Shown: positions 1 to 64,000 of the stretch, one piece after another
Layout of the letters: every line of letters starts with the position of its first letter
Position numbering within the stretch: the stretch's first letter is position 1
Assembly (NCBI GenBank): GCA_033549065.1
Contig: JAWSUE010000008.1
Span: 1 to 64,000, forward strand
DNA length: 64,000 bases
Source of the DNA: Bacillota bacterium
Lineage (GTDB): Bacteria; Bacillota; Dethiobacteria; DTU022
Direction: 5' to 3'
Notes under the pieces: generated by a model
Database searches by the model: none
What the model was told of the DNA's origin: nothing
What the model saw: only the letters and a program-made list of their open reading frames with translations
Translations under genes and position numbers: made by a program

Positions 1-231
1 ACCCTTTTCCGAGATATCGTCCCGAAGGGAAACTCCTTCGACCATTTTACGCAGGATAATGTGAATTTGATTTTTTCACACGTCAACAGCGTTAAGCGCA
101 AGAGTTTAGGTGGCAAAACCCCGTATGAGCTGTTCGCATTTACATACGGGGCTGAGATTGCCACCCTGCTAGGCATTACTCCTGTTTCGGCAGATAAAGT
201 AAACCAATCGCCTAGCTTGCTTAAAAAATAA
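1..231 (+). CDS. IS30-type transposase, C-terminal end (cut by window edge)
   Basis: An open frame runs from the first base to a TAA at 229-231, giving 76 residues. The piece contains a run of the type NSVKRKSLGGKTPYELF, followed by a short tail ending SLLKK; this matches the end of the DDE domain and the tail of IS30-family transposases of clostridia. The catalytic residues and the start lie outside the window, so it cannot be judged whether the copy is intact. The next 226 bases to the following gene hold no recognisable gene. They probably include the right end of the element, but I could not identify an inverted repeat without its partner. Confidence 0.75.
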   Translation, partial: TLFRDIVPKGNSFDHFTQDNVNLIFSHVNSVKRKSLGGKTPYELFAFTYGAEIATLLGITPVSADKVNQSPSLLKK

Positions 232-457
232 CTCAAACCACGATAAAATACAAGGAAGATTTCCCATTCTAAGTTCCCGATAAGTTGAAGTTAGTCTGAA
301 ACGCCAGCGGTTCAGGCTTGTTTGCCTTGCCATTGTTTAATAACTCTTAGCCATTTTAACGCCATTTTTAACCTTTGACGATTGCTTGCTGAATTTTTCT
401 CATACTTAAATCCGTTGATTTTTCAGGGTTATCGCAACACGCTTCCCACTGTAGAAC

Positions 458-1048
458 TTACTTTGGGAATTTACGTTCCTGCAGAAATGCCCATCCCCGG
501 CCGTCCCATATAAAGACCGCCAGAATTGACCATTCACTGTAAGGCGGCCCAAATAGAACCCCGGCCATGGTGTCGTCAAGGTAATCTATGGCATAAACAA
601 TAATATTATCTTCCTGAAGATCGTAAGTTTCAAAAAATCTTTCAACATTATTTAACTCTTCTGTATGCAGCAAAATAACCTGCGGATCGCCCGTCCGGTT
701 GATCAGCCACCTGTGCAGCACCGGTTCAATCACTGCCAGGTTGGGCGGTTCCTTCTCACTTTCCGGCAAAGACTCCGACTCAGCATCCGTTTCTTCAGCC
801 TCTTCCGGATCAGATATTTCCACTTCTCCCTCATCAGCTCTATCTACTTCTTCCTCACCATTAACAACGGAAGGTATTTCAATTTCGGGATCCTGTCGCG
901 AACCCAGTGTTACGATTATAGCGCCCATTATAACTACCGACACAACAATGATCAAAACCGGTAGAAGCCAACCGGCTTTCTCCTTCGGATCGTAATCCAG
1001 CTCGCTGAATTCATCCTCCAGTGAGATCTTCTCCTTGGAGTCGGACAC
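458..1048 (-). CDS. Membrane-anchored hypothetical protein
   Basis: I do not recognise this protein. It has a short acidic cytoplasmic N-terminus (about 30 residues), one strong transmembrane helix (LLPVLIIVVSVVIMGAIIV), a Glu/Asp-rich extracellular linker, and a compact C-terminal part of about 85 residues rich in aromatic residues. The likely start is the GTG at 1048, because GGAGGTG lies 6 bases upstream; the upstream ATG would place the Shine-Dalgarno sequence inside the gene. It stands alone, reading away from the surface-protein cluster and next to a cyclase. It may be a sensor or anchor, but no function can be assigned. Confidence 0.7.
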   Translation of the reverse strand: MSDSKEKISLEDEFSELDYDPKEKAGWLLPVLIIVVSVVIMGAIIVTLGSRQDPEIEIPSVVNGEEEVDRADEGEVEISDPEEAEETDAESESLPESEKEPPNLAVIEPVLHRWLINRTGDPQVILLHTEELNNVERFFETYDLQEDNIIVYAIDYLDDTMAGVLFGPPYSEWSILAVFIWDGRGWAFLQERKFPK

Positions 1049-1100
1049 AATCATCACCTCCATCCAGGGATCAGCATATTAAACAGCTTATTAAACAGCT

Positions 1101-1718
1101 CTAATGATCTGTGTCAACTATTACCCGGGCGGGGATAGCATCGGTTTCGCTGATCTTCAACGGAAAACAGTAAACCTTAAAGATTTTACCCCTTACCCGG
1201 TCAAGGTTAACCAGATTTTCAATAACATAGATCTTGTTTCCCGACAGGTAGCGGTCACAATCTCCATGCTTCCTGCCCCTGCCGAGGCCCAGGGCATCGA
1301 TCCCCACCATATTGATCTCTTTTTCCACTAGCCACTCCAATATTTCCCGGGAAATTTCGGGGTGTATCTTGTAGCGTTCACTGTTAATATAGCGGTCCCA
1401 CCCGGTTTTAAAGAAAACAAAGTCACCCTTTTCGACTGTAATGCTATGGTCAAGGTCTTCCAGAACTATTTCCCGATCGACTATACTAGAGACATCAAAA
1501 AGTATACCCCGGCCGATAAACCGTGCGGGTTCAATCCTGTTATTCTTGTCGACCATATCGATATGAGTTCCCATGTGAAGGGGCATGGAAACCGTAACAG
1601 TGTTATATTTCCCATCCTCATCCTCATGAAAAAACTCCTCTGTCCTGATTTTTACCGGTGGTGATCCAGGTCTGAAGACCATTCCATCGGTGATTTCCAG
1701 GCTGACATCGATTAGCAT
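1101..1718 (-). CDS. Cyclase/kynurenine-formamidase-like metal hydrolase
   Basis: This 205-residue protein belongs to the cyclase family (PF04199), which includes kynurenine formamidase and isatin hydrolase. The metal-binding motif HxGTHxD is seen as HMGTHID about a quarter of the way in, and the conserved FFKTGWD stretch follows. The second His/Glu set is less clear: the region GIDALGLGRGRKHGDCD is present where the family has a conserved GID. The start at 1718 is supported by GGGGAG nine bases upstream. The family cleaves amide or ester bonds in small ring compounds. The true substrate is unknown and there are no tryptophan-degradation genes nearby. Confidence 0.8.
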   Translation of the reverse strand: MLIDVSLEITDGMVFRPGSPPVKIRTEEFFHEDEDGKYNTVTVSMPLHMGTHIDMVDKNNRIEPARFIGRGILFDVSSIVDREIVLEDLDHSITVEKGDFVFFKTGWDRYINSERYKIHPEISREILEWLVEKEINMVGIDALGLGRGRKHGDCDRYLSGNKIYVIENLVNLDRVRGKIFKVYCFPLKISETDAIPARVIVDTDH

Positions 1719-1743
1719 ACAAACCAGCTCCCCAAATGAACTC

Positions 1744-2592
1744 CTAAGCTTTCAACAGCAGCACCGGGCAGGCAGACTGCCTGACTATATGGTCGGCATT
1801 ACTGCCAATGACCAGCTCATCCACCATGCTCCTGCCTCGTCTTGATATGGCCAGGATAGATATATCATCCCTTTTCGACGCTTCAATGATGTGCTCGGAG
1901 GCAACACCGATGACCACTTCGATATTAACTTCAAAGCCTTTGGATTCAAACTCACTTTTCCACTCTTCAAGCCTGGCCATGGCTTTTTCGGTATTAGCCT
2001 TAAGCTGTTGTTCGGTATAGCCTTCGTCGATCACATTGAATAAAACCAACCGTTCGAAAATACCCGGCTGGTCAAGAAATGTGTCGAAAATATGCAGAGA
2101 ACTGCGCGAGAAATCGGTGGCCAGCAGAGCTGTTGCCGGTTTGCCCTCCTGAAAAACAGGGATCCGCATCAATCTGCCTTCTTCACGAGCATACTTTTCT
2201 ACAAGTACAGAAATTTTAGTTCCACGAATAACTTCGGTCACAGTGCTCCCCAGAAATAGCCTGCGAACCAGGCTGCCTTCCCCCAGAGAGCCGATCAAAA
2301 TAAGATCGGCCTTTTCTTCAGTAGCCACAAGCTTTATTTCTTCGGAAGGCTTACCGATGGGCTGTAATATTTTTACCTCCACACCGAGAGCATTAATTTC
2401 ACTCTTCTTATCTTCAATATTCTGTAAAAATTTTTCCCGGCGGATGCTCAAGCCGATACCCGCAGTCTCAGTCCTGATTACATGGACTATGATCAGTTCT
2501 TTCATCCCCAGTTTCAACAGATCATCCATACCATTCAGCAGTTCCATCGACGGTCCGGAAGCGTCCACGGCAACGATAACTTTTCTAAACAA
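1744..2592 (-). CDS. Universal stress protein with two tandem UspA domains
   Basis: Two UspA folds lie in one chain. The first begins with the strand KVIVAVDAS and ends with an ATP-type loop (GSLGEGSLVRRLFLGSTV); the second begins ATALLATDFS and ends with SRRGRSMVDELVIGSNADHIV followed by CPVLLLKA. Both halves keep the G-x2-G-x9-G(S/T) nucleotide-binding pattern. Tandem Usp proteins are usually cytoplasmic stress or energy sensors. The start is probably the TTG at 2592, as GGGGAGG lies eight bases upstream; an upstream start would swallow that site. The gene precedes the cyclase gene by 25 bases and may be cotranscribed with it. Confidence 0.88.
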   Translation of the reverse strand: MFRKVIVAVDASGPSMELLNGMDDLLKLGMKELIIVHVIRTETAGIGLSIRREKFLQNIEDKKSEINALGVEVKILQPIGKPSEEIKLVATEEKADLILIGSLGEGSLVRRLFLGSTVTEVIRGTKISVLVEKYAREEGRLMRIPVFQEGKPATALLATDFSRSSLHIFDTFLDQPGIFERLVLFNVIDEGYTEQQLKANTEKAMARLEEWKSEFESKGFEVNIEVVIGVASEHIIEASKRDDISILAISRRGRSMVDELVIGSNADHIVRQSACPVLLLKA

Positions 2593-2691
2593 TAAAATAC
2601 CCTCCCCGTTCAAAACTTAAATTTTCTATTGGTCTCATATTCGCTCTTAAAACATTAAAACCTTTGCCCCACCCTTACCCTGAAACAACTT

Positions 2692-3114
2692 TCATCTGTT
2701 TCCAACCCGAAAGACCCAGAACCGGTTCAGGGAAAAATTAACCACCATGGCAAAAAAGGTAGCGATAATTTTGCTGATCAAAGTGCTCAAACCTGCCTGT
2801 TCCCGCCCCAGGAAAAGAACAACCAGGGAAACTCCGAGTGAAATGATATTGACTAACACAAATTTAGTAAACTCTGCAACATGGGGTTTATGTTTCGCCT
2901 GAAAAGTCCAGTAGCGGTTCCATAAATAGCTGTGGCAGGTTGCCGTAGCATAGGCGATAACCTGGGCGGTTAGATAATAGACACCTGCTGCATAGTAGAG
3001 AAGAGAAAACACGCCGAAGTCTACCAGCGTATTTAAACCCCCGACTATCCCGAACTTTCCCATCTGCCACAAGTCATGACGGTATTTGTTGAACAAAACT
3101 TTAAGTGATCCCAT
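2692..3114 (-). CDS. GtrA-family membrane protein (polyprenyl-phosphate sugar flippase type)
   Basis: About 140 residues with four predicted transmembrane helices and the GtrA signature KFGIVGGLNTLVDFGVFSLL near the N-terminus, plus SLNRFWVFR near the C-terminus. GtrA proteins are thought to flip polyprenyl-phosphate-linked sugars made by a partner GtrB-type glycosyltransferase. The gene overlaps the end of that partner gene (stop at 3101-3103), so translational coupling is likely. Two adjacent ATGs at 3117 and 3114 are possible starts; a longer frame to 3198 exists but lies inside the glycosyltransferase gene and is unlikely. Confidence 0.88.
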   Translation of the reverse strand: MGSLKVLFNKYRHDLWQMGKFGIVGGLNTLVDFGVFSLLYYAAGVYYLTAQVIAYATATCHSYLWNRYWTFQAKHKPHVAEFTKFVLVNIISLGVSLVVLFLGREQAGLSTLISKIIATFFAMVVNFSLNRFWVFRVGNR

Positions 3115-4054
3115 CATCTCCAAACCCTTCGGTAAATTCAATGATATAAAGCGGACGATTCTTGGTTTCTTCAAATATACGACCCAGATACTCGCCAAGG
3201 ATCCCGAGCATGATCAGGATAACCCCGTTGAAGAATAAATTAATAACCACGATGGAAGCCCAGCCGGGCACTGCAGTGGGGTCGCCAATCCGCTGGACAA
3301 TAACCACTATTAAATAGACAAAGCTGGCAAAAGATAAGATAAAGCCCACATAGGTAGCAAGTTTAAGAGGCTTGTAGGAAAAAGAGGTAACTGCATCCCA
3401 GGCCAGGGCGAGCAGTTTACTGAATGAATACTTGGTTTCACCGGCCCAGCGCTCATCCCGGACATATTCAACAGCAGTAGTTTTAAAGCCAACCCAGCTG
3501 ACCATGCCCCTGATAAAACGGTTTTTCTCGGGCATCTGTCTCATCGCCCGGCAAACCTGCCGGTCGATCAACCTGAAATCGCCTGTATCCATGGGAATCG
3601 ATATTGAACTGAGGGCATTTAGCAACCTATAGAATATACTGGCTGTAGCCCTTTTAAATATATTTTCTCCCTTCCGTACTTTTCTTTTACCGTAGACGAC
3701 TTTGTACCCTTCACGCCATTTATCAATCATCTCCAGAATAACTTCGGGAGGGTCCTGCAGATCGGCATCGATGATCACTATCGCTTCCCCACCTGCCCTG
3801 GAAAGACCGGCCGAGGTGGCTGCCTCATGCCCAAAATTTCTTGAAAACCCGATAAGCCTGGCATGGGGATCATTTTTACAAAGACCGCAGATAATTTCCC
3901 GTGAGCGATCCCGGCTGCCGTCGTCGACAAAAATCAGCTCATATGCTTCACCGGTTTTCTCCATCACTTCGCTCAAGCGCCGGTGTGTCTCTTCAATCAC
4001 TTCTTCTTCGTTGAATAAAGGTACAATTACCGAATATACAACCTGTACAGTCAT
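3101..4054 (-). CDS. Family 2 glycosyltransferase, polyprenyl-phosphate type (GtrB/DPM1-like)
   Basis: This protein has a GT-A catalytic domain in its first ~220 residues (SVIVPLFNEEEVI at the start, the metal-binding DADLQDPP motif, then the RDERWAGETKYS acceptor region) and two C-terminal transmembrane helices. Proteins of this build move a sugar from a nucleotide donor to undecaprenyl or dolichyl phosphate on the inner face of the membrane. The start at the ATG 4054 has GAGGAGG six bases upstream; the TTG two codons earlier is less likely. With the overlapping GtrA gene and the GT-C proteins to the right it forms a glycan donor-supply module. Confidence 0.92.
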   Translation of the reverse strand: MTVQVVYSVIVPLFNEEEVIEETHRRLSEVMEKTGEAYELIFVDDGSRDRSREIICGLCKNDPHARLIGFSRNFGHEAATSAGLSRAGGEAIVIIDADLQDPPEVILEMIDKWREGYKVVYGKRKVRKGENIFKRATASIFYRLLNALSSISIPMDTGDFRLIDRQVCRAMRQMPEKNRFIRGMVSWVGFKTTAVEYVRDERWAGETKYSFSKLLALAWDAVTSFSYKPLKLATYVGFILSFASFVYLIVVIVQRIGDPTAVPGWASIVVINLFFNGVILIMLGILGEYLGRIFEETKNRPLYIIEFTEGFGDDGIT

Positions 4055-4140
4055 ATCCAACCTCCTCTTAGTGACGGCTACTTTGCAACAGGAAGTGCCT
4101 GGTTATAATTTCGCTTTATCGATAAATAAAACCTACCGGC

Positions 4141-5931
4141 TCAATGAAAAACCCAGCCCGGAAACCAGCGCAGGTACGTTTCTACATAAGCTCTTTCAAC
4201 AATCATTCCCGACAAGATCGGATAGAAAAGAACAAACAGAATCAAGGTTATGATGGCAAAAAAGATGACCAGTTCTTTGCCAAATGCCCAACGCTTCCTT
4301 ACTTCCCCCAACACATAGACAAGCCCGAAGATTAGAAAAGGAACCGTTGCAAAGTAATGGTAGATAAAAGTCAGGCGGGGAATGATCACCCAGGGAATAT
4401 ACTGCGAAAATATGGCGATGAGAACAAATATTAGTTTGCGATCTCTTAATTTGAATGCATCGTAGATTACCAGGAAAAAAGCGATAAAGCCACCCCACCA
4501 TACTGCCGGGTTGCCAAATGAGACTATACTGGAGATGAATCCGGCGGGCAGTTCCTTGCCCTGGTAAATCCAGATCGGTTTCAGCATAAGCGGCCATTCA
4601 TACCATGGTGAGGAAAAGGGGTGGGTTGCCTCCAGAAAACGGTGATAATTAAACATGTGGGTCTGATACCTGAGCACATCGGCAAAACCATGATCCGGAA
4701 TCAACATCACCGGAATATAGGAGAGGATATATACCACCAGTGGTACAATAATGAAAAAAATAAAAGCAGCCACCACTGTCACCATTATCCGGTTGCGGTT
4801 CGTTAAAAACCTTTCCACCAAACGGTCAGCGTGATCATTCTCCCCCAAGTCACCGATTACTGCTGATTCAGCCCTGGCCTTTCTGAATCTTACTCTATTT
4901 TCCCAAAGCGCCCAGAAAAATATGACAGCCAGGCCCAGGCCTGAGTAAACACCGTTCAGTTTTGATGCTCCGGCCAAACCGAAAAATAACCCGGAGAAAA
5001 ACAGCGGTATATATAGCGAACGCAAGTCTGCAGTGAAAAAGTCACGCGAGATAAATTCATACATAAAATAGTAGGACAGCAAGATAAATAGAACCATGAA
5101 CCCTTCGAGCGTGGCAAAACGGGTATGGGCAAAATGCATGAAGTCAAAGGTTAGCAAGAAAGCCGCCAGAAATGCGCATTCGGTTTTCCCGAACAGGCGC
5201 TTTCCAAATATATAGATTACAGGGATCATTGCAATCCCGGATAATACATTGATAATTCGCCAGCCGAATGGGTTCATGCCGAAGATCACGATGCCGAGAC
5301 TGATCAGCAGCTTGGCCAGGGGCGGTTGAACAGAATCATAGGGCACCAACCTGTTTAAGTGCTCGAAAGCTGTGCGGCCAAAATAGATTTCATCAAAGTA
5401 CATCCCGGTCATAAACGAAGGCCTGTCAGGAATCAGGTTCTGTTCATCAAAGAGATCAGTAGGGCTCCCTATTCCTTCAGGGTTAAGTTCCTCATCCAGT
5501 ATGGCTTCAATATATAAAGGTTGGATCGAACCTTTCCGGTAGAAAGCCAGCTCATTAAGCATGCCTCCAGGCTTCAGCACGGTGAGTCTCGCATACCGTC
5601 CCAACCGCGCAATATCCATAAAATGCCAGTTATAGTTAGTCCCTTTACTGAAAACCAAATCACCGGTATGCTCCAAGAGTTCATTAATAAATTCTAGCTG
5701 GTACTCCCCATCATCTATTCCGGAATAGAAGGCAATCTTCGATATTTCACGTTCACGGCCAAAATCGACCACAAAGGTGTCGCCCGTTTCTGCCGGTATC
5801 CAGTATGATTCCGGGACTTCCCGTGAACCGAGGTTAATAAGTGACAGGGGTATATAGACTGCCAGCAGCAAGGCGATAAGCAGCCAATCTTTTACGGTCA
5901 TATACTTTTTTTCATCAGGAGGGTTTATCAT
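4141..5931 (-). CDS. PMT-like GT-C glycosyltransferase with a lumenal insert domain
   Basis: A 596-residue polytopic protein of the dolichyl-phosphate-mannose protein mannosyltransferase (GT39) type. After transmembrane helix 1 (residues ~14-33) a beta-rich insert of about 100 residues (TFVVDFGREREISKIAFYSG) resembles a discoidin/F5-8C carbohydrate-binding fold. The PMT core follows, with MTGMYFDEIYFGRTAFEH (an acidic pair as in PMT loop 1) and PYDSVQPPLAKLLI. Then come multiple helices and a PMT_4TMC-like C-terminus. It should transfer a lipid-linked hexose to Ser/Thr of secreted proteins. It lies beside gtrA/gtrB-type genes and just upstream of surface proteins with Pro/Thr-rich linkers, which are plausible acceptors. 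Confidence 0.85.
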   Translation of the reverse strand: MINPPDEKKYMTVKDWLLIALLLAVYIPLSLINLGSREVPESYWIPAETGDTFVVDFGREREISKIAFYSGIDDGEYQLEFINELLEHTGDLVFSKGTNYNWHFMDIARLGRYARLTVLKPGGMLNELAFYRKGSIQPLYIEAILDEELNPEGIGSPTDLFDEQNLIPDRPSFMTGMYFDEIYFGRTAFEHLNRLVPYDSVQPPLAKLLISLGIVIFGMNPFGWRIINVLSGIAMIPVIYIFGKRLFGKTECAFLAAFLLTFDFMHFAHTRFATLEGFMVLFILLSYYFMYEFISRDFFTADLRSLYIPLFFSGLFFGLAGASKLNGVYSGLGLAVIFFWALWENRVRFRKARAESAVIGDLGENDHADRLVERFLTNRNRIMVTVVAAFIFFIIVPLVVYILSYIPVMLIPDHGFADVLRYQTHMFNYHRFLEATHPFSSPWYEWPLMLKPIWIYQGKELPAGFISSIVSFGNPAVWWGGFIAFFLVIYDAFKLRDRKLIFVLIAIFSQYIPWVIIPRLTFIYHYFATVPFLIFGLVYVLGEVRKRWAFGKELVIFFAIITLILFVLFYPILSGMIVERAYVETYLRWFPGWVFH

Positions 5932-5954
5932 AACTATAGAAGCTCCCAGCTTGA

Positions 5955-7883
5955 TTATTTCTGCCTGAGCAGCAGTTCCTTGGCCTCGAGAGAAACAGCA
6001 CAGAGAAGATAATCGCCGCTTTCATATACCAACGGATACTGCCGGGCGATTTCCATCCAGGTTGATTCATACCTGTTCCTTTCATCGGGGCCGAACAGTA
6101 CATAGTCGATCCCATTTTCCCTGGCCAGTAGAGCAAACTGCTCCGGGTTGTTAAACATCGTATTAACTATTCCCTTGCGTTCCGAATAATCGATACCCTG
6201 GCTCCACAGCCATCCATCATATCCGCAAAATATTGTCCTCCCGGCCAGGGAAGCAAGCGCATTATTATGATTGTCTGCTGTGAGATATATACTATCTTCC
6301 GGCAAATTATCTTTTACATAGTCTGCCAGCTCAACCTGATCCCGGGAAAAAAGGAGCGCCGGTGAAAGCTGCACTTCTCTCAGCAGGCTGAGCGCACCGG
6401 AAAATATCACCAGAAAGATAACCATGCCGAAAATATATGCGCTCGCAGGCCGCTCACGATATATATAATAAATAATTTTCAGATAATCTGCTACTATAAA
6501 TACTGTTAAGAGATACCAGATGAAAAATATCTTTATATTATCCCAGACCCAGGGCTGGAAAGCAAAAAATTCGGCAGTGATAAAGAGAATAACTGCCGGT
6601 AGATATAAATAGAGTTTTTCCCTTCTCCCTCTAATCAAGGCCACTACAGCCAGAATGAAGATCACGCCTACATTTTTAATCCAGAACCAGGGCCATAAAT
6701 CACCCCGTTCATTCCAGCCACCAATAAACCTTAAAAATCCCGGACTCCCGGCCTGGGGAAAGGTCCAGATGAGAAGCTGGGGCAGGGCAAGAATAATTAA
6801 AGGCAGAGCCAGGTATAGCCACCGAAGAAAGAGAGCTTTTTTATCGGCTGCCCGGATAAGGGCAAGGATAAACCAGCAAAAGCCGATCACGATGAAGGCA
6901 AGAAAAGAATGCGTGTGGACCAGTGGCAAAAGGCCGCCGATAATTCCCGACAGCAAAAGATATCTCTTCTCTCCGGTTTTATAAGCACGGTAAAGCAAAA
7001 AGAGAGCGAAGAAAAGCACAGCCCAGCCTGCCAGGGTTGTTCTCTGCGGCAGCAGCAGATCACAAACAACATTTGACCAGACCAGGTTCTGCTCCACCCA
7101 GTTGGTCGGCGACATGAAAAGATTTCCACTGAGCGCATCAATTCTTCCCGGACCGGCCCATAGCCTGGCCAACAGGAAAAATGCACCCAACCCCCCGTTA
7201 ATAAAGAAAAAAAACGCTGATAGAACTACCGAAAATCCTGACATCAGGATCTCCCGCGCCAGGCGGAAAAACCAGTAAAACAAGGCAAAAGCAAATATAA
7301 ATGAGGTAATCAGGACCGACCAGCGCAGACTGAAGCCTAAGAGATAAAGTGAAGATGAAAGCAGGTTTGTCAGAAAGGGATAACCAAGATGAGCTCCGGC
7401 AAATATTGTATAAACAGGAGGAAAACCACCCTGTTCAGCCAAACCGGTAATCATGGCCAGGTGAAAGGGCAGGTCTCCATAAAGATTACCCCTGGTATAA
7501 ACTGACCCATCCGGCGCCATATTAAAGTGAGAGGCCAGCATGGCACAGAAGAAGATGGTAAAAGTCAAGATGAGACCAATTTCAAAAATGCTTAACTCCG
7601 TATTTGCTTCATAATTTTCTTCTTTAAGATTATTGTCCCGATGGTTCCTGTAAAGCAAATAAACCGAAAATGTCAACATGCCGGTCAGAAACCATCCCAG
7701 GTAATGCGCCGCGGGGGAAAAACCAAAAATAAATGCGCCGGGTACAGGTGACCACATGGCGCATAAGAGTCCGAAAAGAAGTCCGGAACTAAATTGTTTC
7801 AGGTTAACCCTGCCGGGAAATATCTTTTGGCTGATTAGAAATCCGCAACCAAGGTGAAAAATCAGGTGAATTATTCCCGGCAT
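5955..7883 (-). CDS. Large GT-C-like polytopic membrane protein
   Basis: About 642 residues with at least twelve hydrophobic segments and a soluble C-terminal part of about 130 residues (LADYVKDNLPEDSIYLTADNH, then ENGIDYVLFGPDERNRYES). This architecture, with a long exoplasmic C-terminal domain that refers to residue-level 'death/next-day' motifs of membrane glycosyltransferases, is typical of uncharacterised GT-C enzymes next to PMT genes. The first exoplasmic loop carries acidic residues (NMAPDGSVYTRGNLYGDLPF), as expected for a GT-C active site. The ATG at 7883 is preceded by GGGAG at seven bases. The exact sugar and acceptor are unknown; it reads in the same direction as the PMT gene, 23 bases upstream of it. 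Confidence 0.72.
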   Translation of the reverse strand: MPGIIHLIFHLGCGFLISQKIFPGRVNLKQFSSGLLFGLLCAMWSPVPGAFIFGFSPAAHYLGWFLTGMLTFSVYLLYRNHRDNNLKEENYEANTELSIFEIGLILTFTIFFCAMLASHFNMAPDGSVYTRGNLYGDLPFHLAMITGLAEQGGFPPVYTIFAGAHLGYPFLTNLLSSSLYLLGFSLRWSVLITSFIFAFALFYWFFRLAREILMSGFSVVLSAFFFFINGGLGAFFLLARLWAGPGRIDALSGNLFMSPTNWVEQNLVWSNVVCDLLLPQRTTLAGWAVLFFALFLLYRAYKTGEKRYLLLSGIIGGLLPLVHTHSFLAFIVIGFCWFILALIRAADKKALFLRWLYLALPLIILALPQLLIWTFPQAGSPGFLRFIGGWNERGDLWPWFWIKNVGVIFILAVVALIRGRREKLYLYLPAVILFITAEFFAFQPWVWDNIKIFFIWYLLTVFIVADYLKIIYYIYRERPASAYIFGMVIFLVIFSGALSLLREVQLSPALLFSRDQVELADYVKDNLPEDSIYLTADNHNNALASLAGRTIFCGYDGWLWSQGIDYSERKGIVNTMFNNPEQFALLARENGIDYVLFGPDERNRYESTWMEIARQYPLVYESGDYLLCAVSLEAKELLLRQK

Positions 7884-7938
7884 CAATAATCTCCCTCTAG
7901 ATCAACAAACCTTCTCTGTATCTTCAATAGTTAGCAAA

Positions 7939-9933
7939 TCAGGACGGAAATTCGGTGATCAGACCAAGCGCTTTGCGCATGATCAGGCTGACATCGATCA
8001 CGTCTATCTTGCCGTCTCCATTCACATCGGCAACCTGTCTTTGGCTTGAGGTAAGCGTTCTGCTGCCCAAAACGTACTGCATGACCATTACAACATCGTT
8101 GATATCGATCACATCATCGTCATTGATATCCCCGGTCTTCTGATCAGGGTTGATGCTGTCTGCAGGATAACGGTGCAGGGCAACATGTGTTGAGTAATCA
8201 ACACTGTTTCCGTCCACTTTCCGTCCGTAAATCCGGTAGGTCCATGTCCCGGCAACCGCATTATCAAACCGTCCGATAACTATATTCAAATCCCTGTAGG
8301 TTATGATATTCGAAAAAGTATACTGGAAACCTCCGGGGCTGAAAACCTGAAGATCCAGCAGGTCATCATCTTCAGTCCAGGAGAGCGCGAAAAGCAGGTT
8401 CCGGCCCGCCAGGGTGGTATAGCTGTAAAAATCGGAATAATGCGTTTCCTGTATGCTGCCCTTATTTGAAGCAACAATATTTACATCTGTATAATTAGCA
8501 TTAAGATAATCTCTCAAGACATCGGGTGCAGCCTTGAAGGTAGCCTTCAGGTTTCTGCTCGAAGTAACCTCAAAAGAATAAGAAGCCCTGGTGGAAACCA
8601 CGGTGCCTCTTTCAGTCCAGTTGACAAAGACATAACCCTTGTTCGGCGTGGCGACCACAGTGGCAATTGCCCCGTTTTCATATTCACCGCCTCCGGCTGC
8701 AGTGCCGTAAACCGGTGGATTCACGCCGACCACTATAGTATGGGTAAATTTAACCTGCATGGGATACCCGCGGTTAACTGTTGTGCCGTCACCCAGCTGA
8801 CCGGAACCGTTTGAACCCCAACCCCACAGGGTGCTGTCGGTTTTAAGCGCAAAGGAATTATTGTTGCCGGCGGCAATTGCTTTTGCTCCCGTCAGCCCTG
8901 CAGCCTGAACCGGAAGTAACCGGTGAATCCCGGTTCCATCGCCCAGCTGTCCGTAACTGTTGCTGCCCCAGGTCCAAACGGTGCCATTTGTTTTCGCTGC
9001 CAGGGAATGTTCATCCCCGGCGCCTATAGCAGCAACACCGATCAGGTCTTTTACTTCAACAGGGGTAATCCGGCTTGTTTCCGTGCCGATCCCCAGCTGG
9101 CCGCTGTCATTTCTACCCCAGGTCCAGACGGTACCGTCATCCTTAAGGGCCATGGAATGATAACGCCCGGCGCTGACAGCCACAATACCGGTTAGATTAG
9201 CTACCTGGACCGGCCTGGCCCTGCTGGTAGTCGAATTATCGCCCAGCTGACCCCAGTTGTTCTGACCCCAGGCCAAGACAGTGCCGTCGCTCTTCAAAGC
9301 CAGCGAATGGTTATAACCGGCGCTGACAGCTTTAACGTTGCTTAGACAGCTAATCCTTACAGGTATAGTCCTGTCTATAAAGGTGCTGTCGCCCAGCTGG
9401 CCGTAAGTATTATACCCCCAGGTCCAGACAGTTCCGTCATTTTTAAGGGCGAGGGAATGTCCGTAACCGGCGCTGACCATAGAAACACCGGTCAGGTTCG
9501 ACACGGCGCCCGGGGTGGTCCGTTCTGTCTTCGTGGCATTGCCGAGCTGGCCAAGGTTGTTTCTACCCCAGGACCAGACGGTACCGTCGGTTTTCACCGC
9601 CAGTGAAAAACCGTTACCGGCGCTGACCGCTTTAACATTGGTCAAACCGCTGATAACTTCCGGACTGTGCCGGTCTTCCCTGGTACCGTCACCCAGCTGG
9701 CCAAACCCGTTGTAGCCCCAGGACCAGACACTGCCGTCTCCCCTGATGGCCAAAGTATGGCTGTTACCGGCGCTGACTACCGTCGTCACTGCCAGTTGGG
9801 CTCCTGCAGGCGAAGGTGTCATAGCGATGAGGGCAAAGAATAGTGCCACCACGATTATAAACGCTGCTCCTGCATATAAACCCTGAAATCTCTTGCTCCC
9901 TGAAAATAGATTTTTTCTGTACTGCGCCAACAT
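7939..9933 (-). CDS. Secreted RCC1-repeat protein with C-terminal dockerin
   Basis: An N-terminal signal helix (GAAFIIVVALFFALIA, ending PAGAQ) is followed by seven RCC1 repeats, each of the type VSAGxxHSLALKxDGTVWxWG, enough for one seven-bladed propeller. A bacterial repeat-like domain of about 75 residues follows (GYVFVNWTERG), then a beta domain resembling a PPC fold. A type I dockerin closes the chain, with two EF-hand-like loops (DINDDDVIDINDVV and DVNGDGKIDVIDVS). The ATG at 9933 is preceded by AAAGGGTG at six bases, making the earlier ATG/TTG starts less likely. The dockerin should bind a cohesin; two cohesin genes lie 3-5 kb to the right. No catalytic domain is visible. Confidence 0.9.
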   Translation of the reverse strand: MLAQYRKNLFSGSKRFQGLYAGAAFIIVVALFFALIAMTPSPAGAQLAVTTVVSAGNSHTLAIRGDGSVWSWGYNGFGQLGDGTREDRHSPEVISGLTNVKAVSAGNGFSLAVKTDGTVWSWGRNNLGQLGNATKTERTTPGAVSNLTGVSMVSAGYGHSLALKNDGTVWTWGYNTYGQLGDSTFIDRTIPVRISCLSNVKAVSAGYNHSLALKSDGTVLAWGQNNWGQLGDNSTTSRARPVQVANLTGIVAVSAGRYHSMALKDDGTVWTWGRNDSGQLGIGTETSRITPVEVKDLIGVAAIGAGDEHSLAAKTNGTVWTWGSNSYGQLGDGTGIHRLLPVQAAGLTGAKAIAAGNNNSFALKTDSTLWGWGSNGSGQLGDGTTVNRGYPMQVKFTHTIVVGVNPPVYGTAAGGGEYENGAIATVVATPNKGYVFVNWTERGTVVSTRASYSFEVTSSRNLKATFKAAPDVLRDYLNANYTDVNIVASNKGSIQETHYSDFYSYTTLAGRNLLFALSWTEDDDLLDLQVFSPGGFQYTFSNIITYRDLNIVIGRFDNAVAGTWTYRIYGRKVDGNSVDYSTHVALHRYPADSINPDQKTGDINDDDVIDINDVVMVMQYVLGSRTLTSSQRQVADVNGDGKIDVIDVSLIMRKALGLITEFPS

Positions 9934-10138
9934 TCCCATCACCCTTTCGAGTCGAGAAATAAACAAATAAGACATACTCAACATAAAACAGATCTGTTTA
10001 CTTTTTCTACTTCACTCAAAATATTCCTGCTAATTATGGTTAATATTTCTGAAAAATACATTCTTTGCAAGCTTTATATTCTCTTTAACAATATATTTAC
10101 CGATAGTTTAGTTAGCTGTTAAGCAGTTTTTGTACAAA

Positions 10139-10165
10139 GGAGCACGCGAGTGGTTCGCGTGCTCC
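10139..10165 (-). terminator. Rho-independent terminator after the dockerin/Ig-like gene
   Basis: An 11-bp perfect stem (GGAGCACGCGA with its complement) closes a five-base loop. Reading on the minus strand, it is followed by TTTGTAC. It lies 50 bases beyond the stop of the gene at 10217-12718. The surrounding space, 9934-10216, holds no other recognisable element. Confidence 0.7.
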
Positions 10166-10216
10166 TCAGGGCGATATTTTAAACTGTTTTTATAGATACT
10201 CTCAATTCCGCAACTA

Positions 10217-12718
10217 TTAATCCAAAGTGCTGGTTCGGCTAAAGCTGGGGAGCAAGTTGCCAGCTACATCAGTTATTCCGGCTGCTGAGTTGTAAAATAC
10301 ATCAGTGTTATTTGTAAATCCTGTTCCGGTTAAAATTATTTCGTCATCATTTACACCTTTTACTGCTTGTGTTAAGCTACCACCGGATATTGAGAAGCCG
10401 TTCAGGCCAGCAAGCGACATTGAGCCTGGTGCAACATCCTCAGTCAACTTAACAATTATTTCTGTCGCATCTATAAAAGTGATGCTGTCAACAGCAGGTG
10501 CTATCCTATCAGCAATAATTGTTGAAGCAATCGTCACCGGGAAACCATAGGCATCCTTAGTGTTAGTTGCTGGCCCAGGTGTTCCTGGAGATGAAACAGT
10601 CCTTAGCCTGGTTACTAATCCACCATCATCTTTTGCGTCATAACCAATTGCATTAGCACCAGCCAGAGTCAGAGTTAAAACTGACTTACCACTACTGTTA
10701 TCGATACTGATGCTTGCCGGGTTAACCCATGTAACAGGTGCCGCATCAATTCTGATTTCAAAATCATTGATACTTGCACTTGTTACAATATCGCTCAGGT
10801 AAACGCGGATAGTAGTAATCGTAGTTGCTCTTACTGGATTGGAAACTCCGGGATTTAGGCCAAGCGTATATGCTACAGGTAATAACTCAGTAGCAATGCC
10901 AAGTGAGTTTCCAGCGAGGTCCTTGAGAGCTCCAACACGTATATTGCCTGCAACATCGTTGGCAAACTCGAGGTATACTGACTTGCCGTCTGCTGCAGGA
11001 GTTGCAACTGTCGGATTCGCACTACCATCAAGTAAATTCTCATACATTGCCTTAGTAGCCAAATCGATTGAATTCATCGGTTCACTAAAGAAGATGCGTA
11101 TCTTTTTAATTGTATCCAGTGTATAGAATACATCATCTGCTGCTCCAGCCAAGTTAACTACCTCAGGTGCGATAGTATCCGGTACATTTACGTTATATAC
11201 TTGGGTTCCCATCGGATTCTCCGCTGGTGAAGTATCTTTAATATTGGATATTGTCAGTGTATACTCTCCTTGCAGTGCAGCAGCTGAAGTTAGGCGGTAT
11301 TTGTTGCCACCAAGGGAAGAAACGCTGCTGAGAGTTACCGTTGTAGTCCCCTTCTTCAATGAGTAATTAGCCAACGTATCGGCACCCTGGACGGCTTCAC
11401 TATACTGGACATCAATCTGTGTGTTTGAATGAACTGTGACAGTAGCTGTAGGCGCAGTCGTATCAGGTATTGTAGTTACACTTAATGTAAAGGGCTGAAT
11501 TATATTGCCCCAGGTATCTTTAACCTTATTTGCATCAGGAGTACCATCAGCATATTTCATCCAGAATTGTGTAGTACCCGGAGGTAATAGCTTGGCGCCA
11601 AAATTGACAACAAATGTCTTTTTATCTCCTGATGGGTTCGTTACTGCAGTACCGGTTACCTGGTTGAGAACCGAATCATAAGTATGCCTGAACAGTACAC
11701 TGATATTACCTAATAAAGTTGTTTCATTGATTGCCCTAGAAAATTCCAGTGTTACTGTACTCTCGGTTGACGATTTAACACTAACAGTTGGAGCAGTCGT
11801 AATAGGAGTATGGGTAAAGGATACAGATGTGGGGGCTACCGAGAAACCAGAGTAGTCTTTCAGGCTGGTTCCGGCATTGATTGCCAGAGTATATGTTCCG
11901 GCTGCCAAGTCTGCAAAAGTATCAATCCTCAATTCCCGACGGGCATCAACGTATGTTGCGCCAAACAGGTTGAGAGCAATTGCACCGCCATTTAATGTTA
12001 CATTTGTAGGTATGACTGTGCGATCCAGAGGTTCTGAGAAAGTTAAAACAAGATTTCTCGGTCCTTCTGTATGAACTGAAACCAAGGTGGGGACACTGGT
12101 ATCAACAAAGCTAACACTTGCATTGGTATAGTCAGCGGTTAAACCAACTGCGCTCTTGACCACTACCCGGTTAGTTGTTGAACCGTTCACGAAGTGATAA
12201 CCATTGGCCATTGTGAGAAGGGCAGTTTTGTTATCATCTTTGATAGAAACAGCTGAACCGGTTCCTGTTAACCTGTCTACCAGAGGAGAAGCCTGAAGAC
12301 CAACATGGAAATTCGCTGTGGTCATTTTGGTTCTCTCTTCGGGTTTGAGGGTCCTGTTAAAGACCACTTCAACCTGCTTCGGGTTAACTGCTGTTGCACT
12401 TGATACCTGAAGTTGAGCCATCGTGAATTCATCAATCAGCCCAAGTGAATACTGCATAATCAATGTGGCATCCTGAACATTGATATTGCCATCACCATTA
12501 ACATCGGCAACAGCTTTCTGGGCATCGGTTAATGTGATTAATCCCAGATTATGCCTCATTACCAATACGACATCCTGCACATTAATTGCGCCGTCATTGT
12601 TAATATCACCAAACGTTGCTGCCGAAGCAGCCGGAGCAAATAGCAGCAGGAATAGAATAACGGAGAGCAAAATTAAAGATACTTTTGCTCCTGCTCTCTT
12701 CCTTTGAGATTTCGGCAT
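10217..12718 (-). CDS. Secreted dockerin protein with SbsA-type Ig-like domains
   Basis: The 833-residue chain starts with a signal peptide (VSLILLSVILFLLLFAPAASA). A type I dockerin comes immediately after it (residues ~36-95: DINNDGAINVQDVV and DVNGDGNINVQDAT). Several bacterial Ig-like domains of the SbsA_Ig type follow, recognised by repeats such as VEVVFNRTL, LVLTFSEPLD and IRIFFSEPMN. An N-terminal dockerin is less usual than a C-terminal one. No enzyme domain is visible, so it is probably a structural surface protein held by a cohesin partner. The start has AGTGAGGT upstream at a suitable distance. Confidence 0.9.
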   Translation of the reverse strand: MPKSQRKRAGAKVSLILLSVILFLLLFAPAASAATFGDINNDGAINVQDVVLVMRHNLGLITLTDAQKAVADVNGDGNINVQDATLIMQYSLGLIDEFTMAQLQVSSATAVNPKQVEVVFNRTLKPEERTKMTTANFHVGLQASPLVDRLTGTGSAVSIKDDNKTALLTMANGYHFVNGSTTNRVVVKSAVGLTADYTNASVSFVDTSVPTLVSVHTEGPRNLVLTFSEPLDRTVIPTNVTLNGGAIALNLFGATYVDARRELRIDTFADLAAGTYTLAINAGTSLKDYSGFSVAPTSVSFTHTPITTAPTVSVKSSTESTVTLEFSRAINETTLLGNISVLFRHTYDSVLNQVTGTAVTNPSGDKKTFVVNFGAKLLPPGTTQFWMKYADGTPDANKVKDTWGNIIQPFTLSVTTIPDTTAPTATVTVHSNTQIDVQYSEAVQGADTLANYSLKKGTTTVTLSSVSSLGGNKYRLTSAAALQGEYTLTISNIKDTSPAENPMGTQVYNVNVPDTIAPEVVNLAGAADDVFYTLDTIKKIRIFFSEPMNSIDLATKAMYENLLDGSANPTVATPAADGKSVYLEFANDVAGNIRVGALKDLAGNSLGIATELLPVAYTLGLNPGVSNPVRATTITTIRVYLSDIVTSASINDFEIRIDAAPVTWVNPASISIDNSSGKSVLTLTLAGANAIGYDAKDDGGLVTRLRTVSSPGTPGPATNTKDAYGFPVTIASTIIADRIAPAVDSITFIDATEIIVKLTEDVAPGSMSLAGLNGFSISGGSLTQAVKGVNDDEIILTGTGFTNNTDVFYNSAAGITDVAGNLLPSFSRTSTLD

Positions 12719-12765
12719 CTTAATAACCTCACTTTCGCTAAGTAGATACTTGATTAAATCTTAAA

Positions 12766-12786
12766 ATATTAATGGTCCATTAATAT
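12766..12786. promoter_or_regulatory. Near-perfect AT-rich palindrome between cohesin and dockerin genes
   Basis: ATATTAATGG, one base, then CCATTAATAT: ten-base arms. It sits between the stop of the cohesin gene (12829) and the start of the dockerin gene (12718), both on the minus strand. It could be an operator for the dockerin gene or a weak hairpin; no T-run follows it in the minus direction that would make it a good terminator. Confidence 0.35.
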
Positions 12787-12828
12787 CAGACAATCTTTCT
12801 TTCTCCCTGGTTCATATAAAATTCAAAG

Positions 12829-13584
12829 TTACTTCTTGGAGGCCGGTTTTCTAAAACGCTTAAAAATGGCAAACCCGGCCGGCAGGAGAATCGCCAAAGC
12901 GACAACGATAATAATCGGTAAATAGTTAAAACTGTCGCTGTCTGTCGGTTCCGGTGTTTCATCTTCATCTGCCTCGTCCTCATTTTCCTCAATCTGCTCT
13001 TTGTCCTCATCAGCAGTTTCTTCACCATTTTCCGGTTCTGGAACCGGTTCCCCTTCCTCTTCACCTGTCGGCGTTGGAGTAGGAGCCTGAGTGCTGCTGC
13101 CGATTATAGCTTTCCCCGATACTGAAGCCCCTAATGAATACCCGGCAGGCGCAATCACAATATCATAGAAATTGAAGCTGGCCTGACCTTCTTTCAATGC
13201 TTCGAACCAGATTCTGCAAACCACCCCCGAGTCAGCCGTATCGGCCATAGGAGTAATCCACATATACTTCAGGCTTTCCGGAGTATAATCCAGGTTGACC
13301 ATATCCATACTACTCGCAGCATTATTAACGAGCGATCCGGATTCATGCGATACCGGACGGACAAGGTCGGGATTGTAGGAAAGTATAAACTGACCGCCCT
13401 CAGAGCCGGCAGCGTTTTCAGCACTGATCGTGACTAAAAACTGCTCTCCTGCAACAGTTCTGGACTCTCCGGCAGAAAGCTTCAGGCCTTCTGCAGCTGC
13501 GGTATTCTGCATCGAAACAAAGAGCGTTATACAAAGAGCGATAAAAAAGGTTTTAAATAATCTGTTTTTTACGAATCTATCCAT
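12829..13584 (-). CDS. Membrane-anchored cohesin-domain protein
   Basis: A signal peptide (ITLFVSMQNTAAA) leads into a cohesin-like domain at residues ~33-165. Its marks are the first strand KLSAGESRTVAGEQFLVTIS, the hydrophobic GGQFILSYNPDLV strand, and the closing strand GASVSGKAIIG. An acidic linker rich in Glu and Asp follows, then a transmembrane helix (FNYLPIIIVVALAILLPAGF) and a basic tail. Cohesins bind dockerins, so this is a candidate surface receptor for the two dockerin proteins encoded downstream. The start has AAAGGA five bases upstream. The tail lacks a clear LPXTG-like motif, so membrane anchoring is more likely than wall linkage. Confidence 0.87.
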   Translation of the reverse strand: MDRFVKNRLFKTFFIALCITLFVSMQNTAAAEGLKLSAGESRTVAGEQFLVTISAENAAGSEGGQFILSYNPDLVRPVSHESGSLVNNAASSMDMVNLDYTPESLKYMWITPMADTADSGVVCRIWFEALKEGQASFNFYDIVIAPAGYSLGASVSGKAIIGSSTQAPTPTPTGEEEGEPVPEPENGEETADEDKEQIEENEDEADEDETPEPTDSDSFNYLPIIIVVALAILLPAGFAIFKRFRKPASKK

Positions 13585-13626
13585 AGGTATCCTTTATAGT
13601 GCTATCGTTATTATATCTGTGCTTGC

Positions 13627-13657
13627 TGCGGCGGTGACCAGTTACATCACCGCCGCA
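13627..13657 (-). terminator. GC-rich hairpin after the second cohesin gene
   Basis: TGCGGCGGTGA and its exact complement flank a nine-base loop (11-bp stem), 18 bases past the stop of the gene at 13675. No strong T-run follows on the minus strand, so it may be a partial terminator or an mRNA end-stabilising stem. Confidence 0.55.
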
Positions 13658-13674
13658 ACCCAATGTCTAATTTA

Positions 13675-14682
13675 TTACTTAACTGCAAAGCGCTTGCGGC
13701 GGGCAATCGCCAGTCCACCGCCAATGATTACCAGTAATCCGAGCGGTAAGAGAAGTGTAGTTCCACCGGTCGGCGGTGTCGGCTGCAGGCCTTCCAGCTC
13801 CTTGATCCTGTTTTCTGCAGCGGTCAGAGTATTGAGGCAGGTAAAATCGGCATCTACTGCCCCGTGATTAGTCTTGGCTGCAGTAACCAGAGCGCGGGCG
13901 GCGACCACGTCGGGTTTGTGAGCCAGGGTCAGGTTGCTGACCGAAGGCAGGGCATTGACAGCATCACAGGCAACCTTGATGGCTTCCAGTTTGGCGATCA
14001 TTGCCTCTGCATCCAAAAGCTTCTGATAATCTTCAAAATCGCTGTTTACAGCGCCATGCTTGGTTTTTGCTTCTTCAACCAGAGCGCGGGCTGCTTCAAC
14101 ATCCGCCTTGTCGTCGAGAGTAATATCTTCCGGATCAGGCAGATCGGCTATCGCCTCGTCAGCAGCATCAATTGCATTCTGCTTGGCCACAGCCGGGTCA
14201 ACGATTGTAATTTTACCGGCAGTATGCGTTGCAGAGACATCAGCATCTTCAGGTGCGATAACTACATCGCTGAAGGTAAGGAAGGTTTCACCGTCATCCA
14301 GTAGTTCGAAGGTAATTTTGCAAACTTCTCCGGACTCATCGGTGTCGCCATTGGGGGTTACCCACATGACCATCAGTTTACCGTCATCAAACTCGAGGTT
14401 TTCCATGATCATGCTGCCACTGGCATCAGAAACAAATTTGCCTTCATCGAAATCAACCGGTTTGACCAGGTCTTCATCGAAGGAGAGGACAAATTCGCCA
14501 CCTTCGGTATCTTCAGCGTCTTCAACAGTGATGATGATTGTCACCTCATCACCGGTTATTCCTGTTGCTATACTGGCTTTCAGTTTTACGCCATCTGCAG
14601 CAAATGCAGCCTGAGAGAATACCAGTAAAAACGAGATACAAATTACTAAAGCGATTAAAACATACTTACTCTTTTTCATCAT
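13675..14682 (-). CDS. Cohesin protein with helical repeats and an LPXTG-like tail
   Basis: Signal peptide (LIALVICISFLLVFSQAAFA), then a cohesin-like domain (residues ~30-165) clearly paralogous to the one in the next gene: GGEFVLSFDEDLVKPV matches GGQFILSYNPDLVRPV. Two helical repeats of about 68 residues follow, of the pattern 'AAR-LV-AK-HGAV-DF-LL-AE', which also occur in the gene at 14808. The C-terminus has PTPPTGG, a hydrophobic stretch (LLLPLGLLVIIGGGL) and a basic tail, which is the layout of a sortase signal with a non-standard motif. The second ATG (14679) may be the true start. It probably displays a dockerin receptor on the wall. Confidence 0.87.
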   Translation of the reverse strand: MMKKSKYVLIALVICISFLLVFSQAAFAADGVKLKASIATGITGDEVTIIITVEDAEDTEGGEFVLSFDEDLVKPVDFDEGKFVSDASGSMIMENLEFDDGKLMVMWVTPNGDTDESGEVCKITFELLDDGETFLTFSDVVIAPEDADVSATHTAGKITIVDPAVAKQNAIDAADEAIADLPDPEDITLDDKADVEAARALVEEAKTKHGAVNSDFEDYQKLLDAEAMIAKLEAIKVACDAVNALPSVSNLTLAHKPDVVAARALVTAAKTNHGAVDADFTCLNTLTAAENRIKELEGLQPTPPTGGTTLLLPLGLLVIIGGGLAIARRKRFAVK

Positions 14683-14807
14683 TATATTTACACCCCTTTA
14701 TTATTTCAGTTTCAAGATATTGATAATGAGGTTTAATTCTACCCTCCTTTTACCCGTAAGTAACAAGCGAAAAACTTTGCTTCTCCCTGGCATGCATTTT
14801 TCATATT

Positions 14808-15521
14808 TTAATGGCGTCCTTTTCGCCGCCTGGTAAACATAAAACCAGAAACTGCCAGCATAACTCCAATAGCAAAAGCTCCATATAATCCACCGGTTGG
14901 TGGTGTCGGTACCCGATCGTCAGGTTTAGGTTTTGGTGTCGGTGTTGGTGTCGGTTCAGGCTCTTCCCCAAGTTTATCCTCGGCATCCTGCAGGGCATCC
15001 AAAAACCAGCAGATATCAAAACGGGTAGCACCATACTCTACCATGGCGATATCTACCAGTGCCCGGGCTTCTGCTACGGCAGCCCTGTGTTCTTCAGTTA
15101 TCTCAGATAGTGGGGGGAGTGCAGCAATTGCATTTTGCGCTGCCTTAATGGCAAGTAGTTTCGAAACTTTGTGCTCGGCTTCCATCAATTTGGCAAGACC
15201 TGAAAAATCGCTGTCAACAGCGCCATATTGCTCTTTGGCAATTTCAACCAGAGCACGGGCTTCAGCGACCATACCGATTGCAGGCTGATCCAAACCAACG
15301 ATATATTGTACCGGGGGTATTTTAAGAATTGCGGCATTTGCAGCGTTAATCGCCGCCATCTTCTCTTCGGCGGTGTAAGCTTGTTCAATTAATACTTCTT
15401 CTTCCGTGTTTACTTCTTCTTCGTCGTTGGCCAGGGCTGAGCCTGAGGTGAACATTATTAGGGCCAAACCAACCAGTAGGATGACGATCAGAAGCTGTCC
15501 ATTCCTGACTAGCCTTTTCAT
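14808..15521 (-). CDS. Wall-anchored helical-repeat protein
   Basis: A signal peptide (LLIVILLVGLALIMFTSGSALA) precedes two helical repeats like those in the cohesin gene to the left (LVEIAKEQYGAVDSDFSGL and LVDIAMVEYGATRFD). A Thr-Pro linker and PTPPTGG plus a hydrophobic stretch and RRRKGRH complete a sortase-type tail. There is no cohesin domain, so it looks like a spacer or adhesin sharing the repeat module. The start is supported by AGGGAGAGA six bases upstream. Function unknown beyond surface display. Confidence 0.82.
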   Translation of the reverse strand: MKRLVRNGQLLIVILLVGLALIMFTSGSALANDEEEVNTEEEVLIEQAYTAEEKMAAINAANAAILKIPPVQYIVGLDQPAIGMVAEARALVEIAKEQYGAVDSDFSGLAKLMEAEHKVSKLLAIKAAQNAIAALPPLSEITEEHRAAVAEARALVDIAMVEYGATRFDICWFLDALQDAEDKLGEEPEPTPTPTPKPKPDDRVPTPPTGGLYGAFAIGVMLAVSGFMFTRRRKGRH

Positions 15522-15544
15522 TTGATTCTCTCCCTTTTAAAATC

Positions 15545-15627
15545 GCTCGTATGCTCTTTTCTCTATCTGTCAGGTTATGCAAACCCAAGAGCATATCCTA
15601 AAAGTTCCAAACTGATAACCGGCGAGC
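15545..15627 (-). promoter_or_regulatory. Structured leader upstream of the repeat protein
   Basis: On the minus strand an outer stem GCTCG/CGAGC encloses an inner ten-base stem (ATATGCTCTT with AAGAGCATA(C)) and a small hairpin GGGTT-TGCAT-AACC. It ends about 20 bases before the start of the gene at 15521. It matches no riboswitch class I recognise. The rest of the 15628-15930 gap is AT-rich with no gene; an AAGGAGG lies just before the leader but no reading frame of use follows it. Confidence 0.45.
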
Positions 15628-15930
15628 TTCACCTCCTTAAAAGAGATAGAATTATTATGTCTGTATAAAATCTGTTAACTCTAACTTAAAGATATCATTA
15701 TTATTATAACATATTCTGCTGATAAATATTCAATTTTTTTGCAAAAGATCCTTCTTTTGCGTGTAAATATTTCTCTGATCTGGTTACTATTTAAAGTTAG
15801 TTTATACTGTTTATTCAAATAAATCAAGCTTTTTTTATATCGTACTGCTGATTTCTTATAAATTTAACTTCTATAAATGGTATTCATTATTATAGTTATT
15901 GTTTTTAATACATTTTTTCCTTTTTCTTTC

Positions 15931-17700
15931 TTATCTATACTTAAGCAGGTAGGCTTCAATCCCTTTAAATAACGCCTGGGCAACCGTGCCATGTGTTTTT
16001 GGTTTACTGAGCAGGGCTTCTTCCTCCGGGTTGGTTAAAAATGCCAGCTCTACCAGGGCGGCCGGCGCATCCACATTGGTTAAGATGTAGAAGCTGTTTG
16101 ATTTAACCCCACGGTCGCGAAGATTCAAAGCCGCTACCATTTCCCGCTGAATCTGTTCTGCCAGATACTTATCAGCTCCACCGTTATTGTTTAAAGAGCT
16201 GTAATGCGTTTCTGTTCCGTTTGACTCCGGATTGGTGAAGGCATTGGCATGTATACTGATAAAAAGATCGACTTTTGCTTTATTAATAATTTCAGCCCGC
16301 TGAGCATGACTGATCGAGATATCTGAGGTGCGGGTTGTAACCACCTTTGCCCCGGCCTCTTCGAGCAGCGCGATCAGATGCTTGGCAACGGAAAGGTTGA
16401 TTACCTTTTCCATAACCCCGGTAACCCCAATGGCACCGCGGTCTGATCCACCATGTCCGGGATCCACGCCGATAGTCTTTCCTTTGAACAGGTCTTTGGG
16501 AACGTCGGCAACCGTTACGTAGTCTCCGTGAACCCAGCCATCCCTGCCTCCCGGTGTTACGACCTTTAACCAGTCATTTTGGTTCCCCTCAACCGTTAAG
16601 ATTGTACCCAGGTTCAGACGGTCTATTATTTCGTAATCCAAACCGGGTCCGTTTCGCAAACGCAATATATCAACTCCGACCAGAACATTTTTACCGGCAA
16701 GACCGCCGTTGGTATTGATCGGGCTGGCTGTATTCGTTTTTGTATTCATTATCTGATCCAGCAGGTTCAGTAGAGTTAAATGATACTCTGCTGAAGGAGC
16801 CCAGCGTCCGCTCAACTCTTCAACATAACGAATTGAACCGGCCCAACTCTGACTGATCACTACGGCGTAGCGTTCATGGGTTTCACCAAAGGGGCTTAAG
16901 CCGACATAAGCTGCCATATGGTTGAAATGCCCCCTGACCCCATCTTCCGGAGTGGCGAACCTGTCGTGATCTTCCGGCTTATCGTCGGTTGCAGCGGCAA
17001 TTTTAATTCCCGCCCAGTTGTTATACTCAGGTGGAACCTGGCCGGTATATTTGCCGAAGTTGGTTTCCAGGGCGGCCTGGGCGTATAGTACTTCGGGCCG
17101 TATGCCGATCAGTTCGCCATAATGCCAGTATAACGGAGCAATATCTATAAATCTCTGATGGGCAGAACGGTTTTTGGCCCAGAGTTGAGCCTGTTCAAGG
17201 GTGGCGCCGGCTTTTCCGGCTATAGGTGTTTTGTTTACGGAACCCGAGGGAGGATTCGACCCTGTATGGCCGGTCCCGATAGTCTTGGTACTGTGAACCA
17301 GGGTTCCCGAGTTAAGCTCAACCAGCTTAACAATAGACGGCATTTCCGCTTTTTTAGCGTCGGAGCTCTCGGTATATTTAAGCAAGTCAAATTTCTTGCC
17401 GGCCACTACCGAAGCGGCATACTGATCGAGAATATCATTGTAGTCTAAATAACCGTTTTTGCTGTCGAGTAGAGCAAAAACTGATTTTTTTGTGAAGTCT
17501 TCAAACAGACCGTTCGATTTGCCGAGTAGTTTCAGGGCATAAGAATCGAGAAGATCTTCATAACGATATTCAAAAAGATCTCCTTTTGCATCCTTGGCTA
17601 CAAATCCGGTGACAGCAGCAGAAGCCTGCATGCTTAAGAAAAGCAGGATCAGAATTGCTGCTGTCAAAACCCGGTAAGTTAATATCTTAGATTTCGGCAC
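15931..17700 (-). CDS. Cell-wall hydrolase: glucosaminidase-like, SH3b and amidase_3 domains
   Basis: A 589-residue secreted enzyme. After the signal peptide (VLTAAILILLFLSMQASA) there is a poorly conserved stretch. A FlgJ/LytG-type glucosaminidase domain follows (residues ~185-320: QAALETNFGKYTG, then YNNWAGIK). An SH3b wall-binding domain comes next (ILRLRNGPGLDYEIID). The last domain is zinc-dependent N-acetylmuramoyl-L-alanine amidase, with zinc ligands GVDPGHGG, Glu in GVMEKVINL, and SIHANAF, and a catalytic Glu in PAALVELAFLTN. It should cut both glycan and peptide links in peptidoglycan. GTG start with GGAGGTG five bases upstream. It follows the c-di-GMP-controlled gene by 39 bases and may share its transcript. 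Confidence 0.92.
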   Translation of the reverse strand: MPKSKILTYRVLTAAILILLFLSMQASAAVTGFVAKDAKGDLFEYRYEDLLDSYALKLLGKSNGLFEDFTKKSVFALLDSKNGYLDYNDILDQYAASVVAGKKFDLLKYTESSDAKKAEMPSIVKLVELNSGTLVHSTKTIGTGHTGSNPPSGSVNKTPIAGKAGATLEQAQLWAKNRSAHQRFIDIAPLYWHYGELIGIRPEVLYAQAALETNFGKYTGQVPPEYNNWAGIKIAAATDDKPEDHDRFATPEDGVRGHFNHMAAYVGLSPFGETHERYAVVISQSWAGSIRYVEELSGRWAPSAEYHLTLLNLLDQIMNTKTNTASPINTNGGLAGKNVLVGVDILRLRNGPGLDYEIIDRLNLGTILTVEGNQNDWLKVVTPGGRDGWVHGDYVTVADVPKDLFKGKTIGVDPGHGGSDRGAIGVTGVMEKVINLSVAKHLIALLEEAGAKVVTTRTSDISISHAQRAEIINKAKVDLFISIHANAFTNPESNGTETHYSSLNNNGGADKYLAEQIQREMVAALNLRDRGVKSNSFYILTNVDAPAALVELAFLTNPEEEALLSKPKTHGTVAQALFKGIEAYLLKYR

Positions 17701-17739
17701 CGGTACACCTCCGGTTTATCATCAACCTTCACTTACTAT

Positions 17740-19185
17740 TTACGGCGAAACAACCAGATTGCTCCGCTTGGCTAACGATTCATCTACTTCTCCCCTGAAC
17801 CCGCCAATTGCTTCACTGTAGCCCAGGACAATACCACCAACGGTAACCGTATAATCCCTTGGTGAAGAGGTATTGAGTATGACAATAACCATCTTCTTGC
17901 CCGGAGTCAGCCCCTCTTCAACCAGAAACTCCTTAACCAGCTCTTCTTCCGGCTCCGGGGTGGGAGATGGAGTTGGAGTAGGCGTCGGTGTAGGGGTTTG
18001 CGTCGGCGCAGGCGTCGCTGTCGGCACGGGTGTAGGTGTTGGCGTTGGCGTCGGTTCTGCTGCATAATAATCGGGATCGCCGTGTTCGATTAATGCCTTG
18101 AGCATCTCCGGGCTGGAAATTTCGTAACCGTCGATTAGAATGTTTATATCTTCGGCCAGTTCAATTTCCTGCGGTATCTGTTCCATCGTGGAACCGTCTG
18201 CATTGACAACAATTTTTTCAATTGTACCCTTACCGGTGATCTCAACCGCTTCGTTGAGCTCAAGATAATTGACCACCACATTTCCCTGGAGGTCAAGAGT
18301 ATTATTCAGGGCTTCCTTCGATACAATAAGTTCTTTATAGGTTGAACCGGCCAGCAGGTTGAATTGGCCTGCCTCGGCCATTATTCGTGCCTGGTTGAAT
18401 TCACCGGTCAACTCGTTAAGTCCGGTTGCTGCCAGGTAGGCCTGATCAATTTCACCCCGGCCGATGATTATGGCAGTTCCATCCAGGTAAAGGTTCTTGA
18501 TTTTCATGCCGTCGGGATAACTGATTGCCGTTCCCCCGGCATTTCTGGCAATGACCAGTTCTTCAAGAGATTCGCTGTCGATCTCCACGTTGGCCTCGCG
18601 AACCCTGACCTGGAGCGATTTAAATTTCCCGTTCAGTTCCACTATGTCGTCAGTCATAACTTCAACTGTTTTAAATCCATCGAACCCCCTCGCCGGATTA
18701 CTGACCAGGCGGGCACCGGTTTCAAGGCTGATGCTCTCGATGGTTGTTTCTCCCGACACTACCAACCTGACCCGGCCATCGGGACGATTGACCTTAACTT
18801 CCCCGAAGGTCGAATCGCTGATTGCAATAGAGCTCATCCCACCGCCCTGTACCAGTAGAAGGCCATCGACTTTAACATTCTTAAGGTTGACACTGCCGTC
18901 ACCGATCGAGGGTGCCAGGTAGAGATTGCCGTAAATATGGGAATTTTCAAGTAATTCTCCTGCTTTTTCGACAGTAAAGTCGCCTTCGATTACTCTTAGT
19001 CCATCTTCGTCAACAAGTTCTGCACTGCTGGCAGTCAGTAACCCGCGTAAAGAACTGGCAAAACCGAAACTGTCTGTAAAGAAGAGAACAAGTGAAGTAA
19101 CAACAATAACAAGCACGAGGATTATAACCTGGGGTAAAATACCAAGCTTTTTCTTACGCAGCTTTCTCCGCTCAGACCTGGTCAT
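17740..19185 (-). CDS. Membrane-anchored beta-repeat surface protein with (TP)n linker, under c-di-GMP control
   Basis: The chain has a basic cytoplasmic start, a transmembrane anchor (VIILVLVIVVTSLVLFF), a long beta-rich region of short 'G-L-x-V-x-G' repeats resembling a bactofilin-like or beta-helix fold, a Thr-Pro linker of about 40 residues, and a small C-terminal beta domain (KKMVIVILNTSSPRDYTVTV). I recognise no enzyme motif. The start has GGGAGG eight bases upstream. A class I c-di-GMP riboswitch precedes it at 19263-19378, so the protein probably acts in the shift between motile and attached growth. Confidence 0.8.
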   Translation of the reverse strand: MTRSERRKLRKKKLGILPQVIILVLVIVVTSLVLFFTDSFGFASSLRGLLTASSAELVDEDGLRVIEGDFTVEKAGELLENSHIYGNLYLAPSIGDGSVNLKNVKVDGLLLVQGGGMSSIAISDSTFGEVKVNRPDGRVRLVVSGETTIESISLETGARLVSNPARGFDGFKTVEVMTDDIVELNGKFKSLQVRVREANVEIDSESLEELVIARNAGGTAISYPDGMKIKNLYLDGTAIIIGRGEIDQAYLAATGLNELTGEFNQARIMAEAGQFNLLAGSTYKELIVSKEALNNTLDLQGNVVVNYLELNEAVEITGKGTIEKIVVNADGSTMEQIPQEIELAEDINILIDGYEISSPEMLKALIEHGDPDYYAAEPTPTPTPTPVPTATPAPTQTPTPTPTPTPSPTPEPEEELVKEFLVEEGLTPGKKMVIVILNTSSPRDYTVTVGGIVLGYSEAIGGFRGEVDESLAKRSNLVVSP

Positions 19186-19262
19186 CAGCGGAACCTCCCT
19201 GAATTAAATGAATGCCTGAAACCTTATCTCTCTAATTAGCTCTTTATCTAGATACAAATAAA

Positions 19263-19378
19263 CCTGTTTCGTCAGCCAGGCTGTCCTAGCCTTTTCTCAT
19301 CCGGCCGTAGACCCTTGGCTTTGCGCTCCTGCCTTTCGACAGGGATGCCTTTGTCGGTCAGGTTCTCAAGCAAACAGG
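19263..19378 (-). promoter_or_regulatory. Class I cyclic di-GMP riboswitch (GEMM-I)
   Basis: Read on the minus strand, a P1 stem CCTGTTT/AAACAGG closes the element. Inside are the conserved core GGCATCCC, the GAAA tetraloop (CTGTCGAAAGGCAG), then GAGCGCAAAGCC and a second stem-loop GGCTAGGACAGCC carrying the tetraloop-receptor side. The GCAAAGCC block next to a GAAA-capped hairpin is the hallmark of GEMM-I (Rfam RF01051). It lies 78 bases before the start of the gene at 17740-19185. No clear terminator hairpin follows P1, so the output could be translational. The rest of the 19186-19525 gap is AT-rich with nothing else recognised. Confidence 0.85.
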
Positions 19379-19525
19379 ATAATTTATTAAATCGCGACAA
19401 ATATTTCTAATTTTTCATAATAATATTATCAGGGCTGCCCAATATTGTCAACATTTAATATAGGAAATTTTAGGTTCTTTGTTGAATTACCGGTATTAAG
19501 TAATCTTGATTGGAGGATTTGACGA

Positions 19526-20071
19526 ATGAAATACTGGCCAAAAGCAGGTAAAGTGAATACTGAAGCAACGGTAGAGGCAGTATTAAAACGGGCTGAGGAG
19601 CTCGGTATCAAGCATGTGGTGGTTGCATCGAACAGCGGAGCGACCGCCGAACTTTTCGTGGGCAAAGGGTTAAACGTAACCTGTGTTACCCATCATGTCG
19701 GCTTTACCGGTCCGGGAGAAGATGAAATGGAGCCTGGCATGAGGCGGAAACTTCAGGATAAAGGGGTCATGCTGCTGACAACCACCCACCTCTTTGCCGG
19801 GATCGACAGGGCTTTACGCAATAAGTTCCAGGGAGTTTTCCCTTCCGAAATAGTGGCGGCAACACTCCGCTTGTTCGGGCAGGGGATTAAAGTCTGTGTT
19901 GAGATCAGCTCAATGGCGCTTGATGCCGGTTTAATTCCCTATGGAGAGGAAATAATCGCTGTCGGGGGAACAGGCCGCGGCGCAGATGCAGCCTGTGTGA
20001 TCGTTCCCGCCCATACCAGCAATTTCTTCGATACTAAAGCAAAAGAGATCATCTGTATGCCGCGGAATTAA
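19526..20071 (+). CDS. Pyruvate-kinase C-terminal-like alpha/beta protein
   Basis: A 181-residue stand-alone relative of the pyruvate kinase C-terminal (allosteric) domain. It shows the Rossmann-like start KHVVVASNSGATAELF and the segment VTCVTHHVGFTGPGEDEM. No kinase core is present. Such proteins occur singly in clostridia and archaea and have no settled function; nucleotide or phosphosugar binding is plausible. The start has GGAGG upstream. It begins the short plus-strand operon with the glycosidase-like gene 24 bases downstream. Confidence 0.82.
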   Translation: MKYWPKAGKVNTEATVEAVLKRAEELGIKHVVVASNSGATAELFVGKGLNVTCVTHHVGFTGPGEDEMEPGMRRKLQDKGVMLLTTTHLFAGIDRALRNKFQGVFPSEIVAATLRLFGQGIKVCVEISSMALDAGLIPYGEEIIAVGGTGRGADAACVIVPAHTSNFFDTKAKEIICMPRN

Positions 20072-20095
20072 CTTTTTTGGAGCGGGAGCGGGATC

Positions 20096-21964
20096 ATGTC
20101 GAAAAAGAAAAAAATAATTATTCTTGTAAGTGCAGTAGTTCTTGTTCAACTCGGTATACTGCTCTATATTGTTCTGCCCGGATTTCTGGGAGATCCGGGC
20201 CTCAAGCTTTCAGGTGATGCCGATATACTGCTGCTCAGAACTACACCTGATGAATATACTCCTGATAATCTGCTGGAAGAACATGACATGGGTGAGTTCG
20301 GTATCTACATCAACAATCTCTGGTTTAACAGAAACCATCCGGTATATATCAATATTGAAAATCGTTTAGATGAGCCTGTCCAGGCTGTCTATATTTCCGC
20401 CCGCAGCAACGGGAGGCGGTTGGTTGAAGCCTGGGAAACCCGGGGAACAACCGGTGAAGCGCTTGAAGCAGTCATCAGAACGGCAAAAAACAGGTTAACC
20501 AGGGATGAAATTAATTCGATCGATACCCTGGAAATCTGCCTGGGACACAGCTTTCGGGAAAGATTTCTGGATCAACCGGATTCATCTCACAACCTGACTT
20601 CGAATATACACCGTGGCATATTGGGGTTAGAAATAGTATTTGGCGATAATATAGTCGAGCGCTATGCCCAGACCTATATCGTGGCCAGCAACAGGAGCAA
20701 TCCCCGGTTGATGGAGCTGTTCAGGGAAAAATTTGATCTATCCTTTGACGAATTTTCTGAAGGAGCCCGGATATTTACTTTTTCCGGTGAGCAGGTCCTG
20801 GTCAAATTAGGTGATACTCCCAGGGCAACATTGATGGAAAGAGGTAATATCTTTGTTGAACCGGCAGCGGTTACCCGTGAATCAGTTGAAAGACTTGCCC
20901 GCTTATCAGGAATGTGGCTCAATAACAATGTTCACGAAGACGGAAGGATGACCTATAAGTACTGGCCGAGTGCAGTAAGGGAATCGACTGCAAATAATAT
21001 GATCAGGCAGTGGATGGCTGCCGTTGGGCTAATCCGTTTCGGAAAAGCTGAAAACAAGCCGGAAATATTTACCCTTGCTGAAAAAAATATTCATTACAAC
21101 CTGGATAATTTCTATATTGAAGAAGAGGGGTTCGGGCAAATTATTTTTAACGATGAAGTCAAGCTGGGCGCCGTTGCCCTGGCCGCCCTGGCTCTGCTGG
21201 AACACCCGGGAAGAGAAAAGTGGGTGGAATATGAGACGGCCTTGCAGAGAACTATAGATTCTTTATGGAACAGCGACGGATCGTTCACCAGTTTTTACAG
21301 GCCGGAAGGCGATATGCGCTTTCAAAATTTCTACCCCGGCGAGGCTTTACTTTACTGGGCTGCGCTGTATGATAAAGAACGGGATCCCCAACTGCTGGAG
21401 AAATTTATGAAGTCCTTCGAATTCTATCGTGACTGGCATCTTGATCCGGACAACCGGAATCCGGCTTTTATTCCCTGGCATACCCAGGCATACTATATCA
21501 TCTGGAAAATCACGGGTAACGAAGAGCTAAAGGATTTTATTTTCGAAATGAATGACTGGCTACTGCCAATTCAACAGTGGCCTGAAAACCCCTTATACAG
21601 AGATACGCCGGGTCGCTTCTATGACCCCAACAGGCCTTTCGGACCTCCTCATTCTTCTTCAACCGGTGTATATCTTGAAGGTCTGGCGGATGCCTTTGAA
21701 CTGGCCAGGGGAACCGGCGAGATGGAAAGAATGGAAAGTTACCGGAAAGCAATAAACCGGGGGTTGCGCAGTGTAATGCAGCTGCAGTTTGTAGATGAGG
21801 TGGATATGTTTTACACTTCACCTCCGATGCGTAAATATGTTGAAGGTGGGATCAGGACTACTGTTTACGATAACGAAATACGCTGTGACAATGTGCAACA
21901 TAACTATTTGGCCGCGTTAAAAATCCTTGAAGTATTTGAGGACGAAGACTTCGGAATTTACTAG
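20096..21964 (+). CDS. Membrane-tethered (alpha/alpha) toroid glycosidase-like protein
   Basis: A 622-residue protein with an N-terminal transmembrane anchor (IIILVSAVVLVQLGILLYIVL). A beta-rich region (residues ~35-260) that resembles an AMMECR1-like domain in its course (RLVEAWETRGTTGEALEAVIRTA) comes first. The C-terminal ~350 residues have repeating helical hairpins with Trp- and Tyr-rich motifs (LYWAALYDKERDP, FIPWHTQAYYIIWKITG, RPFGPPHSSSTGVYLEGLADA), like six-hairpin glycosidases and lyases. It may act on cell-surface polysaccharide outside the membrane. The catalytic residues cannot be named with confidence. The stop is TAG, which matters for the pyrrolysine question below. Confidence 0.7.
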   Translation: MSKKKKIIILVSAVVLVQLGILLYIVLPGFLGDPGLKLSGDADILLLRTTPDEYTPDNLLEEHDMGEFGIYINNLWFNRNHPVYINIENRLDEPVQAVYISARSNGRRLVEAWETRGTTGEALEAVIRTAKNRLTRDEINSIDTLEICLGHSFRERFLDQPDSSHNLTSNIHRGILGLEIVFGDNIVERYAQTYIVASNRSNPRLMELFREKFDLSFDEFSEGARIFTFSGEQVLVKLGDTPRATLMERGNIFVEPAAVTRESVERLARLSGMWLNNNVHEDGRMTYKYWPSAVRESTANNMIRQWMAAVGLIRFGKAENKPEIFTLAEKNIHYNLDNFYIEEEGFGQIIFNDEVKLGAVALAALALLEHPGREKWVEYETALQRTIDSLWNSDGSFTSFYRPEGDMRFQNFYPGEALLYWAALYDKERDPQLLEKFMKSFEFYRDWHLDPDNRNPAFIPWHTQAYYIIWKITGNEELKDFIFEMNDWLLPIQQWPENPLYRDTPGRFYDPNRPFGPPHSSSTGVYLEGLADAFELARGTGEMERMESYRKAINRGLRSVMQLQFVDEVDMFYTSPPMRKYVEGGIRTTVYDNEIRCDNVQHNYLAALKILEVFEDEDFGIY

Positions 21965-21975
21965 AAAAAATAATA

Positions 21976-22000
21976 CCGGAGCAGGTTAATTCCGCTCCGG
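21976..22000. terminator. Bidirectional terminator between convergent genes
   Basis: CCGGAGC and GCTCCGG enclose an 11-base loop, with A-rich sequence on the left and TTTTATTT on the right. It therefore serves both the plus-strand glycosidase-like gene and the minus-strand surface gene. Confidence 0.8.
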
Positions 22001-22024
22001 CATTTTATTTGCATTCAGTTCCTG

Positions 22025-23749
22025 TTATTTAACTTTTAGCTTCTTAACAAGGAGTCCGCTTCCGGTTAGGAGTGCTCCCAGTGATATGATAGTGAACAGC
22101 ACACCTCCGGTTGAAGGAGTTGCCAGCGGAGCTTCCGGAGCGAGAACGATCATTTGTTCTTCCTCCGGTTCAGGTTCGACTTCGGGTTCTTCGAGTTCTA
22201 CTTCAATTTCTTCATCCTGGACGTCTCCATCACCGTCTCCGTCTCCATCACCGTCACCGTCTCCGTCTCCATCACCGTCACCGTCTCCATCACCGTCGCC
22301 GTCTCCATCACCGTCACCGTCTCCATCGCCATCGCCGTCTCCATCACCGTCTCCGTCTCCATCGCCGTCTCCGTCGCCATTACTATTATCGGTTTGGTTG
22401 GTGATAACAATTGTAACTTCGTTTTCTTCTTCAGTTAACTCAAAGGGTTCGTCAGGGTTGATGCTGATAAAAGTGTATTCTTCATGTTCAACTTCGGTTA
22501 CTATGTATTCTACATCGAACCTCAGACCGTCTGAGTAGCCTAGGACCGCCGGGTTATTCACACTGAAGGTAATCTCTTCATCTTCGAAATCTCCACCATT
22601 TAGCAGAGCCGTAAATTCAACATCGCTGTCTTCAATGGATATGCCTTCAGCATCGAGCAGAACTTTCTCGATTATCAACCGCGGCCGTGGCGTGTTGGTT
22701 ACTATGATGGTTACAGTGTTGTTTTCGGCTGTTGTCAAATCAACTATTCCGTCTTCCGGATCCAGGGTGACTTCATAGCCTTCTGCATTCATTTCAACAA
22801 GTTTGTATTCTTTCAGGAGTAAGCCATCAACTGAAGTTGACCCTTCCCCGTTAACAACATTTACTTCCACGCCTTCCCTGACCAGTTCATCGGTCTCGGC
22901 GTCATATATATTGAAGATAAATGTCTTGTTGGATGGAATCGTTTCTTCATCATCTGCCTCGGCTTTGACCAACTTTTCGATGATCAGCGAACCGCGTTCT
23001 ATTTCCTGGTTAACAATGGTTACTGTAATATAATTGCTCCCTTCGATTAGAGTAACCGATGTTTGGGAAATGCTGACAAATTCATAATCAGCATGTTCTA
23101 CTTCTTCTATTGTGTATTCAACTTCGAACTCCAGGTCATCATCTAGGCCGAATTCTTTCGGATTATTTACGCTGAAAGAGAAAGTTTCTCCGCTTTCCCC
23201 GAACGCACCACCGTTGATGATAAATTCAAACTCAACGTCGCTGTTCAGTACCTCTTCTCCTTCTACATCAAGAAGTTCTTTTTCGATGGTCAGCATAGGG
23301 TCAATAACTTCGGTACCGGGGCAGTAATCAGAAATCACCAGACCTCCACCAGGTCCTTTTTCCCCTCCGAATAATTCTATTGATGCTGTCAACTCATATA
23401 CATCAAAATAGGGGGTAATAAAATGCCATACTTCAGCATTTAAAGGCTCTACAGGTTGATAAGTTCCATTTCCTGATCCGCTCAGGGTTATAACAGCGTT
23501 GGTTGAATCACCTTTTGTGCTGAATATCCAGTGGATCCAGCCTTCACCATTATCAGGGCGGCCTCCTTCACCGGCTTTACTGCAGTCAATTGAGTCTTTA
23601 CCTCGTCCATCCCATTCTTCAGAGTAGGTTGGCTCTCCGCCATTTTCGATCTGGGCCAGTGCGGCCAGAGGAAGTAAGAGCATGATAAGAGCAACAGTAA
23701 CTGCAAAAAAAGCCATTAGCTTTTTATTCTTTAATATTGAGGTTTTCAT
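22025..23749 (-). CDS. Surface protein with DUF5979/Cna_B-like domains, (GD)n linker and PSTGG tail
   Basis: A signal peptide (FFAVTVALIMLLLPLAALA) is followed by an N-terminal domain containing WDGRGKDSIDCSKAGEG and GWIHWIF, shared with the gene at 26567. Three beta-sandwich repeats of about 90-100 residues follow, starting 'LTIEKELLD', 'LIIEKLVKA' and 'LIIEKVLLD', each ending with 'VTIVNQ' or 'VTNT'. These look like DUF5979/Cna_B-type stalk domains. A Gly-Asp repeat of about 50 residues leads to PSTGG, a hydrophobic stretch and a basic tail. It is probably covalently attached to the wall by a sortase not seen here. The start has GGGAGG upstream. Confidence 0.85.
   Translation of the reverse strand: MKTSILKNKKLMAFFAVTVALIMLLLPLAALAQIENGGEPTYSEEWDGRGKDSIDCSKAGEGGRPDNGEGWIHWIFSTKGDSTNAVITLSGSGNGTYQPVEPLNAEVWHFITPYFDVYELTASIELFGGEKGPGGGLVISDYCPGTEVIDPMLTIEKELLDVEGEEVLNSDVEFEFIINGGAFGESGETFSFSVNNPKEFGLDDDLEFEVEYTIEEVEHADYEFVSISQTSVTLIEGSNYITVTIVNQEIERGSLIIEKLVKAEADDEETIPSNKTFIFNIYDAETDELVREGVEVNVVNGEGSTSVDGLLLKEYKLVEMNAEGYEVTLDPEDGIVDLTTAENNTVTIIVTNTPRPRLIIEKVLLDAEGISIEDSDVEFTALLNGGDFEDEEITFSVNNPAVLGYSDGLRFDVEYIVTEVEHEEYTFISINPDEPFELTEEENEVTIVITNQTDNSNGDGDGDGDGDGDGDGDGDGDGDGDGDGDGDGDGDGDGDGDGDGDGDGDGDGDVQDEEIEVELEEPEVEPEPEEEQMIVLAPEAPLATPSTGGVLFTIISLGALLTGSGLLVKKLKVK
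22221..22378. repeat. Short tandem repeat encoding Gly-Asp
   Basis: Six-base units coding Gly-Asp (plus strand TCNCCR in varied order) run for about 158 bases inside the surface gene, with third-base changes that form larger repeated blocks of 12-18 bases. Unit changes of six bases would lengthen or shorten the linker without a frameshift. Confidence 0.9.
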
Positions 23750-23868
23750 TTTTTTAGCCTCCCTTCAGCTTGGTTGTAATACTACTTATTCGGTAGTGAT
23801 TCTTGTATTGCTTATTTTAATTATATTAAAAATCCGTTATAAGTTTGTTACAAACTAATAAAAATTCA

Positions 23869-23891
23869 GGGAGCGGCTTATTACCGCTCCC
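23869..23891 (-). terminator. Rho-independent terminator after the (TP)n surface gene
   Basis: GGGAGCGG, a seven-base loop and CCGCTCCC, followed on the minus strand by TGAATTTTTATTAG. It lies 23 bases past the stop of the gene at 23915. Confidence 0.8.
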
Positions 23892-23914
23892 CTGCTTATT
23901 CAATCATTTTCTAT

Positions 23915-24910
23915 TTACTCTTGTTCTCTTTTCCCTTTCAACTTAGCAAGAACCGCTCCACCGCTGGTCAGTATTATGCTTAATGAGATTAGTGGTATCA
24001 TATTACCACTTGAATCCGGAGTGGTTTCCGGAGCTTCAGGTTCCAGAACCAACTCGCCTTCCTCGGGCTCAGTTTGCGGTTCTTCAGGATCTACTTCAAC
24101 AACCTCTTCAGGCTCAGTTTGCGGTATCTCCTGAGGGATTACAATCTCAGGCGTTGGCGTCGTCACCGGAGGTGTGGGGGTCGTTACCGGTGGGGTAGAT
24201 ACCGGTGGTGTAGGGGTGGATACCGGTGGTGTTGGCGTAGGCGTTGGCGTAGGTGTTGGTGTAGGCGTTGGCGTAGGTGTTGGATTAACAATTACTTCCG
24301 AACTGCTCATTACATATTGATGTCCTTTTGGGTTGTTTTCTGTCTGGTTGTGTGCATCAGAATAAGCTTCAAAAGTCAAGGTATTTGCTGCTTCTTCAGC
24401 AAGTGCGAGGAAGTACAGTTCAATTCTTTGGTCCAAAGAAAGCCTGTCAGATGCTCCGTCAGCCTGTAAATAAATACTTGCCGGAATTATATTTTCCGGG
24501 TCGCTATCATCTCTTGGGTTAGAATTTAACGACCAGGATTTTGAGAGTATCTCCTCATCATTCTCATCAAACAATTTGAAAGATGGTGAATTAATAAGAT
24601 CCATCCCGGTTGAGAAGGTTACTTTGAAATTATCTAGATAGCTTGTATCTGATTGGCCCGGTGTTCCTGCAGCGGGATAATCGGTAACCTTTAAATCAAC
24701 CTTAAAATCAATCTCATCTCCCACCTCTCCGGCATCGTGAGTTACTTCTACTTCATAGGTTGAGTGAGATGGTGGTGGTTCGTTGGCATCCTGAACTTCG
24801 ACTACCACCTCTTCCTGGGCGAATACAATCATTGGGATCAACAACATTAATACAACCATCATTACAGTAACAAATTGTAACTTGTAGAGTTTAAATGTGT
24901 AGGCGTTCAT
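23915..24910 (-). CDS. Surface protein with beta domain, (TP)n linker and C-terminal anchor
   Basis: A signal peptide (FVTVMMVVLMLLIPMIVFA) and a beta domain of about 170 residues (EVEVTHDAGEVGDEIDFKVD) that resembles a cohesin or DUF11-type sandwich come first, followed by Thr-Pro repeats of about 25 residues plus TPPVST units. An acidic stretch and PDSSGNMIPLISLSIILTSGG with a basic tail end the chain. PDSSGN sits where the PxTGG motif occurs in its neighbours, so this may be a second sorting signature. It has GGGAGG upstream. Function beyond surface display is unknown; the Thr-rich linker is a candidate for glycosylation. Confidence 0.8.
   Translation of the reverse strand: MNAYTFKLYKLQFVTVMMVVLMLLIPMIVFAQEEVVVEVQDANEPPPSHSTYEVEVTHDAGEVGDEIDFKVDLKVTDYPAAGTPGQSDTSYLDNFKVTFSTGMDLINSPSFKLFDENDEEILSKSWSLNSNPRDDSDPENIIPASIYLQADGASDRLSLDQRIELYFLALAEEAANTLTFEAYSDAHNQTENNPKGHQYVMSSSEVIVNPTPTPTPTPTPTPTPTPTPPVSTPTPPVSTPPVTTPTPPVTTPTPEIVIPQEIPQTEPEEVVEVDPEEPQTEPEEGELVLEPEAPETTPDSSGNMIPLISLSIILTSGGAVLAKLKGKREQE
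24175..24290. repeat. Repeat encoding Thr-Pro linker
   Basis: Short 6-15 base units (plus strand GTNGGNGTNGG in varied order) encode the Thr-Pro linker of the surface protein. Two kinds alternate: pure TP pairs near 24235-24290 and TPPVST blocks nearer 24175. Confidence 0.8.
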
Positions 24911-25185
24911 TTAAAAAGCCTCCCTTCAAATTTTTAAAGCTCATAAAGGTGAGGCTGGATTCACTATTGGCTCCGCCTGTTTAAAGTGACCAGTGTAGAA
25001 AACAGGTTTCATTACCCCTCGGTTTTAAGATAATCAGATATAATAATATTATCTAATCAGTATTATATCCTAATATTATAATATAATCAAGCTGTTATAT
25101 TTCTGTTACAAAATATATTTCAGATAGATTGGCTCGAATTATTAAGGGAATAAATCGGTAGATGCAATCCGGAATAGATAATAAA

Positions 25186-26454
25186 TTACTCGGTTTCCGG
25201 GGAGAAAGTTTCGCCGGGCTGCCTGCCGGTTGGCTCCTGATTCATTCTGCTCCAGTCAATTTCACGGGCGATCTGGGTGCCAACCGGTTTCAAATCCAGG
25301 AATTTAATATAATTTAAAAAGAGGATGTTGGCCAATTGATTAGGCGGTAGAGCGAGACCCCTAAGGGTTTCTTCGGTGAGCGGAGTGGTATAAGATTCAC
25401 GGGTCAGCATTAACAGATAGGCTTCGATCTGCTCCGTAACCCAATTTTCATCTTTAAGCGTGTTCCCAGTAAGTACTAGGTCGGCGCCGAACATAAAACG
25501 TTCAGGATAATCATCAACGAGCTGGCGGAATTTATCAGGATCCTTGCTGATTCTCTTTAAACCGTTTGGAGCGTAGACATTTCCAAAGCTGATGTCGGTA
25601 TAGAGATTGGGGAATGTATCAAGATATTCACGCAACCTGTCACTGGCTATGCTGGATAAGATGAAGTGCGGAGCTATTACCTTCATATCCGGAAATTGGG
25701 TGAGAACCGCGATAAATTCCTCGGCAAAACCCTTTTTGCCGCCAAAGGGATTGACATGTATACAGACCGGAACAAAATTCTCCTCGCAAAAAGCATACAG
25801 GGGCAGCATTTCGGGGTCATCCATGGCAATGGGATGAAACATGTATTCATTATTTTTTGTCACATAACCATGACCGATATATAGTTTCAAGCCTGTTGCG
25901 CCCTGCTCTACCAAAGCTTTGAACTTTTCCAGCTTATCCGGGTCCAGGGGATCGACTGCAGGCCATGCTTCAAAACGATCTGGGTAAGCCCTGGCAATCT
26001 TCATTAACTCCTCATTATTCTTATCAACCTCGGTAAAACCATCTTCTTCCTTTGCTGTTAAAGTAAATTTTGAAGTGCCCATAAGGCACATTTTACCTAT
26101 GCCCAACCTGTTCATGGCATGAAGATATACCGGAGCCTGACGGAATGACTGGATATGCTCGTGCACATCGATAATCATCTTATTTTCAATAAACATGTTC
26201 AAAGCCGCTAATGAATCTGCTTCATCATAGGTAAAAGAGACTTTCCGGATAATTGTTTCATCTATAGTGCTCGGAGGTGTTTCCAGGCTGTTGCTGTAAT
26301 AGAGAGATGGGTCTCCAAATATATTTTCCTGAAAACCGGGAAGAAAGAATATAAAAAAAACGATTACTACAATTATCAAACCAGTGATAACACCAAATAG
26401 AGTCTGATAATCTTCAATTAGCTGTAGCAGTTTGTCGATAAACACTTTGGCCAT
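25186..26454 (-). CDS. Membrane-tethered amidohydrolase_2-type metal hydrolase
   Basis: After an N-terminal helix (LFGVITGLIIVVIVFFIFFL), residues ~90-400 form a TIM-barrel amidohydrolase of the PF04909 type: MIIDVHEHIQS (HxH metal ligands), GLKLYIGHG (Lys position), PVCIHVNPFGGKKG, and FMFGADLVLTGN (Asp ligand region). The family includes decarboxylases and hydrolases of cyclic or amide substrates. Here the enzyme is probably tethered to the outer face of the membrane, among surface-protein genes, which is unusual for this family. The substrate is unknown. The start has GGAG eight bases upstream. It precedes no obvious pathway gene. Confidence 0.83.
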   Translation of the reverse strand: MAKVFIDKLLQLIEDYQTLFGVITGLIIVVIVFFIFFLPGFQENIFGDPSLYYSNSLETPPSTIDETIIRKVSFTYDEADSLAALNMFIENKMIIDVHEHIQSFRQAPVYLHAMNRLGIGKMCLMGTSKFTLTAKEEDGFTEVDKNNEELMKIARAYPDRFEAWPAVDPLDPDKLEKFKALVEQGATGLKLYIGHGYVTKNNEYMFHPIAMDDPEMLPLYAFCEENFVPVCIHVNPFGGKKGFAEEFIAVLTQFPDMKVIAPHFILSSIASDRLREYLDTFPNLYTDISFGNVYAPNGLKRISKDPDKFRQLVDDYPERFMFGADLVLTGNTLKDENWVTEQIEAYLLMLTRESYTTPLTEETLRGLALPPNQLANILFLNYIKFLDLKPVGTQIAREIDWSRMNQEPTGRQPGETFSPETE

Positions 26455-26514
26455 CTGTGTTCTCCATTAACTCTTTTATTACTTTTTAGCAATCCGACCT
26501 TTCAGTACTAACTA

Positions 26515-26548
26515 AACGGGGGGGCTAAAGGTTAACTGCCCCCCCGTT
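26515..26548 (-). terminator. GC-rich hairpin after the (GEDE)n surface gene
   Basis: AACGGGGGGGC and its exact complement enclose a 12-base loop, an 11-bp stem, 19 bases past the stop at 26567. No long T-run follows on the minus strand, but the stem is very stable. Confidence 0.65.
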
Positions 26549-26566
26549 AAATGCAATCAAACTATC

Positions 26567-28909
26567 TTACTTTCCCTTAAGCTTTCTCAGAATAATTCCT
26601 CCACCTGTAAACAGGAAGCTGAGCGAGAATAAGGGGATGAGGTTTCCACTGGATTCGGGAACCTGCTCCGGACGTTCCGGTTCAATAACCAACTCGCCTT
26701 CACCGGGTTCAGTGCCAGGCTCTTCCGGTTCAACAGTTACTTCTTCTTCCGGTTCTTCTTCAGGCTGAGTCTGCGGGGTTTCCTGGGCTACGGTAATTTC
26801 ACCTTCGTCTTCACCCTCATCTTCGCCTTCGTCTTCACCCTCATCTTCGCCTTCGTCTTCACCCTCATCTTCACCTTCGTCTTCACCCTCATCTTCGCCT
26901 TCGTCTTCACCCTCATCTTCGCCTTCGTCTTCGCCCTCATCTTCGCCTTCGTCTTCGCCCTCATCTTCGCCTTCGTCTTCACCTTCGTCTTCGCCTTCAC
27001 CAGTATCTTGTAGTCTATTAAGTACAATAACTGTTATTTCGAATTCATCATCTAAATCTTTAAGCGTGAATGTCGAAGGGGTTATACTTACTAAATCATA
27101 ATCTGAGTGATCTTCTTCTGTAACTGTGTATTCTTCATCAAAGCGTAATCCATCAGAGTAGCCTAAGGTGATTGGGCTGGTATTAACACTGATAGTAATC
27201 TCTTCATCGACAAACGATCCACCGTTTAATAATACAGTAAACTCCTCATCCGGATCCCCATCATCACCTTCAAGTTCTTTTACAATATTAAGTATAGGTC
27301 TTGGAGTATTAGTAACATTGATAGTAACTTCATTTTCACCCTGAGTAAGATCAACAATACCATCAGGGGGATCCAGCGTGTAAGCATACGCAGCGTTACC
27401 CACTTCTACAATTTCATATATTTCCAAAGCTAAACCTTCAACTTTCTCAGAGCCAATACCATCTACAACGTCTACTGTTACTGTACGAACCTTGACTCCT
27501 CCTTGAATATAAATATCAAATGTAAAGGTTTTAGTTGATGGAATTGTTTCTCCTTCTGGATCTTTAATCGCTTTTTGGATGATTATTGAGCCAAGCTCAG
27601 GTTCCTGGTTTACAATAGTTACTGTAATATGATTGTTGCCTTCGGTTAGAGTAACTGATGTTTGGGATATGCTGACAAATTCATAATCATCATGTTCAAC
27701 TTCACTTATGGTATATACAACATCAAACGCCAAGCCGTCGTCAGGACCAAACTCTTTCGGGCTATCGACGCTGAACGTAAATGTTTGTCCGGGATCAAAC
27801 GCTCCACCGCTGATATCAAATTCAAACTCAACGTCGCTGTTTAGTACTGCTACTCCTTCTGAATCGAGCAGTTCTTTTTCGATGGTCAGCATGGGTTCAA
27901 CAACCGCTTCCCCCGGGCAGTAATCAGAGATGACTAAACCACCGCCCCCACCAGCTGTTCCATAGAATGTTAGAACAGCAGTTAACCCATCAATAGGATA
28001 ATATGGTGTGAAAAAATGCCAAGCATTTGATGGTGAATCATAAGGGGTATATTCTCCTGAGCCAGTTCCACCTAATGTAAGTTTTGCTTCAGGATCATCA
28101 GGAAATTCACTATGTGCTGCTGCAAAATTAAAGATCCAATGTATCCAACCTGACCCATCAGTTGGTCTGGGTCCCTCTCCAGCTTTGCTACAATCGAGGG
28201 AATCATCACCCCTTCCATCCCAAAAAACTTCAGAGAGATCATACGTAGTTTGCAAAATCATCGGTGCTGCTTCTACAAAATTGGCAACCAAATCTGCATC
28301 TTCAGCCAGCATTGAATAACTGAAAGATGCACTCGCGCTTACTTCGGTGCCATTTTTAGTCCAGTTTACAAATTCATAGCCTTCATTGGCGCTGGCTGAA
28401 ATATTCACCGATTCACCTTCGGGATAACTACCACTTCCACTAACTGAACCTCCCTCTGAAGGATCGGCAGAAAGAGACAATGTATAAGATTCTACTGTAA
28501 CAGTTTCTTCAGTTTTCGACTCTACTACTTTAAAATTTGCAACAAGGTTAATATCACTTGCTGGCATTATAAAAGTGAGTTCGGGCTTATCCCCGGTTCT
28601 GTCACCTGTCCATTCAACAAATTCAAATCCATCATTTGCAGTTGCTTTAACTGTAACTTCATCATCTTCCTTATATTCACCATCACCTGTGAAAGTTCCA
28701 CTATTTGATGGTTCAACTGTAATATTTACCTTATATGTAGTATCAACCGCTTGAACCTGACTTGCATTTAGATCATTGTTACCGTTATCATCCCCGTTAC
28801 CACCTTCGTCCTGCGCAAGTGCTGCCAGGGGCACCAGCAGCATCATGGCCGCTATCATAAAAGCGACAACCGGCATTAATTTCTTGTGCTTGATTCGAAA
28901 AGCTTTCAT
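26567..28909 (-). CDS. Large surface protein with InlB-like repeats, DUF5979-like domains and (GEDE)n linker
   Basis: Signal peptide (VVAFMIAAMMLLVPLAALA), then two bacterial repeat domains of the Flg_new_2/InlB B type (VEPSNSGTFTGDGEYKEDD; SADPSEGGSVSGSGSYPEG). Then comes the domain shared with the gene at 22025 (FWDGRGDDSLDCSKAGEG, GWIHWIF), three 'IEKELLD/IIQKAIKD/IVKELEG' beta-sandwich repeats, and about 16 tetrapeptides of Gly-Glu-Asp-Glu. The end is PESSGNLIPLFSLSFLFTGGG plus a basic tail. It is a paralogue of the 574-residue protein with two extra domains. The acidic linker may bind calcium or repel the wall. The start has GGGAGG upstream. Confidence 0.86.
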   Translation of the reverse strand: MKAFRIKHKKLMPVVAFMIAAMMLLVPLAALAQDEGGNGDDNGNNDLNASQVQAVDTTYKVNITVEPSNSGTFTGDGEYKEDDEVTVKATANDGFEFVEWTGDRTGDKPELTFIMPASDINLVANFKVVESKTEETVTVESYTLSLSADPSEGGSVSGSGSYPEGESVNISASANEGYEFVNWTKNGTEVSASASFSYSMLAEDADLVANFVEAAPMILQTTYDLSEVFWDGRGDDSLDCSKAGEGPRPTDGSGWIHWIFNFAAAHSEFPDDPEAKLTLGGTGSGEYTPYDSPSNAWHFFTPYYPIDGLTAVLTFYGTAGGGGGLVISDYCPGEAVVEPMLTIEKELLDSEGVAVLNSDVEFEFDISGGAFDPGQTFTFSVDSPKEFGPDDGLAFDVVYTISEVEHDDYEFVSISQTSVTLTEGNNHITVTIVNQEPELGSIIIQKAIKDPEGETIPSTKTFTFDIYIQGGVKVRTVTVDVVDGIGSEKVEGLALEIYEIVEVGNAAYAYTLDPPDGIVDLTQGENEVTINVTNTPRPILNIVKELEGDDGDPDEEFTVLLNGGSFVDEEITISVNTSPITLGYSDGLRFDEEYTVTEEDHSDYDLVSITPSTFTLKDLDDEFEITVIVLNRLQDTGEGEDEGEDEGEDEGEDEGEDEGEDEGEDEGEDEGEDEGEDEGEDEGEDEGEDEGEDEGEDEGEDEGEITVAQETPQTQPEEEPEEEVTVEPEEPGTEPGEGELVIEPERPEQVPESSGNLIPLFSLSFLFTGGGIILRKLKGK
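26800..27000. repeat. 12-base repeat encoding Gly-Glu-Asp-Glu
   Basis: About 16 units of 12 bases (plus strand TTCGTCTTCACC/CTCATCTTCGCC) alternate in a 24-base super-repeat, inside the surface gene. Identity between units is high, with alternate CCC and GCC third positions, which suggests recent expansion. Confidence 0.88.
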
Positions 28910-29256
28910 CTGGTTAATCGACCTCCCTTTAATTGATCAATGCAGTATGAATATAAAAATATATTGAATATAATTTCTTACCGCCTCCCGACCATACGAA
29001 ATCCTCGTCATAAGTGAAAATATGCACTTAACCTATTCTAACTATATTTATAGCCAGTAAAAACCTCAGGCACATCACCCCTAAGGCTTATCTTGAATGG
29101 TAAAAAAGTATATATATTTGTTGTCCTAAGATTATAATAATTAATAATCGTTACGAGTTTGTTACAAAATAATGTTCAACAAAAAATACCCCCGCTGAAC
29201 GGGGGTACTATATTGTTATTGTTTTATCTGCAAGTCTTGTAAAGCAATTTAGTCTG
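28910..29256. other. Intergenic stretch with terminator
   Basis: No gene is seen. The segment is AT-rich, with the leader of the surface gene at its left end and a terminator for the aminotransferase gene at 29187-29207. No clear promoter with both boxes stood out. Confidence 0.6.
29187..29207 (-). terminator. Rho-independent terminator after the first aminotransferase
   Basis: TACCCCCG, five bases, CGGGGGTA, followed on the minus strand by TTTTTTG: a classic intrinsic terminator, 50 bases past the stop at 29257. Confidence 0.92.
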
Positions 29257-30570
29257 CTAAAGCGCCTTATCGGCCAGATCGAGGCAGGCATCGACTGCAT
29301 CGAGGCCAAATTTCAGCTCCTCATCGTTAATGGCGATCGGCGGGGCGATGAACATATAGTTCCAGCGCAGGTAGACATATACGCCTTTATCGCGCAGGCA
29401 CTTGTTAATCTGGCCCATGATTCCCGGATCTGGTCCGTTCCAGGGGGCAAGGGGTTCTTTTGTTTCCCGGTCTTTAACCAGTTCTATGGCGGAAAATAGG
29501 CCGATGGAGCGAACATCGCCCACCGTGGGGTGTTTCGCTTTCAGCTCTTCCAGTCCAGCCTTCAGTTTCACACCCATTTGGGCCGAATGCTCAATCAGGT
29601 TTTCTTCCTCGTATACTTTTACTGTGGCAATCCCGGCCGCACAGGCCAGGGGGTGCCCGCTGTAGGTAAGGCCAAACCAGAACATCTTGTCATCATAGTA
29701 TTTGGCTATCTTTTCATTGACAACTATTGCTCCCAGGGGCACATAGCCCTGGGTTAGACCCTTGGCCATGGTCATTACATCGGGAACAACATTAAAATTG
29801 TCGATACCGAACCATTTGCCGGTTCTGCCCCAGCCGGACATTACCTCATCGGCAACCAGTAGAACGCCGAATTCATCACATATTTCCCTGATCCTGGGCA
29901 GGTACTCTTTCGGGGGAACAAATACCCCGTTGGTGCCGGTAACCGGCTCGAGGAATACGGCAGCGATTGTTTCCGGGCCTTCATAGAGCATTATTTCGCG
30001 CACATGTTCGGCGCATTCGAGTCCGCAGCCCGGGTAGGTTTTACCAAAGCTGCAGCGATAGCAGTAGGCGTCGAAGAAACGGACCACACCGGGAAGCAGC
30101 GGTTCGGCCGGGATACGTCGGGGATCTCCGGACAGGCTAAGACCACCAAGTGTTGAGCCGTGATACGAGCGGTAGCGGGACATCACCTTGAAACGTCCGG
30201 TAAATTGGCGAACCAGGTTCATGGCATTATCATTCGATTCTCCACCACCAAGAGTGAAAAATACTTTACAGAGATCGCCCGGTGTGTGCTTGACAACAAG
30301 TTCTGCAAGCTTGCCCCTGGTTTCGTTACCGAAGTTTGGAGCGATATAGCAGAGTTTGTCAACCTGCTCCTTGATTGCGGCCAAAACCCGGGGATGCTGA
30401 TGACCTATATTGGTGTTTACCCACTGGGATGAAAAATCGAGGTATTTCTTTCCATCACGATCCCAGAACCAGCAACCTTTGCCGCCGACAATTTCTTCAT
30501 AGGGCATGGAACCCTGGACAGCCCAGGACCGTAAAACATATTTTCTTTCGAGTTCTTCTGCTGCAGACAT
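29257..30570 (-). CDS. Class III PLP aminotransferase, omega-amino/taurine type (copy 1)
   Basis: A 437-residue fold-type I aminotransferase. Evidence is FFTLGGGESNDNAMNLVRQ (PLP phosphate loop), RYRSYHGSTLGGLSLSG, the Asp of LLVADEVMSGWGRTG, and the Schiff-base Lys in TMAKGLTQGYVPLGA. Overall it resembles taurine:pyruvate and beta-alanine/omega-amino acid aminotransferases. The product would be an aldehyde, which fits the aldehyde oxidoreductase encoded to the right. The true start is the ATG at 30570 (GGAGGG six bases upstream); a longer frame lacks a binding site. It is about 70% similar by eye to the copy at 30902, so a duplication. Confidence 0.9.
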   Translation of the reverse strand: MSAAEELERKYVLRSWAVQGSMPYEEIVGGKGCWFWDRDGKKYLDFSSQWVNTNIGHQHPRVLAAIKEQVDKLCYIAPNFGNETRGKLAELVVKHTPGDLCKVFFTLGGGESNDNAMNLVRQFTGRFKVMSRYRSYHGSTLGGLSLSGDPRRIPAEPLLPGVVRFFDAYCYRCSFGKTYPGCGLECAEHVREIMLYEGPETIAAVFLEPVTGTNGVFVPPKEYLPRIREICDEFGVLLVADEVMSGWGRTGKWFGIDNFNVVPDVMTMAKGLTQGYVPLGAIVVNEKIAKYYDDKMFWFGLTYSGHPLACAAGIATVKVYEEENLIEHSAQMGVKLKAGLEELKAKHPTVGDVRSIGLFSAIELVKDRETKEPLAPWNGPDPGIMGQINKCLRDKGVYVYLRWNYMFIAPPIAINDEELKFGLDAVDACLDLADKAL

Positions 30571-30797
30571 TGGATACCCTCCATTTATTCGACTAGATGT
30601 TTGACTTCTTCTTGACAAAGCAAATCCAATAATTGCCGTTTAAAAAGAAAAAGAGTCACTTTAACTCTGATTTTGGGTATTGGATATTAATAATGTCGAT
30701 AGTCATTCAGACTATAGCATCAAGGATATAATAAAATACAACAAAAATCAATCAGGATTGTAACTTGTATCAGGTTAAGCAGTGAACCATCAGAAAA

Positions 30798-30825
30798 ATG
30801 ATCCGCTGCAATTGAAGCGGATCAT
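30798..30825 (-). terminator. Rho-independent terminator after the second aminotransferase
   Basis: ATGATCCGCT, eight bases, AGCGGATCAT, followed on the minus strand by TTTTTCTG. It sits in the 331-base space 30571-30901 between the two aminotransferase genes, so the two probably have separate transcripts. The rest of the space is AT-rich and holds no gene. Confidence 0.88.
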
Positions 30826-30901
30826 TTAGATAATATCCTGTCGCTGCCAGTTCCGGTTAACAGGAGATTCCGTAAGGCATTAATCTTTCAGGTACAGCTG
30901 A

Positions 30902-32215
30902 TTATAAAACCTTGTCAGCCAGTTCAAGGCATTCGTCAACCGCATCAAGACCAAATTTCATTTCTTCTTCATTTATAGCAATTGGCGGGGCAATAAACAT
31001 GTAATTCCATCTGAGATAAGCGTAAACTCCTTTACTCTTCAGACAGGCGCCAATTTGACCGATTATCCCCGGGTCGGGGCCATTCCATGGAGCCAGTGGT
31101 TCTTTGGTTTCGCGGTTCTTAACCAGTTCGATTGAAGAGAAAAGTCCGATTGCTCGGATATCACCAACCGATGGGTGTTTATCTTTGATCTCTTCTAAAC
31201 GTTTTTTGAGAATTACACCCATAGCAGCTGAGTTTTCGATTAGATTCTCTTCTTCGTAGATCTTGACTGTAGCCACTCCTGTAGCACAGGCCAGCGGGTG
31301 GCCGCTGTAGGTTAAACCACACCAGAGCATATGATCGTCAAAGTAATTGGTGATCTTATCGTTAACCACCACTGCCCCAAGAGGTACGTAGCCCTGGGTA
31401 ACCCCTTTAGCCAAGGTCATAATATCCGGAACTACATTCCAGTTATCGACGCCAAACCATTTACCGGTCCGGCCCCAGCCGGTCATAACTTCATCAGCCA
31501 CCATCAGCACACCGAATTCGTCACATATTTCCCTGATTCGGGGCAGATATTCCTTCGGTGGTACAAAAACACCATTGGTGCCGGTTACAGGTTCGACAAA
31601 GAAAGCAGCTACTGTTTCCGGCCCTTCGTACTGAATTATTTCCCGAACATGCTCGGCACACTCGAGACCGCAGCCTGGATATATCTGGCCAAAACTGCAG
31701 CGGTAGCAGTAGGGTTCAAAGACATGAACTACTCCGGGTATACCAGGTTCAACCGGTGGGCGACGGGGGTCACCGGTCAGGGTAATCGCCCCATAAGTCG
31801 CTCCATGATAAGATCGATAGCGGGCAAGGATTTTAAAACGTCCGGTATAGGCGCGGGCAATTTTAATCGCATTATCGTTGGATTCGGCTCCTCCCAGGGT
31901 AAAGAGGCTTTTCTGCAGATTACCGGGAGTATGTTTGGCGATCAGTTCTGCCAATTGTGCTCGGGGTTCGCTGGCATAGCTGGGAGAAATATAGCAGAGT
32001 TTGTCAGCCTGCGCTTTAAGCGCGGCGATGATTTTAGGGTGCTGATGCCCGATATTCGTGTTTATCAGCTGTGACGAGAGATCAAGGTATTTTTTACCTT
32101 CTTTATTCCAAAACCAGCAACCTTCACCTCCGACAATCTCTTCATAGGTATTTTTGCCCTGGACTGCCCACGACCTCATTACATATTTCCGTTCCAGTTC
32201 CTCAACAGTCGACAT
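30902..32215 (-). CDS. Class III PLP aminotransferase, omega-amino/taurine type (copy 2)
   Basis: A paralogue of the gene at 29257 with the same landmarks: LFTLGGAESNDNAIKIARA, RYRSYHGATYGAITLTG, VADEVMTGWGRTG, and the PLP Lys in TLAKGVTQGYVPLGA. The stretch YCYRCSFGQIYPGCGLECAEH, with five Cys/His, occurs in both copies. The ATG at 32215 has GGAGG at eight bases; a TTG five codons earlier is not needed. It follows the aldehyde oxidoreductase gene by 79 bases, on the same strand. The likely role is conversion of an imported amine or amino acid to an aldehyde, with pyruvate or 2-oxoglutarate as acceptor. Confidence 0.9.
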   Translation of the reverse strand: MSTVEELERKYVMRSWAVQGKNTYEEIVGGEGCWFWNKEGKKYLDLSSQLINTNIGHQHPKIIAALKAQADKLCYISPSYASEPRAQLAELIAKHTPGNLQKSLFTLGGAESNDNAIKIARAYTGRFKILARYRSYHGATYGAITLTGDPRRPPVEPGIPGVVHVFEPYCYRCSFGQIYPGCGLECAEHVREIIQYEGPETVAAFFVEPVTGTNGVFVPPKEYLPRIREICDEFGVLMVADEVMTGWGRTGKWFGVDNWNVVPDIMTLAKGVTQGYVPLGAVVVNDKITNYFDDHMLWCGLTYSGHPLACATGVATVKIYEEENLIENSAAMGVILKKRLEEIKDKHPSVGDIRAIGLFSSIELVKNRETKEPLAPWNGPDPGIIGQIGACLKSKGVYAYLRWNYMFIAPPIAINEEEMKFGLDAVDECLELADKVL

Positions 32216-32294
32216 GACTTCTACCTCCAATAAATTAAAATATGGATTTAAACTGCACTGTCATTAAGGATGATCTACCTTTCATTATTACTGT

Positions 32295-34136
32295 TCAGTC
32301 TAAACCTAACCTGCTCAGTGTTTCAGAAAGGGGAATGCCTTCATTACTCCAACCTCTAAGTTTGTAATACTCGTAGAGCATTTTACCGAGATGGGGTAAG
32401 CTGCCGGCAGCAGCTCCTTCACCGCGGTCATGGGCTAGGAGACGAGGCGACAGTGTGTCGTCTTTGCGACTTATACCCAGCCCACAATTTATTTTACGCT
32501 TTAAATTGAAAAGCCGCTCTCCGGCTTCCATTAATTCTTTCTCGTCGAAAGTCCAGCCGGTAACCCTGGAAACCCATTCAGCAATATTTTTCGGTACGAT
32601 ATGTCCCCGCATTAAGAACTTACATATACCTAAAGCATTGAAAGTAATCATATAATCCTGCATCGTTTTTGCCAAAAGTGGTTTATCTTTAATCCCGTGG
32701 GGATCAAATTCATCCTTTAAACCCATCAAGGAGCCGGGAAAAGCCCTGTTCTCATTAAAATATGTAAGCCCCTCAAGGTGGCAGGCTCCCCGGTTTCCTG
32801 TGGCATAAATCAGGGCCATGCTAGTGAATGCACGGGGATCGTGATAGGCAAATTCCAATCCTTTGCTCTCAACAGCAAATTCCTCTGCCAGCGGTCCAAA
32901 AAATTTTGCGGCTCTCTTCACACCCCGTCCAAGATATTCGCCCAACCCTTCGCGGTAAGCGATCTGGTTAATCAGGGTCAGGATCGCCTCGCCATTACCC
33001 CATTCAGGTTTCAATTCGCCAAGTAATTCTGCAGGGATTAAATCATGTTCATACAGCTCCATCGCAAAAGCGATCACTGCCGAACCCGATATTGTATCAA
33101 TTCCGAGCCGGTTACAAAGATCATTAGCGGTAATAACGTAAGCCGGATCATCATTTAAACACATCGCTCCAAAACCGGCGATGGTTTCATATTCAGGCCC
33201 GTGAGATATAGTACCGCTGTTGGGACCGAGAGGCACTTTCATCTCCTTACCGCAACGTATCGGACAAGCATAGCAGGCATAGTGCTTTACAAAAAACTCT
33301 TCAGCCATCGCCTGGCCCGATACTTTTGCCGCTCCTTCAGTCCAACTTCCCATTGTCCAGTTGCGGATCGGCAGATCACCCAGTTTTTCCACAACAGGAA
33401 CCCCGCCTGCAGTTCCAAAATCACTCAGTCCTTTGGCCTTTTCACGAATGGTTGGCAGAACTTTTTTACGCGCTTCCGAAAGCCCGGCACTATCATTAAT
33501 AGCAGGGTTGTTTTCACTCTTCTTCACCGCAATCGCTTTTAAATTCTTTGAACCCATCAGGGCACCCATTCCGCAACGGCCTGCTGCCCTTGCATCACGG
33601 CCATCGATCATAATTGCTGAAACAAGTACTTCATTTTCACCGGCCGGTCCGATAGCGGCCACTTTTACTTTTTCACCATGTTCAGCCTGCAATTTATCAA
33701 CTGTAGCATAAACATCCTGACCCCATAACTCAGAAGCATCCCTAATTTCAAATTCTCCATCACCAAAATAGAAATAAATCGGTTTTTCCGCTTTTCCGGT
33801 GACTATCAAACCATCATAACCGCTCGTTTTAATTGCTGCCGGCCAGTAACCGCCGACAACTGCTTCCGCCCAGATTCCGGTGGCCGGTGACTTGCCGCAG
33901 AAAGCGGCTTTGCAGGCGGTGGGGATATTGTAACCCGTTAAAATACCGGTCATGATGATGAGCGGTGCTTCTCCCGCCAGGGGCTCAAACCGGGTATATC
34001 CCCGCTGATCGTAAAGTCTGGCCGCTAAGCCGCTACCGCCAAGAAAAAGGCGGTAATCCTCCTTAGGAACTGAAGTCTCTTTCTGCTCACTTGTCGATAA
34101 ATTTATCTCTAAGATTTTTCCGTAGAAACCATACAT
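32295..34136 (-). CDS. aor: Tungsten-type aldehyde:ferredoxin oxidoreductase
   Basis: A 613-residue AOR-family protein. The N-terminal domain has the pterin-binding region (GGSGLAARLYDQRG; MTGILTGYNIPTACKAAFCGKSPATG is the first half). The [4Fe-4S] cluster ligands CYACPIRC (Cys-x2-Cys-x3-Cys) occur mid-chain, with a fourth Cys near ALGICKF in the C-terminal part. These enzymes oxidise aldehydes to acids and reduce ferredoxin. Its place after the ABC importer and before two aminotransferases suggests it oxidises the aldehyde they make. It needs a bis-pterin tungsten cofactor. The start has AAAGGGGATGG close upstream. Confidence 0.93.
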   Translation of the reverse strand: MYGFYGKILEINLSTSEQKETSVPKEDYRLFLGGSGLAARLYDQRGYTRFEPLAGEAPLIIMTGILTGYNIPTACKAAFCGKSPATGIWAEAVVGGYWPAAIKTSGYDGLIVTGKAEKPIYFYFGDGEFEIRDASELWGQDVYATVDKLQAEHGEKVKVAAIGPAGENEVLVSAIMIDGRDARAAGRCGMGALMGSKNLKAIAVKKSENNPAINDSAGLSEARKKVLPTIREKAKGLSDFGTAGGVPVVEKLGDLPIRNWTMGSWTEGAAKVSGQAMAEEFFVKHYACYACPIRCGKEMKVPLGPNSGTISHGPEYETIAGFGAMCLNDDPAYVITANDLCNRLGIDTISGSAVIAFAMELYEHDLIPAELLGELKPEWGNGEAILTLINQIAYREGLGEYLGRGVKRAAKFFGPLAEEFAVESKGLEFAYHDPRAFTSMALIYATGNRGACHLEGLTYFNENRAFPGSLMGLKDEFDPHGIKDKPLLAKTMQDYMITFNALGICKFLMRGHIVPKNIAEWVSRVTGWTFDEKELMEAGERLFNLKRKINCGLGISRKDDTLSPRLLAHDRGEGAAAGSLPHLGKMLYEYYKLRGWSNEGIPLSETLSRLGLD

Positions 34137-34158
34137 CTACCCATCCCCTTTCAAACAA

Positions 34159-35415
34159 TTATATATTCTTAGATCTCTTTAATGAAAGCCTATTTACTCC
34201 GTACAGGATCAATATTAGCATAAATGCAGTACTAAAAGCCACGACCATACCTCTTAGACTTTCCATAAGAGCAGGCTTGACCACTAATACCAATCCCAAG
34301 ACTAACATAAGGCTTCCGGCAACAAGTTTCAGGAACCTGCCGGATTCCTCGGTTAATTTTACAGTGCGCATTTTAAGCAGAGCCAGCAAAAAAATCACAA
34401 ACTCATCAGCAAAATAGATAACCAGATAGAGAGCAAATAAAAAAATGTACTCAGCAGTTGACAAGTCAAGCCCGGTGATGATACCGGTCCAGACAAAGGG
34501 AAACCCTGCAGTACAGGGCAGTTCAACCAGAGCTATACCCAAAGCCATTACAGCAGTTGCAGTAATCATGGGGATAACTGATTCTGAATATAAAACCTTC
34601 CTGACCTGACTGTAATATTTTGATTTATAACTGTCAGGAATACTCATGGAGAGGCCTTCCTTAAAGGCAAAATAGTCCTTGATGCCAAGTATCCCGAGGA
34701 TAACAACAATAACCGCCACCAGGTTGCGGATCCAGAAAAGCTGTGAAGCGATCAGCATGATATTTAATGCCCCAAGCATAAACAGTCCGTAGACTATGGA
34801 AGTTACAATTAAGAATGTCAATCCTACAAGCAAAATTCTTTTTCGTGAAGCGGAATGGACGATAATCGCCAGTAAAAAAGTAAGCACGAAAAATGAGCAT
34901 GGATTGAAGCCATCCAGAAAAGCAATGACTACAGTTGTTAAAATTATTGGCGAGGAAAGCAGATCAATTTCTCCGACGAGGGGAAACCGGATAACAGTTT
35001 GCTGCCTCTCCGCAATGTTCTCGTCGAAGGAGCGCTCGACCGCCGCAGCAACATCTTCCAGGATTACATCAGAATCTCCGATCCAGTATTGCTCATTGTA
35101 GATAAAGATCGGAAAAATTATCATGTCGATCCCGAACTCGGCCCTGACCTGGTTGAAATACTCCAAGTTTTCTGAGTTATAGACAACTTCGTAAACTTCA
35201 ATAGGGACAGGGTATTCCTGAAACCTGACCAAATTCTCATCCGGCTCAGTGCACAAAGGGCAATAAGCCCAAAAATAATAAAGGACCTGGTCTTGAAGAA
35301 TGCTTTCCGTTTCTGCAGAATTGGCATATACTAAATCATTAAAGTTCCCCGTCACTATTAGTATTGCCAGTAAGACACATATTGCGATTAATCGTATTGT
35401 TTTTCTTGAAGGCAA
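34159..35415 (-). CDS. Thioredoxin-like domain fused to CcdA/DsbD-type membrane protein
   Basis: A 418-residue protein in two parts. The N-terminal ~140 residues have a signal-like helix and a CPLC motif (YYFWAYCPLCTEPDENL), a CxxC thioredoxin site. The remainder is a six-helix CcdA/DsbD core with the conserved Cys-Pro pairs DGFNPCSFF and LVELPCTAGFP. Such proteins move electrons across the membrane to extracytoplasmic thiols. The TTG start has GGAG about ten bases upstream. It lies between livF (15 bases) and the aldehyde oxidoreductase gene, so it may act on an extracytoplasmic partner of the importer or of the oxidoreductase. A reverse arrangement, a thioredoxin at the N-terminus, is less common than a C-terminal one. 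Confidence 0.8.
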   Translation of the reverse strand: MPSRKTIRLIAICVLLAILIVTGNFNDLVYANSAETESILQDQVLYYFWAYCPLCTEPDENLVRFQEYPVPIEVYEVVYNSENLEYFNQVRAEFGIDMIIFPIFIYNEQYWIGDSDVILEDVAAAVERSFDENIAERQQTVIRFPLVGEIDLLSSPIILTTVVIAFLDGFNPCSFFVLTFLLAIIVHSASRKRILLVGLTFLIVTSIVYGLFMLGALNIMLIASQLFWIRNLVAVIVVILGILGIKDYFAFKEGLSMSIPDSYKSKYYSQVRKVLYSESVIPMITATAVMALGIALVELPCTAGFPFVWTGIITGLDLSTAEYIFLFALYLVIYFADEFVIFLLALLKMRTVKLTEESGRFLKLVAGSLMLVLGLVLVVKPALMESLRGMVVAFSTAFMLILILYGVNRLSLKRSKNI

Positions 35416-35429
35416 AAGCTTGGGCTCCT

Positions 35430-36137
35430 TTAACTTATTCCCAGATAAACCTTCTTCATTTCCTCATTTTTCAAAAGCTCTTGGCTGGGACCGGCAAGCG
35501 AAATACGACCATTTTCGAGAACAAAGCCTCTGCTGGCAATCTCGAGGCTTTTTTGCACATTTTGCTCAACAAGCAGAATTGTAATGCCCTGTTTGTGCAG
35601 CGTTTTAATCGCCTCGTAAACAATGTTTACAATGGTGGGCTGCAAACCCAGAGAAGGTTCATCAATCATTAAAAATTTAGGCGCCGACATCAGAGCCCGG
35701 CCAACAACCAGCATCTGCTGTTCTCCCCCGCTAAAGGTTCCTGCCATTTGGCTTTGTCTTTCTTTAAGCTTCGGAAATAGTTCAAACACCCGGTCAAGAT
35801 TTTGCTTAACTTTATTGTTATCACTCTCGATGTAGGCACCGAGTTCCAGGTTTTCTTTAACTGTCATGTAGGGGAAAACCCTTCTGCCTTCAGGAATGTA
35901 GGCAAGACCTTTGGCGACAACCTTGTGAGCCTGCACTCCAACGAGCGATTCCCCTTTAAAAACAATATCGCCGGAGATCACTTTAATTGCTCCAGAAATG
36001 GTCTTCAGGATCGTACTTTTACCAGCCCCGTTAGAACCAACAAGAGCAACAAGTTCGCCCTCTTCAACGGTGAAGGAAACATCCCAGATAACCTGGACCC
36101 CTTTATAGCCAACTGATAATTTTTTAACTTCCAACAT
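35430..36137 (-). CDS. livF: Branched-chain-type ABC transporter ATPase LivF
   Basis: A 235-residue ABC ATPase: Walker A (VGSNGAGKST), signature (TFSGGEQQMLVVGRAL) and Walker B (FLMIDEPSLGLQP). It has the LivF-type marks LSVGYKGVQVIWDVS and YIPEGRRVFPYMTV. The start at the ATG 36137 has GGAGGAAAAAG upstream; the longer frame is not needed. It overlaps livG by 14 bases. It powers the importer encoded with livG, livH, livM and livJ. Confidence 0.94.
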   Translation of the reverse strand: MLEVKKLSVGYKGVQVIWDVSFTVEEGELVALVGSNGAGKSTILKTISGAIKVISGDIVFKGESLVGVQAHKVVAKGLAYIPEGRRVFPYMTVKENLELGAYIESDNNKVKQNLDRVFELFPKLKERQSQMAGTFSGGEQQMLVVGRALMSAPKFLMIDEPSLGLQPTIVNIVYEAIKTLHKQGITILLVEQNVQKSLEIASRGFVLENGRISLAGPSQELLKNEEMKKVYLGIS

Positions 36138-36873
36138 TTGCTTTTTCCTCCTTCCCGAGGTAAGCATTGATCACTCGTTCATTTTCTGAGATCTCTTCTG
36201 GCGTGCCTTCAGCGATGATCTGTCCTGTATCGAGTACAATGATTTTTTTACAGAGACTCATAATTACCCGCATCACGTGTTCAATTATAACCAGGGTGAT
36301 GCCCATTTCTTCATTTACTTTACGCAAGACCTGAAGGCATTTTTCAATTTCGGTAAGGTTAAGACCGGCCATCAGTTCATCCAAAAGAAGCATTTTCGGT
36401 TTTGTTGCCAAGGCTGTTGCCAGACACAACTGCTTTTGGCGCGCTGATGTAAGACTGCCGGCAATCTTTTTGTGATCATCTTCAAAACCGGTTAACTCAA
36501 GTAGATGTTCAATTTCAAAAGGTTGATAAGAACATTTGGAAAAGCAGGATTTGCCAGCTACGGCGCCCATGACAACATGCTCGTAAACTGTTAATTCCCT
36601 GAAAACCTTGACCACCTGAAAAGTTCTGGCGATCCCCTTTTTGCAGATCAGAGAAGGTTTGAGCTTTTCAATCCGTTCGCCCTCGAATTTAATGCTGCCT
36701 GCAGTGGGCTGGTGTTCACCGGCGATCATTCCAAAAGTAGTGGTTTTGCCCGCACCATTAGGCCCGATAATACCTGTAATGCTACCTTTTTCTACCGAAA
36801 AATCAATATTGTTAACCGCAGTCAACCCACCAAACTGTTTTTTTAATCCTTTAACCTCGAGTATGTTTTCCAT
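36124..36873 (-). CDS. livG: Branched-chain-type ABC transporter ATPase LivG
   Basis: A 249-residue ABC ATPase with Walker A (IIGPNGAGKTT), a signature-like stretch (SLTSARQKQLCLATAL, in which the canonical LSGGQ is replaced by LTSAR), and Walker B (LLLDELMAGLN). The replaced signature is typical of LivG-type proteins. The ATG overlaps the livM stop (TAATG), indicating translational coupling. It is the partner ATPase of LivF. Confidence 0.94.
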   Translation of the reverse strand: MENILEVKGLKKQFGGLTAVNNIDFSVEKGSITGIIGPNGAGKTTTFGMIAGEHQPTAGSIKFEGERIEKLKPSLICKKGIARTFQVVKVFRELTVYEHVVMGAVAGKSCFSKCSYQPFEIEHLLELTGFEDDHKKIAGSLTSARQKQLCLATALATKPKMLLLDELMAGLNLTEIEKCLQVLRKVNEEMGITLVIIEHVMRVIMSLCKKIIVLDTGQIIAEGTPEEISENERVINAYLGKEEKANVGS

Positions 36874-37853
36874 TACTGTGACCTCCTGAAGCGAATTCTT
36901 TTGGCCATCCCCATCAAACCTTTGGGTTCGAAAACCAAAATGGCAATCAGCGCGGCAGCCCAGATAATATATCTAAGCTCTGGAGCGTACCTGAAGAGTT
37001 CGAGAACAAAGGTAACCACTGCAGCACCGAGGACTGGACCAATCAAGGTGCCAGCACCACCGACCAGAGTCATGATTACCACCATTTCTGAAGTAAACCA
37101 GGCGAACTGCGACGGGTGAAGCAGCAGAAAAAAGTGGGCAAAAAGCGATCCGGCAAGCGCTGCCAGGGCTCCACTGATGCTGAATGAAAGAACCTTGTAG
37201 AACGAAGTATTGACTCCCAGCGATTCCGCCAGGTCTTGATCCTCGCGGATCGCCACGAAACGTTTACCGATTTCAGTTTTATAAATCAGGTAGTATAAGA
37301 AAAGAACTACCAAGATTGTAAAGATTAAAACAAAATAAAAGTATACATTCATCGAGGAAAAATCTATCGGTCCGATGTTCGGAGGAGGCTGTACGCCTCT
37401 TAAACCCATCGGCCCCCCTGTGAGCTGGTTGGTATTCAGAAACACCAGGTAAACAAAATGAGCCAGAAAAAATGTTGTAACAGCAAAGTAAGAACCCCTT
37501 AATCTTAAGGCAGGAGCCCCGACCAATACCGCAATTATAAAGCCGACAATAATAGTAATGACAAATGCCAGCCAGAAATTAAGGCCAGCCATCAAGGTCA
37601 ATAGCGCTGAAGTGTAGGCACCCAGGCCGAAAAAAGCGCCCTGTGAAAATGACAGCTGGCCGGTATAGCCAAAAATAAGGTCATAACTGGCTGTCAGCAT
37701 CGCATATAACAAAGCCAGGGTAGCTACATAAATCACATAGCGGGAAAAAAACACCGGCACAAAACTTATTGCCACTACTACAACCAGTGCAGCTATCCAC
37801 ATTCGGTAATTTATTTTATTTGTAATGGTAGAATTACTTTTCGCCAGTTCCAT
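36873..37853 (-). CDS. livM: Branched-chain-type ABC permease LivM
   Basis: About 326 residues, eight or more hydrophobic segments, with the LivM marks YDLIFGYTGQLSFSQGAFFGLGAY near the start and GGAGTLIGPVLGAA near the end. The ATG at 37853 has GAGGTG six bases upstream. It forms the membrane channel with LivH. Confidence 0.93.
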   Translation of the reverse strand: MELAKSNSTITNKINYRMWIAALVVVVAISFVPVFFSRYVIYVATLALLYAMLTASYDLIFGYTGQLSFSQGAFFGLGAYTSALLTLMAGLNFWLAFVITIIVGFIIAVLVGAPALRLRGSYFAVTTFFLAHFVYLVFLNTNQLTGGPMGLRGVQPPPNIGPIDFSSMNVYFYFVLIFTILVVLFLYYLIYKTEIGKRFVAIREDQDLAESLGVNTSFYKVLSFSISGALAALAGSLFAHFFLLLHPSQFAWFTSEMVVIMTLVGGAGTLIGPVLGAAVVTFVLELFRYAPELRYIIWAAALIAILVFEPKGLMGMAKRIRFRRSQ

Positions 37854-37922
37854 AATTTCACCTCTCATATCACATTATCAAACAGCTCATAGCCTACTCT
37901 GACAGACTATGTAGCCCGAAGA

Positions 37923-38777
37923 TTATTCTTTCCGCGAGCCAAACAGACCCTGCGGCCTAAAAATTAGGACGATCAAGAGAATAATAAAAGCATAGCCATG
38001 CTGGTATGATGTAGAGATATAGCCTGCCCCCAAGCTTTCCAGTACACCTAGCCCCATACCGGCAATTAAAGTACCACCGAGGCTTCCTTTACCACCCAGG
38101 ATAACAACTACAAGAGCTTTTAATAAAGGCAATTCACCCATCATCGGATAAACAGCAAATACAGGTGCAATCAAGGTTGCCGCTATTCCGGACAGTGCTC
38201 CTCCCATGGCGAATATAATCGAAAAAACCTTATTTATATCAATACCCATCCAGGGCGCTACTTCGATATCCTGGGTTGCTGCCCTGATTGCTTTTCCGGT
38301 TTTGGTTTTTTTCAAAAACAAGTTGATAACAACAAAAAGAATAATAACAACAACAATAATCATCAATCTCTGGTAAGAAACACCCACGCCGAAAATGTTT
38401 ACTACTCCTTTTATGTAGTGTTCGAGATTCAAGGATTTTGCGGTCCAGAGATAGATAGCCAGGTTGGCCAGCAGGAAAAAGAGAGCTATCGCACATAAAA
38501 GCTGAATGTGGTCTGTTCTGCCCCGCCAGCGACGGTAGAGCAATTTTTCAAAACTGTAAGCCATAATTGCCCCAACCAGCGCTGCAACAAGCATCGCGAT
38601 GTACCAGGGTATGCTTAATGAAGTAATGCAAAAATATACTACGTAGGCTGCAATTACATAAATACCGCCCTGGCTGAAATCCGGGATGTCGGTGATACTC
38701 CAGATCAGGTTCAGACCTAAAGCTATCAGGGCGTAGATTGAGCCTAAAACCAGCCCGTTTATTATGTATAATTCCAA
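37923..38777 (-). CDS. livH: Branched-chain-type ABC permease LivH
   Basis: A permease with about eight hydrophobic segments and the LivH marks SIYALIALGLNLIWSITDIPDFSQG and LGGKGSLGGTLIAGMGLGVLES. The likely start is the TTG at 38777, with AAAGGAGAG six bases upstream; the ATG eight codons earlier would include that site. It forms the membrane channel with LivM. Confidence 0.92.
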   Translation of the reverse strand: MELYIINGLVLGSIYALIALGLNLIWSITDIPDFSQGGIYVIAAYVVYFCITSLSIPWYIAMLVAALVGAIMAYSFEKLLYRRWRGRTDHIQLLCAIALFFLLANLAIYLWTAKSLNLEHYIKGVVNIFGVGVSYQRLMIIVVVIILFVVINLFLKKTKTGKAIRAATQDIEVAPWMGIDINKVFSIIFAMGGALSGIAATLIAPVFAVYPMMGELPLLKALVVVILGGKGSLGGTLIAGMGLGVLESLGAGYISTSYQHGYAFIILLIVLIFRPQGLFGSRKE

Positions 38778-38853
38778 ACTGAACTCTCCTTTCTGTAACA
38801 TAGAGGTAAGTTCTTAAAACCTTTAGATGGCAGGCTGTATAATCAAGGAAGAA

Positions 38854-38889
38854 CAAACGCAGGTACAAATAGTGCAAAACCTGCGTTTG
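38854..38889 (-). terminator. Intercistronic hairpin between livJ and livH
   Basis: CAAACGCAGGT and its exact complement enclose a 14-base loop, 78 bases past the livJ stop. On the minus strand TTCTTCCTT follows. A partial terminator or 3'-end stabiliser here would let the binding protein be made in excess over the permease. Confidence 0.6.
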
Positions 38890-38967
38890 CTCTTCAATGT
38901 ATCTGTTGCTTAATCCAATATCAGGTGTATAGATTTATAGTTCTACGTTCATTGTCAGGTGATCCAA

Positions 38968-40149
38968 TTATTTAACCAAAACCATATCTCCATCTTCCCA
39001 CCTGATCAGATAAGGCACATAGAATCCCTGGTTCTGATAGCCATCGAAATCCTTGAATTCTGTAAAGCCGGCAAGCGTTTCATAAGTTCCGGCTTTCAGA
39101 GCATCCCTGATGTCTTTCGGGTCCAGTGACTGGGCTCTTGTTATTGCATCCGCTAAAACATACACCCCGTCGTAGGCAAAGATGATCGCGTAATGTAACG
39201 GTGCATTATACCTGGATAATACTGCAGCTTCCAGTTCGGCAGGCGCTTCCCCGTAAAGGGCAATAGCGTAGGTTCCTTCCAGCACTTCAGCTCCGGCCAG
39301 ATCCAGCATTTCGTACGATGCCATTTCTTCCGCCCCATAGAAAGCAACATCCGGAATCATGCCCATTTCATAAGCCTGCTCCAGGAGCAACGCACCTTCA
39401 GTCGATGTGCCTACATAGCCAACCATGTCAGGTTCAAGCTGACTGATTTTGCTGAGCAAAATTGTATAGTCGGTTGTGCCGCGCTCAAAGTACTCTTCTG
39501 CCACGGTTTCCACACCAAATTCGATCAGCCCTTCCTGATGAGTTTCAACCCAGGAACGGCCGTAATCGTCATTTACAGCTACAAAAGCAATAGTAGCCGG
39601 TTGGATAGCTTCAAAAATTGGTCCTGCGGCCAGTGGGCTCATCAAGGCCATGTCAGGCCTCATCCTGAAAAAGTATGGATGTCCGGGCTTGGTAACGGCT
39701 TCTGCTGCACATTCAATGGTGATACCCGGCACTTCATATGAATCGGCCAAGGGAGCAATAGCCATGCAGCAGGAACTGCAGTGGTCACCGAGGAATGCTA
39801 CTACTCCATCTTCCAGAATCATTTTATGAACCGAAGCAACCGACTGGGTAGGTTCACAGACACTGTCATAGCGAACAATCTCGATCGTATATACCTCTCC
39901 ATCGATTACTATTCCCTGGGCGTTTACTTCGTCTACAGCAATTTCAACGCCCCTCAAACCGTTGGTGCCAAACTCAGCGGCCGGTCCAGTGAATGGTGCA
40001 ACGTAACCGATCTTAATTACATTATCTCCGGTAACTGTTTCCAGTTCGGTATCAGTGTCTGGAACGCCGCTATCAGTCTGGCAGCCAAGCACCATAAAGA
40101 TTACCAGCAGCATAATCAAACATAATAGAAATATTTTTGAAATCCTCAA
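38968..40149 (-). CDS. livJ: Branched-chain-type ABC substrate-binding lipoprotein LivJ
   Basis: A 393-residue periplasmic-binding-type protein with a lipobox (IFMVLGC) near residue 23 and the LivJ-like marks IKIGYVAPFTGPAAEFGTNG and VAFLGDHCSSCCMAIAPLADS. It would sit on the outer face of the membrane and feed ligand to LivHM. The family transports leucine-type amino acids, but several branches carry amides, urea or other amines, so the substrate must not be taken as leucine. The start is TTG with GGAGG ten bases upstream. It heads the importer operon. Confidence 0.93.
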   Translation of the reverse strand: MRISKIFLLCLIMLLVIFMVLGCQTDSGVPDTDTELETVTGDNVIKIGYVAPFTGPAAEFGTNGLRGVEIAVDEVNAQGIVIDGEVYTIEIVRYDSVCEPTQSVASVHKMILEDGVVAFLGDHCSSCCMAIAPLADSYEVPGITIECAAEAVTKPGHPYFFRMRPDMALMSPLAAGPIFEAIQPATIAFVAVNDDYGRSWVETHQEGLIEFGVETVAEEYFERGTTDYTILLSKISQLEPDMVGYVGTSTEGALLLEQAYEMGMIPDVAFYGAEEMASYEMLDLAGAEVLEGTYAIALYGEAPAELEAAVLSRYNAPLHYAIIFAYDGVYVLADAITRAQSLDPKDIRDALKAGTYETLAGFTEFKDFDGYQNQGFYVPYLIRWEDGDMVLVK

Positions 40150-40318
40150 ATGGAATATTCCTCCTTGTGATTCGAAATTAACCCGCCTTTAACTGTTGAA
40201 AACCACCCACCTTAAATAATTGAGTTTAGCCAGCACCACCCCCTACAAAATATTTTCGAAAACTGCAGAGCGTTATGGGATACTTTCGGTAGAATAAGTA
40301 AATAATAAGTATTTAATT

Positions 40319-40334
40319 GCATTATTCATGCCAG
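40319..40334 (-). promoter_or_regulatory. Sigma-54 promoter for the liv operon
   Basis: On the minus strand the sequence CTGGCATGAATAATGC contains the -24 GG and -12 GC at the exact 10-base spacing (TGGCAT, five bases, ATGC). It lies about 170 bases upstream of livJ. Next to it, ATTGCA, seven bases, TGCAAT (40337-40355) forms an inverted repeat that might bind an activator. Confidence 0.65.
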
Positions 40335-40378
40335 AATTGCACAATTCATGCAATACTAAATATTATATTTTTTAAGCC

Positions 40379-40407
40379 TTGACATCGTCTTATTTATTCT
40401 TTATTAA
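40379..40407 (+). promoter_or_regulatory. Sigma-A promoter facing the mtb operon
   Basis: TTGACA, 17 bases, TATTAA on the plus strand, with a full -35 box. No protein gene follows on this strand before 45 kb. Confidence 0.5.
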
Positions 40408-40413
40408 GGAGGT

Positions 40414-40580
40414 ATAAGGATAAGGGTGAAGAAATAGCCGGGGAAACAAGTGAATTTTATCACAATTTAATTAAGGCAAAGATGAATTATGCTGAGTCTT
40501 TTTTGACTCACGCTAAATCGGAGGAATAAAAAGAAATAAGGGAAAGCTTCTGATGAACTTCCCCTTATTTCTTTTTATTC
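40414..40580 (+). ncRNA. Candidate small RNA between mtb and liv operons
   Basis: A transcript from the plus-strand promoter would be about 165 bases, GA-rich at first, with a hairpin TGAGTC-TTTTTT-GACTCA (40493-40510), and would end in the long bidirectional hairpin at 40524-40580. It contains no reading frame worth naming. It is the only plus-strand element in a 15-kb minus-strand region. Confidence 0.35.
40524..40580. terminator. Long bidirectional terminator hairpin after mtbC
   Basis: Nineteen-base arms (GAATAAAAAGAAATAAGGG and its complement) enclose a nested smaller stem. AT-rich outer arms give T-runs in both directions. On the minus strand it lies 20 bases past the mtbC stop. Confidence 0.75.
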
Positions 40581-40599
40581 TCATGCCAGCATGAGCATT

Positions 40600-41244
40600 C
40601 TAACCAATCAGCTTAATGATCTTATTTACGCCCTCCCCGGCATTCTCCGCGTAAGCATCGGCGCCGATTTTTTCCGCCCAGCGTACGGTAACCGGTGCGC
40701 CTCCGACAATGGTTTTGTACTTGCTCTTCAAACCTTCCTTGACTAGGGCATCTTCCAGCTCTTTCTGTTTGACCATCGTCGTAGTTAAAAGAGCGCTGGT
40801 GCCGATAACATCAGCCTTGAACTCTTCGGCCTTGGCAATAATGTCCAGCGTTGGCACATCGCGGCCCAAATCCAAGATATTAAAGCCATTTGCTACGAGC
40901 AACGATACAACAATTGCCTTACCGATATCGTGGATATCTCCCTCTACCGTAGCAATGAGCACGTTGCCCTTGTTACTTTCCGCTCCACCGGTAATGGCGG
41001 TATTGAGAATCTCCGTAGCTTTTTTTACCACTTCCGCGACCTGGATCAGTTCGGGTAAAAAGAGTTCGCCGCATTCGAACATGTCGCCGACCTGCTTGAT
41101 CCCCACCACGTATCCTTCATTAATTACCTGAAGAGGATCCATTTTCTGTTCCAACGCCTGGCGGGCTAACGCTTCAGCACCGGCTTCGTCTCCTCCAACC
41201 ACTGATTCGATAATTTTTTTAATAAAATCAATGTTATCTGCCAT
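40600..41244 (-). CDS. mtbC: Corrinoid protein of methylamine methyltransferase system (MtbC-like)
   Basis: A 214-residue two-domain protein. The N-terminal helical cap (residues ~1-90, EGYVVGIKQVGDMFECGELFLPELIQVAEV) and the Rossmann-like B12-binding domain (GDIHDIGKAIVVSLLVANGF, with the His ligand in DxHxxG) carry a corrinoid. It accepts a methyl group from MtbB and passes it to a second methyltransferase (MtbA/MtsA-like or tetrahydrofolate type), which is not in the window. The start ATG at 41242-41244 has GGAGG six bases upstream. It overlaps a UAA four codons beyond the mtbB UAG. The presence of the corrinoid partner next to mtbB confirms the methylamine assignment. Confidence 0.93.
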   Translation of the reverse strand: MADNIDFIKKIIESVVGGDEAGAEALARQALEQKMDPLQVINEGYVVGIKQVGDMFECGELFLPELIQVAEVVKKATEILNTAITGGAESNKGNVLIATVEGDIHDIGKAIVVSLLVANGFNILDLGRDVPTLDIIAKAEEFKADVIGTSALLTTTMVKQKELEDALVKEGLKSKYKTIVGGAPVTVRWAEKIGADAYAENAGEGVNKIIKLIG

Positions 41245-41255
41245 TAATTAGCCTC

Positions 41256-42641
41256 CTAACGCCACCCGGTTTTTCTTAAAAATCGGCTTACAGAATTTAT
41301 TTCAAGGTCCAGCAACTGCGCAATGCGAAACTTTGCTTCAATCCCTCTCGACTGCTCACCCATCCCGCTATAAACCGTAGCAATATCTAAGGCCTGGCGC
41401 ACTTCATTCATGATCACTTCGTTAGAAAGATCGGTTACCGAAACTTTTAACTTTCCGGCTACATATTCCTTGGCTTCGTTTAGACGCATCTTCTTCGACA
41501 TTTGCATCCGGGCCACCAGATCTCCGGCAGTCCGTATTCCACCCATGCCAGAAGCATGCATATGAGTTAAAGCCATCCCGGCAGGATCGCCGTAGCCTAC
41601 CTATAACCCGTCGAGTTTACCGACTTCAGCCATGGCCGTTGAAACTCGCGATACACAATCGATCGGCGGGGTCATTACCAGCGGTACCGCCCCGACCCCC
41701 ATGCCAACGTTAGCGTGAACAGGGATATTTGCCGCCTCTACACAGGCCTTGCAAAAAGTAACGGCTCTTCCTAAGTTCCAGGGGAACGAACGGCTGCTGT
41801 TAGTGTTAACCACGGCGCCAAAAATACTGGCCCCCGCTTTTTCGGCCAGTTTAACCTGCTGGTGCGGGTAAAGACCGGCCAGGCGCACCCCGTCGTAAGA
41901 CAGCTGTCCGTGAAAACCGAGGACAAATTCACCGGCCATGCCGATTTCGATCGCCATATCGGGATACTTGGCCCGCAACTGTTCACAGGCCAATAACGTT
42001 GCCTGAAACTCGGCATCACCGGCCGCTGCTGTGGTATCAAAGTTGATCCCGTCGGCCCCGGCTTCATAAACGCCGCTGCCGACAAAAACCATATCTTTAA
42101 CAGCATACTCAACCGCTTCTTCCTGGGCCGCCCTTGCTTCGGCAATCTTGCCAGCCGGCAAAAGTTCAGCGGCATTGGGGCAGGGTCCGTCAGGCTGAGT
42201 GTATAGCGGCAGGTTTGGCATCGCCCCGTAGAAGAGCGGCGCTGTTGTAACTAGGGAAGTTTCAGCAACCGCGTACTGCTCCTCGGGCACAATCATCTTG
42301 ATCGGTTTGAAACTGTAATGAACATAAGCCAGCTCCAGCGTGTCAGCAGCAAAAGCCCGCTCGTAAATCTGCATAATCTGGGGCATGCCGATCGGAATCC
42401 CTAGACGGGTGATTTTAAGGGTTCCTGAATCATAAGTTAAGATCAGCTCGTTGCCATGCTGCACGCTGACAAATTTTTGCGGACGGCAGCAGATATCGAC
42501 AATACAGTCGATTTCATCTGTAAAAAGAGGCTCGATCTTGCCGCGTTTAACAGCATCCTCCACTCCCTCCTGAACATCTGCTTTTACTTCTTCTTCACTC
42601 ATCGTTACAAAGTATCCATCACCCATTCTGGTTACAATCAA
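41256..42641 (-). CDS. mtbB: Dimethylamine methyltransferase MtbB with in-frame UAG (pyrrolysine, codon 347)
   Basis: Two open frames, 42641-41604 and 41600-41256, are joined by a single UAG at 41601-41603 in the same frame, so the whole chain is 461 codons. Around the UAG the residues are KLDGL-[UAG]-VGYGDPAGM, which matches the pyrrolysine site of archaeal MtbB (DGI-Pyl-IGVGDPLGM). Other shared marks are RMGDG at the N-terminus, LFYGAMPN, DGINFDTTAAAGDAEF, YDGVRLAGLYPHQQ and AGDLVARM. It should transfer a methyl from dimethylamine to the corrinoid protein. Start is TTG, with AGAGGTG seven bases upstream. The pylTSBCD genes are not in the window. Confidence 0.93.
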
Positions 42642-42725
42642 TTAAGAACACCTCTTTTACTATCGTTGATATTTAATAACCTAAAATCTGAATTTCACCA
42701 ATGGAATGGCTAAGAAATATATAGT

Positions 42726-42742
42726 GCAATTTTTCTGCCAAG
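42726..42742 (-). promoter_or_regulatory. Sigma-54 promoter for mtbBC
   Basis: On the minus strand TTGGCAG, five bases, TTGC is present with -24 GG and -12 GC spaced by exactly ten bases. Initiation would fall about 70 bases upstream of mtbB. This is an unusually good match to the consensus. Confidence 0.85.
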
Positions 42743-42822
42743 TCCTGAAAAATAGAAATTGCTTTAGTTAGCGTAGGTGTTGAGAATAAAGATATGATAT
42801 AAATTCGAGCGGGGATGAATAA

Positions 42823-42836
42823 TCGGAGATCTCCGA
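42823..42836. promoter_or_regulatory. 14-bp palindrome, candidate activator site
   Basis: TCGGAGATCTCCGA is a perfect 14-base palindrome lying about 85 bases upstream of the mtbB sigma-54 promoter. That distance is typical for an enhancer-like binding site of a sigma-54 activator. Only one full copy was seen in the region by eye. Confidence 0.6.
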
Positions 42837-42863
42837 CATATAACCGGACATAATAAAAACTTA

Positions 42864-42887
42864 TGCTAAGTCATTTATGACTTAGCA
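42864..42887 (-). terminator. Terminator after the sigma-54 activator gene
   Basis: TGCTAAGTCAT, two bases, ATGACTTAGCA, an 11-bp stem, followed on the minus strand by TAAGTTTTTATTATG. It lies 23 bases past the activator's stop. Confidence 0.75.
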
Positions 42888-42909
42888 ATAAAAATTATTG
42901 CTTTACCAT

Positions 42910-44598
42910 TTATTTAGCATTATTGTCATTAAGATATTTGCGGATTTTCCTGATAGCACTGCTCTGGCTGATTCCAAGAGAACTGGCCACTTTGTAAGAA
43001 CTGCCGTGTTTTTTGTAACTGTTTGTCACAAGCTCCCGTTCTACCGCTTCGAGAGTAGTTTCAAGCCTGGAATTTTCCAGCGGGAAAAATAACTTTTTAC
43101 TGTGCTGGGTGATATGAGGGGGCAGATGTTCTATCTTAATTTCTCTGGTCGTAACAGTGACGGTTAATAACTCTGTCAGATGCTTAAGTTCCCTTACATT
43201 ACCCGGCCAGTTGTAATTAACCAGAACATTTATAGCATCGGTTGTGAGTTTGATTTTACGGCTGTGTTTTTCAGAAAAAATTCCTAAATAGTGATTGAGT
43301 AAGGTCGGAATATCTGTTTTACGCTCGCGCAGAGGGGGAATTTCGATTGACAGCACACAAAGCCTGTAATAAAGATCCTCACGAAAAGCCCCTTCGCCAA
43401 TCATCCTTTTCAGGTCGCGGTTTGTTGAAGCAATAATCCGAACATTAACTTCCTCAACAGCGCTGGATCCGATTGGGGTAAATTTCTGCTCTTCAATAAC
43501 CTGCAAGAGTTTCGGCTGCAAAGAAAGTGGTACCTCTCCAATTTCATCTAAAAAAATTGTGCCCCTGTCGGCAAGTGAGAACCGTCCAATTTTGCCCTTC
43601 GGGCTTGCGCCGGTAAAAGCGCCGGACTTGTAACCAAAAAGTTCGGATTCAATTAATTCCTGCGGCAGCGCTGCGCAGTTGATTTTTAAAAACTGCTTGT
43701 TCCGCCTGCTGCTTAAGTCATGCACCTGCCTGGCAAAAAGATCCTTGCCGGTTCCAGTTTCACCTTGCAGCAAAACGACGCTTTCAGTCTGGGCAATACG
43801 CCTGGTCATCTGCAATAGCTCTGCAATCGGTGAATCTCCGGCATACACCAACTGACTGCTTTCGACTTCAGCGCTTTTTTTCATGCAAAGTCCTGTCTGC
43901 TTATTATGCACTTTCTGCTTAATATCATGATAACTTTTTTTCATATCCTCAAGAGCAGTAACATCCCTGGAGTTGCAAATGACCATCTCAATTTCATTTT
44001 TATTATTAAAAATAGGGGTGGCAGTGAGCATCAGTTTTTTCCCGATCCCGGTTTCTTGATCAATCGTAATCTTTTTCTTTTCCCGCAGGACCATCGGTGT
44101 TACTGCCGGATAATAAATACCTCTTTCCTCGAGTTCCCAAACGCTCTTTCCAATCATCTCCGATACCGGTATGCCGTAGTGACTTTCGCTTACCGGATTG
44201 GCGAAAATTATTATTCCCTTACCGTCGGTGATAAAAACCTCGTCGCAGGAACCATTAATTATCGTTTCATAAAAATTGATCTTCTTTTTTAAATCCTTAA
44301 TGGATTCGTTTACCTGAGGTTCACCAATCTGTTCTTTATCTTGTAGAATAGCCAGATAAATAAAAGGTAGTTCCTGGGCATGTCGAATTTCACTTACTCT
44401 AACCAGATAAGTTATTTTTTGGCCTTTAGATAAGAATGAGTTTCCATCCTGCATTAATTCTCCAGGCCAGATTTTGCTCCAACTGTCGCCAATGGTTATA
44501 GAATAATCTGCATTACCACTTTTTTGTACACCACAAACATACCCTTCCTGATTGAAGAGAACAGCATAAAAAGAATTTTTCTGTTCTTTCCTTTTCAT
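42910..44598 (-). CDS. Sigma-54-dependent transcriptional activator with PAS domain
   Basis: A 562-residue protein in three parts. A PAS domain is seen at residues ~105-225 (DEVFITDGKGIIIFANPVSE, NSRDVT). The AAA+ sigma-54 core follows (Walker A GETGTGKDLFARQ, GAFTGA loop in YKSGAFTGASPKG, Walker B in GTIFLDEIGEV). A C-terminal Fis-type helix-turn-helix ends the chain (VASSLGISQSSAIRKIRKYL). It should sense a metabolite or redox state via PAS and open sigma-54 promoters. Both mtbB and livJ have such promoters, so it is the likely regulator of the whole island. The ATG at 44598 has GGAG eight bases upstream. Confidence 0.93.
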   Translation of the reverse strand: MKRKEQKNSFYAVLFNQEGYVCGVQKSGNADYSITIGDSWSKIWPGELMQDGNSFLSKGQKITYLVRVSEIRHAQELPFIYLAILQDKEQIGEPQVNESIKDLKKKINFYETIINGSCDEVFITDGKGIIIFANPVSESHYGIPVSEMIGKSVWELEERGIYYPAVTPMVLREKKKITIDQETGIGKKLMLTATPIFNNKNEIEMVICNSRDVTALEDMKKSYHDIKQKVHNKQTGLCMKKSAEVESSQLVYAGDSPIAELLQMTRRIAQTESVVLLQGETGTGKDLFARQVHDLSSRRNKQFLKINCAALPQELIESELFGYKSGAFTGASPKGKIGRFSLADRGTIFLDEIGEVPLSLQPKLLQVIEEQKFTPIGSSAVEEVNVRIIASTNRDLKRMIGEGAFREDLYYRLCVLSIEIPPLRERKTDIPTLLNHYLGIFSEKHSRKIKLTTDAINVLVNYNWPGNVRELKHLTELLTVTVTTREIKIEHLPPHITQHSKKLFFPLENSRLETTLEAVERELVTNSYKKHGSSYKVASSLGISQSSAIRKIRKYLNDNNAK

Positions 44599-44666
44599 CA
44601 AAATGTCTCCATGATTAACTGATCATACAAGATCAGTCAAAGTGTAGTTGCCCAAGAGTCGATCAG

Positions 44667-44936
44667 TTAGCCGCCACAGATGTAAGGAACAACAGTAACA
44701 ATATCACCTTCTTTTAAGTTGTCGGTGATAGAGACGCTTCTGCTGTTGACAATAAATTCAGCGGTCAGCAAGCCCCGTTCATCAAGCAGGGCATAGCCGA
44801 AAAGCTCCCGGTGCTTGGTGTTGAGGTAGCCGGCCAGATCCTCAAGGTTAAGCTGCTCAACATCCAGCTCGAATGGATATACACCCTGATCACCTTTTTT
44901 GCGATATGGCGGCATCAATTTAACAATGATTTTCAT
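44667..44936 (-). CDS. MoaD/ThiS-like sulfur-carrier protein
   Basis: An 89-91 residue beta-grasp protein ending in the double glycine (VVPYICGG) needed for C-terminal activation. MoaD-type carriers supply sulfur for the pterin of molybdenum or tungsten enzymes. In anaerobes such small genes often sit near AOR-family genes; here the AOR is about 10 kb away in the same island. Two ATGs (44942 and 44936) are possible starts; neither has a strong ribosome binding site. A role in tungsten cofactor supply is an inference. Confidence 0.78.
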   Translation of the reverse strand: MKIIVKLMPPYRKKGDQGVYPFELDVEQLNLEDLAGYLNTKHRELFGYALLDERGLLTAEFIVNSRSVSITDNLKEGDIVTVVPYICGG

Positions 44937-45065
44937 AATCATTTATTTCGCTTCGCTGCCGATGAATCCTTCTGCCCCACGGAAAATAAGAGTTTGAAAT
45001 TAGCTTTTGTTACTGCTAAACTGGAAGGCAGGTTTAGTAACAACCTACAGAATCAACATCATTTT

Positions 45066-46499
45066 ATGCTGGAGATGATCGTCCGGATGTTTTTTATTTT
45101 TACCGCTTACTTTTTATCAATTATGAATCTGACTTCGATCAAGATTCTGCTGCCCGATATCATGGCCGACCTTGGGGTGAGTCTGAACTGGCTAACCTGG
45201 GTTGTTAACGCCTATACCCTTCCGGTCGCCGCTTTAATACCGATCGCCGGCAGGGTGGGTGATATGTACGGACCGAGACGCTTCTTCCTGGCCGGGCTAT
45301 TTGTTCTCGGGATAGGCTCCCTGCTCTGCGGCACAGCTTTTTCCCTTTCCTGGCTTTTAGTGGGAAGGGTTGTACAGGCTCTCGGGGCAGCGATGCTGGT
45401 TCCCAATTCCCTGGCCATTTTGCTGTCGAAGACAGAAGAGGGACAAAGGGGTAAGATTCTCGGCATATGGGGTAGTATCGGCGCTGCCGGAGCGGTTATC
45501 GGTCCGGTTGTCTCCGGCTACCTTGCTGACCTCTTCTCATGGAGGGGCTCTTTTCAGATTATAGCTGTTGTCGCCGTAATTATCGTTATCGCTGCCGGGA
45601 GGCAGATGATTGCAAATAAAGAACTGGGCACCTATGTTAGAGGAACCAAGGGGAACTTTGATGTTACCGGAGCATTACTGCTGATCAGCTCAACGGCAAC
45701 CCTTCTTTTAGGGATTACCCTCCTGCCTGATTGGGGATGGCAGAACAACTGGATAAGGATCAGCATGGTCGCCTTTGTCCTGATGATTTACGCTTTTTAC
45801 CGGACTGAGAAGGCATCGAGCGACCCCCTGCTCAGCCCTGTGCTGATGCGTGATCCAAGATTTAACCTGGGTTTGTTCGTCGGCTTTATTGAACAGTTTG
45901 TTGTTGCTGGCACTGTCTTTGTTATGCCCATCTTCTTCAATACTGTTCAGGGGCAGAGCGCTTCAGCAACCGCTCTCTTACTAACCCCGGCAGCAATCAC
46001 GGTTGCCCTGGTTTCACCAGTCGGCGGCCGCATAGCCGATCGCTTCGGACCCGGCCTGCCAATTTTGTTTGGAATGATCATCCGTTCCGGTTCATTTCTG
46101 ATGCTCTCCCAGATAACCACCGAAACAGCTTATCCATTTATTGCCGTTGGGTTGGCCTTAAATGGGTTGGGTTTCGCCCTGACCCACACTCCGGCCCTCT
46201 ATTCGGTTCTCTCTACGGTAAGTTCCAATGAGCACGGCATAACCAGTGGGGTACATAATATGGTTCGCTTTACCGGAGCGGCAGCAGGAACAACAATCGG
46301 TGGGATCATACTCTACGCACTAATGCCTGCTTCATTTGAGGGTTTGACCGGGCCGATCCCCGGTTTCAGGGATGTCTACTACTTAACTGCAGCCGTATGT
46401 TTACCGGGGGTTGCAGCGGGAGTCTACCTGACCTGGCTGCGAAGGGTTACATTGGAGAGAAAATTAATTCTTAACAAACTGCAGAGAGAAAGAATCTAA
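45066..46499 (+). CDS. MFS multidrug-type transporter (DHA2, 14 TM)
   Basis: About 477 residues with 13-14 hydrophobic segments and the major-facilitator marks GRVGDMYGPRRFFL (loop 2-3), LVGRVVQALGAAM and GSIGAAGAVIGPVVSGYL, which point to the DHA2 drug:proton antiporters. The upstream frame extends to 44811 but codes an unlikely 85-residue non-membrane lead that overlaps the MoaD gene; the ATG at 45066 is the first sensible start, and the one at 45087, with GGAG upstream, is also possible. It converges with atpG at 46.5 kb and has no clear link to its neighbours. Confidence 0.78.
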   Translation: MLEMIVRMFFIFTAYFLSIMNLTSIKILLPDIMADLGVSLNWLTWVVNAYTLPVAALIPIAGRVGDMYGPRRFFLAGLFVLGIGSLLCGTAFSLSWLLVGRVVQALGAAMLVPNSLAILLSKTEEGQRGKILGIWGSIGAAGAVIGPVVSGYLADLFSWRGSFQIIAVVAVIIVIAAGRQMIANKELGTYVRGTKGNFDVTGALLLISSTATLLLGITLLPDWGWQNNWIRISMVAFVLMIYAFYRTEKASSDPLLSPVLMRDPRFNLGLFVGFIEQFVVAGTVFVMPIFFNTVQGQSASATALLLTPAAITVALVSPVGGRIADRFGPGLPILFGMIIRSGSFLMLSQITTETAYPFIAVGLALNGLGFALTHTPALYSVLSTVSSNEHGITSGVHNMVRFTGAAAGTTIGGIILYALMPASFEGLTGPIPGFRDVYYLTAAVCLPGVAAGVYLTWLRRVTLERKLILNKLQRERI

Positions 46500-46514
46500 A
46501 GGGTTTATAACCTG

Positions 46515-47429
46515 CTACCGGGTATTTAACTTTTCTTTTACCGCCCTGAATCCGGAAATAATATCGAGCAACTCTTCGGTTATTGCCGCCTGCCGTTCCT
46601 GCTGGAATGATGTCTTCAGTTGATCGAGCCGTTCATTGATGTTTTTTTCAGCCGCCTGCATCGCTGCCAGGCGGCTTGTATTTTCTGCGGCAAGAGAGAG
46701 GGCACAAGCACGGTAAAGCGAAACAAAAAAATACTGGCGCAGCAGGGAAGATAACAGCCGGGAGGGTTTCATGGTATAGGTGGGCAGCGATCTCGATTCC
46801 CACTCAAGCCTGGTATCCCGCAGCTGGGAAAGATTTACCGGAAGCATAACTTCCGCCTGTGGACTGAATCCACCGGTAACCGGACGATTGTAGAAGAGCA
46901 AAACCTTTTCAGCACCATCACTGAAACGCCACTTTTCAATCTGCTCCAGAAGCTGCTGGATGAAAGGGGTTATGGCCGAAATCGAGGTAGGCATATGAAA
47001 ACTACGGACAAGATTGGCCCCGGTAGCACTGACCCTGGTGATAACCTGCTCGCCTGCGGCTGCAACCATAGCACTGGGGGTAAGATGAAAACTCCCGGTT
47101 TCCCCGTCAGCTTCACCGCTGTATTCTTCGAGAGCAAAAGTGACGATCTGCTCGTTGAAACGCCCGGCCAGGCCGTGGTCTGAACCGAATATCAGCATCA
47201 GGGTTGGGATTTCCCGGCCATCTTTCCGGGCTACCGGAGTTTCCATCTCTGAAGAAAGTACAACGGATAGGCCCAATTCAACCGTATGGTAGTAGTCATC
47301 GAGTGATTCTGCTGCTTTTTCGTACTGGCGCACACTTGTTGCCGCCAGCGCTTTCATCGTTCTGACGATTGATGAGAGATCCTCTCCGCTGGAGATCTGT
47401 TTCTGCAGGGTTTCTAATGTTGAGCTCAA
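46515..47429 (-). CDS. atpG: F-type ATPase gamma subunit (N-ATPase)
   Basis: A 304-residue gamma-like subunit. It has the usual long N-terminal helix (LEDLSSIVRTMKALAATSVRQYEKA, written in the chain as SGEDLSSIVRTMKAL) and the C-terminal helix with NINERLDQLKTSFQQERQAAITEELLDIISG. It is the central rotor shaft, and last in the operon. A slightly divergent sequence relative to ordinary gamma subunits is expected for N-ATPases. It lies two bases after the atpA stop. Confidence 0.9.
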   Translation of the reverse strand: MSSTLETLQKQISSGEDLSSIVRTMKALAATSVRQYEKAAESLDDYYHTVELGLSVVLSSEMETPVARKDGREIPTLMLIFGSDHGLAGRFNEQIVTFALEEYSGEADGETGSFHLTPSAMVAAAGEQVITRVSATGANLVRSFHMPTSISAITPFIQQLLEQIEKWRFSDGAEKVLLFYNRPVTGGFSPQAEVMLPVNLSQLRDTRLEWESRSLPTYTMKPSRLLSSLLRQYFFVSLYRACALSLAAENTSRLAAMQAAEKNINERLDQLKTSFQQERQAAITEELLDIISGFRAVKEKLNTR

Positions 47430-47432
47430 GTA

Positions 47433-48989
47433 TTAATCCTCCGATTCAGGACTCAAAGATCTTTTTGCCACAGCTATAATAGCATCCTGGTCTTCATCTT
47501 CAAGTACTTCTCCATCTTCAATCTTCTGACAGATTCCCGAGAGTTCCTCAAGCATCGCTTTCCTGATTTTCTCCTCGGCCTGCGGTATTGCCTCGACTTC
47601 TATATCGTCAAAGAGTCCTTCAGTAACTGAAAGTAGAACGGCAATCTGCTCGGGGATAGTCAGGGGCTTGAGTTCGGGTTGGGTGAGCACTTTTCGGACC
47701 CGCCTGCCCCGTTCGATAGTTTCCCTGGTTTTTTCATCAAGGCGGGTTCCAAAGCGGGCAAACATCTCCAGTTCCTCGAACTGGGCATAGGAGAGGCGAA
47801 GGTCGCCGGTTACAGTCCGGTAAGCCGGCAGTTGGGTTTTGCCGCCTACCCTTGATACAGATTTTCCCACATCAACTGCCGGGAGATGATTACGCTGAAA
47901 CAGTTCTGGAGACAGGTAGATCTGCCCATCGGTAATGGAAATCAGGTTGGTCGGGATATAAGCTGAAATATTTTGCGCCTGGGTTTCGATGATTGGCAGG
48001 GCGGTTAGGGAACCTCCACCGAATTCTTCCCGAAGATGGGTTGCCCGCTCTAGAAGTCTGGAATGGAGGTAGAATATATCACCGGGATAGGCTTCCCGCC
48101 CCGGTGGACGTTCCAGCAGCAGGGAGAGTTCACGGTAGGATCGGGCATGCAGGGTTAAATCATCGTAGACAATGAGGACATCCCGACCCTGTTCCATGAA
48201 ATATTCGGCAATGGTCGTGGCAGCAAAGGGGGCAACAAATCTGAGGCCTGGCGGACCGTCACCAGAAGCAACAACCACGATTGAATAATCCATCGCCCCG
48301 TATTTTCTTAGCTGGGCAATAAATTTCGCTACATCGGCACCCTGCTGGCCAATTGAACAGTAAACACAGATTACGTCTTTATCTGCCTGATTGATAATAG
48401 TATCAAGGGCAATAGCCGTCTTGCCGATCTGCCGGTCGCCCAGGATTAGCTCACGCTGTCCTCGTCCAACCGGGATCAGAGCATCTACAACCTTTAATCC
48501 GGTTTGCAGGGGTTCGGTCACCGGATCGCGGGACATGATCGGCGGGGCTTCACTTTCAACCGGACGCCTTTCCTTGAAATTAACTGGCCCCCGGTTATCA
48601 AGGGGTTTTGCTGCCGCATCGATCACCCGCCCGAGGAGATCTTCTCCAACCGGAATATCGACAACCCGGCCTGTCCTGCGTACCCGGTCGCCGGAAACAA
48701 TGTTGTCGGAACTTCCGAGCATAATTACCCCAACTTCATGGGGATCCAGGTTAAAGGCTATACCGGTTACCCCACCGGGAAATTCTACGAGCTCTTCTGC
48801 CTGAACACCAGCCAGCCCGGACACCCGGGCAATACCGCTGCCGATGGATATGACCGTTCCGATTTCTTCCACTTTCGGGTCGACAGGTAGATTATCGAGA
48901 ACATCCTGCATAGCAGATTCACCGGAATCAAATGCACTATAGAGGGTGGAAAGCAGTGTTTTCTGATCAGGTTTTTTCTGTGCCACCAC
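47433..48989 (-). CDS. atpA: F-type ATPase alpha subunit (N-ATPase)
   Basis: A 518-residue alpha subunit with the P-loop [19 protein letters not shown], the [11 protein letters not shown] stretch and [23 protein letters not shown]. The likely start is the GTG at 48989 ([10 protein letters not shown]), with GGGGAGG six bases upstream; the longer frame overlaps atpF out of its product. It forms the catalytic hexamer with beta. Its sequence lacks some of the N-terminal delta-binding features, fitting a complex without delta. Confidence 0.94.
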
Positions 48990-49782
48990 CCTGCACCTCC
49001 CCTGCCTTCTCCGTAAGAGCAGTCTGATCAAGTTCTTTGAGCAGTTCCTCCTCCACATCTTCCAGGTAGCTGTCAATATTCCAGGCTATGCGGTAGCCTT
49101 CTGCTTCCAGTTCAAGGCCGCAGATCAAATCGGGGTCTTCTTTGACCGATATCTGCAGTTTTTCTGTTTGCTTTGTCAACATTTTCTTAAGCGACCTTTC
49201 CAGGCCGTCCATTTTCTTTTCCGGTATTTTAAAAGCACTGCGTAAATTTATTTTCTTTTCGGCAATAACAGCTTCTTTCAGGGTTGAAACTTCATCAGAG
49301 GACATGGTTTCAAATTTGCGGAGAAAAAGGTCCAGGGTTAACTCTTCCAACTTTGTATCAGCCAGATCCTGCAGACAGCGGCGGGCAATGGTGCAAGCCT
49401 GGCGGCCGATTTTTCTGCGCAGTTCACTGATAAAACTCTCTTTCTCTCTTTCGAGTGCCTCTTCCCAACGCTGCTTGGTTTCGTCCACCTCGCTGCGAGC
49501 CTGATCCAGCAGTTTTCGTTTTTCCTGATCTACAGCCTGACGGGCTTTTTCAAGTATTTCTTCTTCTTTATTATCCAATTCCTCACTCTTTTGACGAAAC
49601 GCCTTTGCCTCTTTTTCGGCATTAGTTTTTTGAGTTTCCGCCTCTTTTTCCCTCTGCACTATCTTACCTTCACGATCATCCATGGCCTTGATAATCGGCC
49701 CATAAAGAAAATAGCGCAGCAAAAAGACAAGCACCAGAAAGTTTACAATCTGAAATATTACCGTATACCAGTCTATAATCAT
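48967..49782 (-). CDS. atpF: F-type ATPase b subunit, long form (N-ATPase)
   Basis: A 271-residue protein: N-terminal membrane helix ([25 protein letters not shown]), a very long charged helix, and a C-terminal part ([21 protein letters not shown]...[17 protein letters not shown]) that resembles the delta subunit domain. Long b subunits with a delta-like end are characteristic of N-ATPases, which have no separate delta gene; none is seen here. It overlaps the start of atpA by 23 bases. Confidence 0.88.
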
Positions 49783-49821
49783 CTTTATTCTCCCGTAATT
49801 AAGGCTTGGATTTCACCTACC

Positions 49822-50091
49822 CTACTGCTGCAGGAAAAAATTCCAGAAGGGGTTGGCGAAAATCAGGATCATGGTTACCACAAAACAGTAAATCGCTGTC
49901 GATTCAATCATAGCCAGCCCGACAAAAAGGGTTCTGGTAATCGTATTGGCTTCATCGGGTTGCTGGGCAATCGAGCTTAAAGCCTGGGAAACTGCCCGGC
50001 CCTGACCGAGCGCCGGTCCAACGGAACCGATAGCAATGGTCAGTCCGGCTGTGGCGATTGATATGATGCCGATCATACTCAGATTTTCCAT
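49822..50091 (-). CDS. atpE: F-type ATPase c subunit with sodium-binding residues
   Basis: An 89-residue hairpin of two helices. Helix 1 has Gln30; helix 2 has Glu63, Ser64, Thr65 and Tyr68 (IESTAIY). These correspond to Gln32, Glu65, Ser66, Thr67 and Tyr70 that coordinate Na+ in the Ilyobacter tartaricus c ring. The start at the ATG 50091 has AAGGAGAGG five bases upstream. The c ring should translocate Na+ rather than H+. Confidence 0.93.
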   Translation of the reverse strand: MENLSMIGIISIATAGLTIAIGSVGPALGQGRAVSQALSSIAQQPDEANTITRTLFVGLAMIESTAIYCFVVTMILIFANPFWNFFLQQ

Positions 50092-50092
50092 A

Positions 50093-50785
50093 TTATTCCT
50101 CTCCTTTTTTCTCCAGATCCTGGTGTACTTTACTGGCCGAAGCAATATAAACCATGGCCAGAATAGCAAATATATAAGCCTGGATCAATCCGGTCAGCAA
50201 ACCCAGAGCCTGCATGACAATTGGAAAGATCAGGGGAGTGATTGTCAGAAGGATGGCAACTATGATCGTTCCGCTCATCATGTTACCGTATAGACGCACT
50301 GCCAGGGCAAGGGTCCGGCTTAGTTCCCCGATGATGTTGAAGGGAAGCATGAAAAAAGTCGGTTTCAGGTACTGCCGCAGGTATTCCAGAACTCCCCGGT
50401 GAGCGATGCCGAACACCGGAACCGCGATAAAAACACAGATAGCCAGGGCTGCCGTAGTTGAAAGTGAGCTGGTCGGCGGGATAAATCCGGGAATGATTGT
50501 TAATATATTTGAGATGGCGATAAAGATAAAGAGTGTCCCGACAAAAGGCAGGTACGGCCCCGGTTCCTGACGGCTCACTTCCCTGATCTGACTATTAATA
50601 CCGTTAACCAGAACTTCAAGTAGGTTTTGCCAGCGGGATAGCGATCCTTCGCTTTTTAAGTTCCGGGTAACCAGCCATGAACCCAGGGTCAGCAGGGCCA
50701 TAACCAGCCAGGTAAAAAAGATGGTGGCATTGATCGTAAACCAACCCCATTGAAAGAGAAGAGTACCATCAGGGTTAATGGTCAC
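50093..50785 (-). CDS. atpB: F-type ATPase a subunit (N-ATPase)
   Basis: A 230-residue membrane subunit. It has five to six hydrophobic helices and the essential Arg in helix 4 (GELSRTLALAVRLYGNMMSG). With the c ring it forms the ion path. The stop TAA overlaps the ribosome binding site of atpE. Typical of N-ATPases in position: between atpR and atpE. Confidence 0.93.
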   Translation of the reverse strand: MTINPDGTLLFQWGWFTINATIFFTWLVMALLTLGSWLVTRNLKSEGSLSRWQNLLEVLVNGINSQIREVSRQEPGPYLPFVGTLFIFIAISNILTIIPGFIPPTSSLSTTAALAICVFIAVPVFGIAHRGVLEYLRQYLKPTFFMLPFNIIGELSRTLALAVRLYGNMMSGTIIVAILLTITPLIFPIVMQALGLLTGLIQAYIFAILAMVYIASASKVHQDLEKKGEE

Positions 50786-51080
50786 TTTTTACGCATCCCC
50801 CTTTCATTTGCTTCTTCGGCTCCAGCTTGTAGGCCAGAACTGTCCGGGAAACAAGAAAACCAGCCAGGGCTGCCAGCAGATAAGACCAGCCTGCCTGTAA
50901 CAAAAAATAAAAAGCAATGAGAATAAAGGTAGTCCTGATCAGGAAACTGGCTACCGATAATAAATATGGCCTGCCGCTGCAGGTAATTCGCTGGACAGTC
51001 CACCAGAGACCGCCAAAGAAGAAACCACCCAATATTAAACCAGCCAATACTGAAAGAATAATATAAAACCAGATCATCAT
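50775..51080 (-). CDS. atpR: N-ATPase accessory membrane protein AtpR
   Basis: A 101-residue protein with three hydrophobic helices (FYIILSVLAGLILGGFFFGGLWW, SVASFLIRTTFILIAFYFLL, LLAALAGFLVSRTVLA), of the AtpR type found only in N-ATPase operons. The position, between atpQ and atpB, is diagnostic. AtpR is thought to help c-ring or a-subunit assembly. It overlaps atpB by 11 bases. Confidence 0.85.
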   Translation of the reverse strand: MMIWFYIILSVLAGLILGGFFFGGLWWTVQRITCSGRPYLLSVASFLIRTTFILIAFYFLLQAGWSYLLAALAGFLVSRTVLAYKLEPKKQMKGGCVKSDH

Positions 51081-51095
51081 AAACCGGCTCCTCGT

Positions 51096-51422
51096 TTAAT
51101 CTTGCTGATCATAATTGTCATCATCAGATTTGCTTTCTTTGTTAATCCAGTACCAGGCATTGATACAGCCGATAATCAAACCGATGATTAAAAAAGTAAG
51201 AGTCCATGAATAGGGTCCGGGCCAGATCCGGTCAAGCCATATCCCGATTACCACCCCGATGATGGTTGTTATCGCCACGGTCCAGCCGACCATGCCGAAC
51301 AGGCCGACCCCGAACCAGACGCTGCGATCCCGGGTACGGCGTGCTTTAATTCTGCGGGCCGCCTTTTTACCTACAGTGCCAGGCAGCTTTTTATTCCGAT
51401 TATCATTTTTATCAGTGATCAC
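51096..51422 (-). CDS. atpQ: N-ATPase accessory membrane protein AtpQ (AtpI-like)
   Basis: A 108-residue protein with a basic N-terminus and two helices (FGMVGWTVAITTIIGVVIGIWLD and YSWTLTFLIIGLIIGCINAWYW). It resembles AtpI/Atp1 but in N-ATPase operons is called AtpQ. It probably aids c-ring assembly. It overlaps atpC by four bases (ATGA type). Confidence 0.85.
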   Translation of the reverse strand: MITDKNDNRNKKLPGTVGKKAARRIKARRTRDRSVWFGVGLFGMVGWTVAITTIIGVVIGIWLDRIWPGPYSWTLTFLIIGLIIGCINAWYWINKESKSDDDNYDQQD

Positions 51423-51811
51423 CGGCGCTCCCCTCCCAGCCTGGTAAACCTGCGCAATGTATCTGCTTCGAGCCTGGCCATTACGGTGCGGGCCTTCTTC
51501 TCGTTTTCATCAAGTATTTTAAGCTCACTTTCCACCGTTTCCTGCAGGTGATCCAAATCTTCACCGGGGACAGCCCGGGCTGCCGATACATAGACCTGAT
51601 CTCCCTGTTTGACCAATATACCTTCATCAAGGGCAAGAAAGTTTTCGCTGCCGTCTGGCGTAAGATATGAAAAAAGACTCGGAACAAGGGCGGCCACAAA
51701 ATCAATGTGCCGGGGCAGAATGGTAAAATATCCGTTCTCTGCCTCTGCAGTAATTTTCGTTACTGCCCCTTCCATTAAAATACCCGCCGGAAGTAAAATT
51801 TTCAGATTCAT
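51419..51811 (-). CDS. atpC: F-type ATPase epsilon subunit (N-ATPase)
   Basis: A 130-residue epsilon subunit: beta-sandwich N-terminus (LKILLPAGILMEGAVTKITAEAENGYFTILPRHIDFVAAL, a conserved GxFxILPxH-like site) and a two-helix C-terminus. It lies second in the operon, after beta, which is the N-ATPase order rather than the usual last place. Confidence 0.92.
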   Translation of the reverse strand: MNLKILLPAGILMEGAVTKITAEAENGYFTILPRHIDFVAALVPSLFSYLTPDGSENFLALDEGILVKQGDQVYVSAARAVPGEDLDHLQETVESELKILDENEKKARTVMARLEADTLRRFTRLGGERR

Positions 51812-51847
51812 ATTTCTTAATCTCCCAAAGTTTTCATTCGCCGGTAT

Positions 51848-53434
<1,587 letters not shown>

Positions 53435-53490
53435 TCATTAGCAAAATATAAGATCAAATAAATTTTTTATAAAAAATATTGAAAAAACTA

Positions 53491-53519
53491 TTGACAGACA
53501 CCGGGATCCATGCTAATAT
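53491..53519 (+). promoter_or_regulatory. Near-perfect sigma-A promoter of the structured RNA
   Basis: TTGACA, 17 bases, TAATAT on the plus strand. Initiation would be near 53526, exactly where the RNA's 5' stem begins. Confidence 0.75.
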
Positions 53520-53525
53520 AATTTT

Positions 53526-53845
53526 ACCAGGTTCCGAGAGACTGAAAGGTGAACCAGGTCCGACTCAAAGGGAAAAACCGGCAGAAGAAAAAGGTGCAAA
53601 CCTCGATTGGAAACCGGAACTATCCAAAAGAATCGGGCAGCTGTAAGGAAGCGGCAGCCGAAAGGTAAGGGAAAGGGTTAAACCGGAACCAAGCCGGGAA
53701 GCGCCGGAAAACCACAGCACAGAGTCTGAAGAAACTGACCGGAGGTTGAAAGAAGTCGTCTGTAGGGGCGAGTGAAGCAGCCGTCGATGGTCGGGGATGA
53801 AGATTCTGAAGGTAAGCCGCAGGTCTGTTGGGGCCTGGTTTTATT
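53526..53845 (+). ncRNA. Stand-alone structured RNA with cobalamin-riboswitch-like motifs
   Basis: An approximately 315-base GA-rich region with no reading frame. The 5' end ACCAGG (53526-53531) pairs with CCTGGT at 53834-53839, next to TTTTATT, which closes the RNA like RNase P or 6S RNA and ends in a T-run. In order inside: GGTTC/GAACC hairpin, AAAGGGAA (53567), AGGTGCAAACCT hairpin (53592), GCAGCTGTAAGG (53637), GCCGGGAAGCGCCGG (53693). These resemble, in order, the P3-P8 landmarks of cobalamin riboswitches, but with insertions. No plus-strand gene follows until 55.6 kb, so it is not a normal riboswitch. RNase P and tmRNA were considered and rejected. Confidence 0.55.
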
Positions 53846-54389
53846 ATGGGCGATTATACTCCGCAATAAATTGCAGGTTGCGGTACTTCTCGTTATAGTC
53901 AAGGCCATAGCCGACGACAAAGATATTGGGCAGATCGAACCCCTTGTAATCAACTGGCACCTCTACGATCCTGCGAGCTTCAACGTTAAGCAGGGTACAT
54001 ACCTTGATATCGGCCGGGTTTCTTGTTTTCAGGTTTCGCAACAGATAACCCAGGCTCAGCCCTGTATCAACAATATCTTCAACGATGAGGACATGCTTTC
54101 CGGATATGCTGAGATCCAAATCTTTGGTAATCCTTACCACACCTGCAGAATCAACCTGCTCACTGTAATGTGATATGCTGATAAAATCAATTCCAAAGGG
54201 GATATAAATTTTACGGCTCAGGTCGACAACAAAGAAGACTGAACCGCGCAGAACACCGATGATTATTAATTCCTTCCCCGCGTAATCACGGGAAATTGTT
54301 TTACCAAGCTCGGTGATCTTCTCTTCTATTTCTTCCTGGGTGAGGATAATTTTTAACTGGTCATCGGAGTATGGTTTTTTTTCGCTCAA
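53844..54389 (-). CDS. hpt: Hypoxanthine phosphoribosyltransferase
   Basis: A 181-residue type I phosphoribosyltransferase: PRPP motif VLIVEDIVDTGLSL, the flexible-loop region (SISHYSEQVDS), and LNVEARRIVEVPVDYKGFDLPNIFVVGYGLDYNEKYRNL near the end. It salvages hypoxanthine and guanine. The start is TTG. It overlaps nothing but follows the cytidylate-kinase-like gene by two bases. Confidence 0.94.
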   Translation of the reverse strand: MSEKKPYSDDQLKIILTQEEIEEKITELGKTISRDYAGKELIIIGVLRGSVFFVVDLSRKIYIPFGIDFISISHYSEQVDSAGVVRITKDLDLSISGKHVLIVEDIVDTGLSLGYLLRNLKTRNPADIKVCTLLNVEARRIVEVPVDYKGFDLPNIFVVGYGLDYNEKYRNLQFIAEYNRP

Positions 54390-54391
54390 GT

Positions 54392-55348
54392 TTATTCTTC
54401 ACCATCCTGATTTATGCTGTGCTTTTTAAGCAGGCTTTCAAAACCTTTCTTATCAATCAGCCGGACATTTATTTCCGGGTAAAGCTCCCCCATCCTCCTG
54501 ATTTTTCTGTTTTTCTTCCAGGCCTGCTTAGGTTTCTGGGTGGTTAGTTCAATAAAAAGATCCTGATCCGGCAGATAGAAGTCCGGAGAAAAAGCTTCTA
54601 TAACATTTCCTTCACTATCCCACTCGAGCAGAAATGTTCTCGGTTCATATTCCCAGCGGATACGATAGAAATCAAGCATTTTGGCAAATTCTTCTTCGCT
54701 GGGGTGCATAAACTTTTCAGCTTCTACTTCTGCCGGGGTAGTAAATATTCGCTCTTCGTATTCGGTTATACCTTCACCGTTTTTAACAGCTCTTGGTTCG
54801 GCATGAATGTGATAAGCGGTTACTATGATGTCTGCCGCATCTTCCAAGTTCATTTTTTCAGTGTTAAGGACGAGATCATAGGGCCGCACGTTCATCCAGT
54901 TTTCATCAAATATTTGCCGGTAATATTTCCGTTTATCACAATCCTGTTCTTTAACCAACCTGACTGCAGTTGCCGCATTCAGATCGTAAAGCTTCATAAC
55001 CTTCTGAACCCTGTGTGTAAACTGGGAGATAATCCTGACATGCAATGCCGGAGGATAGTCCCTAAAGAGAACAGAACCCCCGCGCCCTATAATAACTAGG
55101 CTATTCCGGATCGCCAGGTCATAAATATAATCATGCATTGCTTCTATGTACTGACGAACAGTCTGCACATTATCTTCTTCCTGAATCATGAATTCCAGCC
55201 TTGGATCCGGTATTTCTACTCCGTATTCAGCCAATCCCTGGGTGATTGTATCCTTGTTAACCAAGAGGAAACCGGTTTTTTCTGCAACCAAACGGGCCAC
55301 TGTTTCCCCTCCACTGCCAAATTCACGCGAGATCGTAATTATGCCCAA
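54392..55348 (-). CDS. Cytidylate-kinase-like protein with C-terminal nuclease-like domain
   Basis: The N-terminal ~200 residues form a P-loop kinase of the cytidylate-kinase-like type (ITISREFGSGGETVARLVAEKTG, IIGRGGSVLFRDYP). The C-terminal ~115 residues (FYRIRWEYEPRTFLLEW, FSPDFYLPDQDLFIELTTQK, RKIRRMGELYP) resemble a PD-(D/E)xK-type fold, with Asp in FSPDFYLPD and Glu in IELT but no clear lysine at ExK. The role is unknown; the C-terminal domain is unusual for the family. TTG start with GGGGG seven bases upstream. It is cotranscribed with hpt, suggesting nucleotide salvage. Confidence 0.72.
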   Translation of the reverse strand: MGIITISREFGSGGETVARLVAEKTGFLLVNKDTITQGLAEYGVEIPDPRLEFMIQEEDNVQTVRQYIEAMHDYIYDLAIRNSLVIIGRGGSVLFRDYPPALHVRIISQFTHRVQKVMKLYDLNAATAVRLVKEQDCDKRKYYRQIFDENWMNVRPYDLVLNTEKMNLEDAADIIVTAYHIHAEPRAVKNGEGITEYEERIFTTPAEVEAEKFMHPSEEEFAKMLDFYRIRWEYEPRTFLLEWDSEGNVIEAFSPDFYLPDQDLFIELTTQKPKQAWKKNRKIRRMGELYPEINVRLIDKKGFESLLKKHSINQDGEE

Positions 55349-55537
55349 TCATAAACCCCCTGTATATATTCTATACTGATCGTGCTTTTAAAGTTTTTTG
55401 AATCTAAAGGTATGCTCCTAAATCTGAACTATTTTGGTATTAAAATTCGACAACTCTATTTTTTATTCCTGCCCATCCGTAATCGATAAAGTTAATCTTG
55501 CCAGATAAATTGTGTAGTTCTTGTGTACACATTTTTA

Positions 55538-55566
55538 TTGACAAATGAGTTGTTAAAGCCTATAAT
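55538..55566 (+). promoter_or_regulatory. Sigma-A promoter of the toxin-antitoxin module
   Basis: TTGACA, 17 bases, TATAAT: a consensus promoter. It lies 40 bases upstream of the antitoxin start. Confidence 0.9.
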
Positions 55567-55570
55567 TTAA

Positions 55571-55589
55571 TGTAGTAACTGTGACTACA
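55571..55589. promoter_or_regulatory. Operator-like inverted repeat of the toxin-antitoxin module
   Basis: TGTAGT, seven bases, ACTACA, placed just after the -10 box and before the antitoxin gene: the place where a Phd-type autorepressor binds. Confidence 0.65.
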
Positions 55590-55605
55590 TTAGGGTGTGG
55601 TATAG

Positions 55606-55893
55606 GTGAAAAAGAACTACATTGGTATCAGGGAAGCAAGAATTAACCTGAGCAAACTGATCAAAGATGTGCGAAACGGGATGGAAATAATTATTACCGA
55701 TCGCGGCACCCCCGTCGCCATGCTTATTCCCGCCCAGGGGAAAAATTTATCCCTGGAAGAAAGAATCAGGAATTACGAAAGCTGCGGATTAATTGAAACC
55801 TCCCCACAGCCGGAAAATCGGAGAAATGCTCCTATTGAACTGCCTGAAGAATTTAACGAGAGTCAAGTCGGGGAGGAGAATCAGGATGACTGA
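55606..55893 (+). CDS. Phd/YefM-type antitoxin
   Basis: A 95-residue antitoxin with the typical start GIREARINLSKLIKDVRNGMEIIITDRGTPVAMLIP and an acidic, probably unfolded C-terminus that would wrap the toxin. The GTG start has GGTG-type sequence nearby. It would also repress its own promoter. It overlaps the toxin gene by 8 bases (ATGAcTGA). Confidence 0.9.
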   Translation: MKKNYIGIREARINLSKLIKDVRNGMEIIITDRGTPVAMLIPAQGKNLSLEERIRNYESCGLIETSPQPENRRNAPIELPEEFNESQVGEENQDD

Positions 55894-56329
55894 GAAACTG
55901 ACTGTAATCTACTGGGATTCAACCGCACTCCTCTCTTACCTGATCAGGGATAGTCACAGTGAAGTGGTGCTGGAAAAAGCCAGTCAAAAAGGTGTTCACC
56001 TGGTTACCGCTCTGACCCTGGCCGAAGTATTTACAGCAATCAATCGTATACGAAGAGAGCGCTTTTTACCTGAAATGATTATCGATTCAATTTTTGAATT
56101 GCTTGAGTCCGGTCCATGGAGCAGGCTTAATATAGTGCCTCCTCACAGCGCTTTAAAGGAACTGGCCTATAAATGGCCGCTGAAAGGCTCAAGCCTCTGG
56201 CACCTGGCCACGGCAAAAACCCTACAGCAGGAGTTTCCCGAACTGATGATTTTAACATTTGATCGGGAGCTGGCCAGGGCTTCTAAAGGTGAAAGATTAA
56301 AGTTGTGCATAAACGGTAAGTTAGATTAA
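55886..56329 (+). CDS. PIN-domain toxin (VapC-like)
   Basis: A 147-residue PIN domain ribonuclease: first Asp in IYWDSTALLSYLI, Glu in ALTLAEVFTAI, and Asp in LTFDRELARA. It would cleave RNA unless bound by the upstream antitoxin. ATG start with GGGGAGG upstream. It is a Phd/VapC pair, and the paired promoter and operator suggest an intact module. Low GC is similar to its neighbours. Confidence 0.88.
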   Translation: MTEKLTVIYWDSTALLSYLIRDSHSEVVLEKASQKGVHLVTALTLAEVFTAINRIRRERFLPEMIIDSIFELLESGPWSRLNIVPPHSALKELAYKWPLKGSSLWHLATAKTLQQEFPELMILTFDRELARASKGERLKLCINGKLD

Positions 56330-56374
56330 CTTTCTGCCTGATCGAATAATATTTTGGAAGGAGAGGTTTACTAA

Positions 56375-56737
56375 ATGAAAATGTGGCGTTGTGAAATCTG
56401 CGGTTACCTGCACGAAGGAGAAGAGCCGCCCGATCAGTGTCCAAAATGCGGATATCCAAAAGAGAATTTCAAGCTTCTTGACGAGGAAGAAGCGGAGATG
56501 ATGCGCGATGCCTTGGCCACGAGGGAAAAATATGCAGAAATACTTGACCACCTGGAAGCTATCCATCAATTGGCCCAGGAAGGTATTGATCTCGATCTTG
56601 ATGATGGATGTAATGAAATCTTTGGTCAGACCCAGAAAGATACCGAAGATATACGCAAGATGATCAAGGAAGAACTGGCCGGACATGCCCAGGAATGTAT
56701 CTGGGTTAAAGTTGCCAGTGACGGTTTGTTGGATTAG
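56375..56737 (+). CDS. Rubredoxin-like zinc/iron protein with helical tail
   Basis: A 120-residue protein. Residues ~4-30 form a rubredoxin-type knuckle pair (WRCEICGYLHEGEEPPDQCPKCG; two CxxC motifs). The rest is a helical region rich in Glu, of a type found in rubrerythrin-like or 'DUF' proteins. It may carry one iron for electron transfer or peroxide reduction. ATG with GGAGAGG upstream; the stop is TAG. It is alone before the dnaK operon. Confidence 0.8.
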   Translation: MKMWRCEICGYLHEGEEPPDQCPKCGYPKENFKLLDEEEAEMMRDALATREKYAEILDHLEAIHQLAQEGIDLDLDDGCNEIFGQTQKDTEDIRKMIKEELAGHAQECIWVKVASDGLLD

Positions 56738-56748
56738 TTAAACTAAAG

Positions 56749-56764
56749 AGGTTATTTATAACCT
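56749..56764. promoter_or_regulatory. Inverted repeat upstream of dnaK
   Basis: AGGTTAT, two bases, ATAACCT: perfect seven-base arms, 32 bases before dnaK. It is not a CIRCE or HAIR consensus element. It could be an operator for the MerR-like protein encoded in the operon. Confidence 0.45.
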
Positions 56765-56796
56765 GACTAACAGATTAATGAAATGAGGTGAATAGA

Positions 56797-58680
56797 ATGG
56801 GTAAAGCTGTAGGAATTGACCTCGGCACCACCTTCTCTGCTGTTGCAGTTGTAGAAGGTGGTAAACCGGAGGTAATAACCAATGCAGAGGGTTCGAGAAC
56901 CACCCCCTCGGTAGTCGCTTTTAAAGACTCCGGGGAAAGGCTGGTCGGGCAGGTTGCCAAGCGTCAGGCTGCCCTTAATCCTGAAAATACCCTTTTTTCC
57001 GTAAAACGATTTATCGGACGCCAATTTAATGAAGTAGAATCTGAACGTAAATTGGTCCCGTACAATGTTATTTCCGGACCGAATAATGCGGTTCGTTTCC
57101 AGGTTACCGATAAGCAGTATGCACCGGAAGAAATCTCGGCCATGGTTCTTAAAAAATTGGTCGAAGATGCTTCCAAACACCTGGGTGAAAAGGTAACCGA
57201 TGCAGTTGTTACTGTTCCGGCATATTTTAATGATGCCCAGCGCCAGGCAACAAAGGACGCTGGAAAAATTGCCGGATTAAATGTATTGAGGATCATCAAT
57301 GAGCCCACAGCCGCATCGCTGGCCTACGGGCTCGATAAGAAAACAAACGAGACTATCCTGGTCTTCGACCTGGGTGGCGGTACTTTCGACGTATCTATTC
57401 TGGAAGTTGGCGATGGCGTGTTTGAAGTTAAGTCAACAAACGGGGATACCCATCTTGGAGGTGACAATTTCGACAAGGTTGTTGTCGACTGGCTTGCAGA
57501 GGAGTTCAAGAAAGATCAGGGGATCGACCTGCGTCAGGATAAACAGGCTCTGCAGCGTTTGATTGAGGCTGCGGAAAAGGCAAAAATCGAACTTTCTTCG
57601 ACAACCGAAACTGCTATCAGCGTGCCTTTTATTACTGCTGATGCAAGCGGGCCGAAACATCTCGATACCAAGCTGACCAGGGCCAAGTTTGAAGATCTGA
57701 CCCATCACCTGGTCGAACGGTGTCGCCAGCCGGTAAAAGATGCCCTGGCTGACGCTAAACTGTCGGAGAAAGATATCGACGAAATTATTCTCGTCGGCGG
57801 TTCTACCCGCATACCGGCAGTGCAAAAGCTTGTTCGCGAATTGATCGGCAAAGATCCCAACCAGAGCGTGAACCCTGATGAGGTTGTCGCTCTCGGGGCA
57901 GCTATTCAGGCCGGGGTTTTGGCTGGAGAGATGGAAGATGTTGTACTGCTCGACGTAACTCCTCTCTCTCTCGGTGTGGAAACACTGGGTGGGGTTATGA
58001 CAAAAATAATCGATCGGAACACCACTATACCGACCAGGCACAGCGAGGTATTCTCAACTGCCGAAGATAATCAGCCGGCAGTGGATATCCATGTCCTGCA
58101 GGGTGAACGCGAAATGGCAAAGGATAACCGATCTTTGGGGCAGTTTAAATTAGAAGGGATCGCTCCTGCACCACGTGGGTTACCGCAAATTGAGGTTTCA
58201 TTCGACATCGATGCCAACGGAATCCTGAAGGTCAGTGCCAAAGACAAGGGTACCGGAAAAGAACAGGAGATCACAATCAGCGGTTCGACCAATCTGGATA
58301 AGGGAGAAATCGACCGGATGGTTTCCGAAGCACAGCAGCACGGTGAAGAAGACAAAGCCAGACGTAAAGAGATCGATGAGCGCAACGAAGCAGACAGCCT
58401 TGCCTATCAAACTGAAAGGCAAATGAAAGAGATAGGAGACAACCTCCCAGTCCATGAAAAAGCAAGGGTTGAGCAGATCCTTAATGATCTGAAAGAAGCA
58501 TTGAAAAATAATGCTCCTATTGATAAAATCCGCAATCTGCGCAGTGACCTGCAGCAGGCAGCACACTCGCTATCAGAAGCCGCCTACCAGAAAACCAAGG
58601 GTGGCGGTGAAACTCACCAGCAGCCTTCCGGTGGAGGCGACGGTGAGGATGTAGTCGATGCCGAGTTTGAAGAAAATTAA
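56797..58680 (+). CDS. dnaK: Chaperone DnaK (Hsp70)
   Basis: A 627-residue Hsp70: IGIDLGTT-type start ([14 protein letters not shown]), phosphate motif [15 protein letters not shown], connect region, substrate domain and C-terminal [12 protein letters not shown] at 56797 with GAGGTG seven bases upstream. It is first in the operon, while in most clostridia hrcA and grpE precede it. A strong hairpin follows. Confidence 0.96.
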
Positions 58681-58735
58681 AAATTATCAACCTGCCCTTT
58701 CTTGACATTCAAGGGAGGGCAGGTATTGATAATTT
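58681..58735 (+). terminator. Strong hairpin between dnaK and grpE
   Basis: AAATTATCAACCTGCCCT pairs with AGGGCAGG plus TTGATAATTT over a two-base bulge; the loop itself contains CTTGA-CAT-TCAAG. T-rich sequence follows. It may be a partial terminator that makes dnaK more abundant than grpE and dnaJ. Confidence 0.75.
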
Positions 58736-58765
58736 TTCTTACGCCGGGATTTGGAGGCGATGGAA

Positions 58766-59302
58766 ATGGATGATAAAAGAAAAAGAGAGCATAATCAGGA
58801 TAAAGCCGATACGGGTCAAATGAGATCTGAGATGAATGAAGTAAACGAGCTGGAAGTAATTGAAAAGCTGCGCAGGGAGCTGGAGGAAGAAAAAAACCGG
58901 CACCTTCGAACAATTGCCGACTTCGATAATTTCCGGAAACGTATCAGTAGGGATGCTGATTCTGCCCGGCTGAATGCAAAAAAAGACATTTTGATTGATT
59001 TACTGGCTTTTCTTGATTATTTTGACCAGGCGCGAAAACAGGTTCAGGATGCTGCCGCCAAGCAAGGTATAGAAATAATGGCCCGGCAGTTAAATGAACT
59101 TTTATATAAACATGGAGTCAGGCCAGTTGAATGTATGGGTCTTCCCTTCGATCCAGAAGAACAGCAAGGCTTAGGATATGTTGAGACCGACCAGTGTCCG
59201 GAAGGCTGTGTGGCGGAGGAGATCTGCAGCGGCTACAAGCTGGGAGATATCTTGCTTAAACCAGCCCAGGTAATGGTTGCCCGGGCACCGGAAGAAGAAT
59301 AA
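58766..59302 (+). CDS. grpE: Nucleotide exchange factor GrpE
   Basis: A 178-residue GrpE: coiled-coil N-terminus (LEVIEKLRRELEEEKNRHLRTIADFDNFRKRISRD) and C-terminal beta domain (YVETDQCPEGCVAEEICSGYKLGDILLKPAQVMVA). The ATG at 58766 has GGAGG eight bases upstream; earlier TTG/ATG starts include that site. It releases ADP from DnaK. Confidence 0.94.
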   Translation: MDDKRKREHNQDKADTGQMRSEMNEVNELEVIEKLRRELEEEKNRHLRTIADFDNFRKRISRDADSARLNAKKDILIDLLAFLDYFDQARKQVQDAAAKQGIEIMARQLNELLYKHGVRPVECMGLPFDPEEQQGLGYVETDQCPEGCVAEEICSGYKLGDILLKPAQVMVARAPEEE

Positions 59303-59380
59303 TTCAATAACAGTACTCAGAGCACTTTTTATTAACTTATTGGTCATAGCTCTTGTCAGATTGAATCTGGAGGAATTTAT

Positions 59381-60388
59381 ATGTCCGTGAAATTTCAGGA
59401 TTATTATGAATTGCTCGGCGTGGATCGCAAAGCGTCCGAGAAAGAAATAAAAAGCGCATATCGAAAAATGGCCCGAAAATGGCACCCAGACCTTCACCCA
59501 GCAGCTGAAAAGAAAGAGGCTGAAGAGAAGTTTAAGAGGATCAATGAAGCCTACGAGGTACTTAAGGATCCTGATAAGCGTGCCCGTTACGACCGATTGG
59601 GCAGTAGATGGAAAGATGGACAGGATTTTCAGGCTCCGCCCGATATGGAAGGGGTCCGTTTCTATACATCCAATGATTTCGGAGCCGGTGGTTTTGAAGG
59701 CGGTTTCAGTGATTTCTTTAATATGTTTTTCGGCGGTCAGGGTCCTGCGGGAAGAACCGGCAGAACAGCTCGTCAAAGGTCTGTCCGTGGCGATGACCTG
59801 GAGAGCGAGATTGAACTGACCATTGAAGAAGCTTACAAAGGAGTTACAAAATCTATCCGGGTCAGCGGAAGTTCTGTATGTTCCGCCTGCGGAGGGACAG
59901 GAACCAGAGATCGCAGTTTCTGTGCTCAATGCGGTGGAACCGGAGCTGTGCCGGATGAAAAAACACTCGATGTTAAAGTTCCCGCCGGAGTAAAAGAAGG
60001 CAGTAAAATCAGATTGAAAGGGCAGGGTGGCAGCGGCCTTGGCGGTGGGCCTAAAGGCGATCTCTATCTGAAAGTACGTCTGAAACCGCATCCTGTTTTT
60101 AAACTTAAAGAGAATAATATTGAAGTGCAGGCTGTAATACGCCCAGACCAGGCAATTTTGGGTGATAAAATTCCGGTCAGGACTCTGGACGGTGCTGTTA
60201 ATATGAAAATACCGGCTGGGAGTATCAGCGGAAACAAGTTGCGTTTGCGGGGTAAGGGCTTTCCCGGAAAAGGAGATGCCCGGGGTGATCAATATGTAAC
60301 CCTGGTAATTGATATACCGCCCGACCTGAGTGAGGAAGAAAAAGAACTCTACAGGCAGCTCCATGAGCTGAGGAAAGGCGGGAAGTGA
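59381..60388 (+). CDS. dnaJ: DnaJ-type co-chaperone with half zinc finger
   Basis: A 335-residue J protein. The J domain (residues ~5-70, HPD motif in KWHPDLHP) is followed by a Gly/Phe region and then only two CxxCxGxG motifs (CSACGGTG and CAQCGGTG), enough for one zinc site where classic DnaJ has two. C-terminal beta domains follow. It resembles CbpA-type proteins with a reduced zinc finger. The downstream gene is CbpM-like, which fits a CbpA role. ATG start with GGAGG upstream. Confidence 0.9.
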
Positions 60389-60393
60389 TTATT

Positions 60394-60672
60394 ATGAAAC
60401 TGATCCGGATTCATTATCATAATGATATCGGTGAAAATATTACTACATATCGGTTGGAAATACACCCAGATTTACTTACGGTGTACAAAGAAATGGGATT
60501 GGTCGAACTAGAGGATAACACCATCTCTTTCGAAGAGCTGCGCCGGCTGCAAAGGATTTTAAGGGTGAAGAGAAATTGCGGCGTTAATACAGTAGGCGCC
60601 GGAATTATAGTTGATTTGCTGGAGAAAATTGAAAATTTGCAGGATGAAATAGAACGGCTGCGTAGAAAGTAG
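60394..60672 (+). CDS. MerR/CbpM-like modulator (HspR-like)
   Basis: A 92-residue protein. HPDLLTVYKEMGLVELEDNTISFEELRRLQRI is like the helix-turn-helix/hydrophobic core of MerR_2 proteins such as CbpM and HspR, followed by a coiled-coil-like end. CbpM binds the J domain of CbpA; HspR represses dnaK-grpE-dnaJ-clpB operons in Actinobacteria. Its place between dnaJ and clpB suggests either role. The ATG at 60394 overlaps the end of the dnaJ reading frame closely. Confidence 0.8.
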   Translation: MKLIRIHYHNDIGENITTYRLEIHPDLLTVYKEMGLVELEDNTISFEELRRLQRILRVKRNCGVNTVGAGIIVDLLEKIENLQDEIERLRRK

Positions 60673-60682
60673 GTGAATTTTT

Positions 60683-63283
60683 ATGGACTTAAACCGTTTT
60701 ACAAATAAATCACGAGAGGCTCTTTCTGCTTCTCAAGAGCTTGCCGTTAACCGCGGGCATCAGGTTGTCGGTCCCAAGCATCTTCTTGCCGCTCTACTCG
60801 ATCAGGAAGAAGGTCTGGCCGTACGTTTCCTGCAGCATTCGGGTATCGATTCCGCTTCTCTTCGCCAGGGCGTGGAAAAATTACTTTCAGTTATCCCCAG
60901 AGTTTCGGGATATGAAGGCACCCTTCAGATGAGTTCGTCCATGGCCCGTGTGCTCTCCAGGGCAGAGCAGGAAGCAAAACAGCTTAAGGATGAATACGTC
61001 AGTATTGAACATATTTTACTGGCCCTCACCGAGGAAAGTGAAGATGACTTGAAAAAACTACTCAGCCAGGTGGGCCTTAACCGCAATACTTTGTTAGGTT
61101 CTCTGAAAGAAGTCCGTGGGTCACAGCGTGTTACAAGCGATAACCCTGAAGATACTTATGAAGCACTTCTCAGGTACGGTCGTGACCTGACTGAACAGGC
61201 TGAAAAAGGCAAACTGGATCCGGTTATCGGCAGGGATGAAGAGATTCGCCGGGTGATTGAAATCTTATCGAGGCGGACCAAAAACAATCCTGTTCTGATC
61301 GGCGATCCAGGTGTGGGTAAAACTGCGGTTGTTGAGGGGCTGGCTCGCAGGATTGTTGCCCGCGATATACCGGAAGGATTGAAAGATAAGAAAGTTATTA
61401 CCCTTGATATGGGTGCATTGGTTGCCGGAGCAAAATACCGCGGAGAGTTTGAAGAAAGGCTGAAAGCTGTATTGAAGGAAGTTCAGGATGCAGAGGGAAA
61501 GATCATCCTCTTTATTGATGAACTTCATACAGTCGTAGGTGCAGGAGCCGCAGAAGGCGCTATGGATGCGGGGAACCTGCTTAAACCGATGCTGGCCAGG
61601 GGTGAATTGCAGTGCATTGGGGCAACCACTATCGATGAATATCGCAAACATATAGAAAAGGATGCTGCCCTGGAAAGACGTTTTCAGCCGATCAGGATTA
61701 ACCAGCCCTCTCTGGAGGATACAATTTCAATCCTGCGTGGATTAAAGGAGCGTTATGAAGTCCACCACGGGGTAAGAATACAGGACAGCGCATTGATAGC
61801 AGCGGCTGTTTTATCTGACCGCTATATCAGTGATCGCTTCCTGCCCGACAAAGCTATCGATTTGGTTGATGAAGCAGCAGCTCACCTGAGAACCCAGATT
61901 GACAGCATGCCCGCAGCACTGGACGAAATTACCAGACGGGTTATGCAGCTGGAAATCGAAGAGGCTGCTCTTAACAAAGAAAAAGATACTGCCTCTCGTG
62001 AAAGGCTGGATAAATTACAGAAAGAATTAGCCGAACTGCGTTCCGAAGCAGATGCAATGAAAGCCCAGTGGCAAACTGAAAAACAGTCTATTTCAAGGGT
62101 ACGTAACATTAAACGTGAAATTGACGAAATTCGTACCGAAATCGAGAAAGCCGAACGTGAATATGACCTCAACAAGGCAGCTGAACTGAAATACGGCCGG
62201 TTAAACGATCTTGAAAGACGCCTTCAATCTGAAGAGGAACATTTGGCCGGAAAGCAAAAACAGAATATGCTGCTCAACGAAGAAGTAACAGAAACAGAAA
62301 TTGCCAGAGTAGTTAGCCGCTGGACCGGGGTGCCGGTCAGCCGTCTGCTCGAAGGTGAACGCGAAAAATTAATGCGTCTGGAGGAGATTCTCCACGAAAG
62401 GGTTATCGGCCAGGATGAAGCAGTCAGTGCTGTTTCTGATGCAGTGCTCAGGGCAAGAAGCGGCATCAAAGATCCAAACCGACCTGTTGGTAGTTTCATC
62501 TTCCTGGGGCCAACCGGTGTTGGGAAAACAGAACTTGCCCGGGCGCTTGCTGAAGCCCTCTTCGACGATGAAAGGAATATGATCCGTCTTGATATGTCGG
62601 AATACATGGAAAAACACACTGTTGCCCGCCTTGTGGGTGCTCCTCCCGGCTATGTAGGGTATGAAGAAGGTGGACAGTTAACTGAAGCAGTCAGAAGAAA
62701 ACCTTACAGTGTTATTCTTTTTGACGAAATAGAGAAAGCTCACCAGGATGTATTCAACGCCATGCTGCAAATATTGGATGACGGGCGCCTTACAGACGGT
62801 AAAGGGCGGACTGTGGATTTTCGCAATACAATTGTAATCATGACTTCCAATATCGGCAGCCAGGAAATTCTCACTTTTCATGAGAAGGGCGGAGAATACG
62901 AGCAGATGAAAGAAGCCGTACTTAACCTGCTGCGTCATCATTTCCGACCGGAGTTTCTAAACCGCGTCGATGAAACTATTGTTTTCAGAGCATTAGAAAA
63001 AGAACAGGTCCGCCAGATTGCGATTTTGCTTTTAAATAAACTCGCATTAAGGCTGGCCCAGACTGCAGATCTGACTATTAAATGGGCTGACGAAGTTGTC
63101 ACATACCTGGCTGAACGTGGTTATGATCCTGCCTTCGGTGCAAGACCGCTCAAAAGAGTGATCCAGCAGGAAGTAGAAACCCCTCTGTCGAGAAAAATAA
63201 TTTCCGGCACGGTCACTTCCAATGATGTAATACTGATATCCAAAACTGAAACAGGAATCGAATTCACACAGAACAATATCTAA
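60683..63283 (+). CDS. clpB: Disaggregase ClpB
   Basis: An 866-residue Hsp100. It has an N-terminal Clp repeat domain, first ATPase domain (Walker A GDPGVGKT near residue 208), a coiled-coil middle domain (about 400-525) and second ATPase domain (GPTGVGKT near residue 608), with [25 protein letters not shown] downstream of it. It resolves aggregates with DnaK. ATG start with TAGGTG upstream. It lies ten bases after the MerR-like gene. Confidence 0.96.
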
Positions 63284-63290
63284 CAACGTA

Positions 63291-63397
63291 CAGACAAGGG
63301 GACAGGGACTTGTCTGATGTGTAACCTTTGTAACCTTATTCCATTTCGGAAGTTTTTGAAGTGTAAGGGTACAGACAAGTCCCTGTCCCCTTGTCTG
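63291..63397. repeat. REP-like element: 26-bp perfect inverted repeat
   Basis: Positions 63291-63316 and 63372-63397 are exact inverted copies; each arm is itself a palindrome-like unit GACAAG-GGGACAGGGA-CTTGTC. The two lie 55 bases apart. It sits eight bases after clpB and four before the reductase stop, so it can act as a terminator for both convergent genes. Similar GGGGACAGG-type repeats accompany REP-associated transposases in some anaerobes. Confidence 0.85.
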
Positions 63398-63401
63398 GGA
63401 G

Positions 63402-63980
63402 TTATGTGCTGGCGATGAAGTCTTTGCCGGCCTGGTAAGCATCCTGAAGTATCTGGGGATCTTTCAGGACTGCTCCTTTTTCATCATAGCCTCTGACAGC
63501 AAGGGTACCGGCCAGCTTGTGGTTGATGTTGTGGAAGTATACTTTAATAATTTCGATAGCATTTTCGCAGTAATCTTTTTTCTTTAGAGCGCCGACGCAG
63601 ATAAAAAATCCTTTTCGGTTCGCCTCTTCGGGAATAAAGGGTTTCTGAAGGGTATATTTGGCATTCCACCAGCACTGGAAACGGTCTATAAACATTTTTA
63701 ACTGGGCGTTTAGAGAACCGAATGTAACAGGGCTGGCAATAACCAGGGCATCAGAGTTGATCAGCTTTGGATATACCTGCTGCATATCATCTTTCAAGAC
63801 ACACTGCCCGTCTTTTGCACAAAGGTCACAGGCCTGGCAGGGTCTGAAATTTAGGTCGTTTATAAAAAGCATTTCAACATGCCATCCGGCATCTTCTGCG
63901 GCACGACTAAATTCCCTGAGAAGCAGATCACTGTTGCCATTGCGCCGCGGGCTCGAACCTATCGCCAGTAATGTTTTCAA
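63402..63980 (-). CDS. NAD(P)H/FMN-dependent reductase (flavodoxin fold)
   Basis: A 192-residue flavoprotein of the NADPH-dependent FMN reductase family. It has the FMN phosphate loop GSSPRRNGNS and SPVTFGSLNAQLKMFIDR, and a cluster CQACDLCAKDGQC (Cys spaced 2, 2 and 5), which suggests an iron-sulfur or zinc site as in iron-sulfur flavoproteins. It would reduce flavin or quinone-type substrates. TTG start with GGAAGTG seven bases upstream. It stands alone and faces clpB. Confidence 0.85.
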   Translation of the reverse strand: MKTLLAIGSSPRRNGNSDLLLREFSRAAEDAGWHVEMLFINDLNFRPCQACDLCAKDGQCVLKDDMQQVYPKLINSDALVIASPVTFGSLNAQLKMFIDRFQCWWNAKYTLQKPFIPEEANRKGFFICVGALKKKDYCENAIEIIKVYFHNINHKLAGTLAVRGYDEKGAVLKDPQILQDAYQAGKDFIAST

Positions 63981-64000
63981 TATAATTCACTTCCTTTTCC

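Follow-up and report, generated by a model that had tools for sequence, protein, structure and literature searches.

Our analysis indicates that two adjacent operons on the minus strand of the window, which is the whole 64-kb stretch of DNA analyzed and belongs to the 2.39-Mb draft genome (61 contigs) of an anaerobic bacterium, each begin at a predicted sigma-54 promoter, and that the gene for a sigma-54 enhancer-binding protein (EBP) and a perfect palindrome are located upstream of the first of them. The element of interest extends from 40319 to 42836 (minus strand). The order on this strand is the activator gene, a hairpin, the palindrome, the mtb box, mtbB, mtbC, a second hairpin, the liv box, livJHMGF, and the genes for a membrane protein, an aldehyde ferredoxin oxidoreductase (AOR), and two aminotransferases. 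The sigma-54 reading is well supported by the sequence, and we favor a putative regulon whose products would import, demethylate, and transaminate an N-methylated amino compound. The genes apparently under its control hint at the breakdown of N-methylated amino compounds, not of free methylamines.

The two -24/-12 boxes, TGGCAGAAAAATTGCA (42725-42740, minus strand) and TGGCATGAATAATGCA (40318-40333, minus strand), are located 99 nt ahead of the called mtbB start and 184 nt ahead of the livJ start, respectively. Each has a single mismatch to TGGCAYRN4TTGCW, with an intact GG and an intact GC separated by 10 bases, in agreement with the earlier note, which had reported a -24 GG and a -12 GC at the exact spacing before mtbBC and livJHMGF. 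In dinucleotide shuffles, an equally good box appeared in 17 of 5000 for the mtb intergenic region (268 nt) and in 48 of 5000 for the liv intergenic region (450 nt). Only three one-mismatch sites are present in the window, namely these two boxes and a site at 14788 (plus strand) that has no GC, and the genome contains 85 sites with at most one mismatch, compared with 30 for the reversed pattern. That one or both boxes are chance matches, with sigma-70 promoters doing the transcription, is highly improbable. Sites with up to two mismatches are no commoner in the window than in shuffles (25 found against 29.8 expected, so there is no excess over chance), and a few sigma-70-like sites matching at 9 of 12 positions occur in the region; however, a chance origin is difficult to reconcile with the position, orientation, and spacing of the boxes, the low shuffle counts, the conservation of the liv box, the adjacent EBP, and the single RpoN gene of the genome. 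In our judgment, the two promoters are very probably sigma-54-dependent. An inverted repeat, ATTGCACAATTCATGCAAT (40336-40354), abuts the liv -24 box on its upstream side, too near to be an activator site, and is possibly the site of a repressor or second factor. On the plus strand, a stretch at 40379-40580 with a TTGACA word and a hairpin at its end, judged by eye only, is a possible source of a short RNA lying opposite to the liv leader.

The activator gene (42910-44601, minus strand) codes for a protein with PAS, Sigma54_activat, AAA lid, and HTH_50 (E 5.2e-9) domains, and the GAFTGA loop is present in the translation. The protein has the features of an EBP, namely a sigma-54 interaction AAA+ domain with the Walker A/B motifs and GAFTGA, and a C-terminal HTH. 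The PAS/AAA+/HTH activator gene described earlier as immediately upstream was thus recovered, on the same strand and with these domains. A hairpin resembling an intrinsic terminator (42864-42887, minus strand; z -4.7) separates it from mtbB. The nearest NCBIfam model is that of the proline-reductase EBP PrdR (NF041552), but the score of 387.6 bits is far under the cut-off of 795, and PrdR has other target genes. A search of 59 relatives turned up no orthologue of the activator, the best full-length matches being about 40-43% identical, which weighs against the mechanism proposed below.

The candidate activator site (UAS) is the perfect 14-mer palindrome TCGGAGATCTCCGA (42823-42836), 82 bases from the mtb -24 box and close to the distance of about 85 bases given before. 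Its dyad falls within the range of roughly 80-250 bp upstream of the box expected of a UAS. The promoters of sibling activators contain TGATGY-N6-RCATCA palindromes at -94 to -176 from the box, which support TCGGAGATCTCCGA as a putative UAS by position, not by sequence. Among 22 promoter regions, this pattern was perfect in four (L243, L247, L158, L253) and had one mismatch in three (L249, L250, and L171, the last with a shorter spacer), and it was found mainly with activators of the aminotransferase type. It is unlikely that the palindrome is fortuitous or a repressor site. A perfect 14-mer palindrome arose in 61 of 5000 shuffles (about 1 in 80) of the 121-nt stretch from the terminator to the -24 box, TCGGAGATCTCCGA is the sole genomic copy at fewer than two mismatches, and UASs are often multiple according to passages of PMC6615313, all of which fit that reading; however, the distance is correct, and palindromes occupy the equivalent position at sibling activators. 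The window holds five perfect 14-mer palindromes of any sequence. A UAS common to all mtb-linked activators was also sought and none was found; these activators fall in several EBP clades.

According to the mechanism that we propose, the PAS-type EBP encoded just upstream would sense an intracellular small molecule and, in oligomeric form, bind the 42823-42836 palindrome; by looping of the DNA it would then activate sigma-54 RNA polymerase at the promoter of mtbBC. The liv promoter, past the terminator and likewise of the sigma-54 type, would drive livJHMGF and the membrane protein, AOR, and aminotransferase genes. We infer that the same activator probably governs this operon too, via a weaker site or a shared upstream enhancer; more speculatively, the mtb site about 2.5 kb away might serve both operons, as enhancers act at a distance. 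Between them, the products of the two operons would take up an N-methylated amino compound and strip its methyl group with the pyrrolysine enzyme MtbB and the corrinoid protein, after which the freed amine would be transaminated and the resulting aldehyde oxidized. The scheme is built on the promoters, the activator type, the palindrome, the gene content, and the conserved mtb-liv linkage as read from the DNA, with binding, co-regulation, and substrate as its predictions, and as a whole we consider it somewhat probable.

The interpretation in the earlier note is upheld in part. The two sigma-54 promoters, the adjacent EBP, and the well-placed palindrome are supported, whereas control of both operons by one sensor stays a hypothesis: the palindrome does not recur upstream of liv (the best ungapped match, 8 of 14 bases, is equalled in 826 of 1000 shuffles), nor does a TGATGY-N6-RCATCA site occur there, and in the divergent relative G006 the liv box is kept without the window activator. 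The only word that the liv upstream region has in common with the palindrome and flanking bases is the 8-mer CTCCGATT, and 104 of 2000 shuffles do as well; a UAS shared by mtb and liv was rejected because there is no second palindrome and this 8-mer is unconvincing. The adjacent activator might instead control mtbBC only, with the liv-AOR-aminotransferase genes driven by another EBP, such as a paralogue of the aminotransferase regulator at C10 of the same genome. We consider this rather unlikely, although the missing liv palindrome and the G006 box agree with it. The C10 paralogue, 40% identical to the activator, precedes a perfect box and an aminotransferase-AOR pair; the genome codes for ten strong Sigma54_activat proteins (strong EBPs), so another could serve liv; and most EBPs (65%) in 57 Clostridiales control one operon, as stated in passages of PMC6615313. 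However, the region upstream of liv does not contain a TGATGY-N6-RCATCA site of the paralogue's kind, and mtb and liv remain linked in relatives.

This linkage is seen at the best LivJ relative (81%, G006:C36), which also lies behind mtbC. The mtbC-livJ intergenic region of G006, otherwise poorly conserved, has the box TGGTACGATTAATGCA 189 nt from livJ, compared with 184 nt in the window, and such placement occurred in 8 of 5000 shuffles. None of the three strong Sigma54_activat proteins of G006 is an orthologue of the activator by score, though the liv box is kept. In L035, livJHMGF is located upstream of a truncated mttB and mtbBC. Linkage of liv to mtb is thus conserved, as is the liv box. 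The mtb promoter, by contrast, was found not to be conserved in the nearest MtbB orthologues, since in L032-L036 (84-94% identical) mtbB directly follows mttB, which occupies the place of the window's promoter. The promoter-activator unit before mtbB in the window seems to have arisen by local rearrangement. In two relatives, L218 (5690-6190) and L035 (4206-4622), remnants of a truncated mttB adjoin mtbB on its upstream side, which suggests repeated loss of mttB.

The gene mtbB (41256-42641, minus strand) has one internal in-frame UAG, at codon 347, matches Pfam Dimeth_Pyl, and scores 503 bits against the dimethylamine equivalog model TIGR02368, above the cut-off of 369. A PYLIS_2 element (41504-41603, minus strand) was matched at this UAG by Rfam with 73.6 bits (gathering 36), and the genome has PylS and, adjoining it, a tRNA-Pyl with anticodon CTA. 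The mtbB label of the earlier note was thus upheld. The gene that it calls mtbC (40600-41244, minus strand) codes for a corrinoid protein but falls below the cut-offs of TIGR02370 (209.2 vs. 215.3) and of the MtbC equivalog NF041607 (191.8 vs. 350). The stop codon of mtbB is also UAG (41256-41258), and read-through would end about three codons on, near the mtbC start. Two more mtbB paralogues, L161 and L162 (C2 and C4), are present in the genome, and their 19-kb stretches have no -24/-12 box at up to one mismatch.

Between mtbC and livJ, a strong hairpin with a U-rich 3' arm (about 40521-40582, minus strand; z -7.1) is a probable terminator. The minus-strand genes that follow were rightly named livJHMGF and were confirmed as ABC components. 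Domain matches identify the livJ-like solute-binding protein (38968-40149) and the permeases livH (37923-38801) and livM (36873-37868), and these are followed by the ATPase genes livG (36124-36873) and livF (35430-36167). The transcription unit appears to continue, on the same strand, into AOR and aminotransferase genes. Next to livF is a gene (34159-35415) for an orphan 418-aa membrane protein with a CxxC, CcdA/DsbD-like by eye and with no Pfam match even at E 5, of which G006 has a 58% identical copy in the same place, between livF and AOR. AOR (32295-34136) was identified by a domain match and precedes a class-III aminotransferase gene (30902-32230) and a second of the same type (29257-30618), whose operon membership is uncertain because of a 283-nt gap. 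Both aminotransferases pass the NF004718/PRK06062 cut-off (554 and 548.5 vs. 472), and their best match among solved chains, by a wide margin, is taurine:2-oxoglutarate aminotransferase (6jix; 408.5 vs. 288.6 and 387.3 vs. 275.2 bits).

The function assigned to the locus by the earlier note, methylamine demethylation plus import, is probably wrong, as the operon appears to reach the AOR and aminotransferase genes and MtmB is absent both here and in every one of the 14 genomes of the family that have MtbB. Demethylation of R-NH-CH3 to R-NH2 would feed an aminotransferase directly, so MtmB would be unneeded. Judged from context only, a liv-type, amino-acid-like importer fits a secondary N-methyl amine better than free dimethylamine, and the genome context argues for an N-methyl substrate of MtbB other than dimethylamine. 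In a count over 70 other MtbB loci, with the window itself left out, aminotransferase relatives were present beside MtbB at 9 of the 17 loci with at least 57% identity and at none of the 53 below it, and AOR at 6 of 17 and 0 of 53, respectively; the 57% split was chosen after the table had been seen, and the Fisher p for aminotransferase linkage of 3.7e-7 is too small owing to relatedness. When only loci of at least 9 kb are considered, the aminotransferase counts are 8 of 14 and 0 of 43. The aminotransferase-linked loci occupy at least three positions in the MtbB tree (from which L073 and L084 were left out as too short), with different aminotransferase subfamilies; in L041 (Desulforhopalus singaporensis) and L073, the neighboring enzyme is GABA-transaminase-like.

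Archaeal MtbB acts on dimethylamine. The methyltransferase studied here might likewise handle free dimethylamine, with liv, AOR, and the aminotransferases serving unrelated amino acid uptake and catabolism. This is a serious possibility, if a less than even one, as MtbB keeps the pyrrolysine codon and passes the dimethylamine equivalog model in addition to the activity of its archaeal namesake. However, it leaves the recurrent aminotransferase linkage of the nearer MtbB types and the absence of MtmB in the family unaccounted for. As to the N-methylated amino compound that we favor, we tentatively suggest, with some doubt, that the 'dimethylamine' methyltransferases of this MtbB lineage use pyrrolysine to demethylate N-methylated amino acids or sulfonates, and that a sigma-54 activator induces them along with AOR, an omega-aminotransferase, and a dedicated importer of the liv type. 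The candidate substrates in this equally tentative proposal would be secondary amines, e.g., N-methyltaurine and N-methyl-omega-amino acids; a literature search for N-methyltaurine gave nothing relevant.

Similar layouts were observed elsewhere. In the same genome, a perfect -24/-12 box stands just past the stop codon of the EBP genes at both C10 and C12. Fourteen distinct mtb loci have a nearby EBP (L033, L040, L041, L064, L065, L070, L073, L074, L077, L078, L089, L170, L171, L214), and in nine of them, spanning Bacillota and Thermodesulfobacteriota, a box with up to one mismatch is located within 500 nt of the EBP and points away from it (L040, L041, L064, L065, L073, L078, L089, L170, L171). 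L170 and L171 have one perfect box for mttB and another for mtbB. The box as a universal feature of mtbB was rejected, since 66 of 73 mtbB loci have none within 400 nt of the gene; among the seven that do, that of L063 is spurious, as it arose from a negative start coordinate, and the 73 include five repeats of the same contigs (L172-L174, L211, L212). Controls gave 0/73 for the reversed pattern and 2/73 for the opposite strand.

In the EBP tree (38 rows), the window activator stands alone on a long branch, with a weak link to L240 (88/80), within a superclade of 25 of the 38 rows (100/100). This superclade holds 12 of the 13 fetched EBPs that adjoin class-III aminotransferase genes outside mtb loci, and these 12 are set apart from the rest by a branch (100/99); AOR is also in the stretch for 11 of them. 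Five mtt/mtb-linked activators are in the superclade as well. This aminotransferase linkage makes the AOR-aminotransferase operon a natural second target for the window activator. The L166 activator, from the same genome as the window and beside an aminotransferase and an AOR relative, falls outside the superclade, is unlabelled in the tree, and counts against the link between clade and function, which thus appears strong but not exclusive. The motif filter missed the L171 activator, which the tree does not include.

The regulatory layout itself is of a known, ordinary kind. Passages of Nie et al. (PMC6615313) describe the general architecture of sigma-54/EBP catabolic regulons in Clostridiales, which, as in the window, have a one-component PAS-AAA+-HTH activator adjoining the target operon and a UAS upstream of a TTGGCAT-N5-TTGCT promoter, at distances given there as 100-250 bp. 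In contrast to the window, the targets in Table 1 of that paper do not include a methylamine or pyrrolysine methyltransferase, and a word search of its text gave no 'methylamine', 'methyltransferase', 'trimethylamine', or 'betaine'. Sigma-54 control of a corrinoid-dependent methylamine methyltransferase, MttB (COG5598), has already been predicted in Clostridia (PMC12316311); however, that enzyme is MttB, not MtbB, and neither activator, UAS, nor importer is named for it in the passages concerned. Sigma-54 is not discussed in the relevant passages of PMC6778437 and PMC9768040, and in the open-access literature we found no paper on sigma-54 control of mtbB. With our results, the likely sigma-54 targets of anaerobes come to include a pyrrolysine demethylation operon that has a candidate activator site. 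Should the substrate reading prove correct, pyrrolysine would serve N-methylated amino compounds beyond mono-, di-, and trimethylamine, and the methyl group, nitrogen, and carbon skeleton would all be harvested.

Two further arrangements deserve mention. In L158 of the same genome (8027-13162), an EBP gene, a perfect sigma-54 box, a GABA-transaminase-like gene, and AOR follow one another, with palindromes upstream of the box, and this cluster is a cleaner model for this activator type. In the sulfate-reducer relatives L041 (3357-12350) and L073 (4422-9128), an EBP gene and a sigma-54 box are followed by a GABA-transaminase-like gene and mtbB in one run, after which L041 also has an AOR relative, and these runs are promising places to look for N-methyl amino acid demethylation.

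Follow-up and report, generated by a model that had tools for sequence, protein, structure and literature searches.

The window analysed here is a stretch of 64,000 nt from a Bacillota bacterium whose genome is a 2.39 Mb draft (61 contigs, 98% complete), and it carries a predicted dimethylamine:corrinoid methyltransferase gene, mtbB, on its minus strand (Table 1). With TAG translated as a residue, the frame is open from a TTG start codon at 42641 to a terminal TAG, and encodes 461 residues with pyrrolysine (Pyl) predicted at residue 347, in the context VGKLDGL-O-VGYGDPAGM; positions 41601-41603 read CTA on the plus strand, and hence TAG on the minus strand. The first-pass annotation of this DNA had described two open frames joined in phase by that single UAG, with no frameshift or deletion, and both points stand, since the joined frame of 462 codons matches the family in full length (positions 5-461 of 463 in Pfam PF09505) and also exceeds the cut-off of NCBIfam TIGR02368. 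Only one UAG lies inside the frame, at the conserved family position. A search by sequence for a solved MtbB structure found none.

Table 1. Features at the mtbB locus, numbered from the first base of the window
Feature	Position	Strand	Evidence or remark
mtbB, predicted dimethylamine:corrinoid methyltransferase	41256-42641	minus	PF09505 642.7 bits (cut-off 25); TIGR02368 503.2 bits (cut-off 369.1)
In-frame UAG, predicted Pyl codon	41601-41603	minus	TAG in homologues; full pyl cassette
Rfam PYLIS_2 region, UAG + 97 nt	41504-41603	minus	73.6 bits; gathering score 36
Conserved element GCCGGAGATCTGGT, +76 to +89 nt from UAG	41515-41528	minus	synonymous constraint; possible hairpin; suggestive covariation
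Terminal UAG of mtbB	41256-41258	minus	followed by GAG GCT AAT TAA; overlaps Shine-Dalgarno sequence of next gene
MtbC-like cognate corrinoid protein	40600-41244	minus	PF02310 and PF02607; ends in TAG
Branched-chain-amino-acid-type ABC transporter, downstream of mtbBC	35430-40149	minus	PF13458, PF02653 (two), PF00005 (two)
Sigma-54-type promoter TTGGCAGAAAAATTGCA, upstream of mtbB	42725-42741	minus	one mismatch to consensus
Inverted repeat TGCTAAGTCAT-TT-ATGACTTAGCA	42864-42887		possible activator site or terminator
PAS + sigma-54 activator (AAA+), upstream	42910-44601	minus	PF00158, PF00989; candidate mtbB regulator, same strand as mtbB

The gene adjoining mtbB encodes its B12-binding corrinoid partner, which scores 191.8 bits against the NCBIfam MtbC model, below the cut-off of 350. 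The sigma-54-type promoter lies 84-100 nt ahead of the mtbB start codon, sites with two or fewer mismatches having a background of 0.037 per kb per strand, and rpoN is present in the genome; together with the PAS/AAA+ gene upstream, this suggests that mtbB may be under sigma-54 control by that activator. No promoter of this type was found upstream of the C2 mtbB gene or of pylT. In the closest relatives with enough flanking sequence (L008, L009 and L010), mtbB stands directly behind a UAG-bearing mttB gene, so that the window copy differs in its surrounding gene order; unlike in those relatives, the window copy lies behind the promoter, inverted repeat (42725-42887) and activator gene. Elsewhere the window contains, on its minus strand, a c-di-GMP-I riboswitch (19268-19359, 67.9 bits) and genes for the gamma, alpha and B subunits of an 'alternate' F1F0 ATPase (46515-49782), and there are tandem repeats of 24 bases (26798-26998) and 18 bases (22222-22380) inside open frames.

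Conservation of the UAG and the pyrrolysine genes

Homologous mtbB loci were collected from public genomes of several phyla, and 57 of the 58 cover the UAG site. The codon is TAG in 56 of these, which excludes chance and agrees with the earlier suggestion that DGL-UAG-VGYGDPAGM matches the pyrrolysine position of archaeal MtbB; when 398 genomes of the phylum were searched independently with an HMM, each full-length MtbB match likewise contained one TAG. The single exception (L061, in the Clostridia MAG Soudan_22) carries TTG (Leu) instead of the Pyl codon, which points either to Pyl having been lost recently or to an error in sequencing; this locus is nested among UAG-bearing genes, and a UAG-bearing copy (L032) is present in the same assembly. 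Comparison of the window gene with two 94%-identical homologues gives dN/dS values of about 0.03 for the codons ahead of the UAG and about 0.05-0.06 for those that follow, and purifying selection past the UAG indicates that the downstream segment is translated in frame.

The first-pass annotation had named pylS, pylB, pylC, pylD and a tRNA with anticodon CUA as the genes to be sought, and the lack of any pylS or tRNA-Pyl as grounds for abandoning a pyrrolysine reading. All are present in the genome, on contig C5, where tRNA-Pyl, pylSc, pylB, pylC, pylD and pylSn form one complete cluster in that order. The tRNA-Pyl identified by ARAGORN (72 nt, anticodon CUA, at L005:7200-7271) adjoins pylSc, and each protein scores above its curated cut-off (pylSc, 351.4 bits against 178.15; pylB, 508.1 against 348.2; pylC, 433.8 against 248.3; pylD, 250.4 against 150.05; pylSn, 124.3 against 51.15), PylSc aligning in full length to the solved bacterial PylSc (PDB 3dsq and 2zni). 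Besides the window gene, the genome holds two mtbB and two mttB genes with a single UAG apiece at the family position, as well as RF1 and a RACo-type corrinoid activator; a search of it for an mtmB gene found none. A second RACo-type activator (L202, at C12:72230-73012 of the same genome) has one in-frame TAA inside the match, and is either a broken gene or the product of an assembly error.

The cassette has the same gene order as the pyl systems of Desulfitobacterium hafniense and Acetohalobium arabaticum, an order common to most Gram-positive bacteria (PMC2933860), and there too UAG serves as both Pyl codon and stop. It differs from these systems in containing no methyltransferase gene, the window mtbB being located on a different contig behind its sigma-54-type promoter. 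The similarities to the Pyl-containing MtbB of Methanosarcina (TIGR02368/PF09505) are the full-length family match, the UAG at the family position and the adjacent corrinoid partner, whereas the differences are the bacterial host, the split pylSc/pylSn, the continued use of UAG as a common stop (including at the end of mtbB itself) and the wobble bases of the downstream block, which depart from the Rfam PYLIS_2 consensus. The mtbB site adds another bacterium to the known Pyl-using group, bacterial use of pyrrolysine being already established. Its description as rare in bacteria holds at the level of the phylum, with the MtbB family in 16 of 398 sampled genomes, but not within the organism's own family, where pylSn is present in 15 of 36 sampled genomes. 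Two members of that family (G015 and G023) have two pylSn matches per genome, possibly reflecting two pyl systems or contamination.

Synonymous constraint around the mtbB UAG

Bacterial mtbB genes are under extreme synonymous constraint around the UAG. In an alignment of the 100 nt past the UAG from 42 genes, the element GCCGGAGATCTGGT is nearly fixed, its synonymous positions included. Constraint was measured relative to the codon usage of each individual gene in a non-redundant set of 48 mtbB genes with the UAG, and the most constrained codons clustered at the UAG, in the one that immediately precedes it and in those 25-28 codons downstream. The first six ranks are taken by GGA at +26 (45/48, with 12.4 expected), TTG at -1 (31/41, 6.4 expected), CTG at +28 (40/46, 14.2 expected), GGC at +20 (36/46, 15.1 expected), GCC at +25 (31/39, 12.2 expected) and GGC at +2 (35/48, 15.6 expected), and the mean constraint z is 4.10 near the UAG compared with 1.31 elsewhere (p = 2e-5). 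The window gene itself has TTA, not TTG, right before the UAG. Search bias is unlikely, because the scan peptides do not span the block and an independent set of 26 genes found by HMM agrees, with GGAGATCTGG in 20 and TTG before the UAG in 20. The 13-mer CCGGAGATCTGGT occurs only three times in the genome, once per mtbB gene, and is shared by the C2 and window copies even though their MtbB proteins are just 52% identical; L061, whose codon at the site is TTG and not UAG, retains the greater part of the block as GCCGGAGATTTGG. We found no description of such bacterial constraint in the literature that we searched, which covered few subscription journals.

The element can fold as a hairpin, GCCGG[AGAU]CUGGU, with an energy in the window of -12.2 kcal/mol when its flanks are included (z -2.4). 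The third positions of the GGA and GAT codons fall in the loop and scarcely vary, while those of codons 372 and 375 lie opposite one another in the stem. Among 47 genes this wobble pair is C-G in 36, U-G in three, U-A in three and A-U in one, and is unpaired in four. A permutation test for pairing gives p = 0.0005, and the covariation score is unreached in 500 shuffles and drops when the partner is slid; four double changes lie on separate branches of the protein tree, for which a tree-aware sign test gives a median p of 0.125. With one wobble pair and four double changes behind it, the covariation is suggestive of a hairpin, but is not proof.

The region also matches Rfam PYLIS_2 (RF02509), the predicted mtbB pyrrolysine insertion sequence, whose second helix spans the element. 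The window keeps 7 of 11 pairs of the first helix and 6 of 7 of the second, and across the 42 genes helix 1 is poorly kept and helix 2 mostly kept. As a whole fold, the 100 nt region is no better than shuffles (z -0.76), and PYLIS_2 was dropped as a candidate in that form; the window match is largely sequence conservation. The Rfam consensus at the position of the element is GCuGGaGAcCUuGug, and the loop and wobble bases that are fixed in bacteria are less conserved in it. The archaeal side of this comparison consists of that consensus and one locus, the mtbB gene L055, which shows no pairing at the 372/375 wobble site. Have and colleagues noted that a fairly canonical structure can be drawn for mtbB, unlike that of mtmB (PMC3639795), and PYLIS covariance has been reviewed as limited (PMC2933860).

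At a similar distance from the UAG, mtmB and part of mttB show constraint that is weaker than in mtbB. Across nine mtmB genes with a UAG, constraint is highest for TTG at -1 and for two Ser codons (+29 and +23), and further constrained columns lie at +45, +39 and +25. A block in mttB, TTGGCAGGNGCCAA at +70 to +83, is present in 7 of 18 clusters (from Bacillota, Desulfobacterales and Thermoleophilia) and could form a UUGGC[AGGN]GCCAA hairpin, with the AGGU form of the loop in some mttB genes; a regional constraint test near the mttB UAG was not significant (p 0.45). Families that lack the UAG show no constraint peak, with few testable columns near the site.

Probable pyrrolysine insertion and termination at UAG

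Taking the conserved codon and the pyl cassette together, it is very probable that the UAG at 41601-41603 is read as pyrrolysine. PylBCD would make the amino acid, the split PylSc/PylSn would charge tRNA-Pyl(CUA), and this tRNA would compete with RF1 at the UAG, with Pyl inserted; the product would be a Pyl-containing dimethylamine methyltransferase with the MtbC-like corrinoid protein encoded next to it as its partner. More broadly, it may be asked how bacteria with UAG stops in about one-fifth of their genes keep stop and pyrrolysine apart. Studies of archaeal mtmB led to the PYLIS being regarded as dispensable, since Pyl insertion was reduced but not lost when it was removed, and persisted when it was replaced; archaeal insertion does not strictly require it, and the PYLIS of mtmB and mttB was said to have no counterpart in mtbB (PMC2933860); the constraint reported here makes a bacterial element directly testable, and a strong one would help genetic-code expansion.

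We propose, as a tentative reading on which our own opinion is almost evenly divided, that the conserved element and the fixed Leu codon raise Pyl insertion over termination at the mtbB UAG. On this reading, which is slightly less likely than not, a true cis-acting insertion element would be present in bacterial pyrrolysine genes, and by it the ribosome would distinguish a Pyl UAG from the many ordinary stops even within one mRNA. Its proposed make-up is the fixed Leu codon preceding the UAG (in mtbB and mtmB) and an RNA block approximately 70-90 nt after it, the block being GCCGG[AGAU]CUGGU in mtbB, UUGGC[AGGU]GCCAA in some mttB genes and fixed Ser codons in mtmB. Such a hairpin with a conserved loop past a recoded stop codon would resemble the bacterial SECIS of selenocysteine genes by analogy only, and is located farther from the codon (~76 nt); we know of no SelB-like factor for pyrrolysine.

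The fixed nucleotides might instead serve mRNA stability, translational pausing, a DNA-binding site or some other non-decoding role, a doubtful but serious alternative given that L061 retains most of the block without the UAG. A role of this kind accords less well with the clustering of constraint at the UAG in both mtbB and mtmB, the preceding codon included, with the block at a similar distance in some mttB genes, and with the missing peak in UAG-less families, few though the testable columns are there; the 13-mer is also absent elsewhere in the genome, so that no independent role is visible. It is unlikely that the protein contains pyrrolysine but acts on a substrate other than dimethylamine, since TIGR02368 models the dimethylamine enzyme at equivalog level and is matched well above its cut-off, and close relatives carry mtbB directly after a UAG-bearing mttB, even if the corrinoid protein encoded next door scores below the curated cut-off for MtbC and an amino-acid-type transporter follows; dimethylamine is the predicted substrate. 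Insertion of a canonical residue by a generic suppressor or near-cognate tRNA is very improbable, for although readthrough in general requires no pyl genes, tRNA-Pyl(CUA) here adjoins pylSc, and the five UAG-bearing methylamine methyltransferase genes of the genome all have their UAG at the position known for Pyl. A nonsense mutation or assembly error, making mtbB a pseudogene or two genes, might be imagined in a 61-contig draft where UAG is an ordinary stop, but this explanation, like a frameshift, is refuted by the same UAG at nearly all loci of several phyla and in two paralogues, by the downstream dN/dS of about 0.05 and by the complete cassette.

Pyrrolysine would be inserted at mtbB in a genome that also uses UAG as a regular stop. 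The genes ending at 21964, 56737 and 60672 of the window do end in TAG, as the first-pass annotation had observed, and in a 509-kb sample of the genome, on which the stop-codon usage rests, TAG ends 79 of 377 ORFs (21%). There is no sign of UAG avoidance in comparison with four pyl-negative relatives (21-29% of stops, in small samples), nor of an excess of backup stops within five codons, which follow 27% of UAG-ended genes and 31% of those with other stops (p 0.49). Prat and colleagues reportedly found in 2012 that pyl-decoding bacteria have about 20% UAG stops, a share equal to that seen here, and that Acetohalobium arabaticum makes Pyl with trimethylamine only. Conditional pyrrolysine use in this bacterium is also described in a review (PMC5370412).

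The terminal TAG of mtbB, a point missed by the first-pass annotation, would be read as a stop like those of other genes, and one mRNA would therefore carry both meanings of UAG. With the codons GAG GCT AAT TAA following it, a leak would add just four residues (Pyl-Glu-Ala-Asn), and the terminal TAG is kept in four of the five closest relatives (L009-L012).
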